From Microcoleus vaginatus HSN003 (lineage in GTDB: Bacteria > Cyanobacteriota > Cyanobacteriia > Cyanobacteriales > Microcoleaceae): a stretch of 64,000 nt of DNA. The position numbers and the translations under genes were made by a program. The stretch lies in the NCBI RefSeq assembly GCF_022701255.1, contig NZ_CP031705.1, forward strand, positions 5,642,001-5,706,000, read 5' to 3'. Below are positions 1-64,000 of the stretch, one piece after another. Each line of letters opens with the position of its first letter. The stretch's first letter is position 1. The notes beneath the pieces were generated by a model. That model did no database searches. It saw only the letters and a list, made by a program, of their open reading frames with translations, and was not told the origin of the DNA.

Positions 1-1
1 T

Positions 2-157
2 GCCAGCCGCAATGAGGAAGCGCGTGATGCTGTGATTGGGCTAGATAGTCGGTGGAATCTACTGTATGTGGTTCACATTGAGCGTGAAGAAAATGTCATT
101 CGGATTATTTCAGCACGTAAAGCAACTCGTCAGGAGAGGGCAGAGTATGAAGGTTGA
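2..157 (+). CDS. brnT: BrnT-family toxin, C-terminal part (cut by window start)
   Basis: Only the last 51 codons lie in the window, so the start is unseen. The reading frame ends with LLYVVHIEREENVIRIISAR followed by KATRQERAEYEG. This matches the C-terminal signature of BrnT/DUF497 toxins, small RelE-like ribonucleases that cleave RNA and arrest growth until bound by a partner antitoxin (family knowledge). The stop codon overlaps the next gene by 11 bases, so the two are translationally coupled, as expected for a toxin-antitoxin operon with the toxin first. The BrnT call rests on the conserved ISARKAT segment and on the partner. Whether the toxin is intact cannot be judged here. Confidence 0.82.
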   Translation, partial: ASRNEEARDAVIGLDSRWNLLYVVHIEREENVIRIISARKATRQERAEYEG

Positions 158-440
158 AGCATTAAAGCAGCGATTAAATCCAAACCGTCCAATGACTAGC
201 GTGACGATCCGTATGCCCGAAGATGTTGTGGAAGATCTAAAGAAAGTTGCACCATTGTTGGGTTTTTCCGGTTATCAGCCCTTAATTCGTGCTTATATCG
301 GTCAAGGTTTGCGCGTTGATTTAGAACGATTTGAGACGGAGACAGTAACAGCCTTAGTAGCAAGTTTGAAGCGTCGAGGTGTCAGCGATGCAGTGATTGA
401 TGAGGCTTTAAACGAAGTCCTTCGTGCTGAGTCCTGTTAA
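147..440 (+). CDS. BrnA/CopG-like antitoxin
   Basis: This 97-residue protein is the likely antitoxin of the BrnT-like gene before it. The start at 147 is chosen because it overlaps the toxin stop by 11 bases; an upstream in-frame start at 66 would lie deep inside the toxin gene. Residues 14-45 (TSVTIRMPEDVVEDLKKVAP and following) look like the strand-helix of a ribbon-helix-helix DNA-binding fold, which in BrnA/CopG proteins binds the operon promoter. The C-terminal half is charged and helical and would wrap the toxin. Antitoxins of this kind usually repress their own operon, but the promoter lies outside the window. A generic CopG-family regulator is the alternative. Confidence 0.72.
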   Translation: MKVEALKQRLNPNRPMTSVTIRMPEDVVEDLKKVAPLLGFSGYQPLIRAYIGQGLRVDLERFETETVTALVASLKRRGVSDAVIDEALNEVLRAESC

Positions 441-771
441 TTGTGTCTAGCCAGCAGCATCTCATATCAAATCCGTTGACATCGGAATTATTCATCTCTC
501 TCTTCTGGAGACTCTGCGCCCTCTGCGGTTAAATCATTCCGGTACAATCGGAATTGATACCATTACAAAAGTCACTGTCTCATAAACGCAGACGCAACCA
601 TCCTACTTTTGACGAAGCCGTTCGCCTGGGACAAGAATGGCGTAAGTTCTGCTGAAGAGTTCAATACCTGCACGCGGATCAAAAACCCGGTTTCTGCGTG
701 AATATCTCAAGGGATAATCCACGATTTTTCCTAGAAACCGGGTTTTTTAGGTTGATAGTGCGTAAGTCTTG
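441..771. other. Intergenic region with repeat fragments and a short coding remnant
   Basis: No convincing gene. It holds common cyanobacterial spacer phrases (CTCTGCGCCCTCTGCGGTTA near 506), a short open stretch at about 560-655 that reads HPTFDEAVRLGQEWRKFC before a stop and may be the tail of a decayed gene, and a long hairpin at 681-747 described separately. Confidence 0.5.
681..747 (-). terminator. Long hairpin of the AAACCGGGTTT repeat family, 3' of the ArsA gene
   Basis: The arm AAAAACCCGGTTTCT (681-695) is perfectly complementary to AGAAACCGGGTTTTT (733-747), with 37 bases between. It lies 25 bases beyond the stop of the ArsA-like gene and could end its transcript. The same core recurs at 11741-11774 and 11823-11841 and inside coaE, so it belongs to a dispersed family and is not a dedicated terminator. 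Confidence 0.55.
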
Positions 772-1944
772 TTAAGCAAACTTAATCTTCAAATAATCAT
801 CCTCCATCTTCGCCCCCGAAGGTTGCAGCGCCGCTAAAGCTTGTGGCAACACCAAGTTACGGCGGTGATTTCCAATCCGAACATTCAACTCATCTCCCGT
901 TTTGCTCAACTGAATTTGATCTTTAGCAATTCCGGGCAAATACAGTTCAAGACTATATTGATTGTTTTCCTGCACGATTTTAATCGTATTTTCTTTGTAA
1001 TAAACTTGACTTGGATCTTCGTCTTTGTAAAGAGTTTCTTTCAACCGTTCCAAAGCTGCCAAACCGCACATTTCTTCTGAATAAAGTGGCACCTCCTTAA
1101 CTGGCAGCGGCATGAAATCTGAGTGAATTTCCTGACGGTACTGCTCCTGGCTTTCCTTCCACCGTTTAAAAAATGGGTCAGTTACTTCTGCTGGAATAAT
1201 CCGGTTAGCTACTACTAAATCAGTGGCTACATTGTACAAACTCAAATAGGCATGAGCGCGCAGAGACTCTTTAATTACCATTTTTTCGGGATTGGTAACT
1301 AACCTTACCGAAGTGACAGTATTGTCAGTTAAAACCTTTTCCAAAGCTTCGATTTGTTCGTAAAATTCGTAAGGTGCATCCATCACCTCTTTGTCTGGTA
1401 AAGAAAAACCCGCAAGTGGTCTAAAAATAGGTTCAACTAAAGGCCGAAGGGCGGCTGATATGCCTTGCAGCGGCTTGTAAAATTTTCTCATGTACCAGCC
1501 GCCAACTTCCGGCAAACTTAGCAGTCTCAATGCTGTGCCAGTCGGAGCAGAATCGATAATTAAAACATCAAATTCGCCTTCGTCGTAATGCCGCTTCATT
1601 CGCACTAAACCGAAGATTTCATCCATTCCTGGCAAGATGGCTAATTCTTCAGCTTGCACCCCTTCGAGTCCCTGGGCTCGCAAGACTTGACTAATGTAGC
1701 GCTTAACGGCTCCCCAATTGCCTTCTAATTCCCTGAGAGCGTCTAATTCTGCTCCCCACAAATTCGGTTTCACCAGCCGCGAATCGTGTCCGAGTTCCAT
1801 GTCAAAGCTGTCGGCTAAGGAGTGAGCGGGATCTGTGCTCAGCACTAGGGTTTTGTATCCCAATTCGGCACATCGCAGCCCAGTCGCAGCGGCTACAGAG
1901 GTTTTGCCGACGCCGCCTTTTCCGGTCATTAATATTAAGCGCAT
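772..1944 (-). CDS. ArsA/Get3-type ATPase with C-terminal Hsp20-like domain
   Basis: A 390-residue P-loop ATPase of the ArsA/GET3 (SIMIBI) class. The deviant Walker A motif GKGGVGKTS is at residues 8-16. The switch II-type segment [15 protein letters not shown], near residue 130, follows the family pattern. About 85 C-terminal residues ([19 protein letters not shown] onward) form the alpha-crystallin-like ArsA_HSP20 domain common in cyanobacterial homologues. Relatives drive arsenite export or deliver tail-anchored proteins. No arsB or other ars gene lies nearby, so a chaperone or targeting role is at least as likely as metalloid efflux. It appears to be a single gene, with the start ATG at 1944 directly preceding the P-loop. 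The substrate is unknown. Confidence 0.88.
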
Positions 1945-2156
1945 TGATTGTTTAGCTCGCCTGAAAATTCTTTACTTCTTTATTGTAACGTTCTGTAACA
2001 AAAAATAATTTGCTGGGGGAATTAATTGGGGCGATCGCCCGGAGGGACATGGCGCATTTCGGGCTATCCACTAAATTGGTGCAATGTCAATATATGGGTT
2101 GAGTTGATGAGGGCGATCGTACTTTCCAAACTGTCGTAATCACTCTTTAAACTCAA

Positions 2157-2558
2157 CTACTTTTCTTTCCCTATAAAAGGAGAGTCGATATTTATCTGCC
2201 AATTCTCATCAACAAATTGCAGGTTTTCATCATAAACGATCGTCAATTCGCCAAGATTTTGGGTGCTATTAGGATGCGACGAATCTTGAGAATTCACCCG
2301 CTCGGCTTGGAGAACAAATTTTAGTTTAATCCAACGTTTTCTGCCTGTAACACCAATCGAACTGCTGACTAAATCGGCAGACAGGGAACGGGGTAAGATA
2401 ATTTTTTCATAAAATTCATCTTGTTCGTCCCAGTAACCGCAGAGTTTATAATCGCATAATTCCAGATGCTCTGCTACCAGAGAGTTGGCATCTAGATTTT
2501 CTAATACTTCTGTTAAATCTTGCCAAACAGGGTGATTTTTTAACTCAATTATCGTCAT
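2157..2558 (-). CDS. Hypothetical protein, possible partner of the upstream toxin-like gene
   Basis: A 133-residue acidic protein not assigned to a known family. The start at 2558 (MTIIELKNHPVWQDL) is preferred over a longer version starting at 2612, because the longer form would overlap the preceding gene by 41 bases; with 2558 the gap is 13 bases, typical of an operon. No signal peptide or membrane segment is visible. The sequence mixes strands and acidic helices (VLENLDANSLVAEHLELCD; IKLKFVLQAERV). A small acidic protein immediately after a basic, toxin-like protein suggests an immunity or antidote role. That is inference from context only. Confidence 0.6.
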   Translation of the reverse strand: MTIIELKNHPVWQDLTEVLENLDANSLVAEHLELCDYKLCGYWDEQDEFYEKIILPRSLSADLVSSSIGVTGRKRWIKLKFVLQAERVNSQDSSHPNSTQNLGELTIVYDENLQFVDENWQINIDSPFIGKEK

Positions 2559-2571
2559 AGCTTGTGGATGA

Positions 2572-2880
2572 TTAATGTTCAGTGAAAAAACCAGGGAAGT
2601 GTAGGACTCCATCTAGGATTTTTCCGTGAAAGCGGCGATCGCCTCCTTTGCCTAGCACTTTGGATTTTAGCTCGTAGTCTTCAACTTCTGAAGGAACAAG
2701 ACCAATATTACCGCGAGGGGCAACAATTCCTTTTTCAATCGCTTTTAAATGTTTGTTGTTTTGGTCATACTTGATTCCGAGTTGTATTTGAGCTTGACTA
2801 AAAGATACTAGCAGCCCATTAGTTGCTTGATATATGGTATCAGGCTGAATATCTGCCCAGCTATTGGGTAGAGGTTCCAT
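2572..2880 (-). CDS. Small basic protein resembling a polymorphic-toxin C-terminal domain
   Basis: A 102-residue protein starting with ATG at 2880. Its C-terminus (VLGKGGDRRFHGKILDGVLH followed by FPGFF) carries a glycine-rich, Arg/His-containing strand-turn-strand pattern seen at the end of some secreted RNase toxin domains of the RelE/barnase-like kind. That resemblance is from memory and unproven. The middle (HLKAIEKGIVAPRGNIGLVP) is also toxin-like in tone. There is no delivery domain, so it would be either a stand-alone toxin or an orphan module left after loss of a carrier. It is followed 13 bases later by an acidic partner on the same strand. A plain uncharacterised cytosolic protein is the alternative. 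Confidence 0.55.
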   Translation of the reverse strand: MEPLPNSWADIQPDTIYQATNGLLVSFSQAQIQLGIKYDQNNKHLKAIEKGIVAPRGNIGLVPSEVEDYELKSKVLGKGGDRRFHGKILDGVLHFPGFFTEH

Positions 2881-2902
2881 TTACTTTAATTAAAAATATT
2901 TT

Positions 2903-3295
2903 TCAAACATTAGTCTGGACTGGAAATACCAATTGTTTGATCACATCCAACCGCGAACAGTCCCAGTAATCGATGTGAGAAACAATTAAATCATCACTGT
3001 TGACTTTCAGTTCGCTCCTACCGGCGATCGCCATTTTCGGTTTCCAAGGTAACGGTGCGCTCCAGCTCAGAGTCCAGCGAGTTTCTATAGTATCCCCCGA
3101 CTGCGAAATCCCGTGCAAATCGAGATTTACCTCCTGAAAAAAAGTCCCCATAAACCCGATCATTTTGCGGTAGCGATCGACTCCTGTAAATCGATTCACC
3201 GGGTCTTCAAAATAAACATCTTTTGCATAGATGCTGTAAGTCTGATTATCGGGAAATCTTTGATAATCGTCTTTGAGAATTTCAATAATGTCCAT
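2903..3295 (-). CDS. DUF2358 family protein (NTF2-like)
   Basis: A 130-residue protein of the cyanobacteria/plastid family DUF2358. The N-terminus MDIIEILKDDYQRFPDNQTY, the segment YAKDVYFEDPVNRFTGVDRY and the later TRWTLSWSAPLPWKP are typical, and the overall pattern is an NTF2-like alpha-beta cone. Such domains bind small ligands or serve as protein scaffolds; the biochemical role of this family is not known. No catalytic residues can be named. It starts 137 bases from the oppositely directed glutathione S-transferase, so the two promoters share one spacer. It is followed by the unknown pair at 2157-2880, 22 bases downstream, and could be cotranscribed with it. Confidence 0.8.
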   Translation of the reverse strand: MDIIEILKDDYQRFPDNQTYSIYAKDVYFEDPVNRFTGVDRYRKMIGFMGTFFQEVNLDLHGISQSGDTIETRWTLSWSAPLPWKPKMAIAGRSELKVNSDDLIVSHIDYWDCSRLDVIKQLVFPVQTNV

Positions 3296-3432
3296 TTCGA
3301 CCGCTCGTTATTCTTCTATTATTAGAATAGAATTTTAACACAAGGAATCTAAAATTCGCAATTCTCGTCGAAATTGTGATAGTATATCGGGTTATTTCCT
3401 GCCTTGCCAACTTTCAACTTAACATCACAACT

Positions 3433-4041
3433 ATGATTGACCTCTACACTTTTACCACCCCGAACGGTCGCAAAGTCTCGATCATGCTCGAAGAAATAGG
3501 TTTACCCTACAACGTGCACGTCATCGACATCACAAAAAACGATCAATTTAGCCCAGAATTCATCGCAATCAACCCCAACAGCAAAATTCCGGCGATAGTC
3601 GATCGAGATAACGGCATCACCGTCTTCGAGTCGGGCGCTATTCTGATCTATCTTGCCGAAAAAAGCGGCAAATTTCTTCCCACAGACAAACAAAAATACT
3701 TTCAAGTTATGCAGTGGCTGATGTTTCAAATGGCCAGCGTCGGCCCGATGTTTGGTCAGCTAAACCACTTCAAACGCTTTGCACCCGAACAAATTCCCTA
3801 TGCGATTGGGCGTTACGAAAAAGAAACCTTGCGCCTCTACGGAGTATTAGACACTCAACTAGCAAAATCTGAATACATCTGCGGCGACTATTCTATAGCC
3901 GACATTGCTACCTATCCCTGGGTTGCTATTTACGAATTTCAAGGATTAACCCTCGACAACCACCCCCACCTTAAACGTTGGGTAGAAACCTTACAGAAGC
4001 GTCCCGCTGTTGAGCAAGGCATGGCTGTTCCATCATTATAA
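3433..4041 (+). CDS. Glutathione S-transferase (Nu/YfcG-YghU-like)
   Basis: A 202-residue two-domain GST. The N-terminal thioredoxin-like domain shows TFTTPNGRKVSIMLEEIGLPY (active-site Thr/Asn region typical of the YfcG/Nu group), the cis-proline loop NSKIPAIVD near residue 52 and the glutathione-binding ESGAILIYLAE near 70. The helical C-terminal domain ends GDYSIADIATYPW plus RPAVEQGM. Start 3433 is chosen because MIDLYTF begins the family fold; an upstream in-frame start at 3376 would add 19 unrelated residues. Members of this group act as disulfide-bond oxidoreductases or peroxidases using glutathione in the cytosol. The substrate cannot be told from sequence. The gene ends just before a tandem repeat. 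Confidence 0.9.
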   Translation: MIDLYTFTTPNGRKVSIMLEEIGLPYNVHVIDITKNDQFSPEFIAINPNSKIPAIVDRDNGITVFESGAILIYLAEKSGKFLPTDKQKYFQVMQWLMFQMASVGPMFGQLNHFKRFAPEQIPYAIGRYEKETLRLYGVLDTQLAKSEYICGDYSIADIATYPWVAIYEFQGLTLDNHPHLKRWVETLQKRPAVEQGMAVPSL

Positions 4042-4065
4042 ACCCCGCATCTAAATTGTATTTTC

Positions 4066-4290
4066 GGGCGGGCTAGAAGCCTACCCCACAAGCAAGTTGA
4101 GTTTTTGTGGAACGGGCTTCTAGCCCGTTCTTAAGAAATAGCGGGCGGGCTAGAAGCCCACCCCACAAGCAAATTGAGTTTTTGTGGAACGGGCTTCTAG
4201 CCCGTTTTTAAGAAATAGCGGGCGGGCTAGAAGCCCACCCACAAGCAAATTGACTTTTGTGGAACGGGCTTCTAGCCCGTTCAAAAAAAG
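4066..4290. repeat. Three tandem copies of a 77-bp palindromic repeat
   Basis: Units begin at 4066, 4143 and 4220, exactly 77 bases apart; the third is slightly shorter and ends near 4290. Each unit has an arm GGGCGGGCTAGAAGCC and a facing arm AACGGGCTTCTAGCCCGTT around a CCCCACAAGCAAATTGAG core, so each can fold into its own hairpin. The block fills the space between the converging GST and icd genes and may end both transcripts. A diverged relative sits at 28950-29051. Confidence 0.9.
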
Positions 4291-4299
4291 CCCTAAAAC

Positions 4300-5724
4300 T
4301 CAATCCGCGAAATGCTTAATAATCGCCTCAGCAAACTCCGAACACTTCAACTCAGGCACCGGCGGCTCCATCAACCTCGCCAAATCGTAAGTAACTTCAC
4401 CGTTAGAAATTGCCGCTCCCAAACCCTTCTTAATCAAGTCTGCTGCTTCCTGCCATCCCATGTATTCTAACATCATCACCCCGGACAAAATCAGGGAACC
4501 AGGATTGACTTTATCCAAACCAGCGTGTTTCGGTGCAGTGCCGTGAGTCGCCTCAAAAACTGCACATTCATCACCAATATTCGCACCAGGGCCCATACCC
4601 AATCCACCCACAATGGCGGCGGCCGCATCGGATAAATAATCCCCGTTCAGATTCATTGTCGCCAAAATCGAATACTCGGCCGGTCGGGTTTGAATTTGTT
4701 GGAAAATACTGTCAGCAATTCGGTCGTTGACCATGATTTTTTCTTTCCAGTGACCGCTGCCGTGAGTCTCCCAAATTGCAAACAAAACGTCGGCTACTTC
4801 TTGACGAATCTTGGCTTGTTTTTCTGGGGTCAAAGCATCGTATCCCGGGTCTATTTGGCGAGCATTATCTTCTAAGCTAATGTCTGGATTTTTTTCTTTG
4901 TTGGCCAGAATCCAAGACTCTCTTTCCGTTACGCACTGTTCTCGAAATTCGGTGGTTGCTAATTCATAACCCCAATCTCGGAAAGCTCCTTCGGTGTATT
5001 TCATGATGTTGCCTTTGTGCACCAAAGTCACCTGCCGCTTATCTTTGGGCAACCGCAAAGCGTGGGTAAGGGCACGCCGTACTAAGCGCTGAGAACCTGT
5101 TTTGCTAATGGGTTTAATCCCAATCCCCGAATCGAGGCGAATTTGTTTTTTGCCGTGTTCTGGTGTTGCCGGAATTAACTCATTATTGAGATATTCAATC
5201 AATTTCTTGCCGATTTCGCTGCCTTTTGCCCATTCAATTCCGAGGTAAATATCTTCTGTATTTTCCCGGTAAATAATTACATCTAGCAGTTCAGGAGTTT
5301 TGTGTAGCGATGGTGTTCCAGCATAATATTTGCAGGGCCGCACGCAGGCGTAAAGGTCAAAGATTTGCCGCAAAGCTACGTTTAGCGATCGAATGCCGCC
5401 CCCGATTGGGGTTGTCAGTGGCCCTTTGATGGCGACTCCGTATTCTTTGATGGCGTTTAAGGAATCCTGGGGCAGATATTGGTAAGTACCGTAGACATCG
5501 CAGGCTTCGTCGCCTACATAGATTTTAAACCAGTTGATTTTTCGATCGCCACCGTAAGCCTTTTCAACCGCGGCATCCATGACTTTCTGGGATGCAGGCC
5601 ACAAGTCAACGCCGGTACCGTCGCCGCGAATGAAGGGAATAATCGGGTCATTGGGGACGATCGGCGAACCGTCTTTGAAAGTAATTTTAGAACCTGTTGT
5701 TGGGGCTACAATCTTTTCGTACAT
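4300..5724 (-). CDS. icd: NADP-dependent isocitrate dehydrogenase
   Basis: A 474-residue enzyme converting isocitrate to 2-oxoglutarate in the cytosol with reduction of NADP. This is the step that supplies the carbon skeleton for ammonium assimilation in cyanobacteria. Family landmarks include [17 protein letters not shown] near residue 28, VYREN-type [16 protein letters not shown] (substrate and phosphate loop), [21 protein letters not shown], the metal-binding [17 protein letters not shown] and the coenzyme segment [13 protein letters not shown]. The length matches cyanobacterial Icd (about 475). In cyanobacteria icd is often under NtcA control; I did not find a clear GTA-N8-TAC site in the 176 bases upstream. 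That spacer contains short iterations of GCAGATAA at about 5832-5868. Confidence 0.97.
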
Positions 5725-5900
5725 ATCTTAACAGTGGGGATAGGAATGTTCCCTATTTTGCCACGATTGTCTGCCTAAACCTCACTCAATCCTAAATATT
5801 TGTATGAATTTTTGATAAATTGATTTTTAACCGCAGATAACAGCAGATAAACGCAGATAAACGCAGATCTTTTTGGGGATGTCTGCATTTATCTAGGATT

Positions 5901-6503
5901 TTATTGTTTTTGCATATTCTTCTTCACAATCCACAAAATACACCCGATGACTATAATCACCACAACTATTTTGGAAACCGGGCCCAGATAATCCTCTACA
6001 AGTGTATAATTTTCCCCTAGTTTATATCCGGCAAAAGTCAGGAAACTTACCCATAAAAGAGTGCCACCTGTTGAGTAGATTAAAAAAGGAATTAAAGGCA
6101 TATTATTGATGCCAGCGGGCAGGGAAATCAGGGTGCGAACTCCTGGTACGAGGCGACACAAAAACACGGCTTTACTGCCGTGTCTGTTAAACCATCTATT
6201 TGCTTTGTCAATATCGGCACCCGATACTGTGATCCACTTACCGTATTTATCGGCTAAATTCCTCAAGCGTTCTTCGCTCAATAATTTACCGGCATAGTAC
6301 CAGGGAAGCGCCCCCAGAACTGTACCGATTACTCCTGCTGCGATCGCCGGTGAAAACTCCATTCTGTTCTGGAATACCGTGAATCCTGCCAGCGGCATAA
6401 TCAATTCTGAGGGGATGGGGGGGAAAAGATTTTCTAAAAACATCAACAGCCCTATTCCGAGATAGCCCATCGACTGCATTGTGTTAGTTATCCATTCAAC
6501 CAT
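5901..6503 (-). CDS. DedA family membrane protein
   Basis: A 200-residue inner-membrane protein of the DedA/SNARE-associated family. It shows the reentrant ENLFPPIPSELIMPLAG segment at residues 24-40, the second GALPWYYAGKLL region, the arginine-containing FLCRLVPGVRTLISLPAG motif near 114-131, and further hydrophobic helices ending in a basic KKNMQKQ tail. DedA proteins include flippases for undecaprenyl phosphate or phosphatidylethanolamine and are tied to membrane homeostasis; the substrate here is unknown. The start MVEWITNTMQ fits the usual short N-terminus. It lies downstream of ahcY on the same strand, but a hairpin in the 174-base spacer probably separates the transcripts. Confidence 0.9.
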   Translation of the reverse strand: MVEWITNTMQSMGYLGIGLLMFLENLFPPIPSELIMPLAGFTVFQNRMEFSPAIAAGVIGTVLGALPWYYAGKLLSEERLRNLADKYGKWITVSGADIDKANRWFNRHGSKAVFLCRLVPGVRTLISLPAGINNMPLIPFLIYSTGGTLLWVSFLTFAGYKLGENYTLVEDYLGPVSKIVVVIIVIGCILWIVKKNMQKQ

Positions 6504-6593
6504 TTTGATTCACTAATTTGGTAAGAAGAAGTCAGTAGTCATTAGTCATTAGTCATCGCTCGTTCCTAGGCTGTGTCTGGGAACACATATCTA

Positions 6594-6633
6594 GAGGCTC
6601 TGCCTCGACTCCCCATGAGGGAGGCAGAGCCTC
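6594..6633. terminator. Hairpin between ahcY and the DedA gene
   Basis: GAGGCTCTGCCTC (6594-6606) pairs perfectly with GAGGCAGAGCCTC (6621-6633), loop 14 bases. The adjoining TGTCTGGGAACACATATCT looks like part of a larger dispersed repeat. It may act as the ahcY terminator, but on the ahcY strand it lacks a clear run of T. Confidence 0.55.
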
Positions 6634-6677
6634 CTTTTATTCATTCCCCGGCACAGCGTGAGAACCATAAACGATGA

Positions 6678-7967
<1,290 letters not shown>

Positions 7968-8007
7968 TCAGAAATCATCAAACTTTGTTAGTTTTAGCAG
8001 ATTAAGC

Positions 8008-8104
8008 CATCGACGGGCAAGTGCTGTGATTTTACTCGATCGGCCTCGGCGGTGCTAATCTTAAATTTTGATTGTATTTTAACGATTAGCGAGCGAGTCG
8101 ATGG
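8008..8104 (-). promoter_or_regulatory. Candidate structured leader upstream of ahcY
   Basis: Two nested inverted repeats lie 53-149 bases before the ahcY start. The outer pair is CCATCGAC (8008-8015) with GTCGATGG (8097-8104); the inner pair is GCTAATC (8054-8060) with GATTAGC (8084-8090). Both are perfect and mutually compatible, so the leader RNA could fold into one extended structure. It does not match an S-adenosylhomocysteine riboswitch consensus that I can recognise. Function is speculative, and the inner pair could simply be two operator half-sites. Confidence 0.3.
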
Positions 8105-9090
8105 AGTCACCCGCACAGTGAGAGTAAAACATTTCTGTCCGGCGATCGATGTCAATCTTTTGTGTTAGCGTGGCATTCTTGAATTATTTGACACTCTCAC
8201 TTGGGCTGCTGGCAGTTTGAGCTCCTGCGTGATTGCGTTCCCGGCTTGGCGTCCGGCAAATATCATTGGTTTGTTATGACTTGGTTCAGTAGGGATTAGT
8301 TTCGCGTTCCAAGACATCTTCAAATACTTTTTAGCGAAAATATTGTGGCTGTTGCACAAACCGTTTCAATTGGGCGATCGGATAATTGTAGAAAGCTTTG
8401 AAGGTACGGTTAAAAAGATTTCGATGCGTTCAACTCAAATTGTGAGTGATGGAGGAGAGCGAGTTAGAGTGCCGAAGGCAATCGTATTTACCAATTCAGT
8501 GCGGGTAAGCTAATCCGCATTTAAATTGCATAGTAAAATAAATTTTTACTCTTGCGGGGAGTAGGGATTGGGCAGGATATTCTGCCCTCAATATACAATT
8601 TCAATGCACAACAGCTTACTAATAACCCTGCCGCACAGGCGAACAAACTTACCTTGAAATTTACCCTATGATACCTAGCAATTGAAACATTGGACAAACA
8701 CCAGGGCTGTGGTGGCGATTAAAGTAGTGTGCGTCTGGGCGGACATTAAAATTCTTTAATCGGTAGCGGTGACTTTGTACGATCGACCACTTTACCATGA
8801 GTGAGTTTTGAATTTTGAGTTGGGAGAGGGCGAGAGTGGGATAGTCGGAGAGTGGGAAAAATCCTGTTTCTCCTCTCGGACTTCTTCACTCTTGACTGGT
8901 GCCCTCCCCCTCCATCCGTTAAATCCGTTAAATCCCGTACACTGCTGCGTGGCAGAACTTCCCTCTGACTGCTCCCTTCTGACTTTTCAATTCAAGCAAA
9001 AGGCGAGCCTATTTCTCATTAGCACGCCTCCAAATAGAATTTTATTTTGTTGTCAAACGTAATTAAGGAGATGGTTCCGGTTGAAACAAA
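8105..9090. other. Long spacer, no gene recognised
   Basis: About 980 bases between the ahcY promoter region and the end of the PEP-CTERM gene. Short open frames on both strands have no start context, family resemblance or coding bias. A small inverted repeat GGGCAGGATATTCTGCCC occurs at about 8570-8587. The segment 8870-8970 is rich in CTC/CCT phrases common in this genome's spacers. An unrecognised small RNA cannot be excluded. Confidence 0.5.
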
Positions 9091-9783
9091 TCAGGCATTC
9101 GTCTTGCTAGCGCGGCGACGACGTGCTGCAACCAAGCCACCCAAACCGAGAGCCAAACCAGTCATTGTCATCGGTTCTGGAACTGCTTCTGCGCTCACTG
9201 CGAAGTCTTGGAAGTCTGAGTCGTTGCTGTTACCGCGATCGTCGAAGCCAATTAGCGTGCCTCCGTTAAACAGAGAATCCAATCCGTTTCTGAATTGTCC
9301 GGCTGCTTGGAATGTGCCAGTTGTTTCTTTGTCGAGCGCGTTCCACAGTTGCGATTGCCCGCCAAACACCGCTTGCTGGCTGCCGTTGTTCAAGCTTGAG
9401 GTCGAGTAGACACGGCCACCCCAGCCGCTGTCGAGCCCCAAAGTGTAAATTTGATTTGCCAGGAATGTGAATACTACCGAGCCAGAACCCAAGACTGTAT
9501 TGCCCAGAGTTCCTTTCCATTCGTTTTCCCACTGGTTGTCTGAGGATTTAGTTTCCGAAAACAGGGTGCTAACTAGAGAGGTCGCCGAGTCCCTCACACT
9601 GTAGATCCCCAAAGAGGATTGGTACATACCGTGAGATTGTTTGAAGTTAAACTTGACACTTGTATCTTGGCTGAATTGGATGCCGCTGGCACCAAAGGAG
9701 AAGGCTTGAGCAGGAGCTGCTGCGCCAAACAGAGCTGTGGCGGCTGCGGTAGCTGTTAGGGCGGATAATAGTTTGGTATTCAT
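9091..9783 (-). CDS. PEP-CTERM sorting domain protein
   Basis: A 230-residue exported protein. The N-terminus MNTKLLSALTATAAATALFG ends in an AQA cleavage site near residue 27. The C-terminus has the complete sorting tail: VPEPMTMTGLALGLGGLVAA followed by RRRRA, i.e. the Pro-Glu-Pro box, a hydrophobic helix and an Arg cluster. PEP-CTERM proteins are processed by an exosortase and are linked to extracellular polysaccharide production; the exosortase is not in this window. The middle section, rich in Ser, Asn and Gly with DDRGNSNDSDFQDF near the end, looks like a surface or matrix domain of unknown role. A Shine-Dalgarno-like AAAGGAAC lies just before the start ATG at 9783. It appears monocistronic with long spacers on both sides. 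Confidence 0.9.
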   Translation of the reverse strand: MNTKLLSALTATAAATALFGAAAPAQAFSFGASGIQFSQDTSVKFNFKQSHGMYQSSLGIYSVRDSATSLVSTLFSETKSSDNQWENEWKGTLGNTVLGSGSVVFTFLANQIYTLGLDSGWGGRVYSTSSLNNGSQQAVFGGQSQLWNALDKETTGTFQAAGQFRNGLDSLFNGGTLIGFDDRGNSNDSDFQDFAVSAEAVPEPMTMTGLALGLGGLVAARRRRASKTNA

Positions 9784-10409
9784 AACCTGTTCCTTTTGTG
9801 TGAGGGTCTTAATAATTTCATTATGCGATACTTTGTTTGTATTTGGGGCACTTTAGGTAAAGTTTGACATATTCTTTATCAAGCCTTTACATAACCTTCA
9901 CAAATGCTGTCGTTCGCATCTGCCGACGGGCGATTCATCCCTAAAAATACCCCCTAAATAATTATAAAAACTGTGGATGGAAACCTTGCAGTAGCGGGCA
10001 TGGGAGCGCGGAGCAGCAAAACTGATTTGGATCTGGTGTATGCTAATTTTTTATTTGATTTTCGAGTCTAAATCCTCAACAGCAAACACTTAAGTAGAAA
10101 TACGGTAATAGTTGTGTCTACTGACAGTTAGAGAAGTTTTATATTAACCAGAAACTGGGAATATTGGTTTTTTGGGACTTGCGTAGGGGAGTTAAAGTAG
10201 TTTATCTATGGGGTAAATTACTTACAAAATGCGATTGTTGGGTCTAGGTATTGTGGTTTAATTAAATAGATCCCGTGGCGTGAGATATCCCAAAGATGCG
10301 ATCGACAAGAGGCGATTTGTGCAGAGTGAAGCGGTAAAAGAGTGGATTGCCCCTCCACAAAGATTGTATAGAGAAGCTGTGGGCAAGTCCTTGCTCCCGA
10401 TCGACCGCA
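9784..10409. other. Spacer with no gene recognised
   Basis: About 625 bases holding the promoter of the PEP-CTERM gene on the minus strand and the downstream side of the molybdoenzyme gene. The first 120 bases are AT-rich and likely regulatory. An open stretch on the plus strand from 10280 runs into the molybdoenzyme gene and has no good start, so I do not call it. Confidence 0.5.
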
Positions 10410-11009
10410 TCAAAACAGACCGCTGTAGCGTTCCTCAGCCCAAGGTTCGCCCCGCTGGTGGTAGCCGTTGCGTTCCCAAAAACCTAGTTCTTCGGTTTCT
10501 GTAAATTCTAGCCCGTTAATCCATTTAGCGCTTTTCCAAGCGTACAAGTGGGGAACTACGAGCCGCATTGGGCCACCGTGGTCTGCGGATAGAGGTTCGC
10601 CGAAGACGGTGTGGGCGAAAAAGTTTTCTTCTCGGAGGAAGTCGGCGATCGCAATGTTGGTAGTGTAGCCGCCGTAGCAGTGTTCCAGGACGTGCAGAGC
10701 TTGTGGATCGACTTCTACATACTTCATAAAATCTGTGACTTTGACTCCCGTCCACTGCACGTCGAGTTTTGACCACCGGGTGACGCAGTGAAAATCCGCA
10801 GTAAAGTTAGTTTGGGGCATGGCCTGAAAGTCCGACCAAGTGAAGGTTTTTGGTTGTGCCAATCCCCAGACTTTAAATTCCCAACTCTCTATGCTGACGG
10901 AGGGTGTATCGCCGTAGGTCAAAACAGGAAAGCCGTTGGCGAGGTATTGACCTGGGGGGACGCGATCGATGTTTTCTGATTCTGGCTTGCGAAAAAATTT
11001 GCCCAGCAT
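10410..11009 (-). CDS. Sulfite-oxidase-like molybdopterin oxidoreductase
   Basis: A 199-residue protein with the sulfite oxidase/YedY molybdopterin-binding fold. FHCVTRWSKLDVQWTGV contains the cysteine that should coordinate molybdenum, ADHGGPMRLVVPHLYAWKSA is the pterin-phosphate binding region, and KWINGLEFTETEELGFWERN is typical of the short bacterial subgroup. There is no heme or dimerisation domain and no twin-arginine signal, so it is probably cytosolic. The start at 11009 (MLGKFFRKPESE) is preferred; an upstream in-frame start at 11075 adds 22 residues of no family character. Substrates in this subgroup are uncertain and include sulfite or oxidised methionine for relatives. No partner gene is adjacent. 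Confidence 0.85.
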   Translation of the reverse strand: MLGKFFRKPESENIDRVPPGQYLANGFPVLTYGDTPSVSIESWEFKVWGLAQPKTFTWSDFQAMPQTNFTADFHCVTRWSKLDVQWTGVKVTDFMKYVEVDPQALHVLEHCYGGYTTNIAIADFLREENFFAHTVFGEPLSADHGGPMRLVVPHLYAWKSAKWINGLEFTETEELGFWERNGYHQRGEPWAEERYSGLF

Positions 11010-11320
11010 TGATTCACGCTCTACAGTAACTGACTGCAATCCTGAGTATACCTTGCACAGAGGAGCGCATCGCAATTCATCTCCAGGTAGAAAGCTTTCA
11101 TCACTTCTGCAGAAATAAAAATCCCCAACTCCTGCTTGATGCCCGCCTAATTCTGCCTTCGGAGAGAGGCGAAGCTAAAAATTTTAAAAATTTATCACCC
11201 CAACGTATGAATTACCTAACCTTAAATTTTATCGTAATTAATGGTGCATTTCCGAACCTTTGATGTATTGTTACAATATGCTCAGAGGCCATATGTAAAA
11301 AAATTGATGGGGTAAAAATC

Positions 11321-11554
11321 ATGATTAGAAGTTGCTTGATTCCGTTGACGATATGCTTGATTGCTTGGTGGGTGACTGCCGGAACTGACAACAGAACGCT
11401 AGACGGAATTCCGGCTCCAATAGCTGCAATTGTTGGAATGTGTTCGTTAATTTGGTTGGTCGCAGTGTGTCCTTGGCCTGTTGAACTCGCTCTAGTCTTG
11501 GCAGTGGTGGTTTTCGGCAAAGCTTACCTGCAAAAAATCTTGAAAGTCGGCTGA
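11321..11554 (+). CDS. Small hydrophobic membrane protein, unknown
   Basis: A 77-residue protein with two hydrophobic helices: residues 1-20 (MIRSCLIPLTICLIAWWVTA) and roughly 30-66 (PAPIAAIVGMCSLIWLVAVC onward), ending in a short basic tail KAYLQKILKVG. A purine-rich GATGGGG lies about 8-12 bases before the ATG. I do not recognise the family. The spacing, start and composition argue that it is real, but an open frame on the opposite strand covers the same DNA. A short stem-loop at 11741-11774 lies downstream. Confidence 0.45.
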   Translation: MIRSCLIPLTICLIAWWVTAGTDNRTLDGIPAPIAAIVGMCSLIWLVAVCPWPVELALVLAVVVFGKAYLQKILKVG

Positions 11555-11740
11555 ATTTTCAGGGCGAGCGCTCCTATATTTTGGGGGAGCGCGATGATCG
11601 AGTGCTGCTACTTTGTTGAAATTCTTCGCGATTTGTCTGGCTAATTTGTCAGATGGGGTAGCAAAGGCGGAATCAACCCTAGAATTGGTGAAATTCAATT
11701 TACATATTTCGGTTAAAAATTACAACATAAAAATCAACAA

Positions 11741-11774
11741 AGAAACCCGGTTGACAAAGATCAACCGGGTTTCT
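11741..11774. terminator. Perfect 14-bp stem-loop between converging genes
   Basis: AGAAACCCGGTTGA (11741-11754), loop CAAAGA, then TCAACCGGGTTTCT (11761-11774). It is placed between the small membrane-protein gene and the end of the ktrA-like gene, which converge, so it can act in both directions. A second copy of the core, AAGAAACCGGGTTTCTGAG, follows at about 11823-11841. It is a member of the dispersed repeat family also found at 681-747 and inside coaE. Confidence 0.65.
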
Positions 11775-11893
11775 GAGGGTCTGAAATTTTGACACATCCC
11801 GCACCACTTGCTGAGTAATTCGACACTTGGAACCCAAGAAACCGGGTTTCTGAGTCCAGAAGTGTTGCTGTATGTGCGTAAAATGGCGAGCTG

Positions 11894-12592
11894 TTAAATT
11901 GGCAAGCGATTGATATCTTTATTAGAACCAATTACTACCATCACCTCGCCCTTTCTCAAGCGTTCGCTGGGCTGCGGATTGATCTCGAACTTGTTGTCGG
12001 CGCGACCGACTGCTAGCAAGTTCAAACCATACCTGCGCCGGAGTTCCAAATCGGAGATGGTTTTACCGTCAAACTTTTCAGGAACGAGCAACTCAACAAT
12101 GCTGTGATCTGGGTCGAGGTCAAAGCGTTCTAAAATGCTGGGTTTTGTAAGAAGGCGAGCTAAAGAGCAGCCCATTTCTCGTTCGGGAAAAACTACATGA
12201 TCTGCGCCGACTTTTTTCAACAGTTTTAAGTGAGTTTCCGAAGAAGCTTTGGCGATTACGTTACTTACCCCGCCTTCCTTAAGATTTAGGGCGGTGGTAA
12301 TGCTTTCTCCTAGGTAATTGCCAATCGCCACAATCACTGTTTCAAATTCCAATATACCGGCTTCCTGAAGAGCGCTAGGCTCAGTAGAATCTAACTGCAA
12401 AACGTGAGCAGCAATGCGATCATTCAAAGCTTGAGTTACTTTTTTTTCATCGGTGTCAATTCCCAGGACTTCGTAACCCAAACCGTGCAGAGTAGAACAC
12501 ACAGCTTTGCCGAAGCGTCCCAAACCAATAACTGCAAACTGCTTGTTGTCGGCGCGCAAAGTGCGAAAAAAATTTAAAGATGACAGATTCAC
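11894..12592 (-). CDS. ktrA: Ktr/Trk potassium uptake regulatory subunit
   Basis: A 232-residue cytosolic gating protein with an RCK_N (TrkA-N) Rossmann domain followed by an RCK_C (TrkA-C) domain. The dinucleotide loop VIGLGRFGKAVCSTLHGLGY is at residues 20-39 and the acidic end of strand two (GIDTDEK) follows. The C-terminal domain begins near residue 150 (DHSIVELLVPEKFDGKTISD). KtrA forms an octameric ring that binds ATP/ADP or NAD and opens the KtrB pore. The gene for the pore lies 140 bases upstream on the same strand, so the pair is probably one operon. The first 17 residues before the Rossmann fold are variable, and I keep the ATG at 12592. Confidence 0.93.
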   Translation of the reverse strand: MNLSSLNFFRTLRADNKQFAVIGLGRFGKAVCSTLHGLGYEVLGIDTDEKKVTQALNDRIAAHVLQLDSTEPSALQEAGILEFETVIVAIGNYLGESITTALNLKEGGVSNVIAKASSETHLKLLKKVGADHVVFPEREMGCSLARLLTKPSILERFDLDPDHSIVELLVPEKFDGKTISDLELRRRYGLNLLAVGRADNKFEINPQPSERLRKGEVMVVIGSNKDINRLPI

Positions 12593-12732
12593 TGAATATC
12601 CAGCGCTGAGCGTCTTGCTGTTTAAATTTTAGCAGAGACAGCGCCGCCTCCTTTTGGTTTTTAGGTAAGTAGTAAAAGTTGATTTGGGTTGTCACCCATT
12701 GTTTAGATTATCAGCAAGTAGGCAGGATTTTT

Positions 12733-14067
12733 TTATCCCACTAACAAACTTTCCTCAGCATACTTAAAAGACCTGGGTTTTGGATCGCCTAATGCAGCAC
12801 TCATCAGCAGCAGCACCCCAACCCGACCTATGTACATTGTAGCAATCAAAATCAACTTACCGAGCGCTGAAATCTTCGCTGTAATCCCTGTGGAAAGGCC
12901 GACCGTGGCAAAAGCTGAAACTGCTTCAAATAGCACTTCGATAAATTTTAGTTCGGGATTGGTCAGCTCAATTAAAATTGCAGATGTGAACGCGACCAAC
13001 AGGGAACCGAAGACTACGCTAATGGTTTTCAGAATCATTGCTGGCGGGATTTGACGCTGATAGCACTCCACATCTTCCTGGCCTTCGAGAACTGCTGTGG
13101 TACAGCAAAACAATATCCTAAAAGTTGTGGTTTTGATTCCGCCGCCGGTGCTGCCAGGACTGGCGCCGACAAACATCAGCGCGATCGTCAGAAATAGCCC
13201 GGCTTCGCTCATTTTGCCAATGTCAATTGTATTGAATCCCGCCGTGCGGGGGGTAACAGATTGAAACCAAGCTGCCATCACCTTTTGAGGAAAAGTTAGA
13301 GAGCCGAAAGTTCCTGGGTTGTTGTATTCCAGCACCAAAAAGGCTAGCGTTCCTAAAATCAAAAGGACAGCAGTTGTACTGGTAACGACTTTGAAGTTCA
13401 GGGAATAAACTGTGCAGATAAGGCTTTTGTTCAAGCGATCGCGCAGCCACAGGTACATTTCCATAATTACTTGATAGCCGATTCCCCCAAATATGATTAA
13501 ACCCCCGACTGTGAAGTTAAGCACAGGCGAATTGATATAGCGGATCAAATTATCTGAGTAGAGGCTAAAACCGGCGTTGTTAAAGGCATTAATGCTGTGA
13601 AATATAGCCGACCACAGACCGTCTTTAAATCCGTATTCTGGGACGAAAACCGACATCAGCAAAAACACTCCCGTTAATTGAAACAAAACGGTTGTTGCTA
13701 GAATTGACTGCACGAGTTGCACTACGCCGGCTAGCCCGGATTTGTCGAGAGATTGTTGCAGGGCAATTTTTTCTTTCAAGCCAAAGCGGCGGCCCAATAA
13801 CAGCAGCAAAATAGTCGTGGCTGTCATGTAGCCCAAGGCTCCTATTTCCACCAGTAAAAGTAGGCATAGTTGCCCCCAAAAAGAGTAATATTTGCCGATA
13901 TCTACCACCGACAAGCCCGTGACGCAGACAGCGGAAGTAGAGGTAAACAGTGCTGTTATTGGATCGCTCCAAGTTCCATCAATTGTGGAAAAGGGCATCA
14001 TCAGTAATATAGCACCTGCGATGATGACGGCGAGAAAGCCCAAGCAAATGGTTCGCGAGACAGTCAT
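12733..14067 (-). CDS. ktrB: Ktr/Trk-type potassium transporter pore subunit
   Basis: A 444-residue polytopic membrane protein of the Trk/Ktr/HKT superfamily with four repeated M1-P-M2 units. Filter loops can be seen at STSAVCVTGLSV (near residue 49), SINAFNNAGFSLYS (near 159), GASPGSTGGGIKTTTFRI (near 303) and AVSAFATVGLSTG (near 386), each with the conserved glycine. It carries out sodium- or proton-coupled K+ uptake across the plasma membrane with the ktrA product. In Synechocystis this system is important for osmotic adaptation (established for the family). The start is the ATG at 14067, since MTVSRTICLGFLAVI leads straight into the first helix. A third Ktr component known in Synechocystis (KtrE) is not in the window. 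Confidence 0.93.
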   Translation of the reverse strand: MTVSRTICLGFLAVIIAGAILLMMPFSTIDGTWSDPITALFTSTSAVCVTGLSVVDIGKYYSFWGQLCLLLLVEIGALGYMTATTILLLLLGRRFGLKEKIALQQSLDKSGLAGVVQLVQSILATTVLFQLTGVFLLMSVFVPEYGFKDGLWSAIFHSINAFNNAGFSLYSDNLIRYINSPVLNFTVGGLIIFGGIGYQVIMEMYLWLRDRLNKSLICTVYSLNFKVVTSTTAVLLILGTLAFLVLEYNNPGTFGSLTFPQKVMAAWFQSVTPRTAGFNTIDIGKMSEAGLFLTIALMFVGASPGSTGGGIKTTTFRILFCCTTAVLEGQEDVECYQRQIPPAMILKTISVVFGSLLVAFTSAILIELTNPELKFIEVLFEAVSAFATVGLSTGITAKISALGKLILIATMYIGRVGVLLLMSAALGDPKPRSFKYAEESLLVG

Positions 14068-14165
14068 TCGATTTTAGGTTTTAGATTTTAGATTTTAGAT
14101 TTGAGAGGGAACCACAAATCGATTTGAGATTTGAGGTTTGAGAGGGAACCCACAAATAGATACTC
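14068..14165. repeat. Short TTTAGATTTTAGA / GAGAGGGAACCACAAAT repeats
   Basis: Several iterations of TTTTAGATTT are followed by two copies of TTTGAGAGGGAACC(C)ACAAAT in the spacer between the ktr operon and the tocopherol gene. Similar TTTTAGATTTTAGATT tracts occur at about 42988-43017. They look like low-complexity spacer DNA without clear function. Confidence 0.6.
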
Positions 14166-14288
14166 TGGCTTCAAATAACGACATCTCTGTCTGGCGAGTG
14201 CCTGCGGTCGATCGAACTCAATCGCCAAATTCTATGACAACAGCGGGAAAATAACGGTAGAATTCCTTTAATAACTTGCGATCCGGCG

Positions 14289-15242
14289 ATGACATCAACA
14301 CTTTACCAGCAAATTCAGCAACTTTACGACGCTTCTAGCGGTTTGTGGGAGCAGGTGTGGGGCGAACATATGCACCACGGTTACTACGGCCTGGATGGCA
14401 ATTTGAAAAAAGAGCGCCGACAGGCTCAGATAGATTTGATAGAAGAACTGCTGGCTTGGGCTGGAGTACCGTCAGACAAGGCACTGTGTGAATCTTACCG
14501 CATTCTCGATGTCGGTTGCGGGATCGGCGGCAGCACGCTGTATTTGACCGAAAAGTTTAGTTCGATCGCTCAAAATAATTTAAAGTTGGATGGTGGGGTT
14601 GATCGAGAGCGTAGCCGATCGCCCGAACAAAATAAAACGGGCGCTAGCGTTACAGCGACCGGGATTACTCTGAGTCCGGTACAGGCCAACAGAGCGACCG
14701 AACGCGCTAAAATTGCTGGGCTAGAAAGCAATGTGAACTTTTTGGTGGCCAATGCTTTGAATATGCCTTTTCCTGACGAATCATTCGACTTGGTTTGGTC
14801 GCTCGAAAGTGGCGAACATATGCCCGACAAAATTAAGTTTTTGCAGGAATGCTGCCGCGTACTCAAGCCGGGAGGAACTTTGATTTTGGCAACTTGGTGT
14901 CACCGCCCGGTGGGAGAAACGGCGGGAGAATTAACTGATGAAGAGAGAAAGGAATTGGCAGAAATTTACCGGGTTTATGCTTTGCCTTATGTGATTTCTT
15001 TGCCGGAATACGAGGAAATGGTTCGCAGTTTGCCTTTGACAAGTATTCGCACCGCTGATTGGTCAAAAGCTGTTGCTCCTTTTTGGGATGTGGTGATCGA
15101 TTCTGCTTTGACTCCGAGCGCGATTTGGGGTTTGCTCACGAGCGGTTGGACGACTATTCAAGCAGCACTTGCTCTCGGATTGATGAGCCGGGGATATCAG
15201 AGCGGGTTGATTCGTTTTGGGCTGATTTGTGCTGTAAAATAA
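14289..15242 (+). CDS. Gamma-tocopherol methyltransferase (Slr0089/VTE4-like) with in-frame insertion
   Basis: A 317-residue SAM-dependent methyltransferase expected to convert gamma- to alpha-tocopherol at the membrane surface. The family signature LYDASSGLWEQVWGEHMHHG lies near residues 12-31, SAM motif I is ILDVGCGIGGSTLYL near 77, motif II is FDLVWSLESGEHMP near 165 and VLKPGGTLILATWCHRP follows. Between TEKFS and ATGITLSPVQ, where homologues run on directly, there are about 31 extra residues (positions 90-122, DNA 14558-14655) containing VDRERSRSPEQNKTG. This insertion carries GATCG-rich repeat-like DNA and keeps the frame. The gene is followed 98 bases later by homogentisate phytyltransferase, so two tocopherol steps sit together. 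MPBQ methyltransferase is the closest alternative. Confidence 0.9.
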   Translation: MTSTLYQQIQQLYDASSGLWEQVWGEHMHHGYYGLDGNLKKERRQAQIDLIEELLAWAGVPSDKALCESYRILDVGCGIGGSTLYLTEKFSSIAQNNLKLDGGVDRERSRSPEQNKTGASVTATGITLSPVQANRATERAKIAGLESNVNFLVANALNMPFPDESFDLVWSLESGEHMPDKIKFLQECCRVLKPGGTLILATWCHRPVGETAGELTDEERKELAEIYRVYALPYVISLPEYEEMVRSLPLTSIRTADWSKAVAPFWDVVIDSALTPSAIWGLLTSGWTTIQAALALGLMSRGYQSGLIRFGLICAVK

Positions 15243-15340
15243 CAGGGATAGATCAGAGAAGTTTTGAGTTTTGAGTTGATGAGTAAGGTGCGTATTACGC
15301 ACCTACAGAATATTATTTGTGTGGTGCGGGTGTGAGATTT

Positions 15341-16336
15341 ATGGGCAATGATTCGATTGGCAAGTCTTGGATTGATAAAAATGGCTCGGCTCCGCAAAGC
15401 TGGGTGAGGGCATTTTGGGAGTTTTCTCGACCGCACACCATTGTGGGTACTAGCTTGAGTGTATTGGCTTTGTATGCGATCGCCCAAAGCACGAGTCTGT
15501 TTGTGAATCCTGTATTTTTGCCCCTAGCTTTTGCCTGGTTGGCTTGCATTTGCGGCAATATTTATATTGTGGGATTGAACCAGTTAGAAGATGTTGAAAT
15601 TGATAAAATAAATAAGCCGTATTTGCCGATCGCCTCGGGAGTGTTTTCTCGGAAAACCGGGGAATTAATTGTAATTGCAACGGGAATTATAGCAATTTTG
15701 ACGGCTGTTTCACAAGGCCCGTTTTTGCTGGCTACCGTTGGCGTTAGTTTGGCGATCGGGACTGCTTATTCTCTGCCCCCAATTCGGCTGAAACGGTTTC
15801 CTTTTTGGGCGGCGCTGTGCATTTTTACGGTGCGGGGCGCTATCGTAAATTTAGGGTTATTTTTGCACTTTAATTGGGTGTTGCGTTTGGGAATGGCGAA
15901 AAGCGCTTTGTCTGGCTGGAGTTTGGAGAGTGTGTCTTTTCGGATTCCTGCGGAAGTGTGGGTGCTGACGGTTTTTGTTGTGGTGTTTACATTTGCGATC
16001 GCCATTTTTAAAGATATCCCCGACATGGAAGGGGACAAGCAATATAATATTACTACGTTTACGATTGAGCTGGGCAAGCCGGCCGTCTTTAATTTATCTC
16101 GCTGGGTGTTGACGGTTTGTTATGTGGGCGCGACTTTAGCCGGAGCGATCGTATTGTCTAATGTTAATTTAGTGTTTCTGGCAGTTTCTCATTTGGCGGC
16201 TTTGGGTTTGATGTGGTTTTGGAGCGCGAAAGTTGATTTGGACGATAAAATAGAAATTGCTGCATTTTATCAGTTTATCTGGAAGTTGTTTTTCTTAGAA
16301 TATCTGATTTTTCCCGCAGCTTGTTTGTTGGGGTAG
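15341..16336 (+). CDS. Homogentisate phytyltransferase (UbiA family)
   Basis: A 331-residue integral-membrane prenyltransferase that joins phytyl diphosphate to homogentisate, the committed step of tocopherol synthesis (Slr1736 in Synechocystis). Both aspartate-rich motifs are present: NQLEDVEIDKINKPYLPIAS early in the protein and KDIPDMEGDKQYNITTFTIE near residue 225. These bind Mg-diphosphate. About eight hydrophobic helices follow the RPHTIVGTSLSVLALYAIA segment. The ATG at 15341 (MGNDSIGKSW) is preferred to an upstream TTG at 15317. It lies just behind the tocopherol methyltransferase and is probably cotranscribed with it. Tocotrienol-type geranylgeranyl transfer is possible, but the cyanobacterial family uses phytyl diphosphate. 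Confidence 0.92.
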   Translation: MGNDSIGKSWIDKNGSAPQSWVRAFWEFSRPHTIVGTSLSVLALYAIAQSTSLFVNPVFLPLAFAWLACICGNIYIVGLNQLEDVEIDKINKPYLPIASGVFSRKTGELIVIATGIIAILTAVSQGPFLLATVGVSLAIGTAYSLPPIRLKRFPFWAALCIFTVRGAIVNLGLFLHFNWVLRLGMAKSALSGWSLESVSFRIPAEVWVLTVFVVVFTFAIAIFKDIPDMEGDKQYNITTFTIELGKPAVFNLSRWVLTVCYVGATLAGAIVLSNVNLVFLAVSHLAALGLMWFWSAKVDLDDKIEIAAFYQFIWKLFFLEYLIFPAACLLG

Positions 16337-16361
16337 AAGGGGGAGAAGGAAGTTCGGCAAC

Positions 16362-16490
16362 GGATTATGTAACGGATGTAACGGATGTAACGGATGTCAG
16401 GAAGAAGGAAGAAGGAAGAAGGAAGGGGGAAGGGGGAAGAAGGGAGAAGGAAGGGGGAAGAAGGAAGAAGGAAGAAGGAAGGAAGAGTTA
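16362..16490 (+). repeat. Microsatellite-like tract before the giant TPR gene
   Basis: Three to four copies of TAACGGATG run from about 16367 to 16397, followed by about 90 bases of GGAAGAAGGAA/GGGGGAAG purine repeats. An open frame passes through the tract into the next gene, but the translated stretch is just low-complexity RRKKEEGR, so I do not treat it as coding. Slippage here could alter the distance from promoter to start. Confidence 0.8.
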
Positions 16491-16549
16491 ACACATTAGA
16501 ACACGTTGGCAATTACCAGTTAGCGAACTCCCAAACAACAAAGACAACT

Positions 16550-19500
16550 ATGGCTTCTCAAAAAAAAATTCGGAAATCTGCCTGTACACTGGGTGCCGAA
16601 GACTCTTTGAAATTAGCTTGGGAACATCACCAAGCGGGACGTTTGTTAGAAGCTGAGAATTTGTACCGGCAAATAATAGAAGTGCAGCCGGAATCAGCAA
16701 ACGTGCTGTGTTTGTTGGGAATAGCGGCGAGACAGCAGGGAAAGATTGCAGAGGCGATCGACTTTTACGAACAGGCGATCGCCCAAAACCGCGATTTTGT
16801 AGAAGCACATTTAAATAAGGCTAATGTTTTGCTGGATGTACGCGAGTATCAAAGGGCGATCGCCAGTTACCAACAAGTCATCAAAATGCAGCCAAATTCC
16901 GCACTCGCTTACAATAATTTGGGGTGGGCAAAACAACAATTAGGCGAAATAGACGCGGCTATTTTATATTACCAAACAGCGCTGCAATTTGACCCCAATC
17001 TGCACGAAACAGCGCACAACTTAGGACATTTATTTAAACAAAAAAATCAATTAAACGAGGCGATAGCTTGTTACCTCCACGCTTTAAAAATAAATCCCAA
17101 TTTGACATATTCCCTGATGGGCTTGGGAACTGTTTTGCAGCAGCAAGGTAAATTAGCTGAAGCTTTCAACTGCTACCAGCAAGCGGTTACAATTGACCCT
17201 AACAATCCCGAAGCTCACAACAATGTAGGCGCCTTTTACCACGAACAAGGTAATGTGAAAGCCGCAATATCCTACTACAGACAAGCATTAAAGTTAAAGC
17301 CAGATTTCGTGGAGGCTATTAACAATCTCGGACACGCTTTGGTCGATTTAGGAGAGTTTCAAGAGGCTTTTTCTTGTCACAGTCGAGCTTTGGAATTGCA
17401 GCCAGACAACGCCACCGCACACCTGGAATTAAGTTTAACTTTGCTATTGTTCGGAGATTTTCAGCGCGGTTTTGCTGAATATGAGTGGCGGTGGCGCACT
17501 CCGCAAGTATCGCCCAGGCAATTTAAACAGCCGGTTTGGGATGGTTCGGATTTGCAGGGGAAAACTATTTTACTCCACGTCGAGCAAGGCTTTGGCGATT
17601 CTATTCAGTTTATTCGCTACGCCCCAATTCTTCGGAGCCGAGGCGCTAAAGTTATGGTGGCTTGCTATCCAGAACTGATGCGGTTGTTTGCGACAGTTCC
17701 TGGTATTGAATATTTATCAGTTAGTCTGGAAGGTTTGCCAGAATTTGACGTTCACGCACCTCTGATGAGTTTGCCGCGAATTGTGGGGACAACTCTGGAA
17801 ACAATACCTGCAAATGTTCCTTATTTAGAGCCGCCTGCTGAGTGCAAATTTGCGCTTTCTTCTGATGCCAAATTGAAGGTAGGGATTGTTTGGGCGGGGA
17901 GTCCGCAGCGTCGGAAAGACTATCAGCGTTCTTGCAGTTTGAGCGATTTTATTCAATTTTTGGATGTTCCGGGAATTGCTTTTTATAGTTTACAAAAAAA
18001 CTTGTCCGAGAGCGATCGCACTTTGTTGAACCAACACTTAGTGCCGGATTTGAGTCCACATTTGAGCGACTTTGCTGATACCGCTTCGGCTATATCCCAA
18101 CTGGATTTAGTGATTAGTGTCGATACGGCTGTGGCGCACTTAGCCGGTGCTTTAGGAAAACCGGTTTGGGTGTTGCTTTCTTTTGCTCCTGACTGGCGTT
18201 GGCTGCTGGATCGTGAAGATAATCCTTGGTATCCAACTGCGAGGCTTTTCCGCCAAACTCAGCCGGAAAGTTGGCAAGAATTGTTTGAGGAAGTACAGGC
18301 GGCTTTGAGTTTATTTGCGATCGCCAATACTGCTAGTTATTCCGAGGATTATGGCCACGAGCCGCTTGACTTCGTTTCGCTCGCCATGACTGGTAATAAT
18401 ACGCCTGACCTCGATTCTGTGGCTCTCAAAATGACAGGTGCAAGCGTGGTTAAAGAGAGTAAACAAATATTTGGGAGCGCGAGCGAAGGGTTAGCAGAAG
18501 GCTCCGCAGCTAAGCAATCGCAGGGGATTGAGACATCGATTGCGATCGCAAGAGGTGGCGATAACCCGGTTGTTTTAGAGGATTTGTTGCGACAAGCAGA
18601 ACAGTTAATGGAAACAGGAGATCGGGAAGAGGCGATCGCCCTTTATGAACAGATTATATCTATTGAGCCAAATTGCGTTCAAGCGCGGATTAATTTTGGT
18701 TTTCTCAAACAAGAAAAGGGCGAATTAGACGCAGCTATTCCGCATTACCGAGAAGCTTTAGCCATCGATCCAAATATTCCTCAAACCGCTTACAACTTGG
18801 CAAAGATTTTTGAGGAACAAGGTCAAGTGGAAGAGGCGATCGCACATTACAAGCAAGCTCTTGTAGCTCAACCAGATTTCGTGCCCGCACTGATTAATTT
18901 AGCCGTGGCGCTGCAAGAAAAAGGTGAACTTGTAAGGGCGATCGAGCTGTACCGACGAGCACTGGAAATTCATCCGCATAGCTGGGAAGCTTACAACAAT
19001 CTGGCAACAGTGTTGCAAGAACAGGGCAATTTAGAAGATGCGCTGGAGTATTATCACAAAGCTCTAGAATTGCTGCCTGATTTTGTGGAAGCTATTAACA
19101 ATTTAGGCAGAACGTTTCTGGAAAAAGGTGCGGTAAAAGATGCGATATCCTGCTACAGACGAGCGATTCATTTAAGTCCCAATCACGCTAGCGCTCACCT
19201 GAATTTGTCCTTGGCTTTACTGTTGGTGGGAGATTTGGAGAATGGTCTCACCGAATACGAGTGGCGCTGGCAAATTAAAGAATTTCACACTGGTCACTCG
19301 TGTTTTTTGACGGGGCCGGAAAATACAGTTTCGGCGAGAGAATACCGACCGCTGTGGGACGGTTCTGATTTGGTGGGAAAGACTATTTTGCTGCACGCCG
19401 AACAAGGTTTAGGCGATTCGCTTCAGTTTATCCGCTACGCTGCGATCGTCAAAAATAAAGGCGGTAGGGTAATTGTCGGCTGTTACCCGCAATTACACCG

Positions 19501-22500
19501 TTTATTTGCAACGGTTGATGGTATTGATTTGCTAATAGTTAAAGGCGAGCCACTGCCGGAATTTGACGTGCAAGCGCCGATGTTGAGTTTGCCGTATATT
19601 CTTGGTACAAATCTGGAAACAATACCGGCAAATACTGCTTATTTATCTCCGCCAGCGGGTGCTGAATTTGGACTTTTGCCCGATCGCAATTTGAAAGTGG
19701 GGATTGTCTGGGCGGGGAATCCAAAACACCGCAAAAACAAGCAGCGTTCTTGCAGTTTAAGCCAGTTTCTGCCGCTTTTGGACGTTTCGGGGGTAAGTTT
19801 TTACAGCTTGCAGAAAGAGGTTTCCGAGGCCGATCGCGCGCTGTTGAATCAAACGTCGATCGTAGATTTGAGCCCGCATTTTGGTGATTTTGCCGATACT
19901 GCGGCTGCGATCGCCAAACTGGATTTAGTTATTAGTGTGGATACCGCTGTCGCCCATTTGGCGGGCGCTTTGGGCAAACAGGTGTGGATTTTGCTGGCGT
20001 TTTCGCCGGATTGGCGGTGGCTGTTGGAGCGTGAAGATAGTCCTTGGTATCCAAGCGCAAGGCTGTTCCGGCAGCATCAGCGGGGCGACTGGGAAAACGT
20101 TTTCGATCGGGTTGCGGAAGCTCTAGGCGCTGTTGCTGCTGCATTTGTGCCGTCAGATTCGGCGGATGCAGAGTTTCGGTTGGGCGTGGATTTGCAGCAA
20201 CAAGCCGATTTTGGCGGTGCGATCGAATGTTATGAGCGAGCGATCGCGATCAATCCTAATTACGCAGCCGCGCACAGCAATTTAGGCGTTGTCAAGCAAC
20301 AAGCGGGCAGGCTCCCAGAGGCGATCGCGCACTACCGACAAGCGCTAGCAATCGACGGGAATTTGGCGGAAACTGCGAGCAATTTGGGTAGCGCGCTCGC
20401 AGAAGCAGGGGAGACTGAAGAGGCGATCGCAGAATACGAGCGGGCGCTTTCTTTGAACCCGAATTGCGCGGAAGCGCTGATTAATTTGGGTTTGTTGCGG
20501 GAAGAGCAAGGGGATGTGGCGGAGGCTATAAGCTGCTACGAGCAAGCGATTCAAGTCAATCCTAATTGCGCGGTGGCTTATTTGAATTTGGGAATTGCTT
20601 TGGAGGCACAAGGGGAGGAAGCGGGCGCGAATTACGAACGGGCGATCGCGAATTATGAACGGGCGATCGCGATCGAGCCAAATTATGTGGAGGCCCTGCA
20701 CAACTTAGCATACGCCTCGATCCGCCAGGGCAAAATTGACCGCGCGATCGCATACTACGAGCGATCGACTGCACTGCAACCGGATTTAGCAGAAACTCTG
20801 ATCGGTTTGGGGAGTTCCCTGCAACAGCAAGACAAGTTAAATGAGGCTCTGGCCGTTTGCCAGCAAGCGATTCAGCAATTGCCAGCCAGTGCACAGGCTC
20901 GCTGCAATCTAGGAATTGTCCTGCAGAAACAGGGCAAAATTGAAGATGCGATCGCCTGCTATCAGCAAGCTTTGAGCCTCAAACCCGACTTTCCTGAAGC
21001 TTTGAACAATCTCGGCAAAGCTTTTGAGGAAGCGGGAAAAATGGCAGAGGCGATCGATTGTTACCGTCGGGCGATCGAACTCAAACCCGGTTATATCAAT
21101 CCCCTCACCAGTTTGGGAAGTGCTTTGCACGATCGCGGCCAATTTGCAGATGCTGTCACCTATTACAGCCAAGCAGTTAAATTCAATGTCGGGAATCCCG
21201 AATCTCACCTAAATTTAGGTTTAGCGTTGCTGCTGGCGGGAGACTTTCAGCGCGGTTTTTACGAGTACGAATGGCGACTCCTAGTTAAAGAAAAACAGTT
21301 CCGATTCCACAACTTTATTCAGCCACTTTGGGATGGTAAAAGTTTGGAAGGACAAACTATTTTGCTTTGCCCGGAACAGGGTTTAGGCGATGCAATTCAG
21401 TTTATCCGCTACGCAGATTTAGTCAAGCAAAAAGGCGGTAGGGTAATTGTTTGGTGTTTGCCGCACTTGGAGCGCTTGTTTGCACAAGTTTCGGGAATCG
21501 ATGGGTTAATAGTTAATCCAGAGGATGCGCCGGATTTTCAAGTTCACGCGCAGCTAATGAGTTTGCCTCACCTTCTGGGAACAACTTTAGAAACTATACC
21601 GGCAAAAGTTCCTTATTTAGCTCCGCCGCCCGGTTGGGAATTTACTCTTAGTCCAACTCCTAATTTGAAAGTAGGGATTGTGTGGTCTGGAAATCCTAAA
21701 AATTCCCAAAATAAGGTGCGATCGTTACCCCTAAATTTGTTGACAAAACTGTTAGATATTCCCGGAGCCGAATTTTACAGTTTGCAAAAGGAAATGACAG
21801 CAGACGCTCGCGCTTTGTTAGAGCAAATGCCAGTAACAGATTTAAGCTCTTATTTGCACGACTTGGGGGATACTGCGGCGGCAATCTCGGCTCTGGATTT
21901 AGTGATTTCTGTAGATACTTGTGTTGCACACTTGGCTGGTGCTTTGGGCAAACCCGTGTGGATTTTGCTCTGTTTTGTGCCGGATTGGCGGTGGATGTTG
22001 CAACGCGAGGATAGTCCTTGGTATCCCACGGCGCGGCTGTTTCGCCAGTCAACAGGGGGAGATTGGGAAGGAGTTTTAGAAGAAGCTGCTTTGGCGCTGA
22101 GAGAAAGAATTGTCCAGCATAAACCAGCTATACCGCCAAGAGAAACTCAAACCAATATTGATTTATATCAAAAACAGTTCAATCAGGGAAATATTCTCAA
22201 GTCGCAAGGAAGATTGCCCGAGGCGATCGCTTATTTTAAAAATGCTTTAGTTTTGCAGCCGAACTCGATAGAGGCTACCACTAATTTGGCAGTGACGCTG
22301 CACCAAACAGGCGATTTAGCCGAAGCTGCCACCTATTATCAGCGCGCGATCGAAATCGACCCTAACTGCGCTCAAGCCCAGAATAACTTGGGTATTTTGC
22401 TGCAAGCTCAAGGCAATATAATGGCGGCTATATCTTGCTTTCAAAAGGCGATCGCCCTGAATCCGGTGTACGTCAAAGCTGTCAACAATCTCGGCGCTAC

Positions 22501-25500
22501 ACTCCAGCAGCAGGGGGATTTGCCGACTGCGATCGCGTGTTTTCATCAAGCACTTTCCGTCAATTCTAATTACGTGCCAGCGCTCATAAATTTGGGTGAG
22601 GCGATGCAAGCAAAATGTCAGTTAACCGAGGCAGAACGGCTTTACGAACGTGCAATTGAAGCAGAACCGAATAATCCTACAGGACACTATCACCTGGGAA
22701 CGTTATGCTTAGGGGTGGGAAAAATAGAACAGGCAATTTCTAGCTTGGAACGAGCCATATCTTTGCACCCTAATTATCTAGAAGCTCTTACTAATTTAGG
22801 CAGTGCTGTTGAACAATTAGGAGACGTAAACCGAGCACTTTTGTGTTACAGTAAAGCTATAGAAATTGATGCAAATTGTGTTAAAGCTCACTTCAATTTA
22901 AGCTTAGTCTTGCTGTTGACTGGGGACTTGCCACGCGGTTTAGCTGAATACGAGTGGCGCTGGCAAACAGAACAGGCGAAAAAATTACCACGGTTGAATT
23001 TTGAGCAACCAGTTTGGGATGGTTCAGATTTGAACGGCCAAACTATTTTGCTCCGATCCGAACAAGGTTTGGGCGATGCCATTCAATTTGTGCGATACGC
23101 GGCAACTGTGCAGCAGAAAGGCGGCAAAGTAATCATTTCTTGTTATCAAGAACTGAAGCGTTTATTTAAGCAGATTCCTGGCATCGAACAAGTGGCTGTT
23201 CGGATGGATGAATTGCCGGATTTTCAAGTGCAAGCACCGCTGATGAGTTTGCCTCATATTCTGGGAACAAATTTAGAAAATATACCGGCAAATGTTCCTT
23301 ATTTAGCTGCGCCGCCGAATTGGCAATTTTCCCTAAATTCCGATCGCAATTTCAAAGTTGGGATTGCGTGGGCGGGAAGTTCGGAACATTTGAAGGATTT
23401 TCAGCGATCGAGCGATTTAAGCTATTTCCTGACATTGTTAGATATTCCCGGTGTAAGTTTTTACAGTCTTCAGAAAGAAACGTCGGCGGAAAATCGTACT
23501 TTGTTAACTCAAATTCCCGTGATAGATTTGAGCGACAATTTGAACGATTTTGCCGATACTGCGGCGGTGATATCGCAACTAGATTTAGTAATTTGCGTGG
23601 ATACTGCTGTCGCGCACTTAGCCGGTGCTTTGGGTAAACCCGTATGGATTTTGCTGTGTTTTATGCCGGATTGGCGGTGGATGTTGGAACGCGAGGACAG
23701 CCCTTGGTATCCGACGGCGCGACTGTTTCGGCAGCAAACACCGGGCGATTGGGAGGAAGTATTCGATCGCATAAAAACAGCCTTAAAACACCTAATTTCT
23801 ACTCGTCCCCAAGCTGTGCCTGGTAAGGAAGATACCGAAGCTTCGCCTCGATTTTCTCTATCGCCCGCCCAGGTACAATTTCACATAGCAAATGCCTTAG
23901 AAAAACAAGGTAAAAAAGCAGAGGCAGCCGCTCGTTACGAACAAGTAATTGCCGCCTCCCCCAGCCACGCCGAAGCCCACAGTTATTTAGGTTATCTCAA
24001 ACAGGAAAACGGGCAAATAGCCGAGGCTATTGCTCATTACCAAAAATCGCTAAAAATCAATTCTAACCAGGCTGAAACTAACTTATATTTGGGTTCTGCC
24101 CTGGAAGAACAGGGACAAGTCACAGAGGCGATCGACTTTTATAATAAAGCAATTCAACTACGTCCCAACTCGCCCAATTGGCGCTTGAGACTAGCCTTAG
24201 CTTTGCTTTTAACGGGAAATTATGAGCGCGGTTTTGCGGAGTACGAATCGCGCTGGCACACTGAACAATTGGATCAGCGCTCTTTTGAGCAACCACTTTG
24301 GGACGGCTCGGATTTGCAGGGAAAAACAATTTTATTGCACCCGGAACAAGGTTTTGGCGATACGATACAATTTATCCGCTACGCACCTTTAGTTAAGCAA
24401 AAAGGTGGCAAAGTTATTGTTGCTTGTCATGTCTTGCTGAAGCGTTTGTTTGAAGGAATTGCAGGAGTCGATCGAGTAGGAGTCAAGCCGAGCGATTTGA
24501 TAGATTTTCAAGTGCAAGCCCCGCTGCTAAGTTTGCCGCGAATTCTGGGAACGACTTTGGAAAATATACCGGCGAATATTCCTTATTTAGCTCCGCCACA
24601 GGATTTTAAATTTTCCCTAGAGGCGAACAATAAACTCAAAGTAGGTATTGTGTGGGCGGGCGGCCCGCTGCACCGCAACAATCATCGGCGATCGTGTAAA
24701 TTGAGCGATTTTCTGAAATTTGTAGATGTTCCGGGAGTGAGTTTTTACAGTCTTCAGAAAGATTTGTCAGCGGGCGATTCCCTACAGGATAGCAGCGCTT
24801 CACGCACTTTATTAAAGCAATACAAAATTGAAGATTTAAGCGAACATTGTGTCGATTTTGCCGACACCGCAGCAATTATTTCGCAACTCGATTTAGTAAT
24901 TTGCGTAGATACTTCTGTGGCACATTTAGCCGGTGCTTTGGGCAAACCAGTCTGGATTTTGCTGTCTTTTGTTCCCGATTGGCGCTGGATGCTGGAACGC
25001 GAAGATAGCCCTTGGTATCCCACTGCGCGTCTGTTTCGCCAGCAAAAACCGGGTGATTGGGATGGAGTTTGCGATCGTATAAAAGCAGCCTTAGAACACT
25101 TAATCTCTACTGGTTCCCAGCCTCAGCCTGCTAACGCCGATTTTTATGCTCCGCCTCAAATCCAACCCCCAGAAACTCCCCCACAAATTACAGGAATCGG
25201 CATCAGTTGGCCGATCAGCATCACCAGCGGTTGGGGAATTTACGGCGTGAATTTAACACTACAACTGCTGCAAAATCCTGCCTGGGAAGTTGCACTTTTA
25301 GCACCGCCCTCAATTACCTCAGAATCGATGAATCCGCTGCATAAATCGCTGTTATTACCTGTAATTGAAAAGCAAAAAAAATTTCAGGAATTAGTAGCAG
25401 CCAATTCCGACAAACAAATCAGTTGTAATTTTCCCGTACTTTACGCTTTGGGGAATAATTTAGCATCCTCTGGAGTAGACAATCAAATTACCAGCGCTTG

Positions 25501-26371
25501 TCAAATAGGAGTCATATTTTTTGAAGACACGCGAATCACAGCAGAAGCACTAGAAACAGCCAAAAAATATAGCGTGATTGTGGCCGGTTCCAACTGGAAT
25601 GCCGATGTTTTGAGAAGCCACGGCTTGACTAATGTGGCGATGGTAAATCAAGGAATTGACCCAACAATTTTCCATCCTGCACCTAAATCTAATCTATTTG
25701 GCGATCGCTTCGTCATTTTCTCCGGCGGCAAACTGGAATATCGCAAAGGTCAAGATATTGTAATTGCCGCTTTCAAACGATTTCGCGCCAAACATCCAGA
25801 GGCTTTGTTACTAACAACATGGCACAACTTCTGGCCTCAGTATATGTTAGGAATCGAACAAACCGGAAACGTTGCGGGACTTCCCAATATCAACCGCGAC
25901 GGAAGTTTAGGAATTTCCCAATGGTTAGTGGCTAACGGTTTGCCGATTGACTCTTTTATCGACATCGGCTTAATTCCCAATCACCTCGCCGGACAAATTT
26001 TGCGAGAAGCCGACTGCGCTGTTTTCACCAACCGCTGCGAAGGAGGCACTAATTTAGTTGCGATGGAAAGTATGGCCTGCGGAATCCCGACTATTTTATC
26101 AGCAAATACGGGCCATTTAGACTTAATTTACAGCAACATTTGCTATCCTTTATCGAGCCAAGGACAAGTTAAACCTACTGGTGCTTTTTGCGGTGTAGAA
26201 GGTTGGGGAGAGTCTGATGTTGCAGAAGTTGTCGAGGCTTTGGAACAAGTTTATACTAATCGCGAAGAAGCAAAACGTCGCGGTTTAGCTGCGGCTAATT
26301 TTATGCTAGATTGGACTTGGGAAAAACAGGTTAAGCGCTTTCTTGATGTGATACTTAATGTGATGAGATAA
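16550..26371 (+). CDS. Giant TPR protein: five TPR/GT9-like modules plus C-terminal GT4 glycosyltransferase
   Basis: A 3,273-residue protein, no signal peptide or membrane helix. Five modules each have TPR repeats then a GT9-like domain: TPR about 18-290, GT 291-587; TPR 681-880, GT 882-1194; TPR 1206-1550, GT 1551-1854; TPR 1873-2113, GT 2114-2414; TPR 2441-2545, GT 2546-2851. Every GT-like domain repeats LLLxGDxxRGxxEYEWRW, EQGxGDxIQFIRYA, KVGIVWAG, a VDTxVAHLAGALGKPVW loop comparable to the nucleotide-sugar site of heptosyltransferases, and DSPWYPTARLFRQ. A different domain, GT4, fills 2881-3273 with EGGTNLVAMESMACGIPTIL (E-x8-E type donor site). Start 16550 (MASQKKIRKSA) avoids translating the purine tract upstream. 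Single TPR/GT units are common; five in tandem is not. It may glycosylate a protein or polymer in the cytosol. Substrate unknown. It converges with another glycosyltransferase fusion. Confidence 0.9.
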   Translation: MASQKKIRKSACTLGAEDSLKLAWEHHQAGRLLEAENLYRQIIEVQPESANVLCLLGIAARQQGKIAEAIDFYEQAIAQNRDFVEAHLNKANVLLDVREYQRAIASYQQVIKMQPNSALAYNNLGWAKQQLGEIDAAILYYQTALQFDPNLHETAHNLGHLFKQKNQLNEAIACYLHALKINPNLTYSLMGLGTVLQQQGKLAEAFNCYQQAVTIDPNNPEAHNNVGAFYHEQGNVKAAISYYRQALKLKPDFVEAINNLGHALVDLGEFQEAFSCHSRALELQPDNATAHLELSLTLLLFGDFQRGFAEYEWRWRTPQVSPRQFKQPVWDGSDLQGKTILLHVEQGFGDSIQFIRYAPILRSRGAKVMVACYPELMRLFATVPGIEYLSVSLEGLPEFDVHAPLMSLPRIVGTTLETIPANVPYLEPPAECKFALSSDAKLKVGIVWAGSPQRRKDYQRSCSLSDFIQFLDVPGIAFYSLQKNLSESDRTLLNQHLVPDLSPHLSDFADTASAISQLDLVISVDTAVAHLAGALGKPVWVLLSFAPDWRWLLDREDNPWYPTARLFRQTQPESWQELFEEVQAALSLFAIANTASYSEDYGHEPLDFVSLAMTGNNTPDLDSVALKMTGASVVKESKQIFGSASEGLAEGSAAKQSQGIETSIAIARGGDNPVVLEDLLRQAEQLMETGDREEAIALYEQIISIEPNCVQARINFGFLKQEKGELDAAIPHYREALAIDPNIPQTAYNLAKIFEEQGQVEEAIAHYKQALVAQPDFVPALINLAVALQEKGELVRAIELYRRALEIHPHSWEAYNNLATVLQEQGNLEDALEYYHKALELLPDFVEAINNLGRTFLEKGAVKDAISCYRRAIHLSPNHASAHLNLSLALLLVGDLENGLTEYEWRWQIKEFHTGHSCFLTGPENTVSAREYRPLWDGSDLVGKTILLHAEQGLGDSLQFIRYAAIVKNKGGRVIVGCYPQLHRLFATVDGIDLLIVKGEPLPEFDVQAPMLSLPYILGTNLETIPANTAYLSPPAGAEFGLLPDRNLKVGIVWAGNPKHRKNKQRSCSLSQFLPLLDVSGVSFYSLQKEVSEADRALLNQTSIVDLSPHFGDFADTAAAIAKLDLVISVDTAVAHLAGALGKQVWILLAFSPDWRWLLEREDSPWYPSARLFRQHQRGDWENVFDRVAEALGAVAAAFVPSDSADAEFRLGVDLQQQADFGGAIECYERAIAINPNYAAAHSNLGVVKQQAGRLPEAIAHYRQALAIDGNLAETASNLGSALAEAGETEEAIAEYERALSLNPNCAEALINLGLLREEQGDVAEAISCYEQAIQVNPNCAVAYLNLGIALEAQGEEAGANYERAIANYERAIAIEPNYVEALHNLAYASIRQGKIDRAIAYYERSTALQPDLAETLIGLGSSLQQQDKLNEALAVCQQAIQQLPASAQARCNLGIVLQKQGKIEDAIACYQQALSLKPDFPEALNNLGKAFEEAGKMAEAIDCYRRAIELKPGYINPLTSLGSALHDRGQFADAVTYYSQAVKFNVGNPESHLNLGLALLLAGDFQRGFYEYEWRLLVKEKQFRFHNFIQPLWDGKSLEGQTILLCPEQGLGDAIQFIRYADLVKQKGGRVIVWCLPHLERLFAQVSGIDGLIVNPEDAPDFQVHAQLMSLPHLLGTTLETIPAKVPYLAPPPGWEFTLSPTPNLKVGIVWSGNPKNSQNKVRSLPLNLLTKLLDIPGAEFYSLQKEMTADARALLEQMPVTDLSSYLHDLGDTAAAISALDLVISVDTCVAHLAGALGKPVWILLCFVPDWRWMLQREDSPWYPTARLFRQSTGGDWEGVLEEAALALRERIVQHKPAIPPRETQTNIDLYQKQFNQGNILKSQGRLPEAIAYFKNALVLQPNSIEATTNLAVTLHQTGDLAEAATYYQRAIEIDPNCAQAQNNLGILLQAQGNIMAAISCFQKAIALNPVYVKAVNNLGATLQQQGDLPTAIACFHQALSVNSNYVPALINLGEAMQAKCQLTEAERLYERAIEAEPNNPTGHYHLGTLCLGVGKIEQAISSLERAISLHPNYLEALTNLGSAVEQLGDVNRALLCYSKAIEIDANCVKAHFNLSLVLLLTGDLPRGLAEYEWRWQTEQAKKLPRLNFEQPVWDGSDLNGQTILLRSEQGLGDAIQFVRYAATVQQKGGKVIISCYQELKRLFKQIPGIEQVAVRMDELPDFQVQAPLMSLPHILGTNLENIPANVPYLAAPPNWQFSLNSDRNFKVGIAWAGSSEHLKDFQRSSDLSYFLTLLDIPGVSFYSLQKETSAENRTLLTQIPVIDLSDNLNDFADTAAVISQLDLVICVDTAVAHLAGALGKPVWILLCFMPDWRWMLEREDSPWYPTARLFRQQTPGDWEEVFDRIKTALKHLISTRPQAVPGKEDTEASPRFSLSPAQVQFHIANALEKQGKKAEAAARYEQVIAASPSHAEAHSYLGYLKQENGQIAEAIAHYQKSLKINSNQAETNLYLGSALEEQGQVTEAIDFYNKAIQLRPNSPNWRLRLALALLLTGNYERGFAEYESRWHTEQLDQRSFEQPLWDGSDLQGKTILLHPEQGFGDTIQFIRYAPLVKQKGGKVIVACHVLLKRLFEGIAGVDRVGVKPSDLIDFQVQAPLLSLPRILGTTLENIPANIPYLAPPQDFKFSLEANNKLKVGIVWAGGPLHRNNHRRSCKLSDFLKFVDVPGVSFYSLQKDLSAGDSLQDSSASRTLLKQYKIEDLSEHCVDFADTAAIISQLDLVICVDTSVAHLAGALGKPVWILLSFVPDWRWMLEREDSPWYPTARLFRQQKPGDWDGVCDRIKAALEHLISTGSQPQPANADFYAPPQIQPPETPPQITGIGISWPISITSGWGIYGVNLTLQLLQNPAWEVALLAPPSITSESMNPLHKSLLLPVIEKQKKFQELVAANSDKQISCNFPVLYALGNNLASSGVDNQITSACQIGVIFFEDTRITAEALETAKKYSVIVAGSNWNADVLRSHGLTNVAMVNQGIDPTIFHPAPKSNLFGDRFVIFSGGKLEYRKGQDIVIAAFKRFRAKHPEALLLTTWHNFWPQYMLGIEQTGNVAGLPNINRDGSLGISQWLVANGLPIDSFIDIGLIPNHLAGQILREADCAVFTNRCEGGTNLVAMESMACGIPTILSANTGHLDLIYSNICYPLSSQGQVKPTGAFCGVEGWGESDVAEVVEALEQVYTNREEAKRRGLAAANFMLDWTWEKQVKRFLDVILNVMR

Positions 26372-26421
26372 GACGGCGGTTGCAACCGCGTCTACACAAA
26401 CGAAGTCCGCCTTCGCGGACT
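26372..26421. terminator. Hairpins between converging glycosyltransferase genes
   Basis: A near-palindrome GACGGCGGTTGCAACCGCGTC (21 bases, written here as two halves GACGGCGGTTG and CAACCGCGTC) lies at 26372-26392, and a stem-loop AGTCCGC-CTTC-GCGGACT at 26404-26421. Both face the stop codons of the two long converging genes and can end transcription. The second looks like a dispersed cyanobacterial repeat. Confidence 0.6.
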
Positions 26422-26485
26422 AAAGAATAAAGAGGGTAAAAAGCCCAAATTGGGTATTATTACAGGTAATCTGCCGCACTTAATA

Positions 26486-28924
26486 TTATTTCAACTTTTG
26501 AAACCACACTCCTGTTTCATCAATCGTATGCAGAGAAAATGACTCGCCTTTCATCATCTCAAAATCTTGTACTGCTTGCTTGCAGCCCTCCCAGTGTCCG
26601 TAATCATCAACTTGAATAAAACCATTAGAAATCACGCTGTCATAAAGCGTATTAAATATATCCATTGTTGATTCATACCAATCTCCATCAGCGTGCAGAA
26701 ACGCAATACTTCCTATTGCTAACTTGTGTGTGGGTAAAGTCTGGGCGAATAATCCCTTAACCGGTACAACAATATCTCTAACTTGCAGTAATTCACAAAT
26801 TTTATCCAAATTTTCACTAATTGAAGCTTTGAGAGTTCCTTCGCCAAAACCGGTAAGATTGGCAGGTATTCCCTGATGTCGATCGATCTCCGTAGGTGCG
26901 GGCATTCCTTCAAACGTATCAAAAGCATACAGCACTCTCGGACGGCGGCTGTAATGTTTAATTACAAATGCTATCAATGCTGCTGAGCCGCCTTTGCAAG
27001 TTCCACATTCTACAAAATTTCCCGGCAAATCTTCCACACATATTTGCTTTGCCAAACAATACAGAGAAAACAGTCTCGATTCGCTAAGCAGCGTATAGGG
27101 GCGAACAATTGAAAAAATATTTTTAAAGTTTGTAGGAAAAGTTTGCAGTGATGATGTGCTGCTTTGAATAATTGTCTGTAATTTTGGCTGTTGTAACGTT
27201 GGCAATTTTTGTTGAGGAAACTCTTTGCTAACGGGCATACCGCTGACTGAATAATCCTGCAAATGTGCTGGCAACTGCCAGGAAATATTGGGGTCTGGTT
27301 GATGTTTTACTGGCTCGACATTACCCCGCCAAGCTGCACCCATAATTTGCATTGTTTGATAAATTACAGTATGCCATCCTCTTTGCTTAAAGTAATCTAA
27401 ACCTCGCGCCACAGCAGGAGCAGCTAAGTCGTGAAATAAAATTATCGCATCTTGTTCAGCAAGTTTTTCGCAAACAATTGCGTCATTTAATGGGCCCTCA
27501 CCTTCGTGCTCTCCATCAATAAAAATCAACGACCATTTGCGGTTGAATTGAGCGGCAAAATTTGCTACTCTTTGGGGGCTGTAACCGGGGATTAGCTCGA
27601 TGGTCGTTTGCACTCCCGAGGCATTGAGAGCTTGTTGAATTGAATCGATTACACTTTGCCTAATATCATCTCGTTCTAATAGCGGATCAACAACATCTAA
27701 GGCAACTCCGGCGAGCGCTAAGTGACAGGCAGACCACCCTAGCCAGCAGCCTATTTCTAATGCTTTTTTACCTTTAAATTGCAGAGCTGTATTATAAAGG
27801 ATGTGTGCTTCGTCTCGGCTGAGAAATCCGACTGAGTTAGCACGGCGATCGACATACCAATTGTGCTTAATCTCCCGGCGCAAATAAGGCCACGAACAAG
27901 TCTGAGTATCGCCAACAATCATGTTGGGAAAGTACGCATCTGGGAGAATAACTTTCAATCCAGGCGAGACGTAATCTCCGGTAGGCAACAAAGTATTGTT
28001 TGTGATTTCCGATAACCGTGGTAATGTCTTTTTTTCTCCTGTGAACTTAGGAAAGTGTGGCTTGTTTATCGGTGGGTAGCGGAGACTAATTTCTATGTGA
28101 TTTGCGTCCGTTGTTTCTAATTTTACCAAGTCGTGCTTGTGGCCAGTCATGTGCAGAATGCCGATCGACTTATGCGGCAAATACGGCTCCACAAAACAGG
28201 CTTGGTGCTTGTCCCAAACGGGCAAACCAAAGTTACAGCTCCAATTGCACCAAGCCGGCAGCATCTCTGTTTTGTAAAATAATTCTGTGCCGTAAACTAA
28301 GCGATTTAAGGCTATTTGGTCAGTCATTAAAGAGACGTGCTGCTGTAATCCTTGTTCCAAATATTCCTCCCAAACTTCCCAGTGCCGAGCATCTTTTTTT
28401 AGAGCAAAAACACCAGCATTTATGGTAGGATAGCTGTGCAACTGTTGGGCTACTTCTTCGCCAAAAGCTGCCTGATAATCGCGGTAAACAAATTGCCCGT
28501 ACCAAGGGAGTTTGCCGTAAGCTAAATAATAACCCCGGTCGAGTTCTGGAACAACTGCTAAACCGCGTTTATCTGCGCCTTTAATTAACAGATCAACAGC
28601 TTGCCAATCTTGCACCCAAGCATCGGCATCTATCCAAAGGTAGATGTCGAAATTGGGAAAATATCGACGGAGAAACGGACGCGCTAAAAGTCCTTTGAGA
28701 TAGTGAGGGGCTTCATTTTTGCCGGGAAAGTTAAAGTCCCAATCTGGCTTTTGAATAAAATTAACTTGTGTTTCCAGCCACTGCAACTGTTGGGGAGTGC
28801 AGCCGAGATCGAAAAAGCCGATCGCCACATTTTCACCCTCGGGTTTTTCCCGCACCGATAAAATAGTGCCTCGCACCAATTCAAAGTAATTTGCATCGGC
28901 GGCCGTGATGATGATAATCTGCAT
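26486..28924 (-). CDS. Three-domain glycosyltransferase / methyltransferase / TylF-type O-methyltransferase
   Basis: An 812-residue cytosolic fusion. Residues 1-300 look like a GT-A glycosyltransferase: IIIITAADANYFELVRGTIL at the start, a metal-binding DAD at 99-101 in YLWIDADAWVQ, and NAGVFALKKDARHWEVWEEY. Residues about 380-545 are a class I SAM methyltransferase (ALEIGCWLGWSACHLALAG; SLIFIDGEHEGEGPLNDAIV; ILFHDLAAPAVARGL). Residues about 600-812 are a second methyltransferase of the TylF/macrocin O-methyltransferase family (GNFVECGTCKGGSAALIAFV; YAFDTFEGMPAPTE; IAFLHADGDWYESTMDIFNT; QVDDYGHWEGC). The chain could add a sugar and methylate it. The convergent TPR/GT giant suggests a shared glycan pathway (inference). 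Both SAM-binding glycine motifs and the DxD are intact. Acceptor unknown. Confidence 0.88.
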   Translation of the reverse strand: MQIIIITAADANYFELVRGTILSVREKPEGENVAIGFFDLGCTPQQLQWLETQVNFIQKPDWDFNFPGKNEAPHYLKGLLARPFLRRYFPNFDIYLWIDADAWVQDWQAVDLLIKGADKRGLAVVPELDRGYYLAYGKLPWYGQFVYRDYQAAFGEEVAQQLHSYPTINAGVFALKKDARHWEVWEEYLEQGLQQHVSLMTDQIALNRLVYGTELFYKTEMLPAWCNWSCNFGLPVWDKHQACFVEPYLPHKSIGILHMTGHKHDLVKLETTDANHIEISLRYPPINKPHFPKFTGEKKTLPRLSEITNNTLLPTGDYVSPGLKVILPDAYFPNMIVGDTQTCSWPYLRREIKHNWYVDRRANSVGFLSRDEAHILYNTALQFKGKKALEIGCWLGWSACHLALAGVALDVVDPLLERDDIRQSVIDSIQQALNASGVQTTIELIPGYSPQRVANFAAQFNRKWSLIFIDGEHEGEGPLNDAIVCEKLAEQDAIILFHDLAAPAVARGLDYFKQRGWHTVIYQTMQIMGAAWRGNVEPVKHQPDPNISWQLPAHLQDYSVSGMPVSKEFPQQKLPTLQQPKLQTIIQSSTSSLQTFPTNFKNIFSIVRPYTLLSESRLFSLYCLAKQICVEDLPGNFVECGTCKGGSAALIAFVIKHYSRRPRVLYAFDTFEGMPAPTEIDRHQGIPANLTGFGEGTLKASISENLDKICELLQVRDIVVPVKGLFAQTLPTHKLAIGSIAFLHADGDWYESTMDIFNTLYDSVISNGFIQVDDYGHWEGCKQAVQDFEMMKGESFSLHTIDETGVWFQKLK

Positions 28925-28949
28925 AAAATTAAATATAACTGAGATATTA

Positions 28950-29051
28950 CACCATTCTCAAGAAGCTTTTTATGGGCGGGTTCTGCGGCACACCCCACAA
29001 GAAAATTCACTCTTTGTGGAACGGGCATCTTGCCCGTTCTTGAGAATGGTG
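28950..29051. repeat. About 100-bp element with 15-bp terminal inverted repeats
   Basis: CACCATTCTCAAGAA (28950-28964) and TTCTTGAGAATGGTG (29037-29051) are perfect inverted copies; the match continues imperfectly for about seven more bases outward. Inside lies GGGCGGGTTCTGCGGCACAC-CCCACAAG and GTGGAACGGGCATCTTGCCC, the same plan as the 77-bp repeats at 4066-4290. It is a hairpin or MITE-like member of one family, located between the divergent GT fusion and cobA-hemD genes where it could affect both promoters. Confidence 0.75.
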
Positions 29052-29108
29052 AAATATGTGAGATATAACCAACTACTCTGAAATAAAGTATACCACGGAG
29101 GAGGAATT

Positions 29109-30680
29109 GTGAAAAACCACAAAGGGAAAGTTTATCTAGTCGGTGCAGGGCCCGGAGATTGTAACTTGATGACAGTGCGATCGCACAAACTGCTATCCCA
29201 AGCCGAAGTCTTAATCTACGATGCTCTCATCGACATCCCGCAACTCGAATTAATCCCCGCAACTTGTCGGAAAATCGAAGTTGGCAAACGCGGTGGCAAA
29301 CCTTCCACCCAGCAGCAAGAAATCAACCGTTTGCTGGTAGAACATTGCAAGTTAGGCAAACAAGTCGTGCGGCTAAAAAGCGGCGATCCCTTTATTTTCG
29401 GTCGTTCTAGTTCCGAAATTCAAGCATTAATCACAGCAGACTGCAACTTTGAAGTAATACCCGGAATTTCTTCCGCCCTATCCGCACCTTTACTAGCAGG
29501 AATTCCCCTCACAGATCCGGTGATGAGTCGCTGTTTTGCAGTGATGAGCGCCCATGAACCGGACGCTCTGGAATGGGAAGCATTAGTGAAGATAGAAACT
29601 TTGGTAATATTGATGGGAGGACGCAATTTAAGCGAGATCATCTGGCAATTGCAAAAGCACGGACGATCGACCGAAACTCCGATCGCCATTATCCGAGATT
29701 GTGGCCGCCCCGAACAGCAAATTTGGCTCGGCACTCTCTCCAACATTGTACAGCAAACAGCAGGTCAATCTCTATCGCCTTGCGTGATCGTAATTGGGGA
29801 AGTAGTTAGATTGCGCGAATATTTAATCCAGCCAGAAAGCACAAATATGATCGATACACCTGTCACCACTAATAACAGCAAATTGCCACTAACAGGCAAA
29901 ACCATTTTAGTCACGCGATCAGTTTCTCAGTCGGCTGAATTTAGCGATCGACTTCAGCAACAAGGAGCCCGCGTAATCGAAATGCCCGCCTTGGTAATTG
30001 GGCCGCCGTCCACTTGGGAACCATTAGACAGCGCGATCGCACAATTGTCAAGCTTTCATTGGTTAATCCTCACTTCCCACAACGCTGTAGACTGCTTTTT
30101 TCAACGATTACAAGCAAAAGGCAAAGACGCCCGCAGCTTGTTTGGCATTAAAATCGCAGTTGTCGGGAAAAAAACAGCCGAAAGTTTGCGATCGCACTCT
30201 CTACAACCAGACTTTATTCCCCCCAACTTTGTCGCCGATTCCCTAGTCGAGAAATTCCCCGACAACTTGCCAAACTGCAAAATCCTATTTCCGAGAGTAG
30301 AAAGCGGCGGCAGAGAAGTTTTAGTTAAAGAATTCACTGCCAAAGGAGCGCAAGTAATAGAAGTACCAGCTTACCAATCTTGCTGTCCCGAAACTATCGA
30401 GCCCATCGCCCTATCCGCACTCCAAAATCAAGCCGTAAATATTATAACTTTTGCAAGTTCCAAAACCGTGCATAACTTTTGTCACCTCCTAGAAAAAATA
30501 CCCGAATTTTCATTGTCTCAGAATTGGTTGGAAAGCGTTTGCATCGCATCCATCGGCCCTGAAACTTCCAAAAGCTGTCAGAAATTATTGGGCAAGTTAG
30601 ACGTAGAAGCCAAAGAATACACGTTAGACGGATTGACTGAGGCGCTCGTTGGATGGGTTGCAGAATATCAAAATGTATAA
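29109..30680 (+). CDS. cobA-hemD: Uroporphyrinogen-III C-methyltransferase / uroporphyrinogen-III synthase fusion
   Basis: A 523-residue bifunctional enzyme of tetrapyrrole synthesis. Residues 1-245 are the SUMT/CobA domain: KVYLVGAGPGDCNLMTVRSH at 5-24, ERxGG-like KRGGKPSTQQQEINRLL near 60, VRLKSGDPFIFGR near 85, and GISSALSAPLLAGIPLTDP near 117. It makes precorrin-2, the branch toward siroheme and cobalamin. Residues about 262-520 are HemD: GKTILVTRSVSQSAEFSDRL, ILTSHNAVDCFFQRL, ITFASSKTVHNFCHLL. HemD closes hydroxymethylbilane to uroporphyrinogen III. A strong GGAGGAGG stands five bases before the GTG start at 29109. No cobalamin riboswitch is visible upstream. A perfect palindrome at 30751 may end the transcript. 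Confidence 0.95.
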   Translation: MKNHKGKVYLVGAGPGDCNLMTVRSHKLLSQAEVLIYDALIDIPQLELIPATCRKIEVGKRGGKPSTQQQEINRLLVEHCKLGKQVVRLKSGDPFIFGRSSSEIQALITADCNFEVIPGISSALSAPLLAGIPLTDPVMSRCFAVMSAHEPDALEWEALVKIETLVILMGGRNLSEIIWQLQKHGRSTETPIAIIRDCGRPEQQIWLGTLSNIVQQTAGQSLSPCVIVIGEVVRLREYLIQPESTNMIDTPVTTNNSKLPLTGKTILVTRSVSQSAEFSDRLQQQGARVIEMPALVIGPPSTWEPLDSAIAQLSSFHWLILTSHNAVDCFFQRLQAKGKDARSLFGIKIAVVGKKTAESLRSHSLQPDFIPPNFVADSLVEKFPDNLPNCKILFPRVESGGREVLVKEFTAKGAQVIEVPAYQSCCPETIEPIALSALQNQAVNIITFASSKTVHNFCHLLEKIPEFSLSQNWLESVCIASIGPETSKSCQKLLGKLDVEAKEYTLDGLTEALVGWVAEYQNV

Positions 30681-30750
30681 GTGGGATTGAACAGTAGTTG
30701 ATTATCTAATCTCTTGGTTGTAAAAATGTTGTAATCTCCTTTAAAAAAAG

Positions 30751-30786
30751 TTATCTGTAAGGGCACTGCAGTGCCCTTACAGATAA
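30751..30786. repeat. Perfect 36-bp palindrome
   Basis: TTATCTGTAAGGGCACTG is followed without any gap by its exact reverse complement, giving 36 bases of perfect two-fold symmetry. It lies 71 bases after cobA-hemD and 78 bases before the antitoxin gene. A preceding A-run (AAAAAAAG) lies just upstream. It could be a terminator-type cruciform, a binding site or a dispersed repeat. Confidence 0.85.
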
Positions 30787-30863
30787 TCGCGTACAATTTC
30801 TAGGTGGCAAGACTTTTGTGAATTCGGATAAAATAGTTGTAAAATAACTAGGAGGAAAGAAAG

Positions 30864-31055
30864 ATGACCGCAAAAGACCAACTTCTTCAAGAACTCGACC
30901 AAGTACCAGAACCCTTGCTGCTGAAAGTGCTTGAATTTGTCCGTTCCTTAAAGACTGAAGAAGAACAACAAAAACTAGAAGCCAAAGCATGGCAGGCATA
31001 TCTAGATTCAGAACGCGAAAGAAAGGAGGTTTACCGTCGCCTTGCCAACTCCTAA
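30864..31055 (+). CDS. Small antitoxin of a Phd/Doc-type module
   Basis: A 63-residue helical, charged protein with a GGAGG ribosome-binding site eight bases before the ATG. The N-terminus (TAKDQLLQELDQVPEPLLLK) resembles DUF2281-type antitoxins that accompany toxins in cyanobacteria; the C-terminal half (EEEQQKLEAKAWQAYLDSER) is a long amphipathic helix able to block a Fic/Doc active site. Its last 14 bases overlap the toxin gene, so translation is coupled. No classical Phd DNA-binding fold is obvious in so short a chain, so autoregulation is uncertain. The neighbour makes the assignment as antitoxin likely. Confidence 0.75.
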   Translation: MTAKDQLLQELDQVPEPLLLKVLEFVRSLKTEEEQQKLEAKAWQAYLDSERERKEVYRRLANS

Positions 31056-31434
31056 TTTTGTCAGCAAAAGTATGGTTTTAAGTATCCACGCCAGACAGAT
31101 AGAGAGATTTGGCGGCACTCCAGGCGTCAGAGACGAAGGTTTGTTAGAGTCGGCTTTGGCTCAGCCACAAGCAACTTTTGGCGGTCAATTTTTGCATCCA
31201 ACAATTAGCGAAAAAGCTGCCGCCTATCTCTATCACATAGCCATGAATCATCCCTTTATTGACGGCAATAAACGAACGGCTTTTGCGGTGACAGATACCT
31301 TTTTGCGTTTAAATGGTTGCACTCTGAATTTGACGGACGATCGAGTATATGATTTAGTCATGCGAGTCGCAGGGGGAACCATGACTAAGGAAGAACTAAC
31401 CACCGAGTTCGAGTCATGTATTTTTGAGTTTTAA
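31042..31434 (+). CDS. doc: Doc-type (Fic fold) toxin
   Basis: A 130-residue Doc toxin. The Fic motif reads HPFIDGNKRTA near residue 70, the Doc variant with Lys in place of the second Gly; such proteins phosphorylate elongation factor Tu rather than AMPylating (family knowledge). The N-terminus contains LSIHARQIERFGGTPGVRDE and GLLESALAQP, both typical. I start at a TTG (31042), since GAAAGGAGG lies 11-19 bases before it and homologues begin about this point; an ATG at 31072 would remove ten residues before the conserved helix. It overlaps the antitoxin gene by 14 bases. The catalytic His and the Asp-Gly-Asn-Lys-Arg anion-binding part are intact, so it should be active. Confidence 0.88.
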   Translation: MPTPNFVSKSMVLSIHARQIERFGGTPGVRDEGLLESALAQPQATFGGQFLHPTISEKAAAYLYHIAMNHPFIDGNKRTAFAVTDTFLRLNGCTLNLTDDRVYDLVMRVAGGTMTKEELTTEFESCIFEF

Positions 31435-31473
31435 TAAGTAAGTTGGGCAGCCTTCATTGAGATTAAGTAAGCT

Positions 31474-31622
31474 GCGGCGTACGGGAGCATCTCATATTTG
31501 TAAAAACACTTCTTCTGGCTCCTTCCTTCTTCCTTCTTCCTCTTTTCTCCTGGCTCCTGACTCCTGACTCCTAACTCCAATTTTGGGCTTGGCTGCAAAA
31601 GTGAGATGCTCCCGCGGCGTAC
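31474..31622. mobile_element. 131-bp MITE flanked by 9-bp target duplications
   Basis: The element at 31483-31613 starts GGGAGCATCTCA and ends TGAGATGCTCCC (perfect 12-bp terminal inverted repeats, with further partial matching inward). It is bracketed by the exact direct repeat GCGGCGTAC at 31474-31482 and 31614-31622. The inside is low-complexity CTTCTTCC/CTCCTGACTCCT with no gene. Removing the element and one repeat restores a continuous AAGCTGCGGCGTACTCGCCC. These are the hallmarks of a non-autonomous transposable element. Confidence 0.85.
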
Positions 31623-31800
31623 TCGCCCTACCTTGAAATAGCGAATCGCGGAACAAAAAAGCGAGTAAAATTATCACTAAAGAACAAAGCCGAGCTCCTT
31701 TGCGTCAAATCAGTAAGAAAACTAAACACAAAAAAGCACAAACCGCCGATCGCCCTTTCTTCCCGAAATCCCGCTACCCAACTACTAATTAGGAATAGCC

Positions 31801-32985
31801 ATGAATATAAATTTTTCTCGTTACGACACCTTAAGCACCCTGCTAGCAGGAACTACCGCAGCCTTAACCATAGTCATCAGCCAACCCGCGATCGCCAAAA
31901 CGCCTCAAGAAGTCGCCAGCATAGCCGGGCCGCTGACAGTACAAATTAACAGTTCCCTCGGAGACGGTTCTGGGGTAATTATTGCCAAAACAGGCAAAAC
32001 TTACACAGTTTTAACAGTCAACCACGTCGTAGAAAAAGCAGACGTGAAATACACCGTTCGCACCTCTAAAGGCAAAAACTATCAAGCAACCTCCGTCACC
32101 CGCTTGCAAACCGCCGACACTGACCCGGATTTAGCCGTAGTCAAATTTGAAAGCCCCGAAGAATATCCAGTCGCGACGATCGCAGATTCCGATCAAGCCG
32201 TCATCGGCACTCAAATCTTCGTTTACGGCTATCCCGCTACGGGCGGACTTTTCGGCGCCGAACGAGAACCAGAACTCTCTCCCGGACTCGTTACCAGCCG
32301 CCCTGGCAACCGCCCGGAAGGTTACACTTTGCGGTATCAGGCCGTAACTTGGAGTGGCATGAGTGGCGGCCCAGTTTTTGACTCCGAAGGCCGAGTCATC
32401 GGTTTACACGGACAAGGGGAATTCGGTTTCGCGCAAACGAGTTCCGGCGAAGTCGCCCCGATTAAAACCGGATTTAACGCAGCAGTTCCAATCAATACAT
32501 TTATCGCGAAGCTAGTGGCGGCGGGAATCAACAAATCCGAGTTGAAAGTAGACAATACTCCCGCAACTCAAGGCCCGGTATCCACCGCCAATCCGCAAGA
32601 CGCCCAAGCTTATTATTTTCGAGGACTTTCGCGGTTAGATCAAGACAATCCTTGGGACGCGATCGCCGATTTCAACAGAGCACTCGCTTTTAAGCCCAAT
32701 TACACTCCGGAATTGTACTTCAACATCGGCAATGCCCGCACTCTCCTCACCAGCACCAGCATCGATACAACCCGCGCGCCCAGCGCTATTCAAGCATACA
32801 CGCGGGCGATCGAAGCCAATCCCGGTTTTGCCGACGCTTACTACAACCGAGCTTTAGCTTACCTGGACAACCAAGACCAACCGAAAGCAATTGCTGACTT
32901 TCAAAAAGCAGCAGAACTTTACAAGCAAGGCGGAAGAACAAGTGCGTATCTAGACGCGCTCAGCAGACTCAAACAATTGCAGTAG
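31801..32985 (+). CDS. Exported trypsin-like serine protease with TPR repeats
   Basis: A 394-residue protein. The first 33 residues, with a hydrophobic core LLAGTTAALTIVISQPAIA and AIA-K cleavage site, form a signal peptide. Residues 36-245 are a trypsin-like (HtrA-type) protease domain with catalytic triad His75 (TVNHVVEKAD), Asp110 (DTDPDLAVVK) and Ser188 (WSGMSGGPVFDSEGRVIG). Residues about 265-390 contain TPRs (AYYFRGLSRLDQDNPWDAI; AYYNRALAYLDNQDQPKAI). There is no PDZ domain, unlike DegP. It probably cleaves or samples misfolded proteins in the periplasm or outside the cell. It starts at the ATG after GGAATAGCC. A 17-bp stem-loop follows the stop. A protease-TPR fusion is common in filamentous cyanobacteria. 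Confidence 0.92.
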   Translation: MNINFSRYDTLSTLLAGTTAALTIVISQPAIAKTPQEVASIAGPLTVQINSSLGDGSGVIIAKTGKTYTVLTVNHVVEKADVKYTVRTSKGKNYQATSVTRLQTADTDPDLAVVKFESPEEYPVATIADSDQAVIGTQIFVYGYPATGGLFGAEREPELSPGLVTSRPGNRPEGYTLRYQAVTWSGMSGGPVFDSEGRVIGLHGQGEFGFAQTSSGEVAPIKTGFNAAVPINTFIAKLVAAGINKSELKVDNTPATQGPVSTANPQDAQAYYFRGLSRLDQDNPWDAIADFNRALAFKPNYTPELYFNIGNARTLLTSTSIDTTRAPSAIQAYTRAIEANPGFADAYYNRALAYLDNQDQPKAIADFQKAAELYKQGGRTSAYLDALSRLKQLQ

Positions 32986-33000
32986 AATGAGAAGTTAATA

Positions 33001-33042
33001 ATTAAGAATTAAAAATGCGATTATTCATTTTTAATTCTTAAT
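33001..33042 (+). terminator. 17-bp perfect stem-loop after the protease gene
   Basis: ATTAAGAATTAAAAATG (33001-33017), loop CGATTATT, then CATTTTTAATTCTTAAT (33026-33042). The stem is AT-rich with no T-run, so it is a weak terminator or a dispersed repeat (similar AATTAAGAATTAAAAAT tracts are frequent in cyanobacteria). It lies 16 bases past the protease stop and 31 before the Uma2 gene. Confidence 0.5.
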
Positions 33043-33072
33043 CAAGTTCATCCAAACAGCAGGTAAATAAAA

Positions 33073-33651
33073 ATGACTGCTATCACCTTAAACCTCAACT
33101 CTATTATTAAACTAACTTCAGAACAGTTTTATCAACTGTGCGAAGAAAACCCGGAATTGAAACTAGAAAGGAATGCCAACGGAGAATTAATTGTCATGCC
33201 CCCAACCGGAGGAGAAACGGGAAGAAGCAACTCAAAATTCAACTTACAGATTGGACTTTGGAACGAACAAACCCAACTCGGAGAAGCCTTTGATTCCTCC
33301 ACAGGATTTACTCTGCCAAATAAAGCCGATCGCTCTCCCGATGCGTCTTGGGTAGAAAAATCGCGCTGGGAAGCTTTAACACCTCAACAAAGAGAAAAAT
33401 TCATCCCGCTTTGTCCCGATTTTGCTGTGGAAATTCTATCCCCAACGGACAGCTTGAAAAAGACTCAGGAAAAAATGCAAGAATATATGGAAAATGGCTG
33501 CCGTTTGGGTTGGCTGATTAACCGCAAAAAACGGGAAGTTGAAATTTATCGCCCCGGTCAAGAGGTGGAAGTTTTACAATCTCCTCTCACTCTTTCTGGG
33601 GAAAATGTCTTGCCCGGATTTGTTCTCAATTTGCAAAAAATTTGGAATTGA
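33073..33651 (+). CDS. Uma2 family (DUF820) putative endonuclease
   Basis: A 192-residue Uma2 protein with the PD-(D/E)XK-like fold. It contains LERNANGELIVMPPTGGETG at the N-terminal strand-turn, FDSSTGFTLPNKADRSPDAS (conserved SPD), WVEKSRWEALTPQQREKF, FAVEILSPTDSLKKTQEKMQ (E and S/T-D active-site region) and a final GWLINRKKREVEIYRP. Uma2 proteins are greatly expanded in cyanobacteria; their nuclease activity is predicted and their role is mostly unknown. All core acidic residues appear present. A second paralogue is at 57025-57600. It precedes two other nuclease-like genes and may form a cluster with them. Confidence 0.9.
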   Translation: MTAITLNLNSIIKLTSEQFYQLCEENPELKLERNANGELIVMPPTGGETGRSNSKFNLQIGLWNEQTQLGEAFDSSTGFTLPNKADRSPDASWVEKSRWEALTPQQREKFIPLCPDFAVEILSPTDSLKKTQEKMQEYMENGCRLGWLINRKKREVEIYRPGQEVEVLQSPLTLSGENVLPGFVLNLQKIWN

Positions 33652-33744
33652 TTTACTGCTGTCAATTGTTTTTAATTTGGGAAAAGCACTAGGCTGCTGA
33701 GTAACTACCGCCAATTACCAATTTTCCAATAAATATATTAAACC

Positions 33745-34362
33745 ATGTCCTACAGCGAATTTAGCCTAGAGCGAGTGTTGAAAACCTTTAACCTAACTAC
33801 CTCAGAAAAAATCAACTTATTTGCCAACACTGCTGAAGCTCAATGCAGCGAAATCTTGATACAAACCCTCGAATACAACGTACCTTTAGCCCTAGCCATC
33901 AACACTGAAAAAGCGCGATCGGAACTAATTATTGCTCCTATTTTGCTAGAACTGAGGAGGCAATTGCAAGATAGAATCAGTTTATTTTCAGGAACTGACT
34001 TTAATGTTGCACCTGAGTTAGGATTGAATGGAACTTGTGATTTTTTAATCAGCCAAGACTCTGAACTATTGTTTATTCGATCGCCCGTTGTGACGCTAGT
34101 GGAAGCCAAGAAGGAAAATATTAACAGCGGTTTGGGACAGTGTGCAGCAGAGATGGTAGCAGCCCAATTATTTAACGAACAAGAAGGAAATAATATTCGC
34201 ACGATTTACGGGGTTGTGACATCCGGTAACATTTGGAAGTTTATGAAGTTAGAGAAACAAGTTCTTAGCATCGATTTTATTGAATATTACTTGCAGAATA
34301 TCCCCAAAATTATCGGCATTTTATTGAGCGAAATTTCTGCATCGTATAACAGCGATCCCTGA
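33745..34362 (+). CDS. Putative PD-(D/E)XK nuclease-like protein, unknown role
   Basis: A 205-residue protein of a cyanobacterial hypothetical family. The segment [20 protein letters not shown], then [20 protein letters not shown] and [20 protein letters not shown] (D...E-A-K-K) follow the E-x-D-(E/Q)xK plan of restriction-type nucleases: Glu60-like, Asp near 98, and Glu-Ala-Lys near 122. The C-terminal half has [20 protein letters not shown], the kind of sequence that closes the fold. The preceding Uma2 gene and the next nuclease-like gene lie on the same strand. I cannot name a substrate or pathway. It is probably cytosolic, since no signal or membrane helix is seen. Confidence 0.75.
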
Positions 34363-34407
34363 ATTTGCTATAATGGTAATTATCCATAAAATTAGCCGGA
34401 CTTAGTT

Positions 34408-35040
34408 AGGGTTCAAACTATTCAAGCTAAAGATGTCACATTAGAAGAATTAAAAACACTTTTTGACCTTCATATTGTCACAGACAACCAATTTTTCCGA
34501 GAATGGCAAGACGAGTTGCCAGAAATTACCGACTTTCACAAACGACAGCTAGATCAGATTAAAGCGGGTTACTTCAACTTGTTAGAGTATCCGCCGATGC
34601 TGGAAAAAACCATTAGTTTGTCGATCGTCTCTCCGCTGTTATTTGCAGGCGAGTTTTATCTGCATCCTTTCTACATTAAACCAGAAAAATCTGTCGAAAT
34701 TTCCGAAGAAGATGAAGGCGTTATCATCAAAGGCAGCATCGACACTTTAGTTTTAAAAGAGCAGTTGTGGCTGATGGTAATAGAATCGAAGCGAGTTTCA
34801 TTTTCGATCGAAGCCGGCTTGGCACAAATCTTAGCTTATATGCTGGCAAATCCTAATCCCGCTCAACCTAGTTACGGCATGATTGCTACAGGCGGCAGTT
34901 TCATCTTTGTTAAATTAGTGAAAGGAGAATCACCTCGATATAGCACATCTGATTTATTTGGAATTAGCAATCGCACCAATAATTTACATGATGTACTCCG
35001 CATCCTCAAACGCTTGAGTCAAATAGCAGCTAGCAATTAG
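34408..35040 (+). CDS. PD-(D/E)XK nuclease-like protein whose start codon appears lost
   Basis: The coding frame VQTIQAKDVTLEELKTLFDL onward is clearly continuous from 34411, but no ATG, GTG or TTG precedes it within the frame: the in-frame stop is at 34393 and the codon at 34408, where a start would be expected, is AGG. The first usable start is TTG at 34516, which would drop about 36 residues. The rest reads like a nuclease-type domain: VIIKGSIDTLVLKEQLWLMV and IESKRVSFSIEAGLAQILAY give the Asp...Glu-x-Lys core. Homologues as I recall them begin MVQTIQAKDV. I interpret this as ATG-to-AGG damage, a rare ATT start, or a shortened protein. The sequence is otherwise intact. Confidence 0.6.
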   Translation, partial: RVQTIQAKDVTLEELKTLFDLHIVTDNQFFREWQDELPEITDFHKRQLDQIKAGYFNLLEYPPMLEKTISLSIVSPLLFAGEFYLHPFYIKPEKSVEISEEDEGVIIKGSIDTLVLKEQLWLMVIESKRVSFSIEAGLAQILAYMLANPNPAQPSYGMIATGGSFIFVKLVKGESPRYSTSDLFGISNRTNNLHDVLRILKRLSQIAASN

Positions 35041-35119
35041 TCATTAGTCATGAGTCATTAGTTATTGGTTATTGGAACCAACAAATAACCAATAACCAAG
35101 AACAAGTAATCAATAAGAA

Positions 35120-38100
35120 TTACCAAGGCGAACCGATCATAGTAAAAGCAGCCCAATAATAAGGATGCGAGAAATTTCGATCGCCCCTGGCGGCCAACTC
35201 CGACGGTAAAGGCAGAGCTTGATTGTTGCCCGATCGCACCAAATAACCATCTTGCAACCGCACTTCTCCCCGCAGCATCGCCAACTGCGCTTGCCGCAAA
35301 GCCTCAGCCTTAATTGGCGCTGTACGCAACTCCTGGTAAAACTCAGTCATCAGCCCCAAAGTAGCGACATCACTGACATACCACAAACTCGCCAAAGCCG
35401 ATTTTACCCCCGCGTGCACCGCCAACCCCGCGAACCCCAACTCAGCTTGTTCGTCTCCCACCGCCGTAGTACACGCACTCAAAACCAACAACTCCACCTG
35501 CGGGTTAGATAGCTTCAACTGCTCCAACTGATTCAACCGCAACTTAGTATCCCAAAACTGAATGTAAGAATTTTCCGCCCCCCCAGGCTGAAAATCCCCG
35601 TGAGTAGCTAAATGAATAATTTTGTATTGCGGTTGATTGCGCTTGTCCTTCAAATTTGCCAAAGTAAAAGCTTCATTGAGAAAAGACAAACCCGGCCAAA
35701 TCTTGCCGACAATTGTCGATATTTCCAACGGCACTGCAGGCAAAGGATTTTGATCGTATTTGGCAGGAAATTTCGACGCACCCATCGCTAACACTTCAGA
35801 ACCCTTAACATCGGCATAGCGAGTATCAGTTAAACTCAAACTCGGAATCAGCCCCAAACTGTACTTTTCTACCAAAAACTGCTTGCCGTCGTAAAGAGCA
35901 GCCAAAGGCAAAGTTCGCAAACCGGCATCCATCGAAAACACCAAGGTGTCAATCTTGTTAGCCTCCAATTCCGGTTGCAGCGGTGCAATTAACCACTGGT
36001 AAAGTTGCTCGGCAGGTTCCTTGTAATTAGTAGCATTCAATCTCCTAGGAGTTCTGATAGCATTAGTGAATTCTTTAGCAACTTGCAGCACTGTCTCGCG
36101 GCTTGCAGGCACGCTTTTAAAAACATTTTTGCCGTCTGGCAATAACAACACAAGTTCTAAATGTTTTTCTTTCGCCCACACGTAAAGGATCGCAGGTTTA
36201 ACTCCAGTCAACCGATTGACGCTGCTGAGAGTATCTCGAATACTTTGCTGCGTGACCGACTTTTGACCGAGATTGCCCCCAAAGTAACGTTCAAATTCCC
36301 GCCCCTGAGTTATATCCCTTTGCTGCACTGCATCCATCGGACTTATTTGCGCGATCGAACTCGATCGAGAAATCTCAGGAACCCTGACATTCCCGACACT
36401 TTCTGCACTCACCGCACTCGCAGGCTTCTGTGGAGTTGTTGCCACGCTGCCGTTTTCTCTCGTCGCAGGCGCGCCCAAATTGTCTTTTAACACCGACGGC
36501 GACAGCACTACCGAGGAGCGGGCCGCAGTCTCGTTCGGTCCCGCATCAACAGACGTAGCAGCAGGTTCTGGCGAGACATTTGTGGTAGTGCCCTTTGGCA
36601 CCGACACTGCGGGAGGGAGAGTCACCTGAGTCACAATTTGTTGAGAATTGTCTGTAGTTTGCAGTTCCACGCTGCTAGTTGGTGCCGGACTCGGCACGAT
36701 CGCCAGCGGCCCGATAGCAGTTGAGGATGTGGCAGTGTTCGACTGCGAGTTTCCCGTCCCAACAGTCGCCGTGCAACTTCCCGACGGGCAAGTGCTTTGC
36801 AGCAGCAGCGTTTGTGAACCCGATTGAGCCAGCCCGTCTGTAGAAATGCTGACCTCGGCGCGATCAGCAGCCGTTCCTGTTCCCGCTGGGCGAAATTCTC
36901 CCCCAGCCTCGATTGCCACATCGCCGCCGGTATTGCCACGAGCTTTGATCGAAACAACTTCAACATCTTTCTGCCCGATAATTTGGCTCGAACCGGCACT
37001 TCCCGATTGCGAACTCGAGTTGATTACCCCTGTAACGATCCGGCCCGGCGCCGCAATCGAAATATCTCCCCCGCTTCTGGCACCAAAAGCATCGATATTG
37101 CCGGTTTCTACCGCACCGGCGCTGTCGATATTGATAGGGCCCGCCACCCCGGAAGTTGAGCGAGATGAAACCGTACCAGCAGTCAACTTGCCTTGGGTGC
37201 TCGTGATGTTAATCCCCGCTTTCGAGGTAACATCTCCAACGGATACAGTACCGCCCATCAGAGAGATCGTGGCGTTATCAGTTCCGACGATCGCACCCGT
37301 TCCCACGATCGCGCCTGCACCATTGGGCGATCGAATCGTCGTCGGATCTTGAAATGTCACCGCCACTGGCGTTGAATTCGGCGTTGAATTTGGCGTTCCA
37401 GAAGCAATCGAGATCACACCGCTACCGTCAGCGCGCCCGATCGTCATCGAAGCAAACCCATTCCGAAAAGTGTTAAATTCCGCAGCAGTCAAGTTCAGGG
37501 CTTCTGTATCGCCAGAACCTTGAATTATAATATTTTGGCTTGGATCAGCCGGTTGCACCACCAGATTGCCGTTGCTGGCGATCGAATTGTTGTCACCTGT
37601 CAAGTCAATTTCGTTGCCCGTCAGGGTAATATTTCCCGGTGTTTTCGAGCCACCAGCTTCGATCGCCCCCGCAGTGACTTTATTGCGCCCCGTCAGCGTC
37701 ACATTCCCCGCGCGATCGCCCCTCGTGTCGATCGCCCCGGCAGTCACCGTGCCCTGTGCGGTAACACTAACATCTCCCGCCGAATTGCGTATATCTTGGG
37801 AAGAATTGACAGCAGTGTTGATGGTGCGGGCAGTTCCAGTAAGTAGCTGACCGGTTGTGACATTGCCTGCGGTGCTGGCGATGCGAATTTGCTGATTATT
37901 GGTAGTGATATTTCCGGTTCTGATATTGCCGTCAGCTTTGAGAGTAATTGAGGCATTGTCGGCCGCTGTCAAAGAATTTGTGGTAGTGATTGTTCCCAAA
38001 CCCGCTGGCGATTGAATAATTAGCGGATCATAAAATGTGAAATCGTCGGCAATCAGAATTGAACCGATACCGTTGCTGCGCCCGATCGTAATTCCTGCAA

Positions 38101-40270
38101 ACCCATTTTCCAAACTTCCAAGGTCACTTGCCGTCAGATTCAAATAAATATTAGTGCCAACATCTCCAGAACCGCCGATCGCAATATTTTGACCGGGACT
38201 CCAAGGTTGCAGTATCAAAAAGCCAGTACCGCTGACTGAATTTTTGTCACCTTTGAAATTAATTTCATTACCCGTCAAAGTAATGTTTCCCGAGCTCCCT
38301 GCGATCGAGCTAACTCCCAGAACATTCCGAGCGGTCACAGTTACATTTCCCGTCGCTTCCGGGCCGCTGGCATCAAGTTTTTGGGCCGTTACGTTCAGGC
38401 CCTCCATCACAATATTCCCGCTGCTGCCGGTGCTGGGATTGGATGAAGAAATATTGTTGGCAACGGTTGTTCCCGGACTAATCAAACTAATATTTCCGCC
38501 GTTGCTGGACAAATTGCCCACAGTAATTTGACTTCCCGAAATGGCGATCGCACCGCCAGCCGTGCTAATTGTATCGGCTGCATTCATAGAAAAAGCACCC
38601 GCACCATTGCCATCGGCATCTGCTCTGAATGTTACCGAACCAGTAGTTGCTTGAAAGCTCAACTGATTGTCCGCCAAATCAGCAATTGTAATATCATTGA
38701 GCGCTTCGAGAACCACATTTGCAGTCGCCGACATACTTTCCAAAGCTCTAGCCGAAATTGTCAGCGAAGGCTCAGAATTCTTTTCCTGTCCTGGTAGCGT
38801 TCCTGTTGCCAAAATATTATTGTTGGCAATTATTTCCGCATCGCCAGCAGCTTCTGCGGAATCTGTAATTAAAATATTTTCTGGATCTAACAGCAAAGTC
38901 CCCAAACCGTTTGTCCCAGAGGTATCAACAGTACCGTTAAAAATCAATCTTTGCTTGCCCGAAACTTCCACAAACCCCCCAACACCTGCGGTGGTTGTTG
39001 CAGAAACGCCATTTGCACTGATGCTGCCCAAAAATGCTGTGGTGTTGTCAGCCCAGACAACCACTCTACCGCCATTGCCTGATTCAGTTGCGTTGGCAGC
39101 GATCGAACTTTTGCCATCCACGTAAGTCATCCTGGCATTCGGCACAGTTCCCTCGCCTCGGTAATCTCCCCCGATCCGCACCGTTCCGCCGCCGTCCGGC
39201 CCCGAAGCCTCAATCTTCGCTCCCAACAGCCCTACCTTGTCGCCCAACACGTTGACGCTTCCTCCCGCGCCCCCCGTAGCAGACACGTTCACAGAACCCG
39301 CTACCAGCGCAGTGCCAGCACCTCCTGGCACTGTTTGGCCGCCTGTGAGCACAACTTCACCTTGAGGGTTCGTAGTTATACCCGTAGCGTTAGCCACGCC
39401 GGGACCAGAGAGCAGCCCTGGTAAACTCTGGGGAGAGAAGGGAACACCTTCGGAACCCGACACTCCGGCTGCTGGAGAAACTTCTAAACTCAGCAAAAGT
39501 CCGTTTTGACTGAATCGCACCAGATTTTTACCAGGGACAGCCGCCACAGTAATTTGACCGCCGGGGGCTGAAAGTTGCCCTGTACTGATGACCGTACCGC
39601 CGAGCAAAGTCAAATTTTGCCCGGTTCCGACAGCCAAGTTACCGGCATTGACAATACTCCCCGGCTGTGAGCCAAAAACAAAAGCATTCGGCGTTCCGAC
39701 TAGGGCTGCGTAGTCGTTCGCCCCTGTACCGTTGAACCAACGGTCGTCAAAACCTATACCGCTAGCGGTGGTAGCCAAAAAAGACCCGGACACATCGAGT
39801 CTGGCATTTGTTCCGAAGATAATACCTGCGGGATTCATCAGCAACAAGTTAGAATTGCCGCCACTAACTTGAATTAGACCGTTAATTAAGGAAGCGTCCC
39901 CGCCGACAACGCGGCCGAGGATATTTTTAACGGTTGGGTTGGAGATGAAATTGGCAGTTTCGCCAGAATTCAGACCGAACCGAGTAAAACTGTGGAACAA
40001 ATTTGCTCCGTCTCTGGAGGGAGTGCCGCCCTTAATGTCGTAGCGAGGGGGCGACCCTGCACCTGGGGCGGTGACAGCGGTTCCGGTGCCGTCTGGGGCT
40101 GGAGTAATAGATTGTGCTGCAGCAATTTGAGATTGGGGATAAATTGCCACGAGTACCCATCCGCTGCTGTTTTCTTTAAGGAAAACCAGGTTGGGTAAAA
40201 AATCTACTATCAAAAATCCAGCAAGGGGAATTGCTGCCAGAATCGACCGCACAGCACGTTGAGCATTCAT
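35120..40270 (-). CDS. Secreted haemagglutinin-like protein with C-terminal CHAT protease
   Basis: A 1,716-residue protein. Residues 1-52 are a long N-terminal leader with a hydrophobic core (SILAAIPLAGFLIVDFL). The TPS/filamentous-haemagglutinin domain follows: FLATTASGIGFDDRWFNGTG after NGLIQVSGGNSNLLLMNPAG, typical of exoproteins exported by TpsB pores. The centre (about 250-1230) is repetitive beta-helix rich in SGNITLTGNEI and VTAGAIDTRG units. Near the C-terminus a CHAT domain has the catalytic His1557 (IHLATHGDF) and Cys1600 (LVLSACTTAV). CHAT proteases include the separase-like enzymes and the CRISPR-associated Csx29. So the protein may be exported and act as a surface or extracellular caspase-like protease. 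No TpsB partner lies in the window. Antisense open frames along the repeats are artefacts. Confidence 0.93.
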   Translation of the reverse strand: MNAQRAVRSILAAIPLAGFLIVDFLPNLVFLKENSSGWVLVAIYPQSQIAAAQSITPAPDGTGTAVTAPGAGSPPRYDIKGGTPSRDGANLFHSFTRFGLNSGETANFISNPTVKNILGRVVGGDASLINGLIQVSGGNSNLLLMNPAGIIFGTNARLDVSGSFLATTASGIGFDDRWFNGTGANDYAALVGTPNAFVFGSQPGSIVNAGNLAVGTGQNLTLLGGTVISTGQLSAPGGQITVAAVPGKNLVRFSQNGLLLSLEVSPAAGVSGSEGVPFSPQSLPGLLSGPGVANATGITTNPQGEVVLTGGQTVPGGAGTALVAGSVNVSATGGAGGSVNVLGDKVGLLGAKIEASGPDGGGTVRIGGDYRGEGTVPNARMTYVDGKSSIAANATESGNGGRVVVWADNTTAFLGSISANGVSATTTAGVGGFVEVSGKQRLIFNGTVDTSGTNGLGTLLLDPENILITDSAEAAGDAEIIANNNILATGTLPGQEKNSEPSLTISARALESMSATANVVLEALNDITIADLADNQLSFQATTGSVTFRADADGNGAGAFSMNAADTISTAGGAIAISGSQITVGNLSSNGGNISLISPGTTVANNISSSNPSTGSSGNIVMEGLNVTAQKLDASGPEATGNVTVTARNVLGVSSIAGSSGNITLTGNEINFKGDKNSVSGTGFLILQPWSPGQNIAIGGSGDVGTNIYLNLTASDLGSLENGFAGITIGRSNGIGSILIADDFTFYDPLIIQSPAGLGTITTTNSLTAADNASITLKADGNIRTGNITTNNQQIRIASTAGNVTTGQLLTGTARTINTAVNSSQDIRNSAGDVSVTAQGTVTAGAIDTRGDRAGNVTLTGRNKVTAGAIEAGGSKTPGNITLTGNEIDLTGDNNSIASNGNLVVQPADPSQNIIIQGSGDTEALNLTAAEFNTFRNGFASMTIGRADGSGVISIASGTPNSTPNSTPVAVTFQDPTTIRSPNGAGAIVGTGAIVGTDNATISLMGGTVSVGDVTSKAGINITSTQGKLTAGTVSSRSTSGVAGPINIDSAGAVETGNIDAFGARSGGDISIAAPGRIVTGVINSSSQSGSAGSSQIIGQKDVEVVSIKARGNTGGDVAIEAGGEFRPAGTGTAADRAEVSISTDGLAQSGSQTLLLQSTCPSGSCTATVGTGNSQSNTATSSTAIGPLAIVPSPAPTSSVELQTTDNSQQIVTQVTLPPAVSVPKGTTTNVSPEPAATSVDAGPNETAARSSVVLSPSVLKDNLGAPATRENGSVATTPQKPASAVSAESVGNVRVPEISRSSSIAQISPMDAVQQRDITQGREFERYFGGNLGQKSVTQQSIRDTLSSVNRLTGVKPAILYVWAKEKHLELVLLLPDGKNVFKSVPASRETVLQVAKEFTNAIRTPRRLNATNYKEPAEQLYQWLIAPLQPELEANKIDTLVFSMDAGLRTLPLAALYDGKQFLVEKYSLGLIPSLSLTDTRYADVKGSEVLAMGASKFPAKYDQNPLPAVPLEISTIVGKIWPGLSFLNEAFTLANLKDKRNQPQYKIIHLATHGDFQPGGAENSYIQFWDTKLRLNQLEQLKLSNPQVELLVLSACTTAVGDEQAELGFAGLAVHAGVKSALASLWYVSDVATLGLMTEFYQELRTAPIKAEALRQAQLAMLRGEVRLQDGYLVRSGNNQALPLPSELAARGDRNFSHPYYWAAFTMIGSPW

Positions 40271-40474
40271 AAGTTTGCCTCGGTCTAGACCTTAATTCGA
40301 GTTTAAAATTGAGATTTTAGGTAAAAAAGAGTCGATCGCACCCCAATGCTGACACTTCCTAACGCGAACCTCGATCGCCAATCTTAAATTTTAAGTCTAA
40401 ATTTGATTGTGTCACCAACATAGCAAAGACTGACAGTAAGTGTCGAAACACAGGAAGTTTAAACAGAGAAAATT

Positions 40475-41206
40475 ATGAACGATCGAATTGTGCGTCTGAT
40501 TGGTTTAACTGGGGGCATCGCCACCGGTAAAACCGCTATATCTAATTATCTGAGAGATGCCTGTGGATTTCCGATTTTAGATGCCGATATTTACGCCCGC
40601 GAAGCTGTGAACCCCGGTTCGCCAATACTTGACTCTATTCTAGAACGATACGGCGCGGGTATTTTGCTCCCCGACGGCAATTTAAATCGGCCCGAGTTGG
40701 GAAATATTATTTTTTGTAACCCAGCCGAGCGCCAGTGGTTAGAACAACAGATTCACCCTTACGTGCGCCGCCGATTAGTTGAGGAAACTCAAAGCTGCAT
40801 TGCTGCATCAAGTCCGGTATCCCAGGACACACAGAATTTAGGTACAAAGACTCAAGAAACCGGTTTTTTTCACCAAAAGCTAGAACCGAGTATTTTTGAA
40901 AAAAACCCCGGTTTCTGCGCCCCGACTGACACGTTAACTTTGGTTTTGGTAGTGCCGCTGCTGTTTGAAGCTAACATGACTGACTTGTGTACCGACATTT
41001 GGGTGGTGTACTGTTCACCCGAAGTGCAGTTAGAACGACTAATGCAGCGAGACGGCTTGAGTTACGATCGAGCTCAGGCCCGCATTAACACTCAGTTTCC
41101 GCTGGCTCAAAAATGTCAACAAGCTGATGTTATTTTGGACAACTCGTCAACCCTCGACTCGCTATTCCTGCAGGTAGATGTGCAAGTCAGTCGCTGTGAG
41201 ATTTGA
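40475..41206 (+). CDS. coaE: Dephospho-CoA kinase with in-frame palindromic insertion
   Basis: A 243-residue P-loop kinase adding the last phosphate in coenzyme A synthesis. Walker A is GLTGGIATGKTAISNYL at residues 8-24; DADIYAREAVNPGSP and RQWLEQQIHPYVRRRLVEE are the usual substrate loops; VPLLFEANMTDLCTDIWVVY and LSYDRAQARINTQFPL (lid and C-terminal motif) follow. Normal CoaE proteins are near 200 residues. The extra 40 or so lie between RRLVEE and LVLVVPLLFEA (residues about 108-152, DNA 40800-40930), where homologues have a short loop. This DNA contains AGAAACCGG (40855-40863) opposite CCGGTTTCT (40908-40916), i.e. the repeat found in spacers here. The frame is open, so the gene is probably functional with a larger loop. 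Confidence 0.93.
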   Translation: MNDRIVRLIGLTGGIATGKTAISNYLRDACGFPILDADIYAREAVNPGSPILDSILERYGAGILLPDGNLNRPELGNIIFCNPAERQWLEQQIHPYVRRRLVEETQSCIAASSPVSQDTQNLGTKTQETGFFHQKLEPSIFEKNPGFCAPTDTLTLVLVVPLLFEANMTDLCTDIWVVYCSPEVQLERLMQRDGLSYDRAQARINTQFPLAQKCQQADVILDNSSTLDSLFLQVDVQVSRCEI

Positions 41207-41500
41207 TATTTGAGATTGACTCCGCGATATCAGTTTTAAAACCAGTTTTTTTTACTCCCTGCGCGCCAGTTGGATTTGAGAGTTGAGATTTGAGATTGAA
41301 TCCAGGATTTTGTGAAGGAGCTTTTTTTCCCCAACCACTTTCGACTCCTCCTTCGGAGTGGCGCGTAAGCCCTCTGGTCACAAAGCAAGATCAGAAAAGT
41401 CAGAAAAGTCAGAAAAAATCAAAGCTTCACAATTTATTTAAAAATATAATAGCAACGATTTATTACGTTAATCTGAAAAATTAGGCATTGCCCGCTTTAA
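41207..41500. other. Spacer with TTTGAGATT repeats
   Basis: Low-complexity GAGATTTGATATTTGAGATTG repeats (written here in pieces: GAGATTTG, ATTTGAGATTG) occur at 41200-41300. No gene is recognised. The end of the spacer contains the 9-bp target of the insertion sequence that follows. Confidence 0.5.
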
Positions 41501-41509
41501 GGAATCTCC

Positions 41510-42785
41510 CTGGGGGGGTGACGACCCGCCCCAAACCCATATTTAGTAAGGATTGAGCCAACTTGTGGTAAAAAAAGATAGGCAGCAGAGTTGTTACACG
41601 CTTGCCTATCCAAAAAAATAATGATACCAAGATTCTACCAGACTCATTTACAAAAACACCTGACGCCATCTCAGTTTTTGGTGATGACAATTTTGCTATC
41701 CTTGATGCAATCAGAAAAACAAGTGAGATTAGAGCGGCTCTCCCGAGTATTTCCCTGTCTAATTACAGCCGAAAGTCGGCGACGTAAATTACAAAGATTT
41801 TTAGATTTACAGAACTTAACAATCGAATTAATTTGGTTCCCATTAATTACTTATTGGTTGACCACTTATTGCCGTGTTGGTACTCGCTTATCAATCGCAA
41901 TTGATCGCAGTCAATGGGGCTGTATTAATCTGTTCATGGTTAGCTTAATCTGGGAGCGAAGAGCAATTCCATTGTACTGGTCATTGTTGCCGAAATTGGG
42001 CAGCAGCAACTTCGAGGAACAAACTACAAATCTACAGCAAGTTTTACCATTGTTTTCAGAATATAAAGTCATCGTTTTAGGAGATCGTGAATTTTGTTCG
42101 GTCGATTTAGGAAACTGGCTGAAGGAAAAGGGTGTGTCTTTTTGCTTAAGAATAAAGAGGAATCATTGTATCGAAATAGAACATTTAGTTTGGCAGCGGT
42201 TAGATGAATTAGGAATAGTAGCAGGAACCTCTTTATATTTTCAAGGTAAAAGAGTTAGGAAAACACGGGCGTCCCACTGGATTTGATGTTGCTTGTAAGT
42301 GGAAAAGAAACTATGGAGCCTGGAAGGTTGATGAAGCATGGTTTATTCTCACAGATTTAGGTTCATTATCGGCAGCTATCGATGCTTACAAGCAACGGAT
42401 GGGCATTGAAGAAATGTTTAGAGATTGTAAAACAGGAGGCTACGATCTGGAAGGAACTAGCTTAAAAGAAAATCGACTTATTAACATAATTCTGCTCATG
42501 ACACTCGCCTACAGTTCGGCAATATTTGAAGGCACATCTCTTCGGAAAAAGCAGGTAGAAAAATATGTATGTCGGCGTCAAGAACCTAAAAAAAGATATC
42601 GAAGACGGAGTACATTTGGTGTTGGCTTAGATGGAGAAAAGTGGGTTAATTATCTCGAACAATATTCTGATGTGGTGGAACAGTTAATAAAGTTAACTCC
42701 AAATAAACGTCGCTTTTATCAACAAGGTATGCGGGCTGCAACCCTGATGGGGTCTATCTCCTAGGCCTCTTTGTCACCCCCCCAG
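41510..42785 (+). mobile_element. IS4-family insertion sequence, complete with target duplications
   Basis: The element is 1,276 bp. Its ends are exact 13-bp inverted repeats, CTGGGGGGGTGAC at 41510 and GTCACCCCCCCAG ending at 42785. It is flanked by the direct repeat GGAATCTCC at 41501-41509 and 42786-42794, a 9-bp target duplication as expected for the IS4 group. Identical ends and intact target repeats point to recent insertion. It carries a transposase split by one frameshift (next entry). No passenger genes are present. Confidence 0.93.
41621..42764 (+). pseudogene. IS4-family DDE transposase, frameshifted
   Basis: The protein starts best at the ATG at 41621 (MIPRFYQTHLQKHLTP). The DDE acidic residues are visible: Asp in SIAIDRSQWG and Asp in VIVLGDREFCSVD. 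The first frame stops at 42284-42286, but the correct continuation (GRPTGFDVACKWKRNYGAWK) is in the +1 frame from about 42255, and runs to the stop at 42764. That part carries the IS4 YREK motif as YKQRMGIEEMFRDCK with the third catalytic Glu. The switch occurs around GTTAGGAAAACACGG. It could be a real one-base change that inactivates the enzyme, or a programmed +1 frameshift, which some transposases use; the GGAAAAC run is a mild candidate. Confidence 0.85.
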
Positions 42786-42794
42786 GGAATCTCC

Positions 42795-43306
42795 TTGACC
42801 AAGATATGGATATCTAAGGTGCTGATGGCGCGCTTGGGTACTCTCCTGTTATGTCTTGAATCCCTGGATTGCGGCTTCACATCAATAAATTATGAAGTTA
42901 ATCATAAAAGTAGTAAAACTTTACAATTGGCAGTTTTTGTTTCCTTGTTGGAAGACCGTTTCAAGAGGATTCCAGGGGTCATACCATTTTAGATTTTAGA
43001 TTTTAGATTTTAGATTGGGGAATGATTTATAACTACCAGGGTTGGCAAGACGGGCATATAAGAGTAGCATGATTTTTTTGAACATGGTCTTGAATTCTGC
43101 TGGTTGCCCGCAAGTAGCAGAGAACTAGAAATTACCAGCGAACAAGCGAGCTAGAGGATAGATTTCACCAGCTTTTAACAAAAACTCAAAAAAATTGTAG
43201 CTGCCGTCACTTACTAATGAATGATTTCGCCACAATTATTTTTTTTATCCTGATAGCAGAGTACAGACTGCGTATCAAGAAGGGGAAAATACAAACACCA
43301 AAATTT
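42795..43306. other. Region downstream of the IS, no gene recognised
   Basis: The DNA flanking the IS reads on the minus strand as a short peptide tail ISTLDIHILVKEIP before a stop, so the IS may have landed at the end of a small unrecognised frame, but there is no good start. A TTTTAGATTTTAGATT repeat tract is at 42988-43017. No promoter is evident apart from the AT-rich stretch before 43310. Confidence 0.4.
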
Positions 43307-43309
43307 ATG

Positions 43310-43513
43310 ATGCGCGTTTACTCTTCCATCCTGATGTCAAGCCTGTTACTGAGCGGCACCGCAGTTAACGCTCAAAGCTTAGAAACTCGATCGACCTTTT
43401 TTGCTCAAGACAACTCTGCGCCCGAAATTTTAACCGTTCTACCTGACACTCAGAGCTTGTACGACGATAAGGATAAAGATACTAAGGCACCAGAACGAGG
43501 CGAGGGGAGATAA
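43310..43513 (+). CDS. Small predicted exported protein, unknown
   Basis: A 67-residue protein. The start at 43310 (MRVYSSILMSSLLLSGTAVN) gives a standard signal peptide with a likely AQS cleavage site near residue 22; upstream in-frame starts at 43217 and 43307 are possible. The mature part is short and charged (DDKDKDTKAPERGEGR) without family resemblance. It could be a secreted peptide or a chance open frame. A 20-bp stem terminator for the opposite tldD gene lies beyond it, which supports a transcript end on this side. Confidence 0.4.
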   Translation: MRVYSSILMSSLLLSGTAVNAQSLETRSTFFAQDNSAPEILTVLPDTQSLYDDKDKDTKAPERGEGR

Positions 43514-43753
43514 AGCCGAAAAAACCGATAATGGCAGGGAATTAGGCGGAGAATAGGAGAATGTAAAATTGGGAGAAGAAGAGAAAAATTGAAGATTTCG
43601 AGCCATTAATTGGGGACTGAGGTACTGCGTAGCAAAAAACCGATTTTTCAGCGGTATTTGACGATTCAACGCATAATTGTTCGCTATTCCGGTTTTTTTG
43701 CCAAATATCGTCAAAATATCAGACACCACAAACGGGCGCGAAATGTTGCACTC

Positions 43754-43806
43754 AAAAAATAAAGGTAAAGCGCGAGTAGGAATCTGGCGCTTTACCTTTA
43801 TTTTTT
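43754..43806 (-). terminator. Strong 20-bp perfect terminator after tldD
   Basis: AAAAAATAAAGGTAAAGCGC (43754-43773), a 13-base loop, and GCGCTTTACCTTTATTTTTT (43787-43806) are exactly complementary over 20 bases. On the minus strand the tldD message would read GC-rich stem then a run of T, a classical intrinsic terminator 14 bases beyond the stop. Its symmetry allows use from either side. Confidence 0.85.
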
Positions 43807-43820
43807 AAACTTTTGCAGCT

Positions 43821-45227
43821 TTAATCTTCTTCCGCAGCTTCGCCACCAACAACTACATCGCGAATCCGCAAACTCGGGCCGCCGCAGCCGACGGGCAAAC
43901 CGCTTTGTCCTGCCTTGCCACAGCCGCCGGATTCATCCCAGTAGAAATCGTCGCCGATCGCCTCAATATCGGCTAAAGTGCTGAAAACATTACCCGAAAG
44001 AGTAACATCCCGTACCGGATTGTCGAGTTTTCCGTCGCGGATCATCCAAGCTTCGCCGGCACTGAAAGTAAACATTTCGCCGTTAGTCATGCCGCCTTGC
44101 CAATTGCGCGCATAAACTCCTTCTTTGATGCCAGAAAATAAGTCAGCAACTGGCGTGTCACCCCGTTCGATCCAAGTATTCGTCATGCGGACGATCGGCG
44201 GATAATGATAATTCAAACAGCGAGCATTGCCAGTAGGCGTTTCTCCCAATTTGCCCGCTGTTTCCCGCGAGTGCAGTCGCCCGACTAAAGCGCCGTCTTT
44301 AATTAACTGAGTAGTAGTCGCGGGAGTGCCTTCGTCGTCGTAGAAATAGCTGCCCCGGTGTCCCTCTGGCGCTGCACCGTCGAAAATTTGCAAGTTTTTG
44401 GGGCCGAACTGGCGGCCGAGGGTCATAATTTCCAAGATGTCGGGATTTTCGTAGGCCATGTCAGCTTCGGAAAGGTGTCCGAAGGCTTCGTGGACGAATA
44501 ATCCGGTCAAAATTGGGTCGATGACGACGGTGTAGGTGTTGCCTTGGACGGGGGGTAAGGCTAGGGAATCTACGGCTCTCTGGGCGGCGCTGCGAACTTG
44601 AACGTCAAGCTCGGTTAAGTCTTCGTAAGCTTTGCGGGAACCGGTGGTTTCGCGGCCGGTTTGTACGGTTTCCCCACTGCGGGCTGTGGCGGCAAAGCGC
44701 ATTTCCATGTCTGCCCAACCTTGTTCTAGCATGGTGCCTTCGGAGGTGGCCAGGAGCATCCGCTGGGTGCTGTCGCCGTAGCGCACGGAGATGGTGGCGA
44801 TGCGGGGGTCAATGCTGCGGAGAATGGCCGCGTAGCGATCGCACAATTGCTTTTTGTCAATTAGGGGAACCAGACGGGGGTCTGTTCCTGTCAGCGGCAG
44901 CAAGCAAATGTCTTGTATTGGGCTAACTGGCGCCAGGATCGTTTCTTCCTCGCCGATCAGTTTGGCCGCGGCGATGGCTTCTTCGATTCTTTCGGCGAGG
45001 GTGGAAAGTCGGTTAAAACTGGCAAAGCCCCAGCCGCCTTTGTGACAAGCTCTGACTTGGCCGCCAATTGAGACTCCTTCGCTGAGGGTTTCAATTTTTT
45101 CGCCCCGCAGCAGGATGTCGGTGCCTTCGGCTTCTTCCAGTCGAATTGCCAGATAATCGACTTGGTTGCGGTAGCGCGCCATTAAGTCTGACAGCAGATT
45201 TTTTGAGTCGGCGATCGAGGTGGGCAT
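43821..45227 (-). CDS. tldD: TldD-family metalloprotease
   Basis: A 468-residue member of the TldD/PmbA (TldE) peptidase family. It has the zinc site HEAFGHLSEAD near residue 251 (H-E-x-x-x-H in TldD) and the conserved C-terminal GEMFTFSAGEAWMIRDGKL, with GGCGKAGQSGLPVGCGGPSL near the end. In bacteria TldD with TldE degrades modified peptides and finishes maturation of some peptide antibiotics; the cyanobacterial role is unclear. TldD is the catalytic subunit; a PmbA/TldE partner is not seen in the window. It begins at 45227 (MPTSIADSKNLL). A strong terminator follows the stop. It is cytosolic. Confidence 0.93.
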   Translation of the reverse strand: MPTSIADSKNLLSDLMARYRNQVDYLAIRLEEAEGTDILLRGEKIETLSEGVSIGGQVRACHKGGWGFASFNRLSTLAERIEEAIAAAKLIGEEETILAPVSPIQDICLLPLTGTDPRLVPLIDKKQLCDRYAAILRSIDPRIATISVRYGDSTQRMLLATSEGTMLEQGWADMEMRFAATARSGETVQTGRETTGSRKAYEDLTELDVQVRSAAQRAVDSLALPPVQGNTYTVVIDPILTGLFVHEAFGHLSEADMAYENPDILEIMTLGRQFGPKNLQIFDGAAPEGHRGSYFYDDEGTPATTTQLIKDGALVGRLHSRETAGKLGETPTGNARCLNYHYPPIVRMTNTWIERGDTPVADLFSGIKEGVYARNWQGGMTNGEMFTFSAGEAWMIRDGKLDNPVRDVTLSGNVFSTLADIEAIGDDFYWDESGGCGKAGQSGLPVGCGGPSLRIRDVVVGGEAAEED

Positions 45228-45495
45228 AAGGAAAGCACGGTGTTTAACTTACTTCATTTTGCACTTTTGTTAGGGCGATCGTGCAAAATATCGCCCCAAG
45301 CGCGGAGATTGCGACTTATTGGTACGGTTCTGCCAATATCGTTAGTTAACAAATGTGGATATCCTGTGAGTTAGGAGGAAGGCGCAAGAAATTATGCGGG
45401 ATTTTTTGATCGTGCTGGTGCTTGACTCCTAACTCCTGAACTTTCCTATACATAAATACTTCACCCTTCATGCCTCCGAAGGTGGGTTTATAACT

Positions 45496-47112
45496 GTGAA
45501 TACTTACTTTTTACCGACAATAAGCGAAATTTTAGCCTCCGAAGGCCAAGAAAATGACCTGAGTCTCTTTGATGCTAAGTTGGCGGGAGAAAACAACCGC
45601 CATCGATGTTCTGGAAGCCGTGGGGCTGCTCGGCTGAAAGCTGAACAGGAATGGTACGGGGCGATCGCAGCTTTGAATCAAATGCTCGATCGACAAAAAG
45701 CAGGACAAAAAACAGATGCCGATCGACCAAATTGTCGATCGACAATCCCCAATTCCTGTCAGGGATTGGTTTTGTCGGGCCCATCTTCGGTTTTGACTGA
45801 CCCCGCTTTGGCCAACGGCTTTGCCAATTGGATTTTTACCAGTATTCCCGACAACGATGCAGCTTTGTGGTCTTTTCGGGCTAGACAAACTTTAGCTTTA
45901 ATGCCGGCGGCTGATGTGCAAACATCAGTGCCTGCAGCGGCCCCGGCTTTGGCTTTGACAACTGGCGATCCCTTAGCCAATGAGCAGTTTTGTTTGGTTT
46001 TAACTGTTAGTTTTAGCCTGGTGATGGTTTTGGGTGAAAATTCTGCGGGAATTCCGGCTTTTCTATTTTCTTTCGACCCGCAAGTAGTGGCGAAAGCTTG
46101 GGAGGTTTTGCGGCGCAGGGTGACTGAAAGTGACTGTTTACTTGCCAATGCTGACGCCAGCTTCAATTTACCAGTTAGCCAATTAACTAATAATTCTACT
46201 AAATTAGATGCGCTGTTCCAGCAGTTTTTGCCTGTTGCTCCAAATTATCAAACAGTGATGCAGTTCAGCCGCTTGCTGTTACATAATTTACCGCTTGGGA
46301 AAGATGAAGCAGGCAGGATAAAGGATGAAAGAATTGATGATGGTTTGAACCCGATACATCAAAAGTTATCGGCTACAGATATCAACTGCAAATCTCCAAT
46401 TCCTCTGGCTACTAAAGAGGTGGAATTGCTACAGGCGATCGCCCACGAAGTCCGCACACCTTTGGCTACCATTCGCACGCTGACTCGATTGCTGCTGAAA
46501 CGTCCCAAACTTGAGCCGATCGTAGTCAAGCGTTTGGAAATGATTGATGCTGAGTGTACCGCTCAGATCGATCGCTTCGGTTTAATTTTCCGCGCCGTGG
46601 AATTGGAAATGTCGCAAGCTAAAAATTCGGGCGTGCAGCTAACAGCAATGTCCCTCGGTGAAGTGCTACAAAATAGCATTCCCCGCTGGCAAAAACAGGC
46701 GACTGTGCGAAACCACACTTTGGAAGTTATTGTGCCGAAAAAGTTGCCGGCGGTAGTCAGCGATCCGACGATGTTGGATCAGGTTTTAACTAATCTGATT
46801 GAGAATTTTACTCGAACTTTGCCTTCGGGGAGTCGCATTCAGGTGGAGGTGACATTGGCGGGAAATCAGTTAAAGTTGCAGTTGGAATCGGAACACCTAC
46901 CTGAAGGTAATGGCGCATCGACTTTTGCAGCTAAGGCAAATGCTCCTTTGCGCTCGATCGGGCCTTTGTTGATGGTGCAGCCGGAGACGGGAAGTTTGAG
47001 TTTAAACTTAAGCGTGACTAAGAATTTATTTCGGGCTGCTGGCGGGAAGTTAGTAATTCGCCAGCGGCCCCAAAAGGGCGAGGTGATGACGGTATTTTTG
47101 CCGCTGCAATAG
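45496..47112 (+). CDS. Histidine kinase-like protein with degenerate ATPase domain
   Basis: A 538-residue protein. Residues about 310-375 are a HisKA dimerisation domain with an intact H box (LLQAIAHEVRTPLATIRTLT, His near 316). The following ATPase-like region has a recognisable N box (LDQVLTNLIENFTRTLPSGS), but the glycine-rich G1 and G2 boxes that should follow are absent: where D-x-G-x-G is expected, the chain reads LQLESEHLPEGNG, and later TGSLSLNLSVTKNLFRAAGG. It may bind no ATP and serve as a phospho-acceptor or scaffold, or it may be a fast-evolving member. The N-terminal 300 residues form an unidentified cyanobacterial sensor region with a GATCGAC repeat-like stretch (45710-45755). 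It starts with GTG at 45496. Confidence 0.82.
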   Translation: MNTYFLPTISEILASEGQENDLSLFDAKLAGENNRHRCSGSRGAARLKAEQEWYGAIAALNQMLDRQKAGQKTDADRPNCRSTIPNSCQGLVLSGPSSVLTDPALANGFANWIFTSIPDNDAALWSFRARQTLALMPAADVQTSVPAAAPALALTTGDPLANEQFCLVLTVSFSLVMVLGENSAGIPAFLFSFDPQVVAKAWEVLRRRVTESDCLLANADASFNLPVSQLTNNSTKLDALFQQFLPVAPNYQTVMQFSRLLLHNLPLGKDEAGRIKDERIDDGLNPIHQKLSATDINCKSPIPLATKEVELLQAIAHEVRTPLATIRTLTRLLLKRPKLEPIVVKRLEMIDAECTAQIDRFGLIFRAVELEMSQAKNSGVQLTAMSLGEVLQNSIPRWQKQATVRNHTLEVIVPKKLPAVVSDPTMLDQVLTNLIENFTRTLPSGSRIQVEVTLAGNQLKLQLESEHLPEGNGASTFAAKANAPLRSIGPLLMVQPETGSLSLNLSVTKNLFRAAGGKLVIRQRPQKGEVMTVFLPLQ

Positions 47113-47140
47113 TTATTAATTATTGGCAAAATCTGTAGGG

Positions 47141-47543
47141 GCGGGTTTAACCAACCATCTATGTCAGAAACGAACAATATAATAAACCCGCCCCAGCCCA
47201 ACGACAAATCCGAATGGATATTTTTTGAATGATATCGTTTCCGGTTGCATCGGAATAATAAAATCGAGTCAACAGTTAACACTCAACCATTCAGTTTTTC
47301 GACCCCGAATCAACAGTCCACAGTCAACAGTCAACAGTCAACAATCATGTATGAGTGCAACCGGAATTGATATGAGATCGAACCTCATGTTAATCTGGGT
47401 TATTGGTTGGGTGGGTGCGGGTTTAACCAACCATCTATGTCAGAAACGAACAATATAATAAACCCGACCCAGCCCAACGACAAATCCGAATAGATATTTT
47501 TTGAATGGGATCGAACCTCATGTTAATCTGGGTTATTGGTTGG
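47141..47543. repeat. Nested direct repeats (91 bp and 35 bp, two copies each)
   Basis: A 91-bp sequence beginning GCGGGTTTAACCAACCATCT occurs at 47141-47231 and 47417-47507 with only two differences. A second 35-bp sequence (GATCGAACCTCATGTTAATC and onward) occurs at 47376-47410 and 47509-47543. The order is A, spacer, B, A, B, as would follow duplication of a larger unit. A CAACAGTCAACAGT microsatellite lies at 47308-47347. The spacer separates the converging kinase genes and has no gene of its own. Confidence 0.85.
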
Positions 47544-47618
47544 TGGGGGCGGGTTTTTATAGATTGTTTGTGAGCCTGAAATATTGTTGGTTAAACCCGC
47601 CCCTACAGCACGATCGCA

Positions 47619-50600
47619 TTAATCAATTAAAATCTCAATGACAAACTCAGTTCCTTCTCCAGGTGTAGAAAAACAACTCAGTTTCCCGCCGTGTTTTTCT
47701 TCTACAATTTGACGGGCGATCGCCAGTCCTAACCCAGTTCCTTTGCCCACATCTTTAGTGGTAAATAGATGGTCGAAGATACGATTTTTCACATCTTCGG
47801 ACATTCCTTTTCCGTTATCGGCGATGGAAATTTTTACCTTTTCACTTTCTACTTTTGTCCGAATAGTGATGTGATTGGGATGGGCGTTAATTTCGGCAAA
47901 ACTCCGTCCTTGATTCGATTCTTCTAAGGCATCGATCGCATTTGCTAACAAATTCATAAATACCTGGTTTAATTGTCCCAAATAACATTTTACTTTGGGA
48001 ATCTTGCCGTACTCTTTAATGATTTCAATTTCAGGATGCTTGTCGCTCGCTTTCAGGCGATGGCGTAAAATCATCAAAGTGCTATTGAGGCCTTCGTGGA
48101 TATTGGCCTCGACTTTATGTGCGGTATCAGCGCGAGAGAAAGTGCGGAGGGATGTGCTGATGTTTTTGATGCGCTCGCATCCTATTTTCATGGAACTCAA
48201 CATTTTGGGTAAATCTTCTACTAGATAATCTAAATCTATTTCCTCTGCTTTCTTAATCAATTCTGCTTCCGATGGAGGATACTTTTCTTGATAGAGGCGC
48301 AAATAATCAATTAAGTCTTGGACTCCAGCATGAGCTTCATTAATGTTCCCAGCAATGAAACCAACGGGGTTGTTGATTTCATGGGCAACCCCTGCCACTA
48401 AATTACCTAATGCTGACATCTTTTCACTTTGGATCATTTGCATCTGAGTTTGCTGAAGTTCATTCAAAGTCTGCTGCACTTGGTGATAGAGACGGGCATT
48501 CTCCAGAGCGATCGCCGCTTGGCTAGAGAGAAAATTCAGCACTAGGAGGCGATCGCGACTAAACACCCCACTGGTTATCCGATTTTCTAGATACAAAATG
48601 CCGACCAAATTCCCCTGATTTAGAATTGGCAAGCCCAGGAAACTCTCCGGTTTGTGGTGCTCTAAATAATCGTCAATCACAGGCAGATCAGTTTTGAGGT
48701 GATCGATCGCAACTGTTGCTAGGGTGTTTTTGACATACTGAATTAATTTAACCGGAACAGTGGGATTGTTCTCTAGTGGTTCCCTTTGCAGGCTAATGTT
48801 TTCCCAGGTAGCTATCGCCCGCACTTGCCATTGTTGATGTTGGCAGAGCATCAGTGCACAGCGATCGGCTCCCGAGTTTTGTAACATGGTTTGGGTCACA
48901 ATTTGCAGCAACTCATCCAGGTCGATCGTACTGGAGATCATTTGGGAGATTTCCAGCAGGGTCGTAAAATCTAGAGCCTGGTTGATGGAGGTGCTTGAGG
49001 TAGTGTGGTGGGTGCTCGAATGAATTGAGTAGGTGGGATTGGTAAGGGTGGATAGGGTTTCTAAAATAGTGAGGGGTTGGGCGCACTGTTGTAAGATGGG
49101 GCGCAGCAGATCGGGATAACGTTGTTCTAGATCATCGGTTTTGGCTTTTGCTCCCCAGCGAGCGTAACAATAGTAGGCTTCCTGCATATAGCCTGCAGCG
49201 ACTTTTTCTTTGCCGCAACCGAGATAGAATTTAGCGCCGAGTTCGTTGGCTAAGGCTTCTTCGTTGAGGAATTGGTTTTCTTGGGCGAGAACGATGGCGC
49301 GATCGTACAACTCAGCAGCCTGCCATTTTTGTTCAGCAACACGAGCCATCTCCGCCTCTAAAAGCAGAAATTTGGACAGACAGTTTTCAGGACAGTTGTG
49401 TGCCCAGATTTGAAGTTGTGCGCGATTATTATGCAGAAATTCTTGATAATCTTTTTGTTCTTTCGGGGTGGCTAACCCATAAAGTTGCAATACAGTCAAA
49501 GACTGATAAAAACAATGCAGAATACGTTGAAATTGTCCATATAGTGCATTAGAAAACTCTGCCGCCGCTACTAACATTTCATAAGCTTTAGCATACTCAC
49601 CATAGGTGAAAAACAAAAATGCTTTAGCGAAGTAGTATGTACTACTGCCATAGCCATAGCCAATTTCATTGAATGTTGCTAGCGCCGACTCTTCATCAAA
49701 TGTTTCAGAGCTAAGGCTATACTTCCCTATCGTTAGCCCTTGCAAGTTCTCTAGGAGGTTGCACTGAAGAATGAGGGCAAATGCTGTCGTAATCTCCGTC
49801 CGTTCCGCAAAGCTGATGTACTTTTCATGTCGAGCCAGCAAACTATGAATATCGCTTGATACGATCGCCTGCTGCCAGAAACTGAACAGAGCACTGTGAT
49901 GACACCAAGAAAAATCCCCTACCTCCATTGCCCCCTGATAAGCAGCTTGTTGCAGATCAAGATTGGAACTGACGTGCTTGCGCCAATGGTTGATAAAGTT
50001 GCCGAACGACATATAAATTTTGCCATTCAGGGTGGTGTTATTAAATTTTTCATTCACATTCAACCCTAAAAGTCCAAACTCATAGCCCAGTTCATAGTCT
50101 TGAAAGCGTTGGCAGAGAATTGTCCCATACCAAACATAAACAAAACCCGCCACATTTGTATTCCCGTATTGCAAACAGAGATTGGTCATGTGTAAAACAA
50201 CCAACACTAACAACTCCTGATTAGTTAGGTAAGTGGGCGGTACCATGTTCATTAGTAGTTTGATCAGCATCTGGCGCTCTTCATCGACAATGAGTGGTGC
50301 GTCGATTAGTCCTGCAACGGCGCGCTGATTTAAGGTTTTTTTAACTTCCAGAGCCATCCCTTCTAACTCTGCTTCCTGTGGCATAATCGCCAGTTCTAAG
50401 CCTAACAGTTTCAGCCCTTCGATTCCTACCTGAATCGCCTTTTGATAGAGTGCCTTATTTTGATAATGAGTTAGCTGAACTGCAATGATTTTGGATTTGT
50501 CAAGACTTGTTTTTGCATTTTTAAAGGCTATTTTTATTAATTTTTCAGCTTCCTCAAAATTACCTGCCAAGAACTCAGTCTCAAGGCTTTCGAGATACAT

Positions 50601-53135
50601 AATAAATGTTAATTGGTACAGAGATTTCCATTTATTGCTGGGTAGGAAACTTAAACCGAAAGCGAGATATTTTGTCGCCGATTCATAAGCTGTTGATAGT
50701 TTGGCTCTATGCCCTGCAAAGAGGCTAATCTTAGCGAGCTTAGTTCGTTCTTCTTGCTGCGTTATTAGGTCGGAGCTAATGATATAATGATTAATAATAT
50801 CGAACACTTCTTCTCCTCTTTCAACTTCGGAGAAAGTGGGAAGAAGTAACTGGCCAATTTTGAGATGGGTTGCTTGCTTTTGGTTCTCAGGAATTAATGA
50901 ATAAGCAGCTTGCTGAACCCGATCGTGTAGAAATTTGTAGTGAGGTAATTGAGCGGCGGGCGTTGGCAATGCGGAGCTGGTTGTCCGCTCTTCTTTTCCT
51001 AGATAAAACTTGTAAATTTCACTGGTTGGTAAGATGAATCCTTCTTGCAATGATTTCCACAAATCCGCAGCAGTTTCTTCTGGCGACTTCTCGCTAACTA
51101 CCGCCAATGTATTCAAATCAAAGTGCGCTCCAATGCACGCAGCCAACTTCAGCACATCCTGAGTTTCTGGCGGCAACTTCTGCAATTGCACCGCCATAAA
51201 CTCCACTACATCATCGGTGATAGTTAGGGCTTTGACTTTGGCAATATCGCACTGCCACCCCCCTCTTACCCCCCTCTCTCTCCCCTGGGAAAGGGGGGTG
51301 GGGTCAAACGCAATCAGCCCATCTTCCTGTAGCGCCCTGAGAAATTGCGTGGCAAAAAATGGATTGCCTTTGGTTTTTTGATAAACTAACTCGGTTAAGG
51401 GCTGAGCAAGAAGGATCTCGCACGAGAGCGTATCTGCTATCAAATCGTTAATATCAGTTTGACTCAGAGGTTCCAAGGTAATAGTATTTACCGTTACTTG
51501 GGATTTTTCCATCTCTGCTACTGCCAACATAAATGGATGAGCCGGAGATACTTCGTTATCTCGATAGGCCCCAATTACCAGCAAATTCTGACTATTTTTT
51601 TCACTCATCAACACTTGCAAAAGCTTCAGGGATGCTGAATCTGACCATTGCAAATCATCCAAAAAAATCACTAAGGGATGTTCTTTGGTGGCAAAAACAG
51701 AGATAAATTTTTGAAATAGTAAATTGAAACGATTTTCGGCGGCACTTCCCGAAAGTTCCGAAACCGGCTGTTGTTTGCCAATAATTCGTTCCAATTCGGG
51801 AATTACTTCTACAATAACTTGACCGTTTTCGCCAAGAGCATTGATAATTTTCCTTTGCCATCGTTCTAGCTGAGCGTCGCTTTCTGAGAGTAATTGCTCC
51901 ATCAAATCTCGGAAGGCTTGCACAAAAGCGCTAAAGGGAATGTTACGTTGAAATTGGTCGTATTTACCTTTGATAAAGTAACCGCGTTGGCGAACTATGG
52001 GTTTGTGGATTTCGTTGACTACAGCGGTTTTCCCAATGCCGGAAAATCCGGCAACTAGCATCATTTCGCTGTGGGATAAATTCGAGTCACCCCCGCCGTC
52101 TTTAGTAAGGGGTGAGTCTTCTTTTTCCTCGTTTCTCTCGTTCCCCGGCTCTTCTGGGTCATGAGAGTTAGAGGGGTTTGCTACTCGATCGAATGCTGCT
52201 AATAATGCAGCGACTTCGGTTGCTCGACCGTAGAGTTTTTCGGGTATGATAAAGCGATCGCAAAAATCCCGCCGCCCAATGGCAAAACTCTCAATTTTAC
52301 CTGTCTCATTGAGTTGTTGCCAACAAGTTTTTAAATCGGCTTTCAACCCTAATGCACTCTGATACCGAGTTTCGGCATTTTTGGCCATCAATTTGCTGAC
52401 AATTTCCGAGAGAACCAGGGGAATTTTGGGATTAATTTCACGTACAGAGGGCGGGTGATGGGCAATATGATAGTGGATCAATTCCATTGGATCGCTAGAT
52501 TGAAATGGCAATTTTCCTGTCAGCAATTCGTAAAAGGTTACACCTAATGAATAAAAGTCGGTGCGGTAGTCAAGGCCGCGATTCATTCTTCCTGTTTGTT
52601 CGGGAGATAGATAGCTGAGTGTTCCTTCGATTACGTTGGGACTCATCACTATTTGAGTTTCTCGCGGCAGCAAAGATGCAATACTAAAGTCAATGAGTTT
52701 GACTTGTTTAGTCTTAGGATTTATTAAAATATTGGCGGGTTTAATGTCTTTGTGAATGATGCGGTGGCGGTAAAGTATATCTAATGTGTTGCTTAGGTCG
52801 ATCGCTATTTGGAAAAAATCAACCAGAGATGGCACAGTTTTTCCTTTCCCCGTCCATTCCTTTAGAGAAATTCCCCCAAAGTCTTCCACAATCAGCGCAT
52901 AGCCGTTCCGGTAGGCTTCCAAGCTGTAGGTTTGGATGATTCCGGGCAAATTCAGGTTTTTGGCGATCGTGTATTGATTGCGGAAATGCAAGAGTTCGCT
53001 GAAGCTGGGATACTCGTTCCGCAAGACTTTGATGGCGACCGGTTTTCGGTCGTAAAGGCGAGTTCCGCGATAAACTAGGGTGCGAGTGCCTGAATAAATT
53101 CGATCGAGAATTTGATAGCCAGTTAATTCTATCAT
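47619..53135 (-). CDS. Trifunctional Ser/Thr kinase, AAA ATPase and sensor histidine kinase
   Basis: A 1,838-residue signalling protein of the cyanobacterial HstK type. Residues 1-270 are a Hanks Ser/Thr kinase: VAIKVL lysine near 34, HKDIKPANIL catalytic loop and IDFSIAS (DFS in place of DFG). The AAA_16 ATPase follows with its P-loop GFSGIGKTAVV near 361-370. A long TPR-like helical region runs to about 1390, then GAF (about 1402-1545), HisKA with GVAHEINNPVGFIAGN (His near 1586) and HATPase with DNGKGM and GKGTGLGLAIARQI. So two phosphorylation chemistries share one chain. Two spots look like inserted DNA: the linker before the P-loop (DPEEPGNERNEEKEDSPLTK) and a Pro/Gly/Arg-rich loop (PLSQGRERGVRGG, DNA 51255-51302). 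The signal sensed is unknown. ATG at 53135. Confidence 0.93.
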   Translation of the reverse strand: MIELTGYQILDRIYSGTRTLVYRGTRLYDRKPVAIKVLRNEYPSFSELLHFRNQYTIAKNLNLPGIIQTYSLEAYRNGYALIVEDFGGISLKEWTGKGKTVPSLVDFFQIAIDLSNTLDILYRHRIIHKDIKPANILINPKTKQVKLIDFSIASLLPRETQIVMSPNVIEGTLSYLSPEQTGRMNRGLDYRTDFYSLGVTFYELLTGKLPFQSSDPMELIHYHIAHHPPSVREINPKIPLVLSEIVSKLMAKNAETRYQSALGLKADLKTCWQQLNETGKIESFAIGRRDFCDRFIIPEKLYGRATEVAALLAAFDRVANPSNSHDPEEPGNERNEEKEDSPLTKDGGGDSNLSHSEMMLVAGFSGIGKTAVVNEIHKPIVRQRGYFIKGKYDQFQRNIPFSAFVQAFRDLMEQLLSESDAQLERWQRKIINALGENGQVIVEVIPELERIIGKQQPVSELSGSAAENRFNLLFQKFISVFATKEHPLVIFLDDLQWSDSASLKLLQVLMSEKNSQNLLVIGAYRDNEVSPAHPFMLAVAEMEKSQVTVNTITLEPLSQTDINDLIADTLSCEILLAQPLTELVYQKTKGNPFFATQFLRALQEDGLIAFDPTPLSQGRERGVRGGWQCDIAKVKALTITDDVVEFMAVQLQKLPPETQDVLKLAACIGAHFDLNTLAVVSEKSPEETAADLWKSLQEGFILPTSEIYKFYLGKEERTTSSALPTPAAQLPHYKFLHDRVQQAAYSLIPENQKQATHLKIGQLLLPTFSEVERGEEVFDIINHYIISSDLITQQEERTKLAKISLFAGHRAKLSTAYESATKYLAFGLSFLPSNKWKSLYQLTFIMYLESLETEFLAGNFEEAEKLIKIAFKNAKTSLDKSKIIAVQLTHYQNKALYQKAIQVGIEGLKLLGLELAIMPQEAELEGMALEVKKTLNQRAVAGLIDAPLIVDEERQMLIKLLMNMVPPTYLTNQELLVLVVLHMTNLCLQYGNTNVAGFVYVWYGTILCQRFQDYELGYEFGLLGLNVNEKFNNTTLNGKIYMSFGNFINHWRKHVSSNLDLQQAAYQGAMEVGDFSWCHHSALFSFWQQAIVSSDIHSLLARHEKYISFAERTEITTAFALILQCNLLENLQGLTIGKYSLSSETFDEESALATFNEIGYGYGSSTYYFAKAFLFFTYGEYAKAYEMLVAAAEFSNALYGQFQRILHCFYQSLTVLQLYGLATPKEQKDYQEFLHNNRAQLQIWAHNCPENCLSKFLLLEAEMARVAEQKWQAAELYDRAIVLAQENQFLNEEALANELGAKFYLGCGKEKVAAGYMQEAYYCYARWGAKAKTDDLEQRYPDLLRPILQQCAQPLTILETLSTLTNPTYSIHSSTHHTTSSTSINQALDFTTLLEISQMISSTIDLDELLQIVTQTMLQNSGADRCALMLCQHQQWQVRAIATWENISLQREPLENNPTVPVKLIQYVKNTLATVAIDHLKTDLPVIDDYLEHHKPESFLGLPILNQGNLVGILYLENRITSGVFSRDRLLVLNFLSSQAAIALENARLYHQVQQTLNELQQTQMQMIQSEKMSALGNLVAGVAHEINNPVGFIAGNINEAHAGVQDLIDYLRLYQEKYPPSEAELIKKAEEIDLDYLVEDLPKMLSSMKIGCERIKNISTSLRTFSRADTAHKVEANIHEGLNSTLMILRHRLKASDKHPEIEIIKEYGKIPKVKCYLGQLNQVFMNLLANAIDALEESNQGRSFAEINAHPNHITIRTKVESEKVKISIADNGKGMSEDVKNRIFDHLFTTKDVGKGTGLGLAIARQIVEEKHGGKLSCFSTPGEGTEFVIEILID

Positions 53136-53250
53136 GGCAATAATTATTTTTTAGGAAAATATTTGATTTACTCTTACAACCTAGTGCAAATCAGATTCTT
53201 CCTTGGTATTAATACTTAAAAATATAACAAATTTCGCAGCCCGCGAACAG

Positions 53251-53318
53251 CTAACCGTTAACGGTTAACCTAATTCGGTTAACCGTTAACAGTTAACCGA
53301 ATTCAGTTAACCGAATTC
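53251..53318. repeat. Iterated GTTAACCG palindromic array overlapping the murE end
   Basis: A short series of TTAACCG/CGGTTAA units in alternating orientation covers CTAACCGTTAACGGTTAACC, then CGGTTAACCGTTAAC, then AGTTAACCGAATTC twice. It extends through the last codons of murE, so the final residues MNSVN are encoded by repeat DNA. It can form several alternative hairpins and may terminate murE. Confidence 0.7.
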
Positions 53319-54805
53319 ATTCTCGCTTTCAAGGCATCTCGCGCTTGTTCTCGATCGTCAAAATGGACTTTTTCGGTGCCCAAAATCTGATAATCTTCGT
53401 GTCCTTTCCCTGCAATCAGTACGCCATCTCCGGGTTTAGCATCCATAATAGCAGTGCGAATTGCAGCGGCTCGATCGCACATCACGATCGGCTTTACTGC
53501 GGCGGGAATTCCTGCTAAAACATCCTCCAAAATGCGATCGGGATTTTCAGTGCGCGGATTGTCGGAAGTAACAACAGTTAAATCAGCTAATTGTGCAACG
53601 ATTTTACCCATAATCGGCCGCTTAGTGCGATCGCGATCGCCACCGCAGCCAAACACGCAAATCATCTGACCCGGAATAAACGGCCGCGACGCCTTCAACA
53701 AGTTCTCCAAACTGTCGGGAGTGTGCGCGTAATCGACAATGACGCTAATATCTTGGTCGGGACTAATTTGCACCCGTTCCATCCGTCCCGGAACTCCGGA
53801 AAACTGAGATAATTTCTCCACAATTGCGGACAAATCTAAACCCAATTCCAAAACCGCACCGACAGCAGCCAACATATTTGATAAATTGAACTGACCGACT
53901 AAAGGCAACGAAAAAGTAGCGTCGCCCTTCGGCGTGTGCAGCATTCCCTTAACTCCATTGGGCTGATAATCTAAATCAAAAGCATACAAATCTGCCGTTT
54001 TCACAACAGTGCTGTAACTCCAAACTCGGTCAGATTGGATGGTTTCAACTATCCGCTGCCCGTAGGGGTCGTCAATATTAATTACAGCGCGATTTGCGAG
54101 GTAATCCGAACCAAATAAAAGCGATTTAGCCTCAAAATAATCTTCCATATCACGGTGATAATCTAGATGATCTTGAGTCAAGTTTGTAAAGACAGCAACT
54201 TCAAAACTACAGCCTAAAACTCGCTGCTGCGCTAAAGCGTGGGAACTGACTTCCATCACCCCGTGTTTGCATCCGGCTGCTACAGCTTCTGATAATTGCT
54301 TTTGCAGGTCAACGGCAAAAGGTGTAGTGTAAAGTGCAGTTTTTTGGAAGCCCGGCCAACGAGTGTAAAGCGTGCCGAAAATCGCCGTCGGCAACTGCAT
54401 TTCATTGAGCAAAAATTCGATTAAATGAGTTGTTGTTGTTTTGCCGTTAGTCCCGGTAACGCCGACAAGTTTTAATTTGGTAGCTGGATTGCCGTAAAAA
54501 GCAGTTGCTATTTGACCGCAAACTTGAGCCATATCGGCTGCTGCGATGACGCAGGGAACGGGGGGTTGGGGGGGTGTTTTCTCGGTTGCTTGGGTGGAAA
54601 TTATGGCGGCAAGTGCACCAGATTCGATCGCACTTTGCCAAAAATCTCCCCCATCTACCCGAGTTCCCGGCATTCCCAAAAACAAATCGCCCGCCTGACA
54701 AGCGTGGGAATTAGTGGATAAACCCTTGACTTCGGCATCGAGGCCGGGATGTTGGGCGTCAAAGGAAATGCTGGGAACTGCTGCTAATAATTCTCTCAAT
54801 TTCAT
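53303..54805 (-). CDS. murE: UDP-MurNAc-tripeptide (meso-diaminopimelate) ligase
   Basis: A 500-residue cytosolic Mur ligase that adds meso-diaminopimelate to UDP-MurNAc-L-Ala-D-Glu in peptidoglycan synthesis, using ATP. The ATP-binding loop GVTGTNGKTTTTHLIEFL is near residue 115. The carbamylated-lysine region EAKSLLFGSDYLANRAVI is near 225. The diaminopimelate-specific DNPRTENP lies near 415 and the C-terminal GHEDYQI near 475. The domain order is the standard three. The start MKLRELLAAVPSISF at 54805 matches homologues. A glutaredoxin-like gene lies upstream on the same strand but 195 bases away. The GTTAACCG array overlaps its end. Confidence 0.97.
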   Translation of the reverse strand: MKLRELLAAVPSISFDAQHPGLDAEVKGLSTNSHACQAGDLFLGMPGTRVDGGDFWQSAIESGALAAIISTQATEKTPPQPPVPCVIAAADMAQVCGQIATAFYGNPATKLKLVGVTGTNGKTTTTHLIEFLLNEMQLPTAIFGTLYTRWPGFQKTALYTTPFAVDLQKQLSEAVAAGCKHGVMEVSSHALAQQRVLGCSFEVAVFTNLTQDHLDYHRDMEDYFEAKSLLFGSDYLANRAVINIDDPYGQRIVETIQSDRVWSYSTVVKTADLYAFDLDYQPNGVKGMLHTPKGDATFSLPLVGQFNLSNMLAAVGAVLELGLDLSAIVEKLSQFSGVPGRMERVQISPDQDISVIVDYAHTPDSLENLLKASRPFIPGQMICVFGCGGDRDRTKRPIMGKIVAQLADLTVVTSDNPRTENPDRILEDVLAGIPAAVKPIVMCDRAAAIRTAIMDAKPGDGVLIAGKGHEDYQILGTEKVHFDDREQARDALKARMNSVN

Positions 54806-55000
54806 CTGAAAAACTCCTCACTTGGATGTCTTGAATATGACTTGCGGAACACTTTTTTTGAGTCACTCTCTACAGGTTTTTGCTGGGCGCGGTGCAAACC
54901 CTACGAGTTTTGCTGTGTGCCCTACACACCATACAGGCCTAGATTAAAGTGCAGCGCACCCCGATGCGCGGATTAAGGCCTGAGTTTGGCGTAAATCGTA

Positions 55001-55306
55001 TTATTTTGACCGCTCAGTTTGCAAATATTTCTGTAACATTTGCTCCAATTGGGCAACACTACAGCGGGGAGAAGGACGGGGTAACAGTTCTTCAGGGGAG
55101 AATGCAGCCTCGCCAGCAGAATTTTTTGGCTGAGGCTGCACTTTAAATAAAACTGGAACTTCGTACTGATAAGCTTCAAACCAATCGTTGCGTTCAGTAA
55201 TATCTCTAACTTCGAGTTGAAACTTGAGGCTTTCAATCTGTTCGAGTTTTTCTTGCAACCCTTCGCACAAGTGGCATCCGGGTTTACTGTACAAAATCAA
55301 TCGCAT
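55001..55306 (-). CDS. Glutaredoxin-like thiol-redox protein
   Basis: A 101-residue thioredoxin-fold protein. The redox site CHLC (YSKPGCHLCEGLQEKLEQI) is close to the N-terminus and the cis-proline sits in YEVPVLF. This matches the DUF836/glutaredoxin-like family. I use the ATG at 55306 (MRLILYSKPG); an alternative ATG is one codon upstream, and a further start at 55387 would add 27 unconnected residues. The last third (EELLPRPSPRCSVAQLEQML) is less conserved. It probably reduces disulfides or carries glutathione in the cytosol. Substrate unknown. It is not obviously part of an operon with murE. Confidence 0.85.
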   Translation of the reverse strand: MRLILYSKPGCHLCEGLQEKLEQIESLKFQLEVRDITERNDWFEAYQYEVPVLFKVQPQPKNSAGEAAFSPEELLPRPSPRCSVAQLEQMLQKYLQTERSK

Positions 55307-55598
55307 CATAAGATTACAATTAGACTTGATATTAAATTCTCGAACGGGCGATCGCAAGTTGACGAACCCAACGCGAGTAAGACGCAACTCACGGCTTTAT
55401 TGGTCGCAATGCGCGATCGAAATTATCTTAGCATTGGGGGCGAACCAATTACCACGCTTGACAATCAAAACACTACAACCCCATCCCTCTCTTTCTTCTC
55501 TTCCTCTGTGCCCTCTGCGCCTCTGCGGTGAAAAAATAAATCTAGTTCACAAATAAAAGAGTTAAATTTATTCACACCACCTAATTGTCGAATTAAAC

Positions 55599-55657
55599 TT
55601 GACTAATAAATCAATGTTTAGTATAGTATATAAATAGCCCTACAGAAAGGAGGCAGT
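55599..55657 (+). promoter_or_regulatory. Sigma-70-type promoter and Shine-Dalgarno of the DNA ligase gene
   Basis: TTGACT (55599-55604) and TATAGT (55622-55627) are separated by exactly 17 bases, a near-consensus -35/-10 pair. AAAGGAGG (55646-55653) follows and lies 4 bases before the ATG at 55658. It suggests a well-expressed, short-leader transcript starting near 55634. Confidence 0.7.
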
Positions 55658-56935
55658 ATGGACTGCACCGAATACGCAGAAGCCAAGCGAAAAGCAGCAA
55701 AAAAAATTAGCGCCGACATTCGAGAACGCTGGAACAATCGCATCGTCACGCGAGGATTGCACTTGATGGGTGAAGCGGGGGCCGTGCAGTATTTAGCTGA
55801 TTACGGGCGGGGAATTGGAACGGCAAAAGTTATTGGTTTTGCGCTGTGTGCGGAGTCGGAAGGATACCCGGAAATGGCGATCGGCTTTTGGAAAAGAGCC
55901 TTTGAATTGGAAACGGGAGAAAAGCCGATCGCCCTCAATACTCCAAACAATTCTACCGCCGATTTCGCTCCTGCTAAACAATCAACTTCCGACCCAAAAA
56001 TAGAAACTGCCAACAATCCTATTGTTGCCGAATTGCCACCGCACTTGCAGCCGGGAAGGATTGTAACCATGCAGCCGGTTGACGCGCCGAGCGATCGTTC
56101 TTACTATATTGAAAATCCCGATTATTGGGGACAACCAAAGCGCGACGGCAATCGAGTAGTTGTCATCGCGACTCCCGATAAAGTATACTACCAATCGCGA
56201 TCGACTAACCTGCGACAGCAAGCATCGATTGAGAGCGATCGCACATTAATCGACACAGCCGCTAAAATTGGCACTTTTGTTTTAGACGGCGAACTGTATT
56301 ACAAAAGCTGTACCGGCAGCGAACACCGCACGGGGGCACAAGCTGCTACAGTTAATATTGAAAGCGGTTTTCCCACAATCCAGCCCAGCGCAATTTATGC
56401 CATTTTTAAAAGTTTGTTTTTCAAAGGCAATGACTTAACTACCGTGGCCGAATCCGAACGAATTGCAGCGGGAGTGGAAGTTGGCGAAAGGCTGGCGAAT
56501 TTATCACCAGCCTTTGAAGTTGTACCGACATTTCGCACCACCGCCGAAAAAACCCTTTTGGCAAATCAGCAGGAATCGGAAAATAGAGAAGGCGAAGTTT
56601 GGGTGTTGCACCACTGTCACTATGTCGGCGGCAAAGATGTTAAGAAATATCCGATGGTGAGGACTAAATACTGTCTGGAATTAGACCTGTTTATTGTCGG
56701 CTTGACGGCGACAAAAGTGGCGGGGCGACCGTTTAGTGCCGTCAAAGTAGCGCAAGAAATCGAGGGCAAATTAGTGCCAGTAGGAACTGTAGGAACCGGG
56801 TTTAGCGGGCAGGAAATGCAGGAAATTGCCCGACTATACGAGGCTAACCCCAAAAGTGTCAAAATTAAAGTGCGATCGCAGGGTTTGACGGAAAGTGGCA
56901 AATTATGGCACGCACGATTTCTGGAGTTTTGTTAA
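55658..56935 (+). CDS. ATP-dependent DNA ligase-like protein with novel N-terminal region
   Basis: A 425-residue protein. From about residue 155 it follows the ATP-dependent DNA ligase/nucleotidyltransferase plan: motif I QPKRDGNRV (Lys161 as the predicted AMP-binding lysine), motif III FVLDGELYYK, motif IV-like REGEVWVLHH, motif V-like KYPMVRTKYCLELDLFIVGL, and an OB fold at the end (GKLVPVGTVGTGFSGQEMQE). That arrangement is close to LigD-type C-terminal ligases. Bacteria normally replicate with NAD-dependent ligase, so this is an auxiliary repair enzyme. Residues 1-140 (AEAKRKAAKKISADIRERWN; GGAIGTAK-like RGIGTAKVIG) match no domain I know. No Ku gene or primase is adjacent. An SbcD-like nuclease lies 774 bases downstream. 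A clear promoter precedes it. Confidence 0.88.
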   Translation: MDCTEYAEAKRKAAKKISADIRERWNNRIVTRGLHLMGEAGAVQYLADYGRGIGTAKVIGFALCAESEGYPEMAIGFWKRAFELETGEKPIALNTPNNSTADFAPAKQSTSDPKIETANNPIVAELPPHLQPGRIVTMQPVDAPSDRSYYIENPDYWGQPKRDGNRVVVIATPDKVYYQSRSTNLRQQASIESDRTLIDTAAKIGTFVLDGELYYKSCTGSEHRTGAQAATVNIESGFPTIQPSAIYAIFKSLFFKGNDLTTVAESERIAAGVEVGERLANLSPAFEVVPTFRTTAEKTLLANQQESENREGEVWVLHHCHYVGGKDVKKYPMVRTKYCLELDLFIVGLTATKVAGRPFSAVKVAQEIEGKLVPVGTVGTGFSGQEMQEIARLYEANPKSVKIKVRSQGLTESGKLWHARFLEFC

Positions 56936-57024
56936 ATTTGTAGGGAAACGGCACTGCCCTTTCCTTCCCCGAATATTTGAGTTCCCACACATAGTATCAG
57001 ATAAAATCAGCGGAGTAAAACTCA

Positions 57025-57600
57025 ATGGTTATCAACAAAAACAATTTCTACATCTCTCCAGAAGAGTACCTAGAAGGCGAGCGAGTAAGCCCGATCAAAC
57101 ACGAATACAGACGCGGACACGTTTATGCAATGACAGGGGCAAAAAAGCCTCACATTATTATTGCTAGCAACTTAGTAAGGCGACTGGGAAATCACTTAGA
57201 TAACACCGACTGCTTAGTTTTATCCTCAGATATAAAAGTCCGATTGGAAGAGGCAAATTGCTATTACTATCCTGACGTAGCGGTGACTTGCGACGAAAGA
57301 GACACCTCAACTGCTGAAGATTTCATTTTATATCCATCTTTAGTAGTTGAGGTCTTGTCGCCCTCAACGGCAGCTTTTGACAGAGGTGATAAATTTGCAG
57401 ATTACCAAACTTCTCGGAGTTTGCAGGAATACGTGCTCATAACTCAATCAGAAATCAAAATAGAGTGTTTTCGACTCAATGCTGAGGGAAATTGGGTTTC
57501 TCAGACTTACCGACAAGGAGATGAGTTAGAGTTAATGAGTATAGATTTTCGCTGCCCGATCGCACAAGTTTATCAAAAAGTACCCGGCATCATATTATGA
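57025..57600 (+). CDS. Uma2 family (DUF820) putative endonuclease
   Basis: A 191-residue Uma2 protein. It shows FYISPEEYLEGERVSPIKHE at the start (typical Y-L-E-x-E), GHVYAMTGAKKPHIIIASNL, SDIKVRLEEANCYYYPDVAV (conserved PDV active-site aspartate), YPSLVVEVLSPSTAAFDRGD (Glu and Ser/Thr-rich core) and KFADYQTSRSLQEYVLITQS. It thus has the complete PD-(D/E)XK-like core. The ATG at 57025 is chosen since residues before it are unconnected. It is a paralogue, in a different subtype, of the protein at 33073-33651. Uma2 genes often occur singly with unknown function. The ligase upstream and the SbcD-like gene downstream are in the same direction. Confidence 0.9.
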   Translation: MVINKNNFYISPEEYLEGERVSPIKHEYRRGHVYAMTGAKKPHIIIASNLVRRLGNHLDNTDCLVLSSDIKVRLEEANCYYYPDVAVTCDERDTSTAEDFILYPSLVVEVLSPSTAAFDRGDKFADYQTSRSLQEYVLITQSEIKIECFRLNAEGNWVSQTYRQGDELELMSIDFRCPIAQVYQKVPGIIL

Positions 57601-57653
57601 TGTATGAAAAAAAACTTTCTTTGGTTCGCAGTCAGGAATGCAAGTCCTTCTTC

Positions 57654-57671
57654 TGAGGACTGAAGTCCTCA
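57654..57671. repeat. Short palindrome TGAGGACTGAAGTCCTCA
   Basis: The 18-base hairpin lies in the spacer before the SbcD-like gene, in a phrase (GCAAGTCCTTCTTCTGAGGA and CCTCACTAGGAACC) typical of Oscillatoriales intergenic repeats. Weak or no terminator activity is expected. Confidence 0.5.
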
Positions 57672-57709
57672 CTAGGAACCGAAACGATAGCTAACAAATA
57701 GAAAAAACA

Positions 57710-58951
57710 ATGATTAAAATCTTACACCTTTCAGACATTCACATGGGCAGCGGCTTTTCTCACGGCCGGATTAATCCAGAAACCGGTTTAAATACGCGGC
57801 TGGAAGACTTCGCGGCGACGCTGAGCAAATGTATGGATAGAGCAATTTCTGAACCCGTAGATTTAGTTATATTCGGCGGCGATGCTTTCCCGGATTCGAC
57901 GCCTCCACCGTTTGTAAAAGAGGCTTTTGCTCGCCAATTCAGCCGCTTGGTTGACGCGCAAATTCCGACTGTTTTGCTAGTAGGAAATCACGACCAACAT
58001 TCTCAGGGACAAGGCGGCGCGAGTTTGGGGATTTATCGGACTTTGGGGATACCTAAGTTTATTGTAGGCGATCGCCTGGAAACTCACCTGATTCAAACCC
58101 GCAGCGGCCCCGTACAGGTGGTAACATTACCTTGGTTGACTCGATCGACCTTAATGACACGTTCCGAGACTGAAAGCCTGTCTATGGGCGATGTTAACCA
58201 ATTATTAACCGAAAAGCTGACGATCGCAATGGAAGGCGAAATCCGCCGCCTCAACCCCGACATACCAACCGTACTTTTAGCGCACTTAATGGCAGATAAA
58301 GCCAGTCTGGGCGCCGAACGTTTTTTAGCAGTTGGAAAAGGTTTTAACATTCCCGTTTCCATGCTAACTCGCCCTTGTTTTGATTATGTTGCTCTTGGCC
58401 ACGTACACAAACACCAAAATCTCAATGCTTCCAACAATCCGCCCGTAATCTATCCCGGAAGTATCGAACGAGTTGATTTTAGCGAAGAGAAAGAAGATAA
58501 AGGTTTTGTGTTAGTTAATGTGGAACGGGGGAAAGCAGAGTGGGAATTTTGCACTTTGCCGGTGCGGGTATTTCAGACGATTAAAGTGAATGTTTCCGAA
58601 TCGGAAAACCCGCAAGCCGAGTTAGTTAAAGCTATTGGCAAGAAAGAGATACAAGACGCGGTTGTGAGATTAATTTACCAATTGCGATCGGAACAATTAG
58701 ATATCATTGATAACGCAGAATTGCACGCACTTCTGGGCGAAGCACACAGCTACACAATTCAACCAGAATTAGTCAGTCAGTTAGCTAGGCCGCGGTTGCC
58801 AGAATTGAATGCTAATAATAGCATAGAACCATTAGAAGCTTTGAAAACTTATCTTGCAAGTCGCGAAGATTTGAAAGATGTTGCTGAGAGTATGTTAGAA
58901 GCCGCGCAGGGTTTGTTGGGCGGTGCGGAAGAAGTTTTGGTAGAATTTTAG
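57710..58951 (+). CDS. SbcD/Mre11-type DNA repair metallophosphoesterase
   Basis: A 413-residue protein of the calcineurin-like metallophosphoesterase family. Metal and catalytic motifs in order: HLSDIHMGSGF (residues 6-16), IFGGDAFPDSTP, LVGNHDQHSQG, LAHLMADKA and LGHVHKHQNL. This matches the nuclease subunit SbcD/Mre11, which with SbcC/Rad50 opens hairpins and processes DNA ends. A capping region follows up to the C-terminus. No sbcC is adjacent, which is usual in some cyanobacteria. The ATG at 57710 starts right at the fold (MIKILHLSDIH). It may act together with the upstream ligase-like protein in double-strand break repair (inference). Confidence 0.9.
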   Translation: MIKILHLSDIHMGSGFSHGRINPETGLNTRLEDFAATLSKCMDRAISEPVDLVIFGGDAFPDSTPPPFVKEAFARQFSRLVDAQIPTVLLVGNHDQHSQGQGGASLGIYRTLGIPKFIVGDRLETHLIQTRSGPVQVVTLPWLTRSTLMTRSETESLSMGDVNQLLTEKLTIAMEGEIRRLNPDIPTVLLAHLMADKASLGAERFLAVGKGFNIPVSMLTRPCFDYVALGHVHKHQNLNASNNPPVIYPGSIERVDFSEEKEDKGFVLVNVERGKAEWEFCTLPVRVFQTIKVNVSESENPQAELVKAIGKKEIQDAVVRLIYQLRSEQLDIIDNAELHALLGEAHSYTIQPELVSQLARPRLPELNANNSIEPLEALKTYLASREDLKDVAESMLEAAQGLLGGAEEVLVEF

Positions 58952-59035
58952 GTCAAGAATTCCGCATCTAATTACAGGATGATTTTGCTGCCAAATATTG
59001 TAGGGTGGGTATCTTGCCCGCCCTAAATATACTAT

Positions 59036-60034
59036 TTAACTCCCAAAAATCTCGCCCGCCGCCAACCGAGTTCCGTTGGCAAAATCCACCCCAGACTGCA
59101 CCTTTTTCCCCGCTAACTGCACCTCCCGCAATAATAACAAACCATCGCCAGTTTGGACGATCGCCCCCAAACCCTTCACAACCTTAACAACTTCCCCATT
59201 TGCGCCCGATAACTGATCCAAAACAGGCCATTCGCGTTCCAAAACCCTCAACTCCGGCGGCATTTGCAGCCAATATTCCGGCCCCACTGGCACAGTAGCC
59301 ATCACCTTCAGAGAATTGCCACGAAAAGTCGTCGTGCAATCCGGGAAAAAGCCCCTAACTTGATTGTGAAGGTCGATCGCACTTTTCGACCAATCCAGCA
59401 CATAATCCGCACTCTTAATCATCGGCGCATAAGTCGCCTCAGCATCATTTTGAACAACAGCTTTAACTTCCCCATCCCTCAATTTCACCAAAGTTTCCAC
59501 CAACAAATCCGCCCCAAGTTCCGCCAACCTGTCACCCAAAGAATCAGCATTATCCAACAGCGTAATCCCCGCAAAAGCCTTCAACAGCATCCCGCCAGTA
59601 TCCATGCCAGCATCCATCAACATAGTAGTAATTCCCGTCGCCTTTTCCCCGTCATAAAGACAGCGCTGAATCGGCGCGGCACCACGATACTTCGGCAAAA
59701 TTGAACCGTGAACGTTAACGCAAGCCAAATTAGGAATATCCAGTATTTCTTGAGAAAGAATCTGGCCGTAAGCTACCACCACAAAAACATCAGCCGCCGC
59801 TTCCCGCAATTTGGCAATTGTTTCAGAATCCTTCTTAATTCGCTGCGGCTGCCAAACCGGGAGACTGTGATTTAAAGCCGCCATTTTTATCGGTGAAGGC
59901 ATCAATTGATTGCCTCTTCCCCGACGTTTATCTGGTTGAGTCACCACAGCCACTACCTCGAATTCGGGATGGCTTAGCAAACTGGATAAAGTAGGAACAG
60001 CAAATTCGGGAGTGCCAAAAAAGACAATTTTCAT
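59036..60034 (-). CDS. fmt: Methionyl-tRNA formyltransferase
   Basis: A 332-residue enzyme that transfers a formyl group from 10-formyltetrahydrofolate to Met-tRNA-fMet. The N-terminal domain has VFFGTPEFAVPTLSSLLSHP (Rossmann-like start), VVTQPDKRRGRGNQL, and the catalytic HGSILPKYRGAAPIQRCLYD with Asn and His near 108-110; the C-terminal OB-like domain ends GTRLAAGEIFGS. The length fits the usual 310-340. It starts at the ATG at 60034. It appears to be monocistronic; the partner def gene is not in the window. It is cytosolic and essential or nearly so in most bacteria. Confidence 0.97.
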   Translation of the reverse strand: MKIVFFGTPEFAVPTLSSLLSHPEFEVVAVVTQPDKRRGRGNQLMPSPIKMAALNHSLPVWQPQRIKKDSETIAKLREAAADVFVVVAYGQILSQEILDIPNLACVNVHGSILPKYRGAAPIQRCLYDGEKATGITTMLMDAGMDTGGMLLKAFAGITLLDNADSLGDRLAELGADLLVETLVKLRDGEVKAVVQNDAEATYAPMIKSADYVLDWSKSAIDLHNQVRGFFPDCTTTFRGNSLKVMATVPVGPEYWLQMPPELRVLEREWPVLDQLSGANGEVVKVVKGLGAIVQTGDGLLLLREVQLAGKKVQSGVDFANGTRLAAGEIFGS

Positions 60035-60437
60035 AGATGTTTAGTTATTAAGTAATTATTCAGTCCTCAGTCCTCACTTAGAGCCTGTAGGCGTCAATTA
60101 ACCCTGAATCATCGAGCTAATGCCTTTAACTGTCAAAACGAGAAATCTAAGCATCCAGCGGGTTTCTAGCTGCCCATGACTCCAGGACTCCAAGAAGGGT
60201 AGTTTCCTCATAGATTATACACTTCGACAATAATTCCGAGTTGTGCGATCGGCAAAAAAGATCTCTCTTGATCCTCCGGTGCAGCCCGACTCAAACGTGG
60301 ACAAGCAATCGGTTTGATAGATGTAACAACATTTGCATCCCTTCTTCTCAAGTTAAATCTCATTGTTTTACACTAGGAATTATCATCTGATTTACCTGGT
60401 TAACTGCTAATCTCAATCTTATCATCTCTCCCAGAAC
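60035..60437. other. Spacer upstream of fmt, no gene recognised
   Basis: About 400 bases between the divergent fmt gene and the broken methyltransferase gene. It must hold the promoters of both. I see no small ORF with family character, no tRNA and no strong hairpin. Confidence 0.5.
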
Positions 60438-61361
60438 ATGGAAAAACCGTCGAATCTCCTGCTTAAACTCAGCCGCAGCTTATTTGGAGACACCGCCGAA
60501 CAAGAAAAGTTTATTCATGCTGTCACAAATCCCCAACCTTTTAATCCTGCTATCTTGTGGATGCAACCCAAACCCACAGACAACCCATTTACTGTCGAAA
60601 TTCCATTTTTTTGGCAACCGCAATTTGTAGATAGACTAGCCTGAGAATCCCAGCCGGGAAAACATTCGTTACATCAAGCAGGACATTACTACTATCTAGA
60701 CTTTTCCTCCATCTTCGCCACCTCCACATTGTTAACAATACCCCACTCAATCAAACTAATCTTAGATATGTGCGCCGCCCCCGCAGGAAAAAGTATATTT
60801 GCTTGGAAAACCTTAAACCCAGAGTTGCTGTTGTGCAACGAAGCCATAGGCAAACGCATGGGAATGCTGATCTCTAATTTAAGACGCTGCCAAATTCAAC
60901 CATCCGCCACCGCTAACGTCGATTCAAAAATACTTGCCGAAGAAATACCACAAACTGCTAATTTAGTAATAGTAGATGCTCATTGTACAGATCAATCACT
61001 CTTAGCAAAAGGAGACAAAGCACCCGGATGCTTTCATCATGTCACCATCAACAGCAATGCCAACCGCCAAAAAAGAATCTTAGCCAATTCTGCTAAAATT
61101 GTAGCCCCGCAAGGTTATCTTGCATACATGACCTGCACTTATTCAACCGAAGAAAATGAACAAGTCAGCGAATCGGTGTTAAGCAAATTCCCCGAATTTC
61201 AGCCAGTCACTGTTCCTCATTTAGAAAAATATCGATCGCACCTGAGAGAAATTCCTTGCTATCGGATGTGCCCACAAGTTAGACTAGGAGCAGGAGCTGT
61301 CACAGTTTTGTTTCAAAACACCTCGGATGGAGAGAGAAATCAACTACAGCAGATTTTCTAG
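60438..61361 (+). pseudogene. RsmB/NOP2-Sun rRNA m5C methyltransferase, interrupted by an in-frame stop
   Basis: One continuous frame of 308 codons, with TGA as codon 69 (60642-60644). The reading on both sides is homologous to cyanobacterial RsmB/F-like enzymes: before it RSLFGDTAEQEKFIHAVTNP and FFWQPQFVDRL, after it PGKHSLHQAGHYYYLDFSSI and DMCAAPAGKSIFAWKTLNPE. So this is a nonsense mutation, not two genes. Further decay marks lie at the catalytic sites: motif I GGKS is AGKS, and motif IV DAPCSG reads DAHCTD although its Cys stays. The TCTYS motif VI Cys is intact. Translation from codons after the TGA could give a truncated product (start ATG at about 60771 or TTG at 60729). Alternatively TGA might be read through. 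Confidence 0.85.
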
Positions 61362-61440
61362 ATTTAGCTCGTTTTACCAACATCTAACTATCCGCGTGCA
61401 TCTGCGCTTAAAAAAAATCTTCACTCACTGCAAATAAAAA

Positions 61441-62781
61441 ATGATTTTATTCAAAATATTCCCAGCCATTAAAATGCCACTAAAACTAGCTGTCTGCCTT
61501 TTATTTATCTTAAATATCCTGATATTAAGCGGTTGTCAAAACAGCACCACCCCAGCCTCAAAAAACGGCCAGCCGATCGAACTCACACTGTGGCACGGCA
61601 TCAATCCCCCGCCAAATCGCGACGTATTTAAAACCCTAACAGACAAATTCAACAAAACGCATCCCAACATCCAGATCAAACCAGTTTATATCGGCCAGCC
61701 AGACCAACAACTGCCAAAAATATTAACAGCAATAGTGGGAAATGCACCTCCTGATTTGCTTTGGAATGCTGCCACAAGTTCAGGAAAACTAGCAGAACTC
61801 AACGCAATTAAGCCCTTAGAAAACTGGCTCGACAAATCGCCTCTGAAAGCCGAAATCTACCCGGCACTCTTCGAGTCAATGGAACTCGGCGGACACACTT
61901 GGTCAGTTCCCCTAGCGACAAACAACGTCGCCATCTTTTACCGTCCCAGCTTATTTGCAGCAGCAGGAATCAAAAAAGTGCCGCAGAATTGGGCGCAATT
62001 AAAGCAAGTAGCCCGATCGCTCACCCGAGACACCAACGGAGACGGCCGCACAGACCAACACGGCATAGTGCTCCCCCTAGGCAAAGGAGAATGGACAGTA
62101 TTTACCTGGCTGCCATTCATGTTCAGCGCAGGCGGCGAACTCAAAGGCGAAACACCTCAAAGTCCTGTACCCCAAATAGATAATCCCGGTTCTCGCGCCG
62201 CCTTAGAATTGTGGAGCGACTTGTTAAAAGAAGGTTCAGGAATATTGTCAGCACCCGAACGCGGCTACGAACTCGACAACTTCATCGCCGGCAAAGTCGC
62301 CATGCAAATTACCGGGCCGTGGACGCTAGCACAGTTGCAGCAAAGCGCGATCGACTACGGAGTAATGCCTTTACCAATCCTCAAACGCCCCGCAGCCGTC
62401 GTAGGGGGTGAAAACCTATTTTTAATGAAAACCTCGCCAGAACGAGAGCGAGCAGCCCTAGTATTCTTAGAATACGTTCTCGGTGAAGAATTCCAAACAG
62501 CATGGGCATTGGGAACAGGTTATTTACCCATTAACTTAAAATCGAGACAGAGCAAAGCTTATCAAAGCTTTGTGGAAAAAAACCCTGTTTTGCAAGTATT
62601 TTTAGAGCAAATGAACTCAGCCAGAGCGCGACCCATTATTTCAGGTTACTCCCGCCTCTCAGAAAACCTCGGTCGCGCCATAGAGGCCACCATTCTGGGG
62701 CGCAACCCCCAAGACGCCCTTAAAGAATCTCAAGAGCGTTTGACACTAACCTTAGATATTACAACAGCCAAAGAGAAATAG
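61441..62781 (+). CDS. ABC-transporter sugar-binding lipoprotein
   Basis: A 446-residue family 1 extracellular solute-binding protein. The lipobox ILSGC (Cys32 with the ATG at 61441, or Cys21 with the alternative ATG at 61474) marks it for anchoring to the outer face of the plasma membrane. The mature part has WHGINPPPNRDVFKTLTDKF near the ligand cleft, GRTDQHGIVLPLGKGEWTVF, GKVAMQITGPWTLAQL and GGENLFLMKTSPERERAALV. It most resembles binding proteins for maltose, glycerol-3-phosphate or other carbohydrates. The permease and ATPase genes are not in the window, which is common for cyanobacterial importers scattered over the chromosome. The ligand is not predictable. Confidence 0.9.
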   Translation: MILFKIFPAIKMPLKLAVCLLFILNILILSGCQNSTTPASKNGQPIELTLWHGINPPPNRDVFKTLTDKFNKTHPNIQIKPVYIGQPDQQLPKILTAIVGNAPPDLLWNAATSSGKLAELNAIKPLENWLDKSPLKAEIYPALFESMELGGHTWSVPLATNNVAIFYRPSLFAAAGIKKVPQNWAQLKQVARSLTRDTNGDGRTDQHGIVLPLGKGEWTVFTWLPFMFSAGGELKGETPQSPVPQIDNPGSRAALELWSDLLKEGSGILSAPERGYELDNFIAGKVAMQITGPWTLAQLQQSAIDYGVMPLPILKRPAAVVGGENLFLMKTSPERERAALVFLEYVLGEEFQTAWALGTGYLPINLKSRQSKAYQSFVEKNPVLQVFLEQMNSARARPIISGYSRLSENLGRAIEATILGRNPQDALKESQERLTLTLDITTAKEK

Positions 62782-63353
62782 ACAAGAAAAAATAATTTTC
62801 TTAGCTGTAAATTATTCGCTTTCACTATATTCGAGCGCCAGACTTGAAGTCTCGATTGATTGGTTAAAAATCTAGTGAAAATTACTCCCGCCTGCACTTC
62901 TAACCAGAAACCGTGTTTCTGGCCCAAAACATACCTAAAAGCAGAGATTTTACGTCGCTGTTATTGATATTTTAGGTATTTTAGGTATTTTAGGTATTAT
63001 TGAGCATGGTGCAAGATGTTAGGGTGAATTGACTTACGATCGCCCAAAACAAAAAGACACCCACGGTCGCTCGGTAATGAATTTCTAAGAAAAACCAAAA
63101 AATTACAAACCAATTCCTTAGCCATTAGAGATATATTTACAAAAAAGCGATACTCCCGAAATTCATGGGCAGATTTGATCGAACAAAAAAACCGAACCCT
63201 CAACGGCACCACAAAAAGTTAGGTCAAACGCTTCTCCCACTACCTACCACCCATGACCTACCATCACCTAATAGAAACATTTTCTCTACCCTCTGCCTAT
63301 CCCGCGCCACCTACTGAGACCCCAACAACCTTCCACCTTTTCCCCAAACGACC
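62782..63353. other. Spacer with short repeats, no gene recognised
   Basis: It contains GTATTTTAG iterated four times at about 62972-62998 and a degenerate member of the AAACCGGGTTT family (GAAACCGTGTTTCTGG, near 62907). No open frame with family character was found; the last 150 bases are AC-rich and lead to the MASE1 gene. Confidence 0.5.
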
Positions 63354-64000
63354 ATGCAGACAAAGTTCCTTAACCCAATCAAAGGACATTCCTGGCGGTA
63401 CTTCCTCGCAGTAGGCGCGATCGCCCTGGTCTACTATTGGGCGTCGCAATTCGCAATTTCCACCCTCACCCTCAGTTCAGAAATTTACCCGATGTGGCCA
63501 GCAGCAGGAGTTGCCCAAGCCGCCCTGCTGCTGTTTGGGCGACAACTGTGGCCGGGAATCGCGATCGGAGGCTTCCTGTTCAGCATGAGCGTACCGTCGG
63601 CCAACATCGGCACCGCATTGATCTCGGCAGCCGCCAGAACCCTGCAAGCGTGGGCGGGAACTTATCTACTCCAGCGCATTAACTTTAGCGCCGGGCTCGA
63701 TCGGCTCAAAGACGTTTTAGGAATAGTCGGACTAGCGGCCTTGGGATCTACCCTGATCAACTCCACCATCGGCAGCATCCTCGTATGCCTGAGCGGTTTA
63801 TCTAGCTGGAGCAATTTTGGCACGATTTGGGGGACTTGGTGGGTGGGAGACGCTATGGGAATTGTGCTCGTCGCCCCGCTGCTGCTGACGTGGCAACAAT
63901 TCCCCAAAGTCCCCACCCATCGTCAAAAGATAGCTGAACGAGTGATTTGGCTGCTGCTGCTACTAGCAGTCGGCTGGCTCGTCTTTTGCTCCCGCACCCG
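63354..64000 (+). CDS. MASE1-domain membrane sensor, N-terminal part (cut by window end)
   Basis: The frame is open from the ATG at 63354 to the window end (215 residues). It consists of hydrophobic helices typical of the MASE1 sensory domain: ALVYYWASQFAISTLTLSSE, IYPMWPAAGVAQAALLLFGR, GIAIGGFLFSMSVPSAN, and WGTWWVGDAMGIVLVAPLLL, the last with the conserved W-x-G-D-x-x-G. MASE1 usually sits at the N-terminus of histidine kinases or of diguanylate cyclases/phosphodiesterases; the output domain is beyond the window. It is a plasma-membrane protein. Signal unknown. Confidence 0.9.
   Translation, partial: MQTKFLNPIKGHSWRYFLAVGAIALVYYWASQFAISTLTLSSEIYPMWPAAGVAQAALLLFGRQLWPGIAIGGFLFSMSVPSANIGTALISAAARTLQAWAGTYLLQRINFSAGLDRLKDVLGIVGLAALGSTLINSTIGSILVCLSGLSSWSNFGTIWGTWWVGDAMGIVLVAPLLLTWQQFPKVPTHRQKIAERVIWLLLLLAVGWLVFCSRT

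Follow-up and report, generated by a model that had tools for sequence, protein, structure and literature searches.

A conserved Microcoleus protein with five tandem TPR-glycosyltransferase modules and a C-terminal GT4 domain

A single open reading frame of Microcoleus vaginatus HSN003 encodes a 3273-residue protein in which a unit made of a TPR array followed by a GT9-like glycosyltransferase domain is repeated five times, and in which a GT4 glycosyltransferase domain ends the chain. This architecture had been predicted from the DNA alone, and was confirmed by the ORF, by Pfam, by a local profile and by comparison with relatives of the gene. Catalytic glycosyltransferase units normally number one or two per protein, and the Microcoleus protein is a real, conserved new variant among TPR-guided cytoplasmic glycosyltransferases. 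As to its function, we tentatively favour, as something close to an even call, a multi-headed cytoplasmic protein O-glycosyltransferase, i.e. an enzyme of the FlmG/OGT kind that has been multiplied. The gene and its convergent neighbour lie as follows in the window, by which we mean the whole stretch of 64,000 nucleotides that was analysed:

16394..16549, forward strand: in-frame upstream extension, low-complexity GAAGG repeats (GAAGGAAGG-type), probably untranslated
16550..26371, forward strand: whole gene, five times a TPR array plus a GT9-like GT-B domain, then a C-terminal GT4 domain, 3273 aa
16595..17515, forward strand: TPR array 1, ~9 repeats by length, boundaries approximate
17516..18289, forward strand: GT9-like domain 1
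18290..18595, forward strand: linker from module 1 to TPR array 2, delimited by difference
18596..19336, forward strand: TPR array 2, ~7 repeats by length
19337..20107, forward strand: GT9-like domain 2
20147..21307, forward strand: TPR array 3, ~11 repeats by length
21308..22081, forward strand: GT9-like domain 3
22142..22996, forward strand: TPR array 4, ~8 repeats by length
22997..23767, forward strand: GT9-like domain 4
23852..24280, forward strand: TPR array 5, ~4 repeats by length
24281..25072, forward strand: GT9-like domain 5
25250..26368, forward strand: C-terminal GT4 domain, Glycos_transf_1 plus signature
26486..28924, reverse strand: convergent neighbour, 812 aa, with an N-terminal DAD-motif domain, Methyltransf_24 and a C-terminal TylF methyltransferase

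The frame is open from 16394 to 26371 and could encode 3325 aa. A start at 16550 fits better than one at 16394, because the 52-aa extension is made of low-complexity GAAGGAAGG DNA and because N-termini of the MASxK type are found near the frame starts of three other loci (L013, L019 and L031). In the 3273-aa protein, Pfam finds five stretches of Glyco_transf_9 and 25, 20 and 30 stretches of TPR_1, TPR_2 and TPR_11. A local profile puts the GT domains at aa 323-580, 930-1186, 1587-1844, 2150-2406 and 2578-2841, and GT4 at aa 2901-3273; since it was made from these same five modules, its scores of 481-504 bits for the five GT9-like domains serve only to place them. The C-terminus scores 45.0 bits against Glycos_transf_1 (E 1.2e-11), well above the cut-off of 26.4, and is thus a GT4 domain. 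Its signature, [NS]RxEGGTN-x4-E, is present in 52/52 strongly matching frames, a count that includes the window and in which some genes appear twice. The usual GT4 glutamate motif is EX7E; here 8 residues, one more, separate the two glutamates. Two motifs had been said to recur in every module. EQGxGD and VDTxVAHLAGALGK do so (5/5), but the longer form EQGxGDxIQFxRYA is found in 4/5, module 2 having L for I, and the P of VDTxVAHLAGALGKPVW likewise in 4/5, module 2 having Q before VW; the reading of the latter as a donor loop was right. Promoter-like sites were at chance level (22 found, 19.9 expected). Two genes lie upstream, a methyltransferase (14289-15242) and a homogentisate phytyltransferase (15317-16336). 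An operon with them was considered and rejected, since they look like tocopherol genes, and we make no link between them and the present one. Elsewhere in the window, a 1716-aa protein (35120-40270, reverse strand) has a TPS secretion domain and, at its C-terminus, a CHAT domain.

An AlphaFold2 model of module 1, computed from 126 aligned modules, consists of TPRs followed by a two-domain GT-B-like fold (pLDDT 96.6, pTM 0.94). All 50 PDB matches listed by Foldseek for it are protein TPR glycosyltransferases of the SPINDLY/OGT type, with TM-scores by query length that are low (0.26-0.40) and matches that rest partly on the TPRs; one may guess that a different posing of TPR and GT parts explains the low scores. 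As regards sequence, the five modules reach 24.1-28.4 bits in a search of the own genome, above the 22-bit cut-off of the GT9 family (PF01075), and Glyco_transf_9 is detected at E<=0.1 in 21/21 members of the module family (A2; score set against the cut-off for member 1), though what aligns is no more than the part of the profile that holds the donor motif. The similarity did not extend across the entire domain: hhalign of A2 against one single sequence, the genome's own full GT9 protein, gave 31 columns with a probability of 37.5% (E 0.00035). Judged by sequence, the GT domain is therefore tied to GT9 through the donor motif alone. Glyco_transf_41 was detected neither in module 1 (E<=0.001) nor in the 21 members (E<=0.1), while the own genome holds 13 GT41 matches in seven other frames, none of them in the GT modules. 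Three GT41-matching frames of 738-1223 aa lie together within 9 kb of the own genome, outside the window (G000:C1:569651-578314).

These features place the protein between known systems. With O-GlcNAc transferase and SPINDLY (GT41), which provide the best Foldseek matches, it shares a TPR superhelix preceding a GT-B domain, but its GT-domain profile has no match among PDB sequences at E<=10 and matches Pfam GT9 instead. OGT and SPY each carry a single such unit of catalysis, not five. With the heptosyltransferases WaaC and WaaF (GT9) it shares the donor-site motif VDTxxAHL, but it adds TPR arrays and multiple heads, and the columns that align to the genome's own GT9 protein are the 31 just mentioned. 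Its layout is also that of FlmG of Caulobacter crescentus, a cytoplasmic flagellin O-glycosyltransferase that, according to PMC7591256, has an N-terminal TPR part and a C-terminal GT-B-type domain. FlmG, as described there, is a 596-aa protein with one TPR and one GT unit that modifies flagellin, whereas the Microcoleus protein has five units and a GT4 domain in a genome without a flagellin match. The likeness is one of domain layout (TPR then GT-B, here five times) and of flagellin-adjacent multi-module relatives. In listings of the literature, mainly from non-subscription journals, we recognised no paper on a multi-module TPR-GT9 protein.

A search for other proteins with two or more modules, as proposed in the original prediction, found them in the order and in other phyla. 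GT4 domains of this type (E<=1e-60) are present in 33/195 genomes, belonging to 14/94 genera sampled from the order, in frames of 426-3355 aa, not always together with the modules (L135, L136, L139). One module plus GT4 is seen in L037, L068, L132, L134 and L140, two plus GT4 in L124, L126 and L127, three plus GT4 in L035, L060, L129 and L137, four plus GT4 in L033, L125, L128, L130 and L131, and five plus GT4 in L074 (the same as L133; Trichodesmium), L123 and the contig-cut L034. Other arrangements are GT4 first (L036), separate neighbouring single-module genes (L038) and, in Hormoscilla (L055), six modules with no GT4 in frame. The Hormoscilla array may continue in broken frames, as the contigs of L055 and L135 are equally long and the two loci lie ~3 kb apart by their coordinates. 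The number changes inside one genus (g55), with four modules in L125, L128 and L131 against three in L129 and L137, L138 being contig-cut. Outside the cyanobacteria, 11/52 named loci have at least two modules in one frame, with a maximum of five, the fifth in two pieces. Five of the non-cyanobacterial loci (L063, L073, L077, L087 and L105) belong to the Geobacteraceae, the family of Oryzomonas and Geomonas. Two of them, L073 and L105, have, as in Microcoleus, five tandem TPR-GT9 modules in one frame, but no GT4 in that frame and a fragmentary fifth module without EQGxGD; L077 and L087 have their modules distributed between two genes, and a GT4-like match is found in a separate upstream frame. 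The original prediction was to fall if similar proteins proved common, and this is half the case: five-module proteins are the rule in Microcoleus and recur elsewhere, but a GT4 of this type is present in only 33 of the 195 genomes sampled from the order.

In a tree of 53 modules, all those of Microcoleus form one clade (ultrafast bootstrap 100), within which each position is a clade of its own (95-100); internal support is often low in wider module trees. Position-by-position descent (1-1 ... 5-5) shared with Trichodesmium (L074) or with L123 was rejected by AU tests based on four Microcoleus genomes and covering this pairing only (p 1e-41 and 1e-152). The single clade and this rejection imply that the modules multiplied in the Microcoleus lineage or were homogenised before the radiation of the genus, possibly by ancient gene conversion among modules. 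Multiplication, or homogenisation, has taken place repeatedly in separate lineages, and multi-headed enzymes seem to have arisen more than once in bacteria.

In the multi-headed protein glycosyltransferase that we propose, each TPR array would dock part of an acceptor protein and the GT-B domain after it would transfer a sugar to it, the nucleotide-sugar donor being identical or nearly so for all heads. With five heads in a single chain, the enzyme could serve more sites, or reach further along an acceptor that is long or has several sites. A sugar of another kind would be added by the C-terminal GT4, and species-specific methyl or further sugar groups would come from the enzymes that the adjacent gene encodes. 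The protein acceptor in Microcoleus, the common donor of all heads, the cytoplasmic location and the order of reactions are what we infer. The proposal draws on the conserved site and purifying selection of every head, on the small number of specificity-like columns, on the near-identical modules of some relatives and the changing module number in g55, on the flagellin genes next to the Geobacteraceae genes, on the module 1 model with its SPINDLY/OGT matches and on the tailoring neighbour. Counting against it are the want of a flagellin match in the genome, the small share of loci with flagellin, most from one family, the separate clades of the five positions, the divergence of Trichodesmium module 3, the degenerate head of the Geobacteraceae arrays, the low TM-scores and a GT9 link made by the donor motif alone.

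The original prediction had offered an assembly-line polymer-sugar enzyme. Put in full, each head of the one protein would add one sugar in a fixed order, and a single acceptor would end up with an oligosaccharide some six sugars long. We retain this as a possible though doubtful reading and do not favour it. The five positions are five separate clades, and each of the 18 complete genus genes besides the window has five modules; specialised heads would also fit the fact that each Microcoleus position has its own clade and its own TPR array length, kept apart genus-wide. Moreover, a different GT4 and tailoring genes would complete a glycan. However, heads that each add a sugar of their own should show many position-specific columns, and those fixed within each module yet differing between modules amount to only 13/233 (8/110 in the N half of the GT domain and 5/123 in the C half), which would rather be explained by heads repeating one kind of step. 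The N halves, the acceptor side in GT-B enzymes, do differ more between modules than the C halves (mean 0.376 versus 0.266, p 0.014), a weak argument that acceptors, and not donors, differ; but conservation within modules is also a little lower in the N half (0.891 versus 0.912), so that its larger difference may reflect mere looser constraint. In relatives, near-identical modules further argue against an ordered line: in Trichodesmium, identity among modules 2, 4 and 5 is 85-92% and module 1 is 72-77% identical to them (module 3 is only 49-52% identical to the other four), and L136 modules 3 and 4 are 94% identical. Pairs at 85-94% identity can hardly add different sugars, and the number of modules changes inside one genus. 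Taken together, these comparisons make it more likely that all heads carry out the same type of reaction than that they form a line adding five different sugars.

For some relatives, flagellin genes suggest what the acceptor may be. Four ORFs served as seeds of a flagellin profile; Pfam, run on three of them, names these as Flagellin_N/_C, and the fourth lies in L073. With this profile, flagellin-type ORFs were found in 7/80 named loci, every one of them outside the cyanobacteria (52 loci): the five of the Geobacteraceae, L085, where flagellins lie on both sides of the TPR-GT9 gene, and L088. In 5/5 Geobacteraceae loci the flagellin frame starts 34-172 bp downstream of the TPR-GT9 frame, the modules directly upstream being in one five-module gene (L073, L105) or split over two genes. 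This linkage is what protein O-glycosyltransferases of the FlmG type would predict. It is associated with multiplicity: 6/11 multi-module loci have a flagellin against 1/41 single-module loci (Fisher p 1.4e-4), a p value that overstates the linkage since five of the six multi-module flagellin loci are from one family. No flagellin was found within the DNA examined at 45/52 non-cyanobacterial loci, including 5/11 multi-module ones, some of which are on short contigs. Flagellin_N has no match in the own Microcoleus genome (4/14 control genomes match), so that the acceptor there must be something else. For Caulobacter, PMC7591256 reports that flagellin is bound by FlmG through its TPR part and not by the GT part alone, and a review on cyanobacterial type IV pili mentions an Ogt involved in pilin glycosylation (PMC12288463). 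A pilin or another surface protein would be the natural guess for Microcoleus.

Glycan-tailoring domains are found in the convergent neighbour at 13/13 loci read, window included, and its N-terminal 540 aa are 70-97% identical over these loci. The N-terminal domain, with DAD and NAGVF motifs, looks GT-A-like by eye and is followed by Methyltransf_24; it has no significant family match, the nearest being Pfam GT8 at E 0.13 (L031) and three PDB matches at E 0.5-0.9. The C-terminus is variable: TylF alone (window, L018, L021), a CmcI-type domain plus TylF (L023, L024, L031), a methyltransferase plus GT2 (L013, L014, L019, L027, L029, L030) or GT2 (L028). As the type of the C-terminus does not follow that of the N-terminus (the common N type occurs with a GT2 C type in L019, L028 and L030), the domains have probably been exchanged, and this methyltransferase/GT2 variation suggests a recombination that diversifies the glycan. 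At E<=1e-40, the N-terminal part is present in 21/23 same-genus genomes (partial in G006, in two pieces in G003) and in 0/15 sampled genomes of other genera. Absence of the tailoring gene from L025 and L026 was considered and rejected, for it was found in both genomes: in G004 it lies ~10 kb further downstream on the contig of the five-module gene, and in G010 a different contig carries it. In L025, extra genes occupy 14783-19901 between the five-module and the tailoring gene, including one (16222-17400) with a start that is transposase-like by eye. A constant core enzyme beside a changing tailoring enzyme would be a pattern of surface glycans.

Such a neighbourhood could also mean that the TPRs assemble a complex for the synthesis of a polysaccharide or lipid-linked glycan, the acceptor being the glycan and not a protein. 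GT2 and methyltransferase domains, as in the neighbour, are usual in exopolysaccharide loci; an FkbM methyltransferase gene adjoins L034 and a GT2+methyltransferase gene adjoins L033. However, among the 18 ORFs that were scanned, besides the present gene, of the window's 35 of at least 150 aa, Pfam names no polysaccharide export or polymerase gene, and related genes are linked to flagellin. We consider a glycan acceptor decidedly improbable.

Another possibility raised by the original prediction is that the protein is a scaffold with only some of its modules active. The five GT-like domains were aligned, with 20-21 Microcoleus rows per module position, and E345, G347, G349, D350, R356, Y357, W448, R460, D525, T526 and H530 (the histidine of DTxxxH) are invariant in all five positions. 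By analogy with GT-B enzymes and the GT9 motif, these are candidate catalytic or donor-site residues. Variable columns include Q353, which is H in 11/21 module 5 rows, and D510, replaced in 5/21 module 3 rows. Pairwise dN/dS over 19 full-length genes is 0.128, 0.155, 0.205, 0.152 and 0.194 for GT domains 1-5; the GT4 domain has 0.131, and the TPR arrays range over 0.20-0.32. All five GT domains are thus under purifying selection, and there is no sign of dead heads in Microcoleus. Across relatives, E, D, D and H are kept together in 200/221 modules, a set that includes only five Microcoleus genomes and excludes pieces of <200 residues; of the remaining 21, the most numerous kind has the second D replaced by C or E. 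In Geobacteraceae heads can die: the arrays L073, L077 and L105 end in a degenerate module that lacks EQGxGD. Such decay is a precedent for a partial scaffold, but with candidate residues and purifying selection preserved in every Microcoleus head we regard this alternative as very unlikely in Microcoleus.

Lastly, repeat collapse or false joining of separate genes, which had been named as what would undo the prediction, can be dismissed with near certainty: five GT9 modules plus GT4 are found in this order in one frame of 3131-3381 aa in 18/20 Microcoleus loci, two of them in genomes assembled into a single contig (G019) and into six (G012), and the modules, at 54-66% identity in protein, 62-72% in DNA and 46-56% at third positions (36-46% for TPR arrays of different modules), are neither a recent repeat nor an assembly collapse. 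The two exceptions are L016, contig-cut (3+GT4), and L032, with 3 and 2+GT4 in two overlapping frames. Nothing speaks for an artefact in the window, although the gene is in two frames in MAG loci (L032/L046, L045, L047). The contigs labelled Richelia sp. CSU_2_1 (L046, L047) hold two Microcoleus-type gene copies and probably come from a mixed or mislabelled MAG. The 20 loci were read, one each, from the 23 same-genus genomes searched, G003, G006 and G009 being left out; 22 of the 23 match at E<=1e-20, with exactly five matches in 18 and 0, 3, 4, 4 and 11 in the others. In the own 6.76-Mb single-contig genome no whole GT module was found elsewhere among the 150/171 first-look candidates scored; the 13 matches at E<=0.001 are the five modules and eight stretches of 36-62 residues at the TPR end, two of which are inside the same 3273-aa frame.

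One may speculate, at a level of confidence that we would call low, that the protein is a countable enzyme, in which the number of heads would set how many sugars or sites are served per acceptor binding and a neighbour with swappable domains would give species-specific decoration of the same core. In relatives the number of heads goes from 1 to 6; it would evolve by gain and loss of modules and seems to have risen repeatedly. With this natural series of 1, 2, 3, 4, 5 and 6 heads, partly within one genus, one can ask if the length of the glycan or the number of sites depends on how many heads there are, and if acceptor choice lies with the TPR arrays. For the Geobacteraceae genes flagellin is a likely acceptor, with which the question of head number could be addressed, and the Microcoleus gene would point to a new surface glycoprotein in a gliding cyanobacterium that forms crusts and mats.
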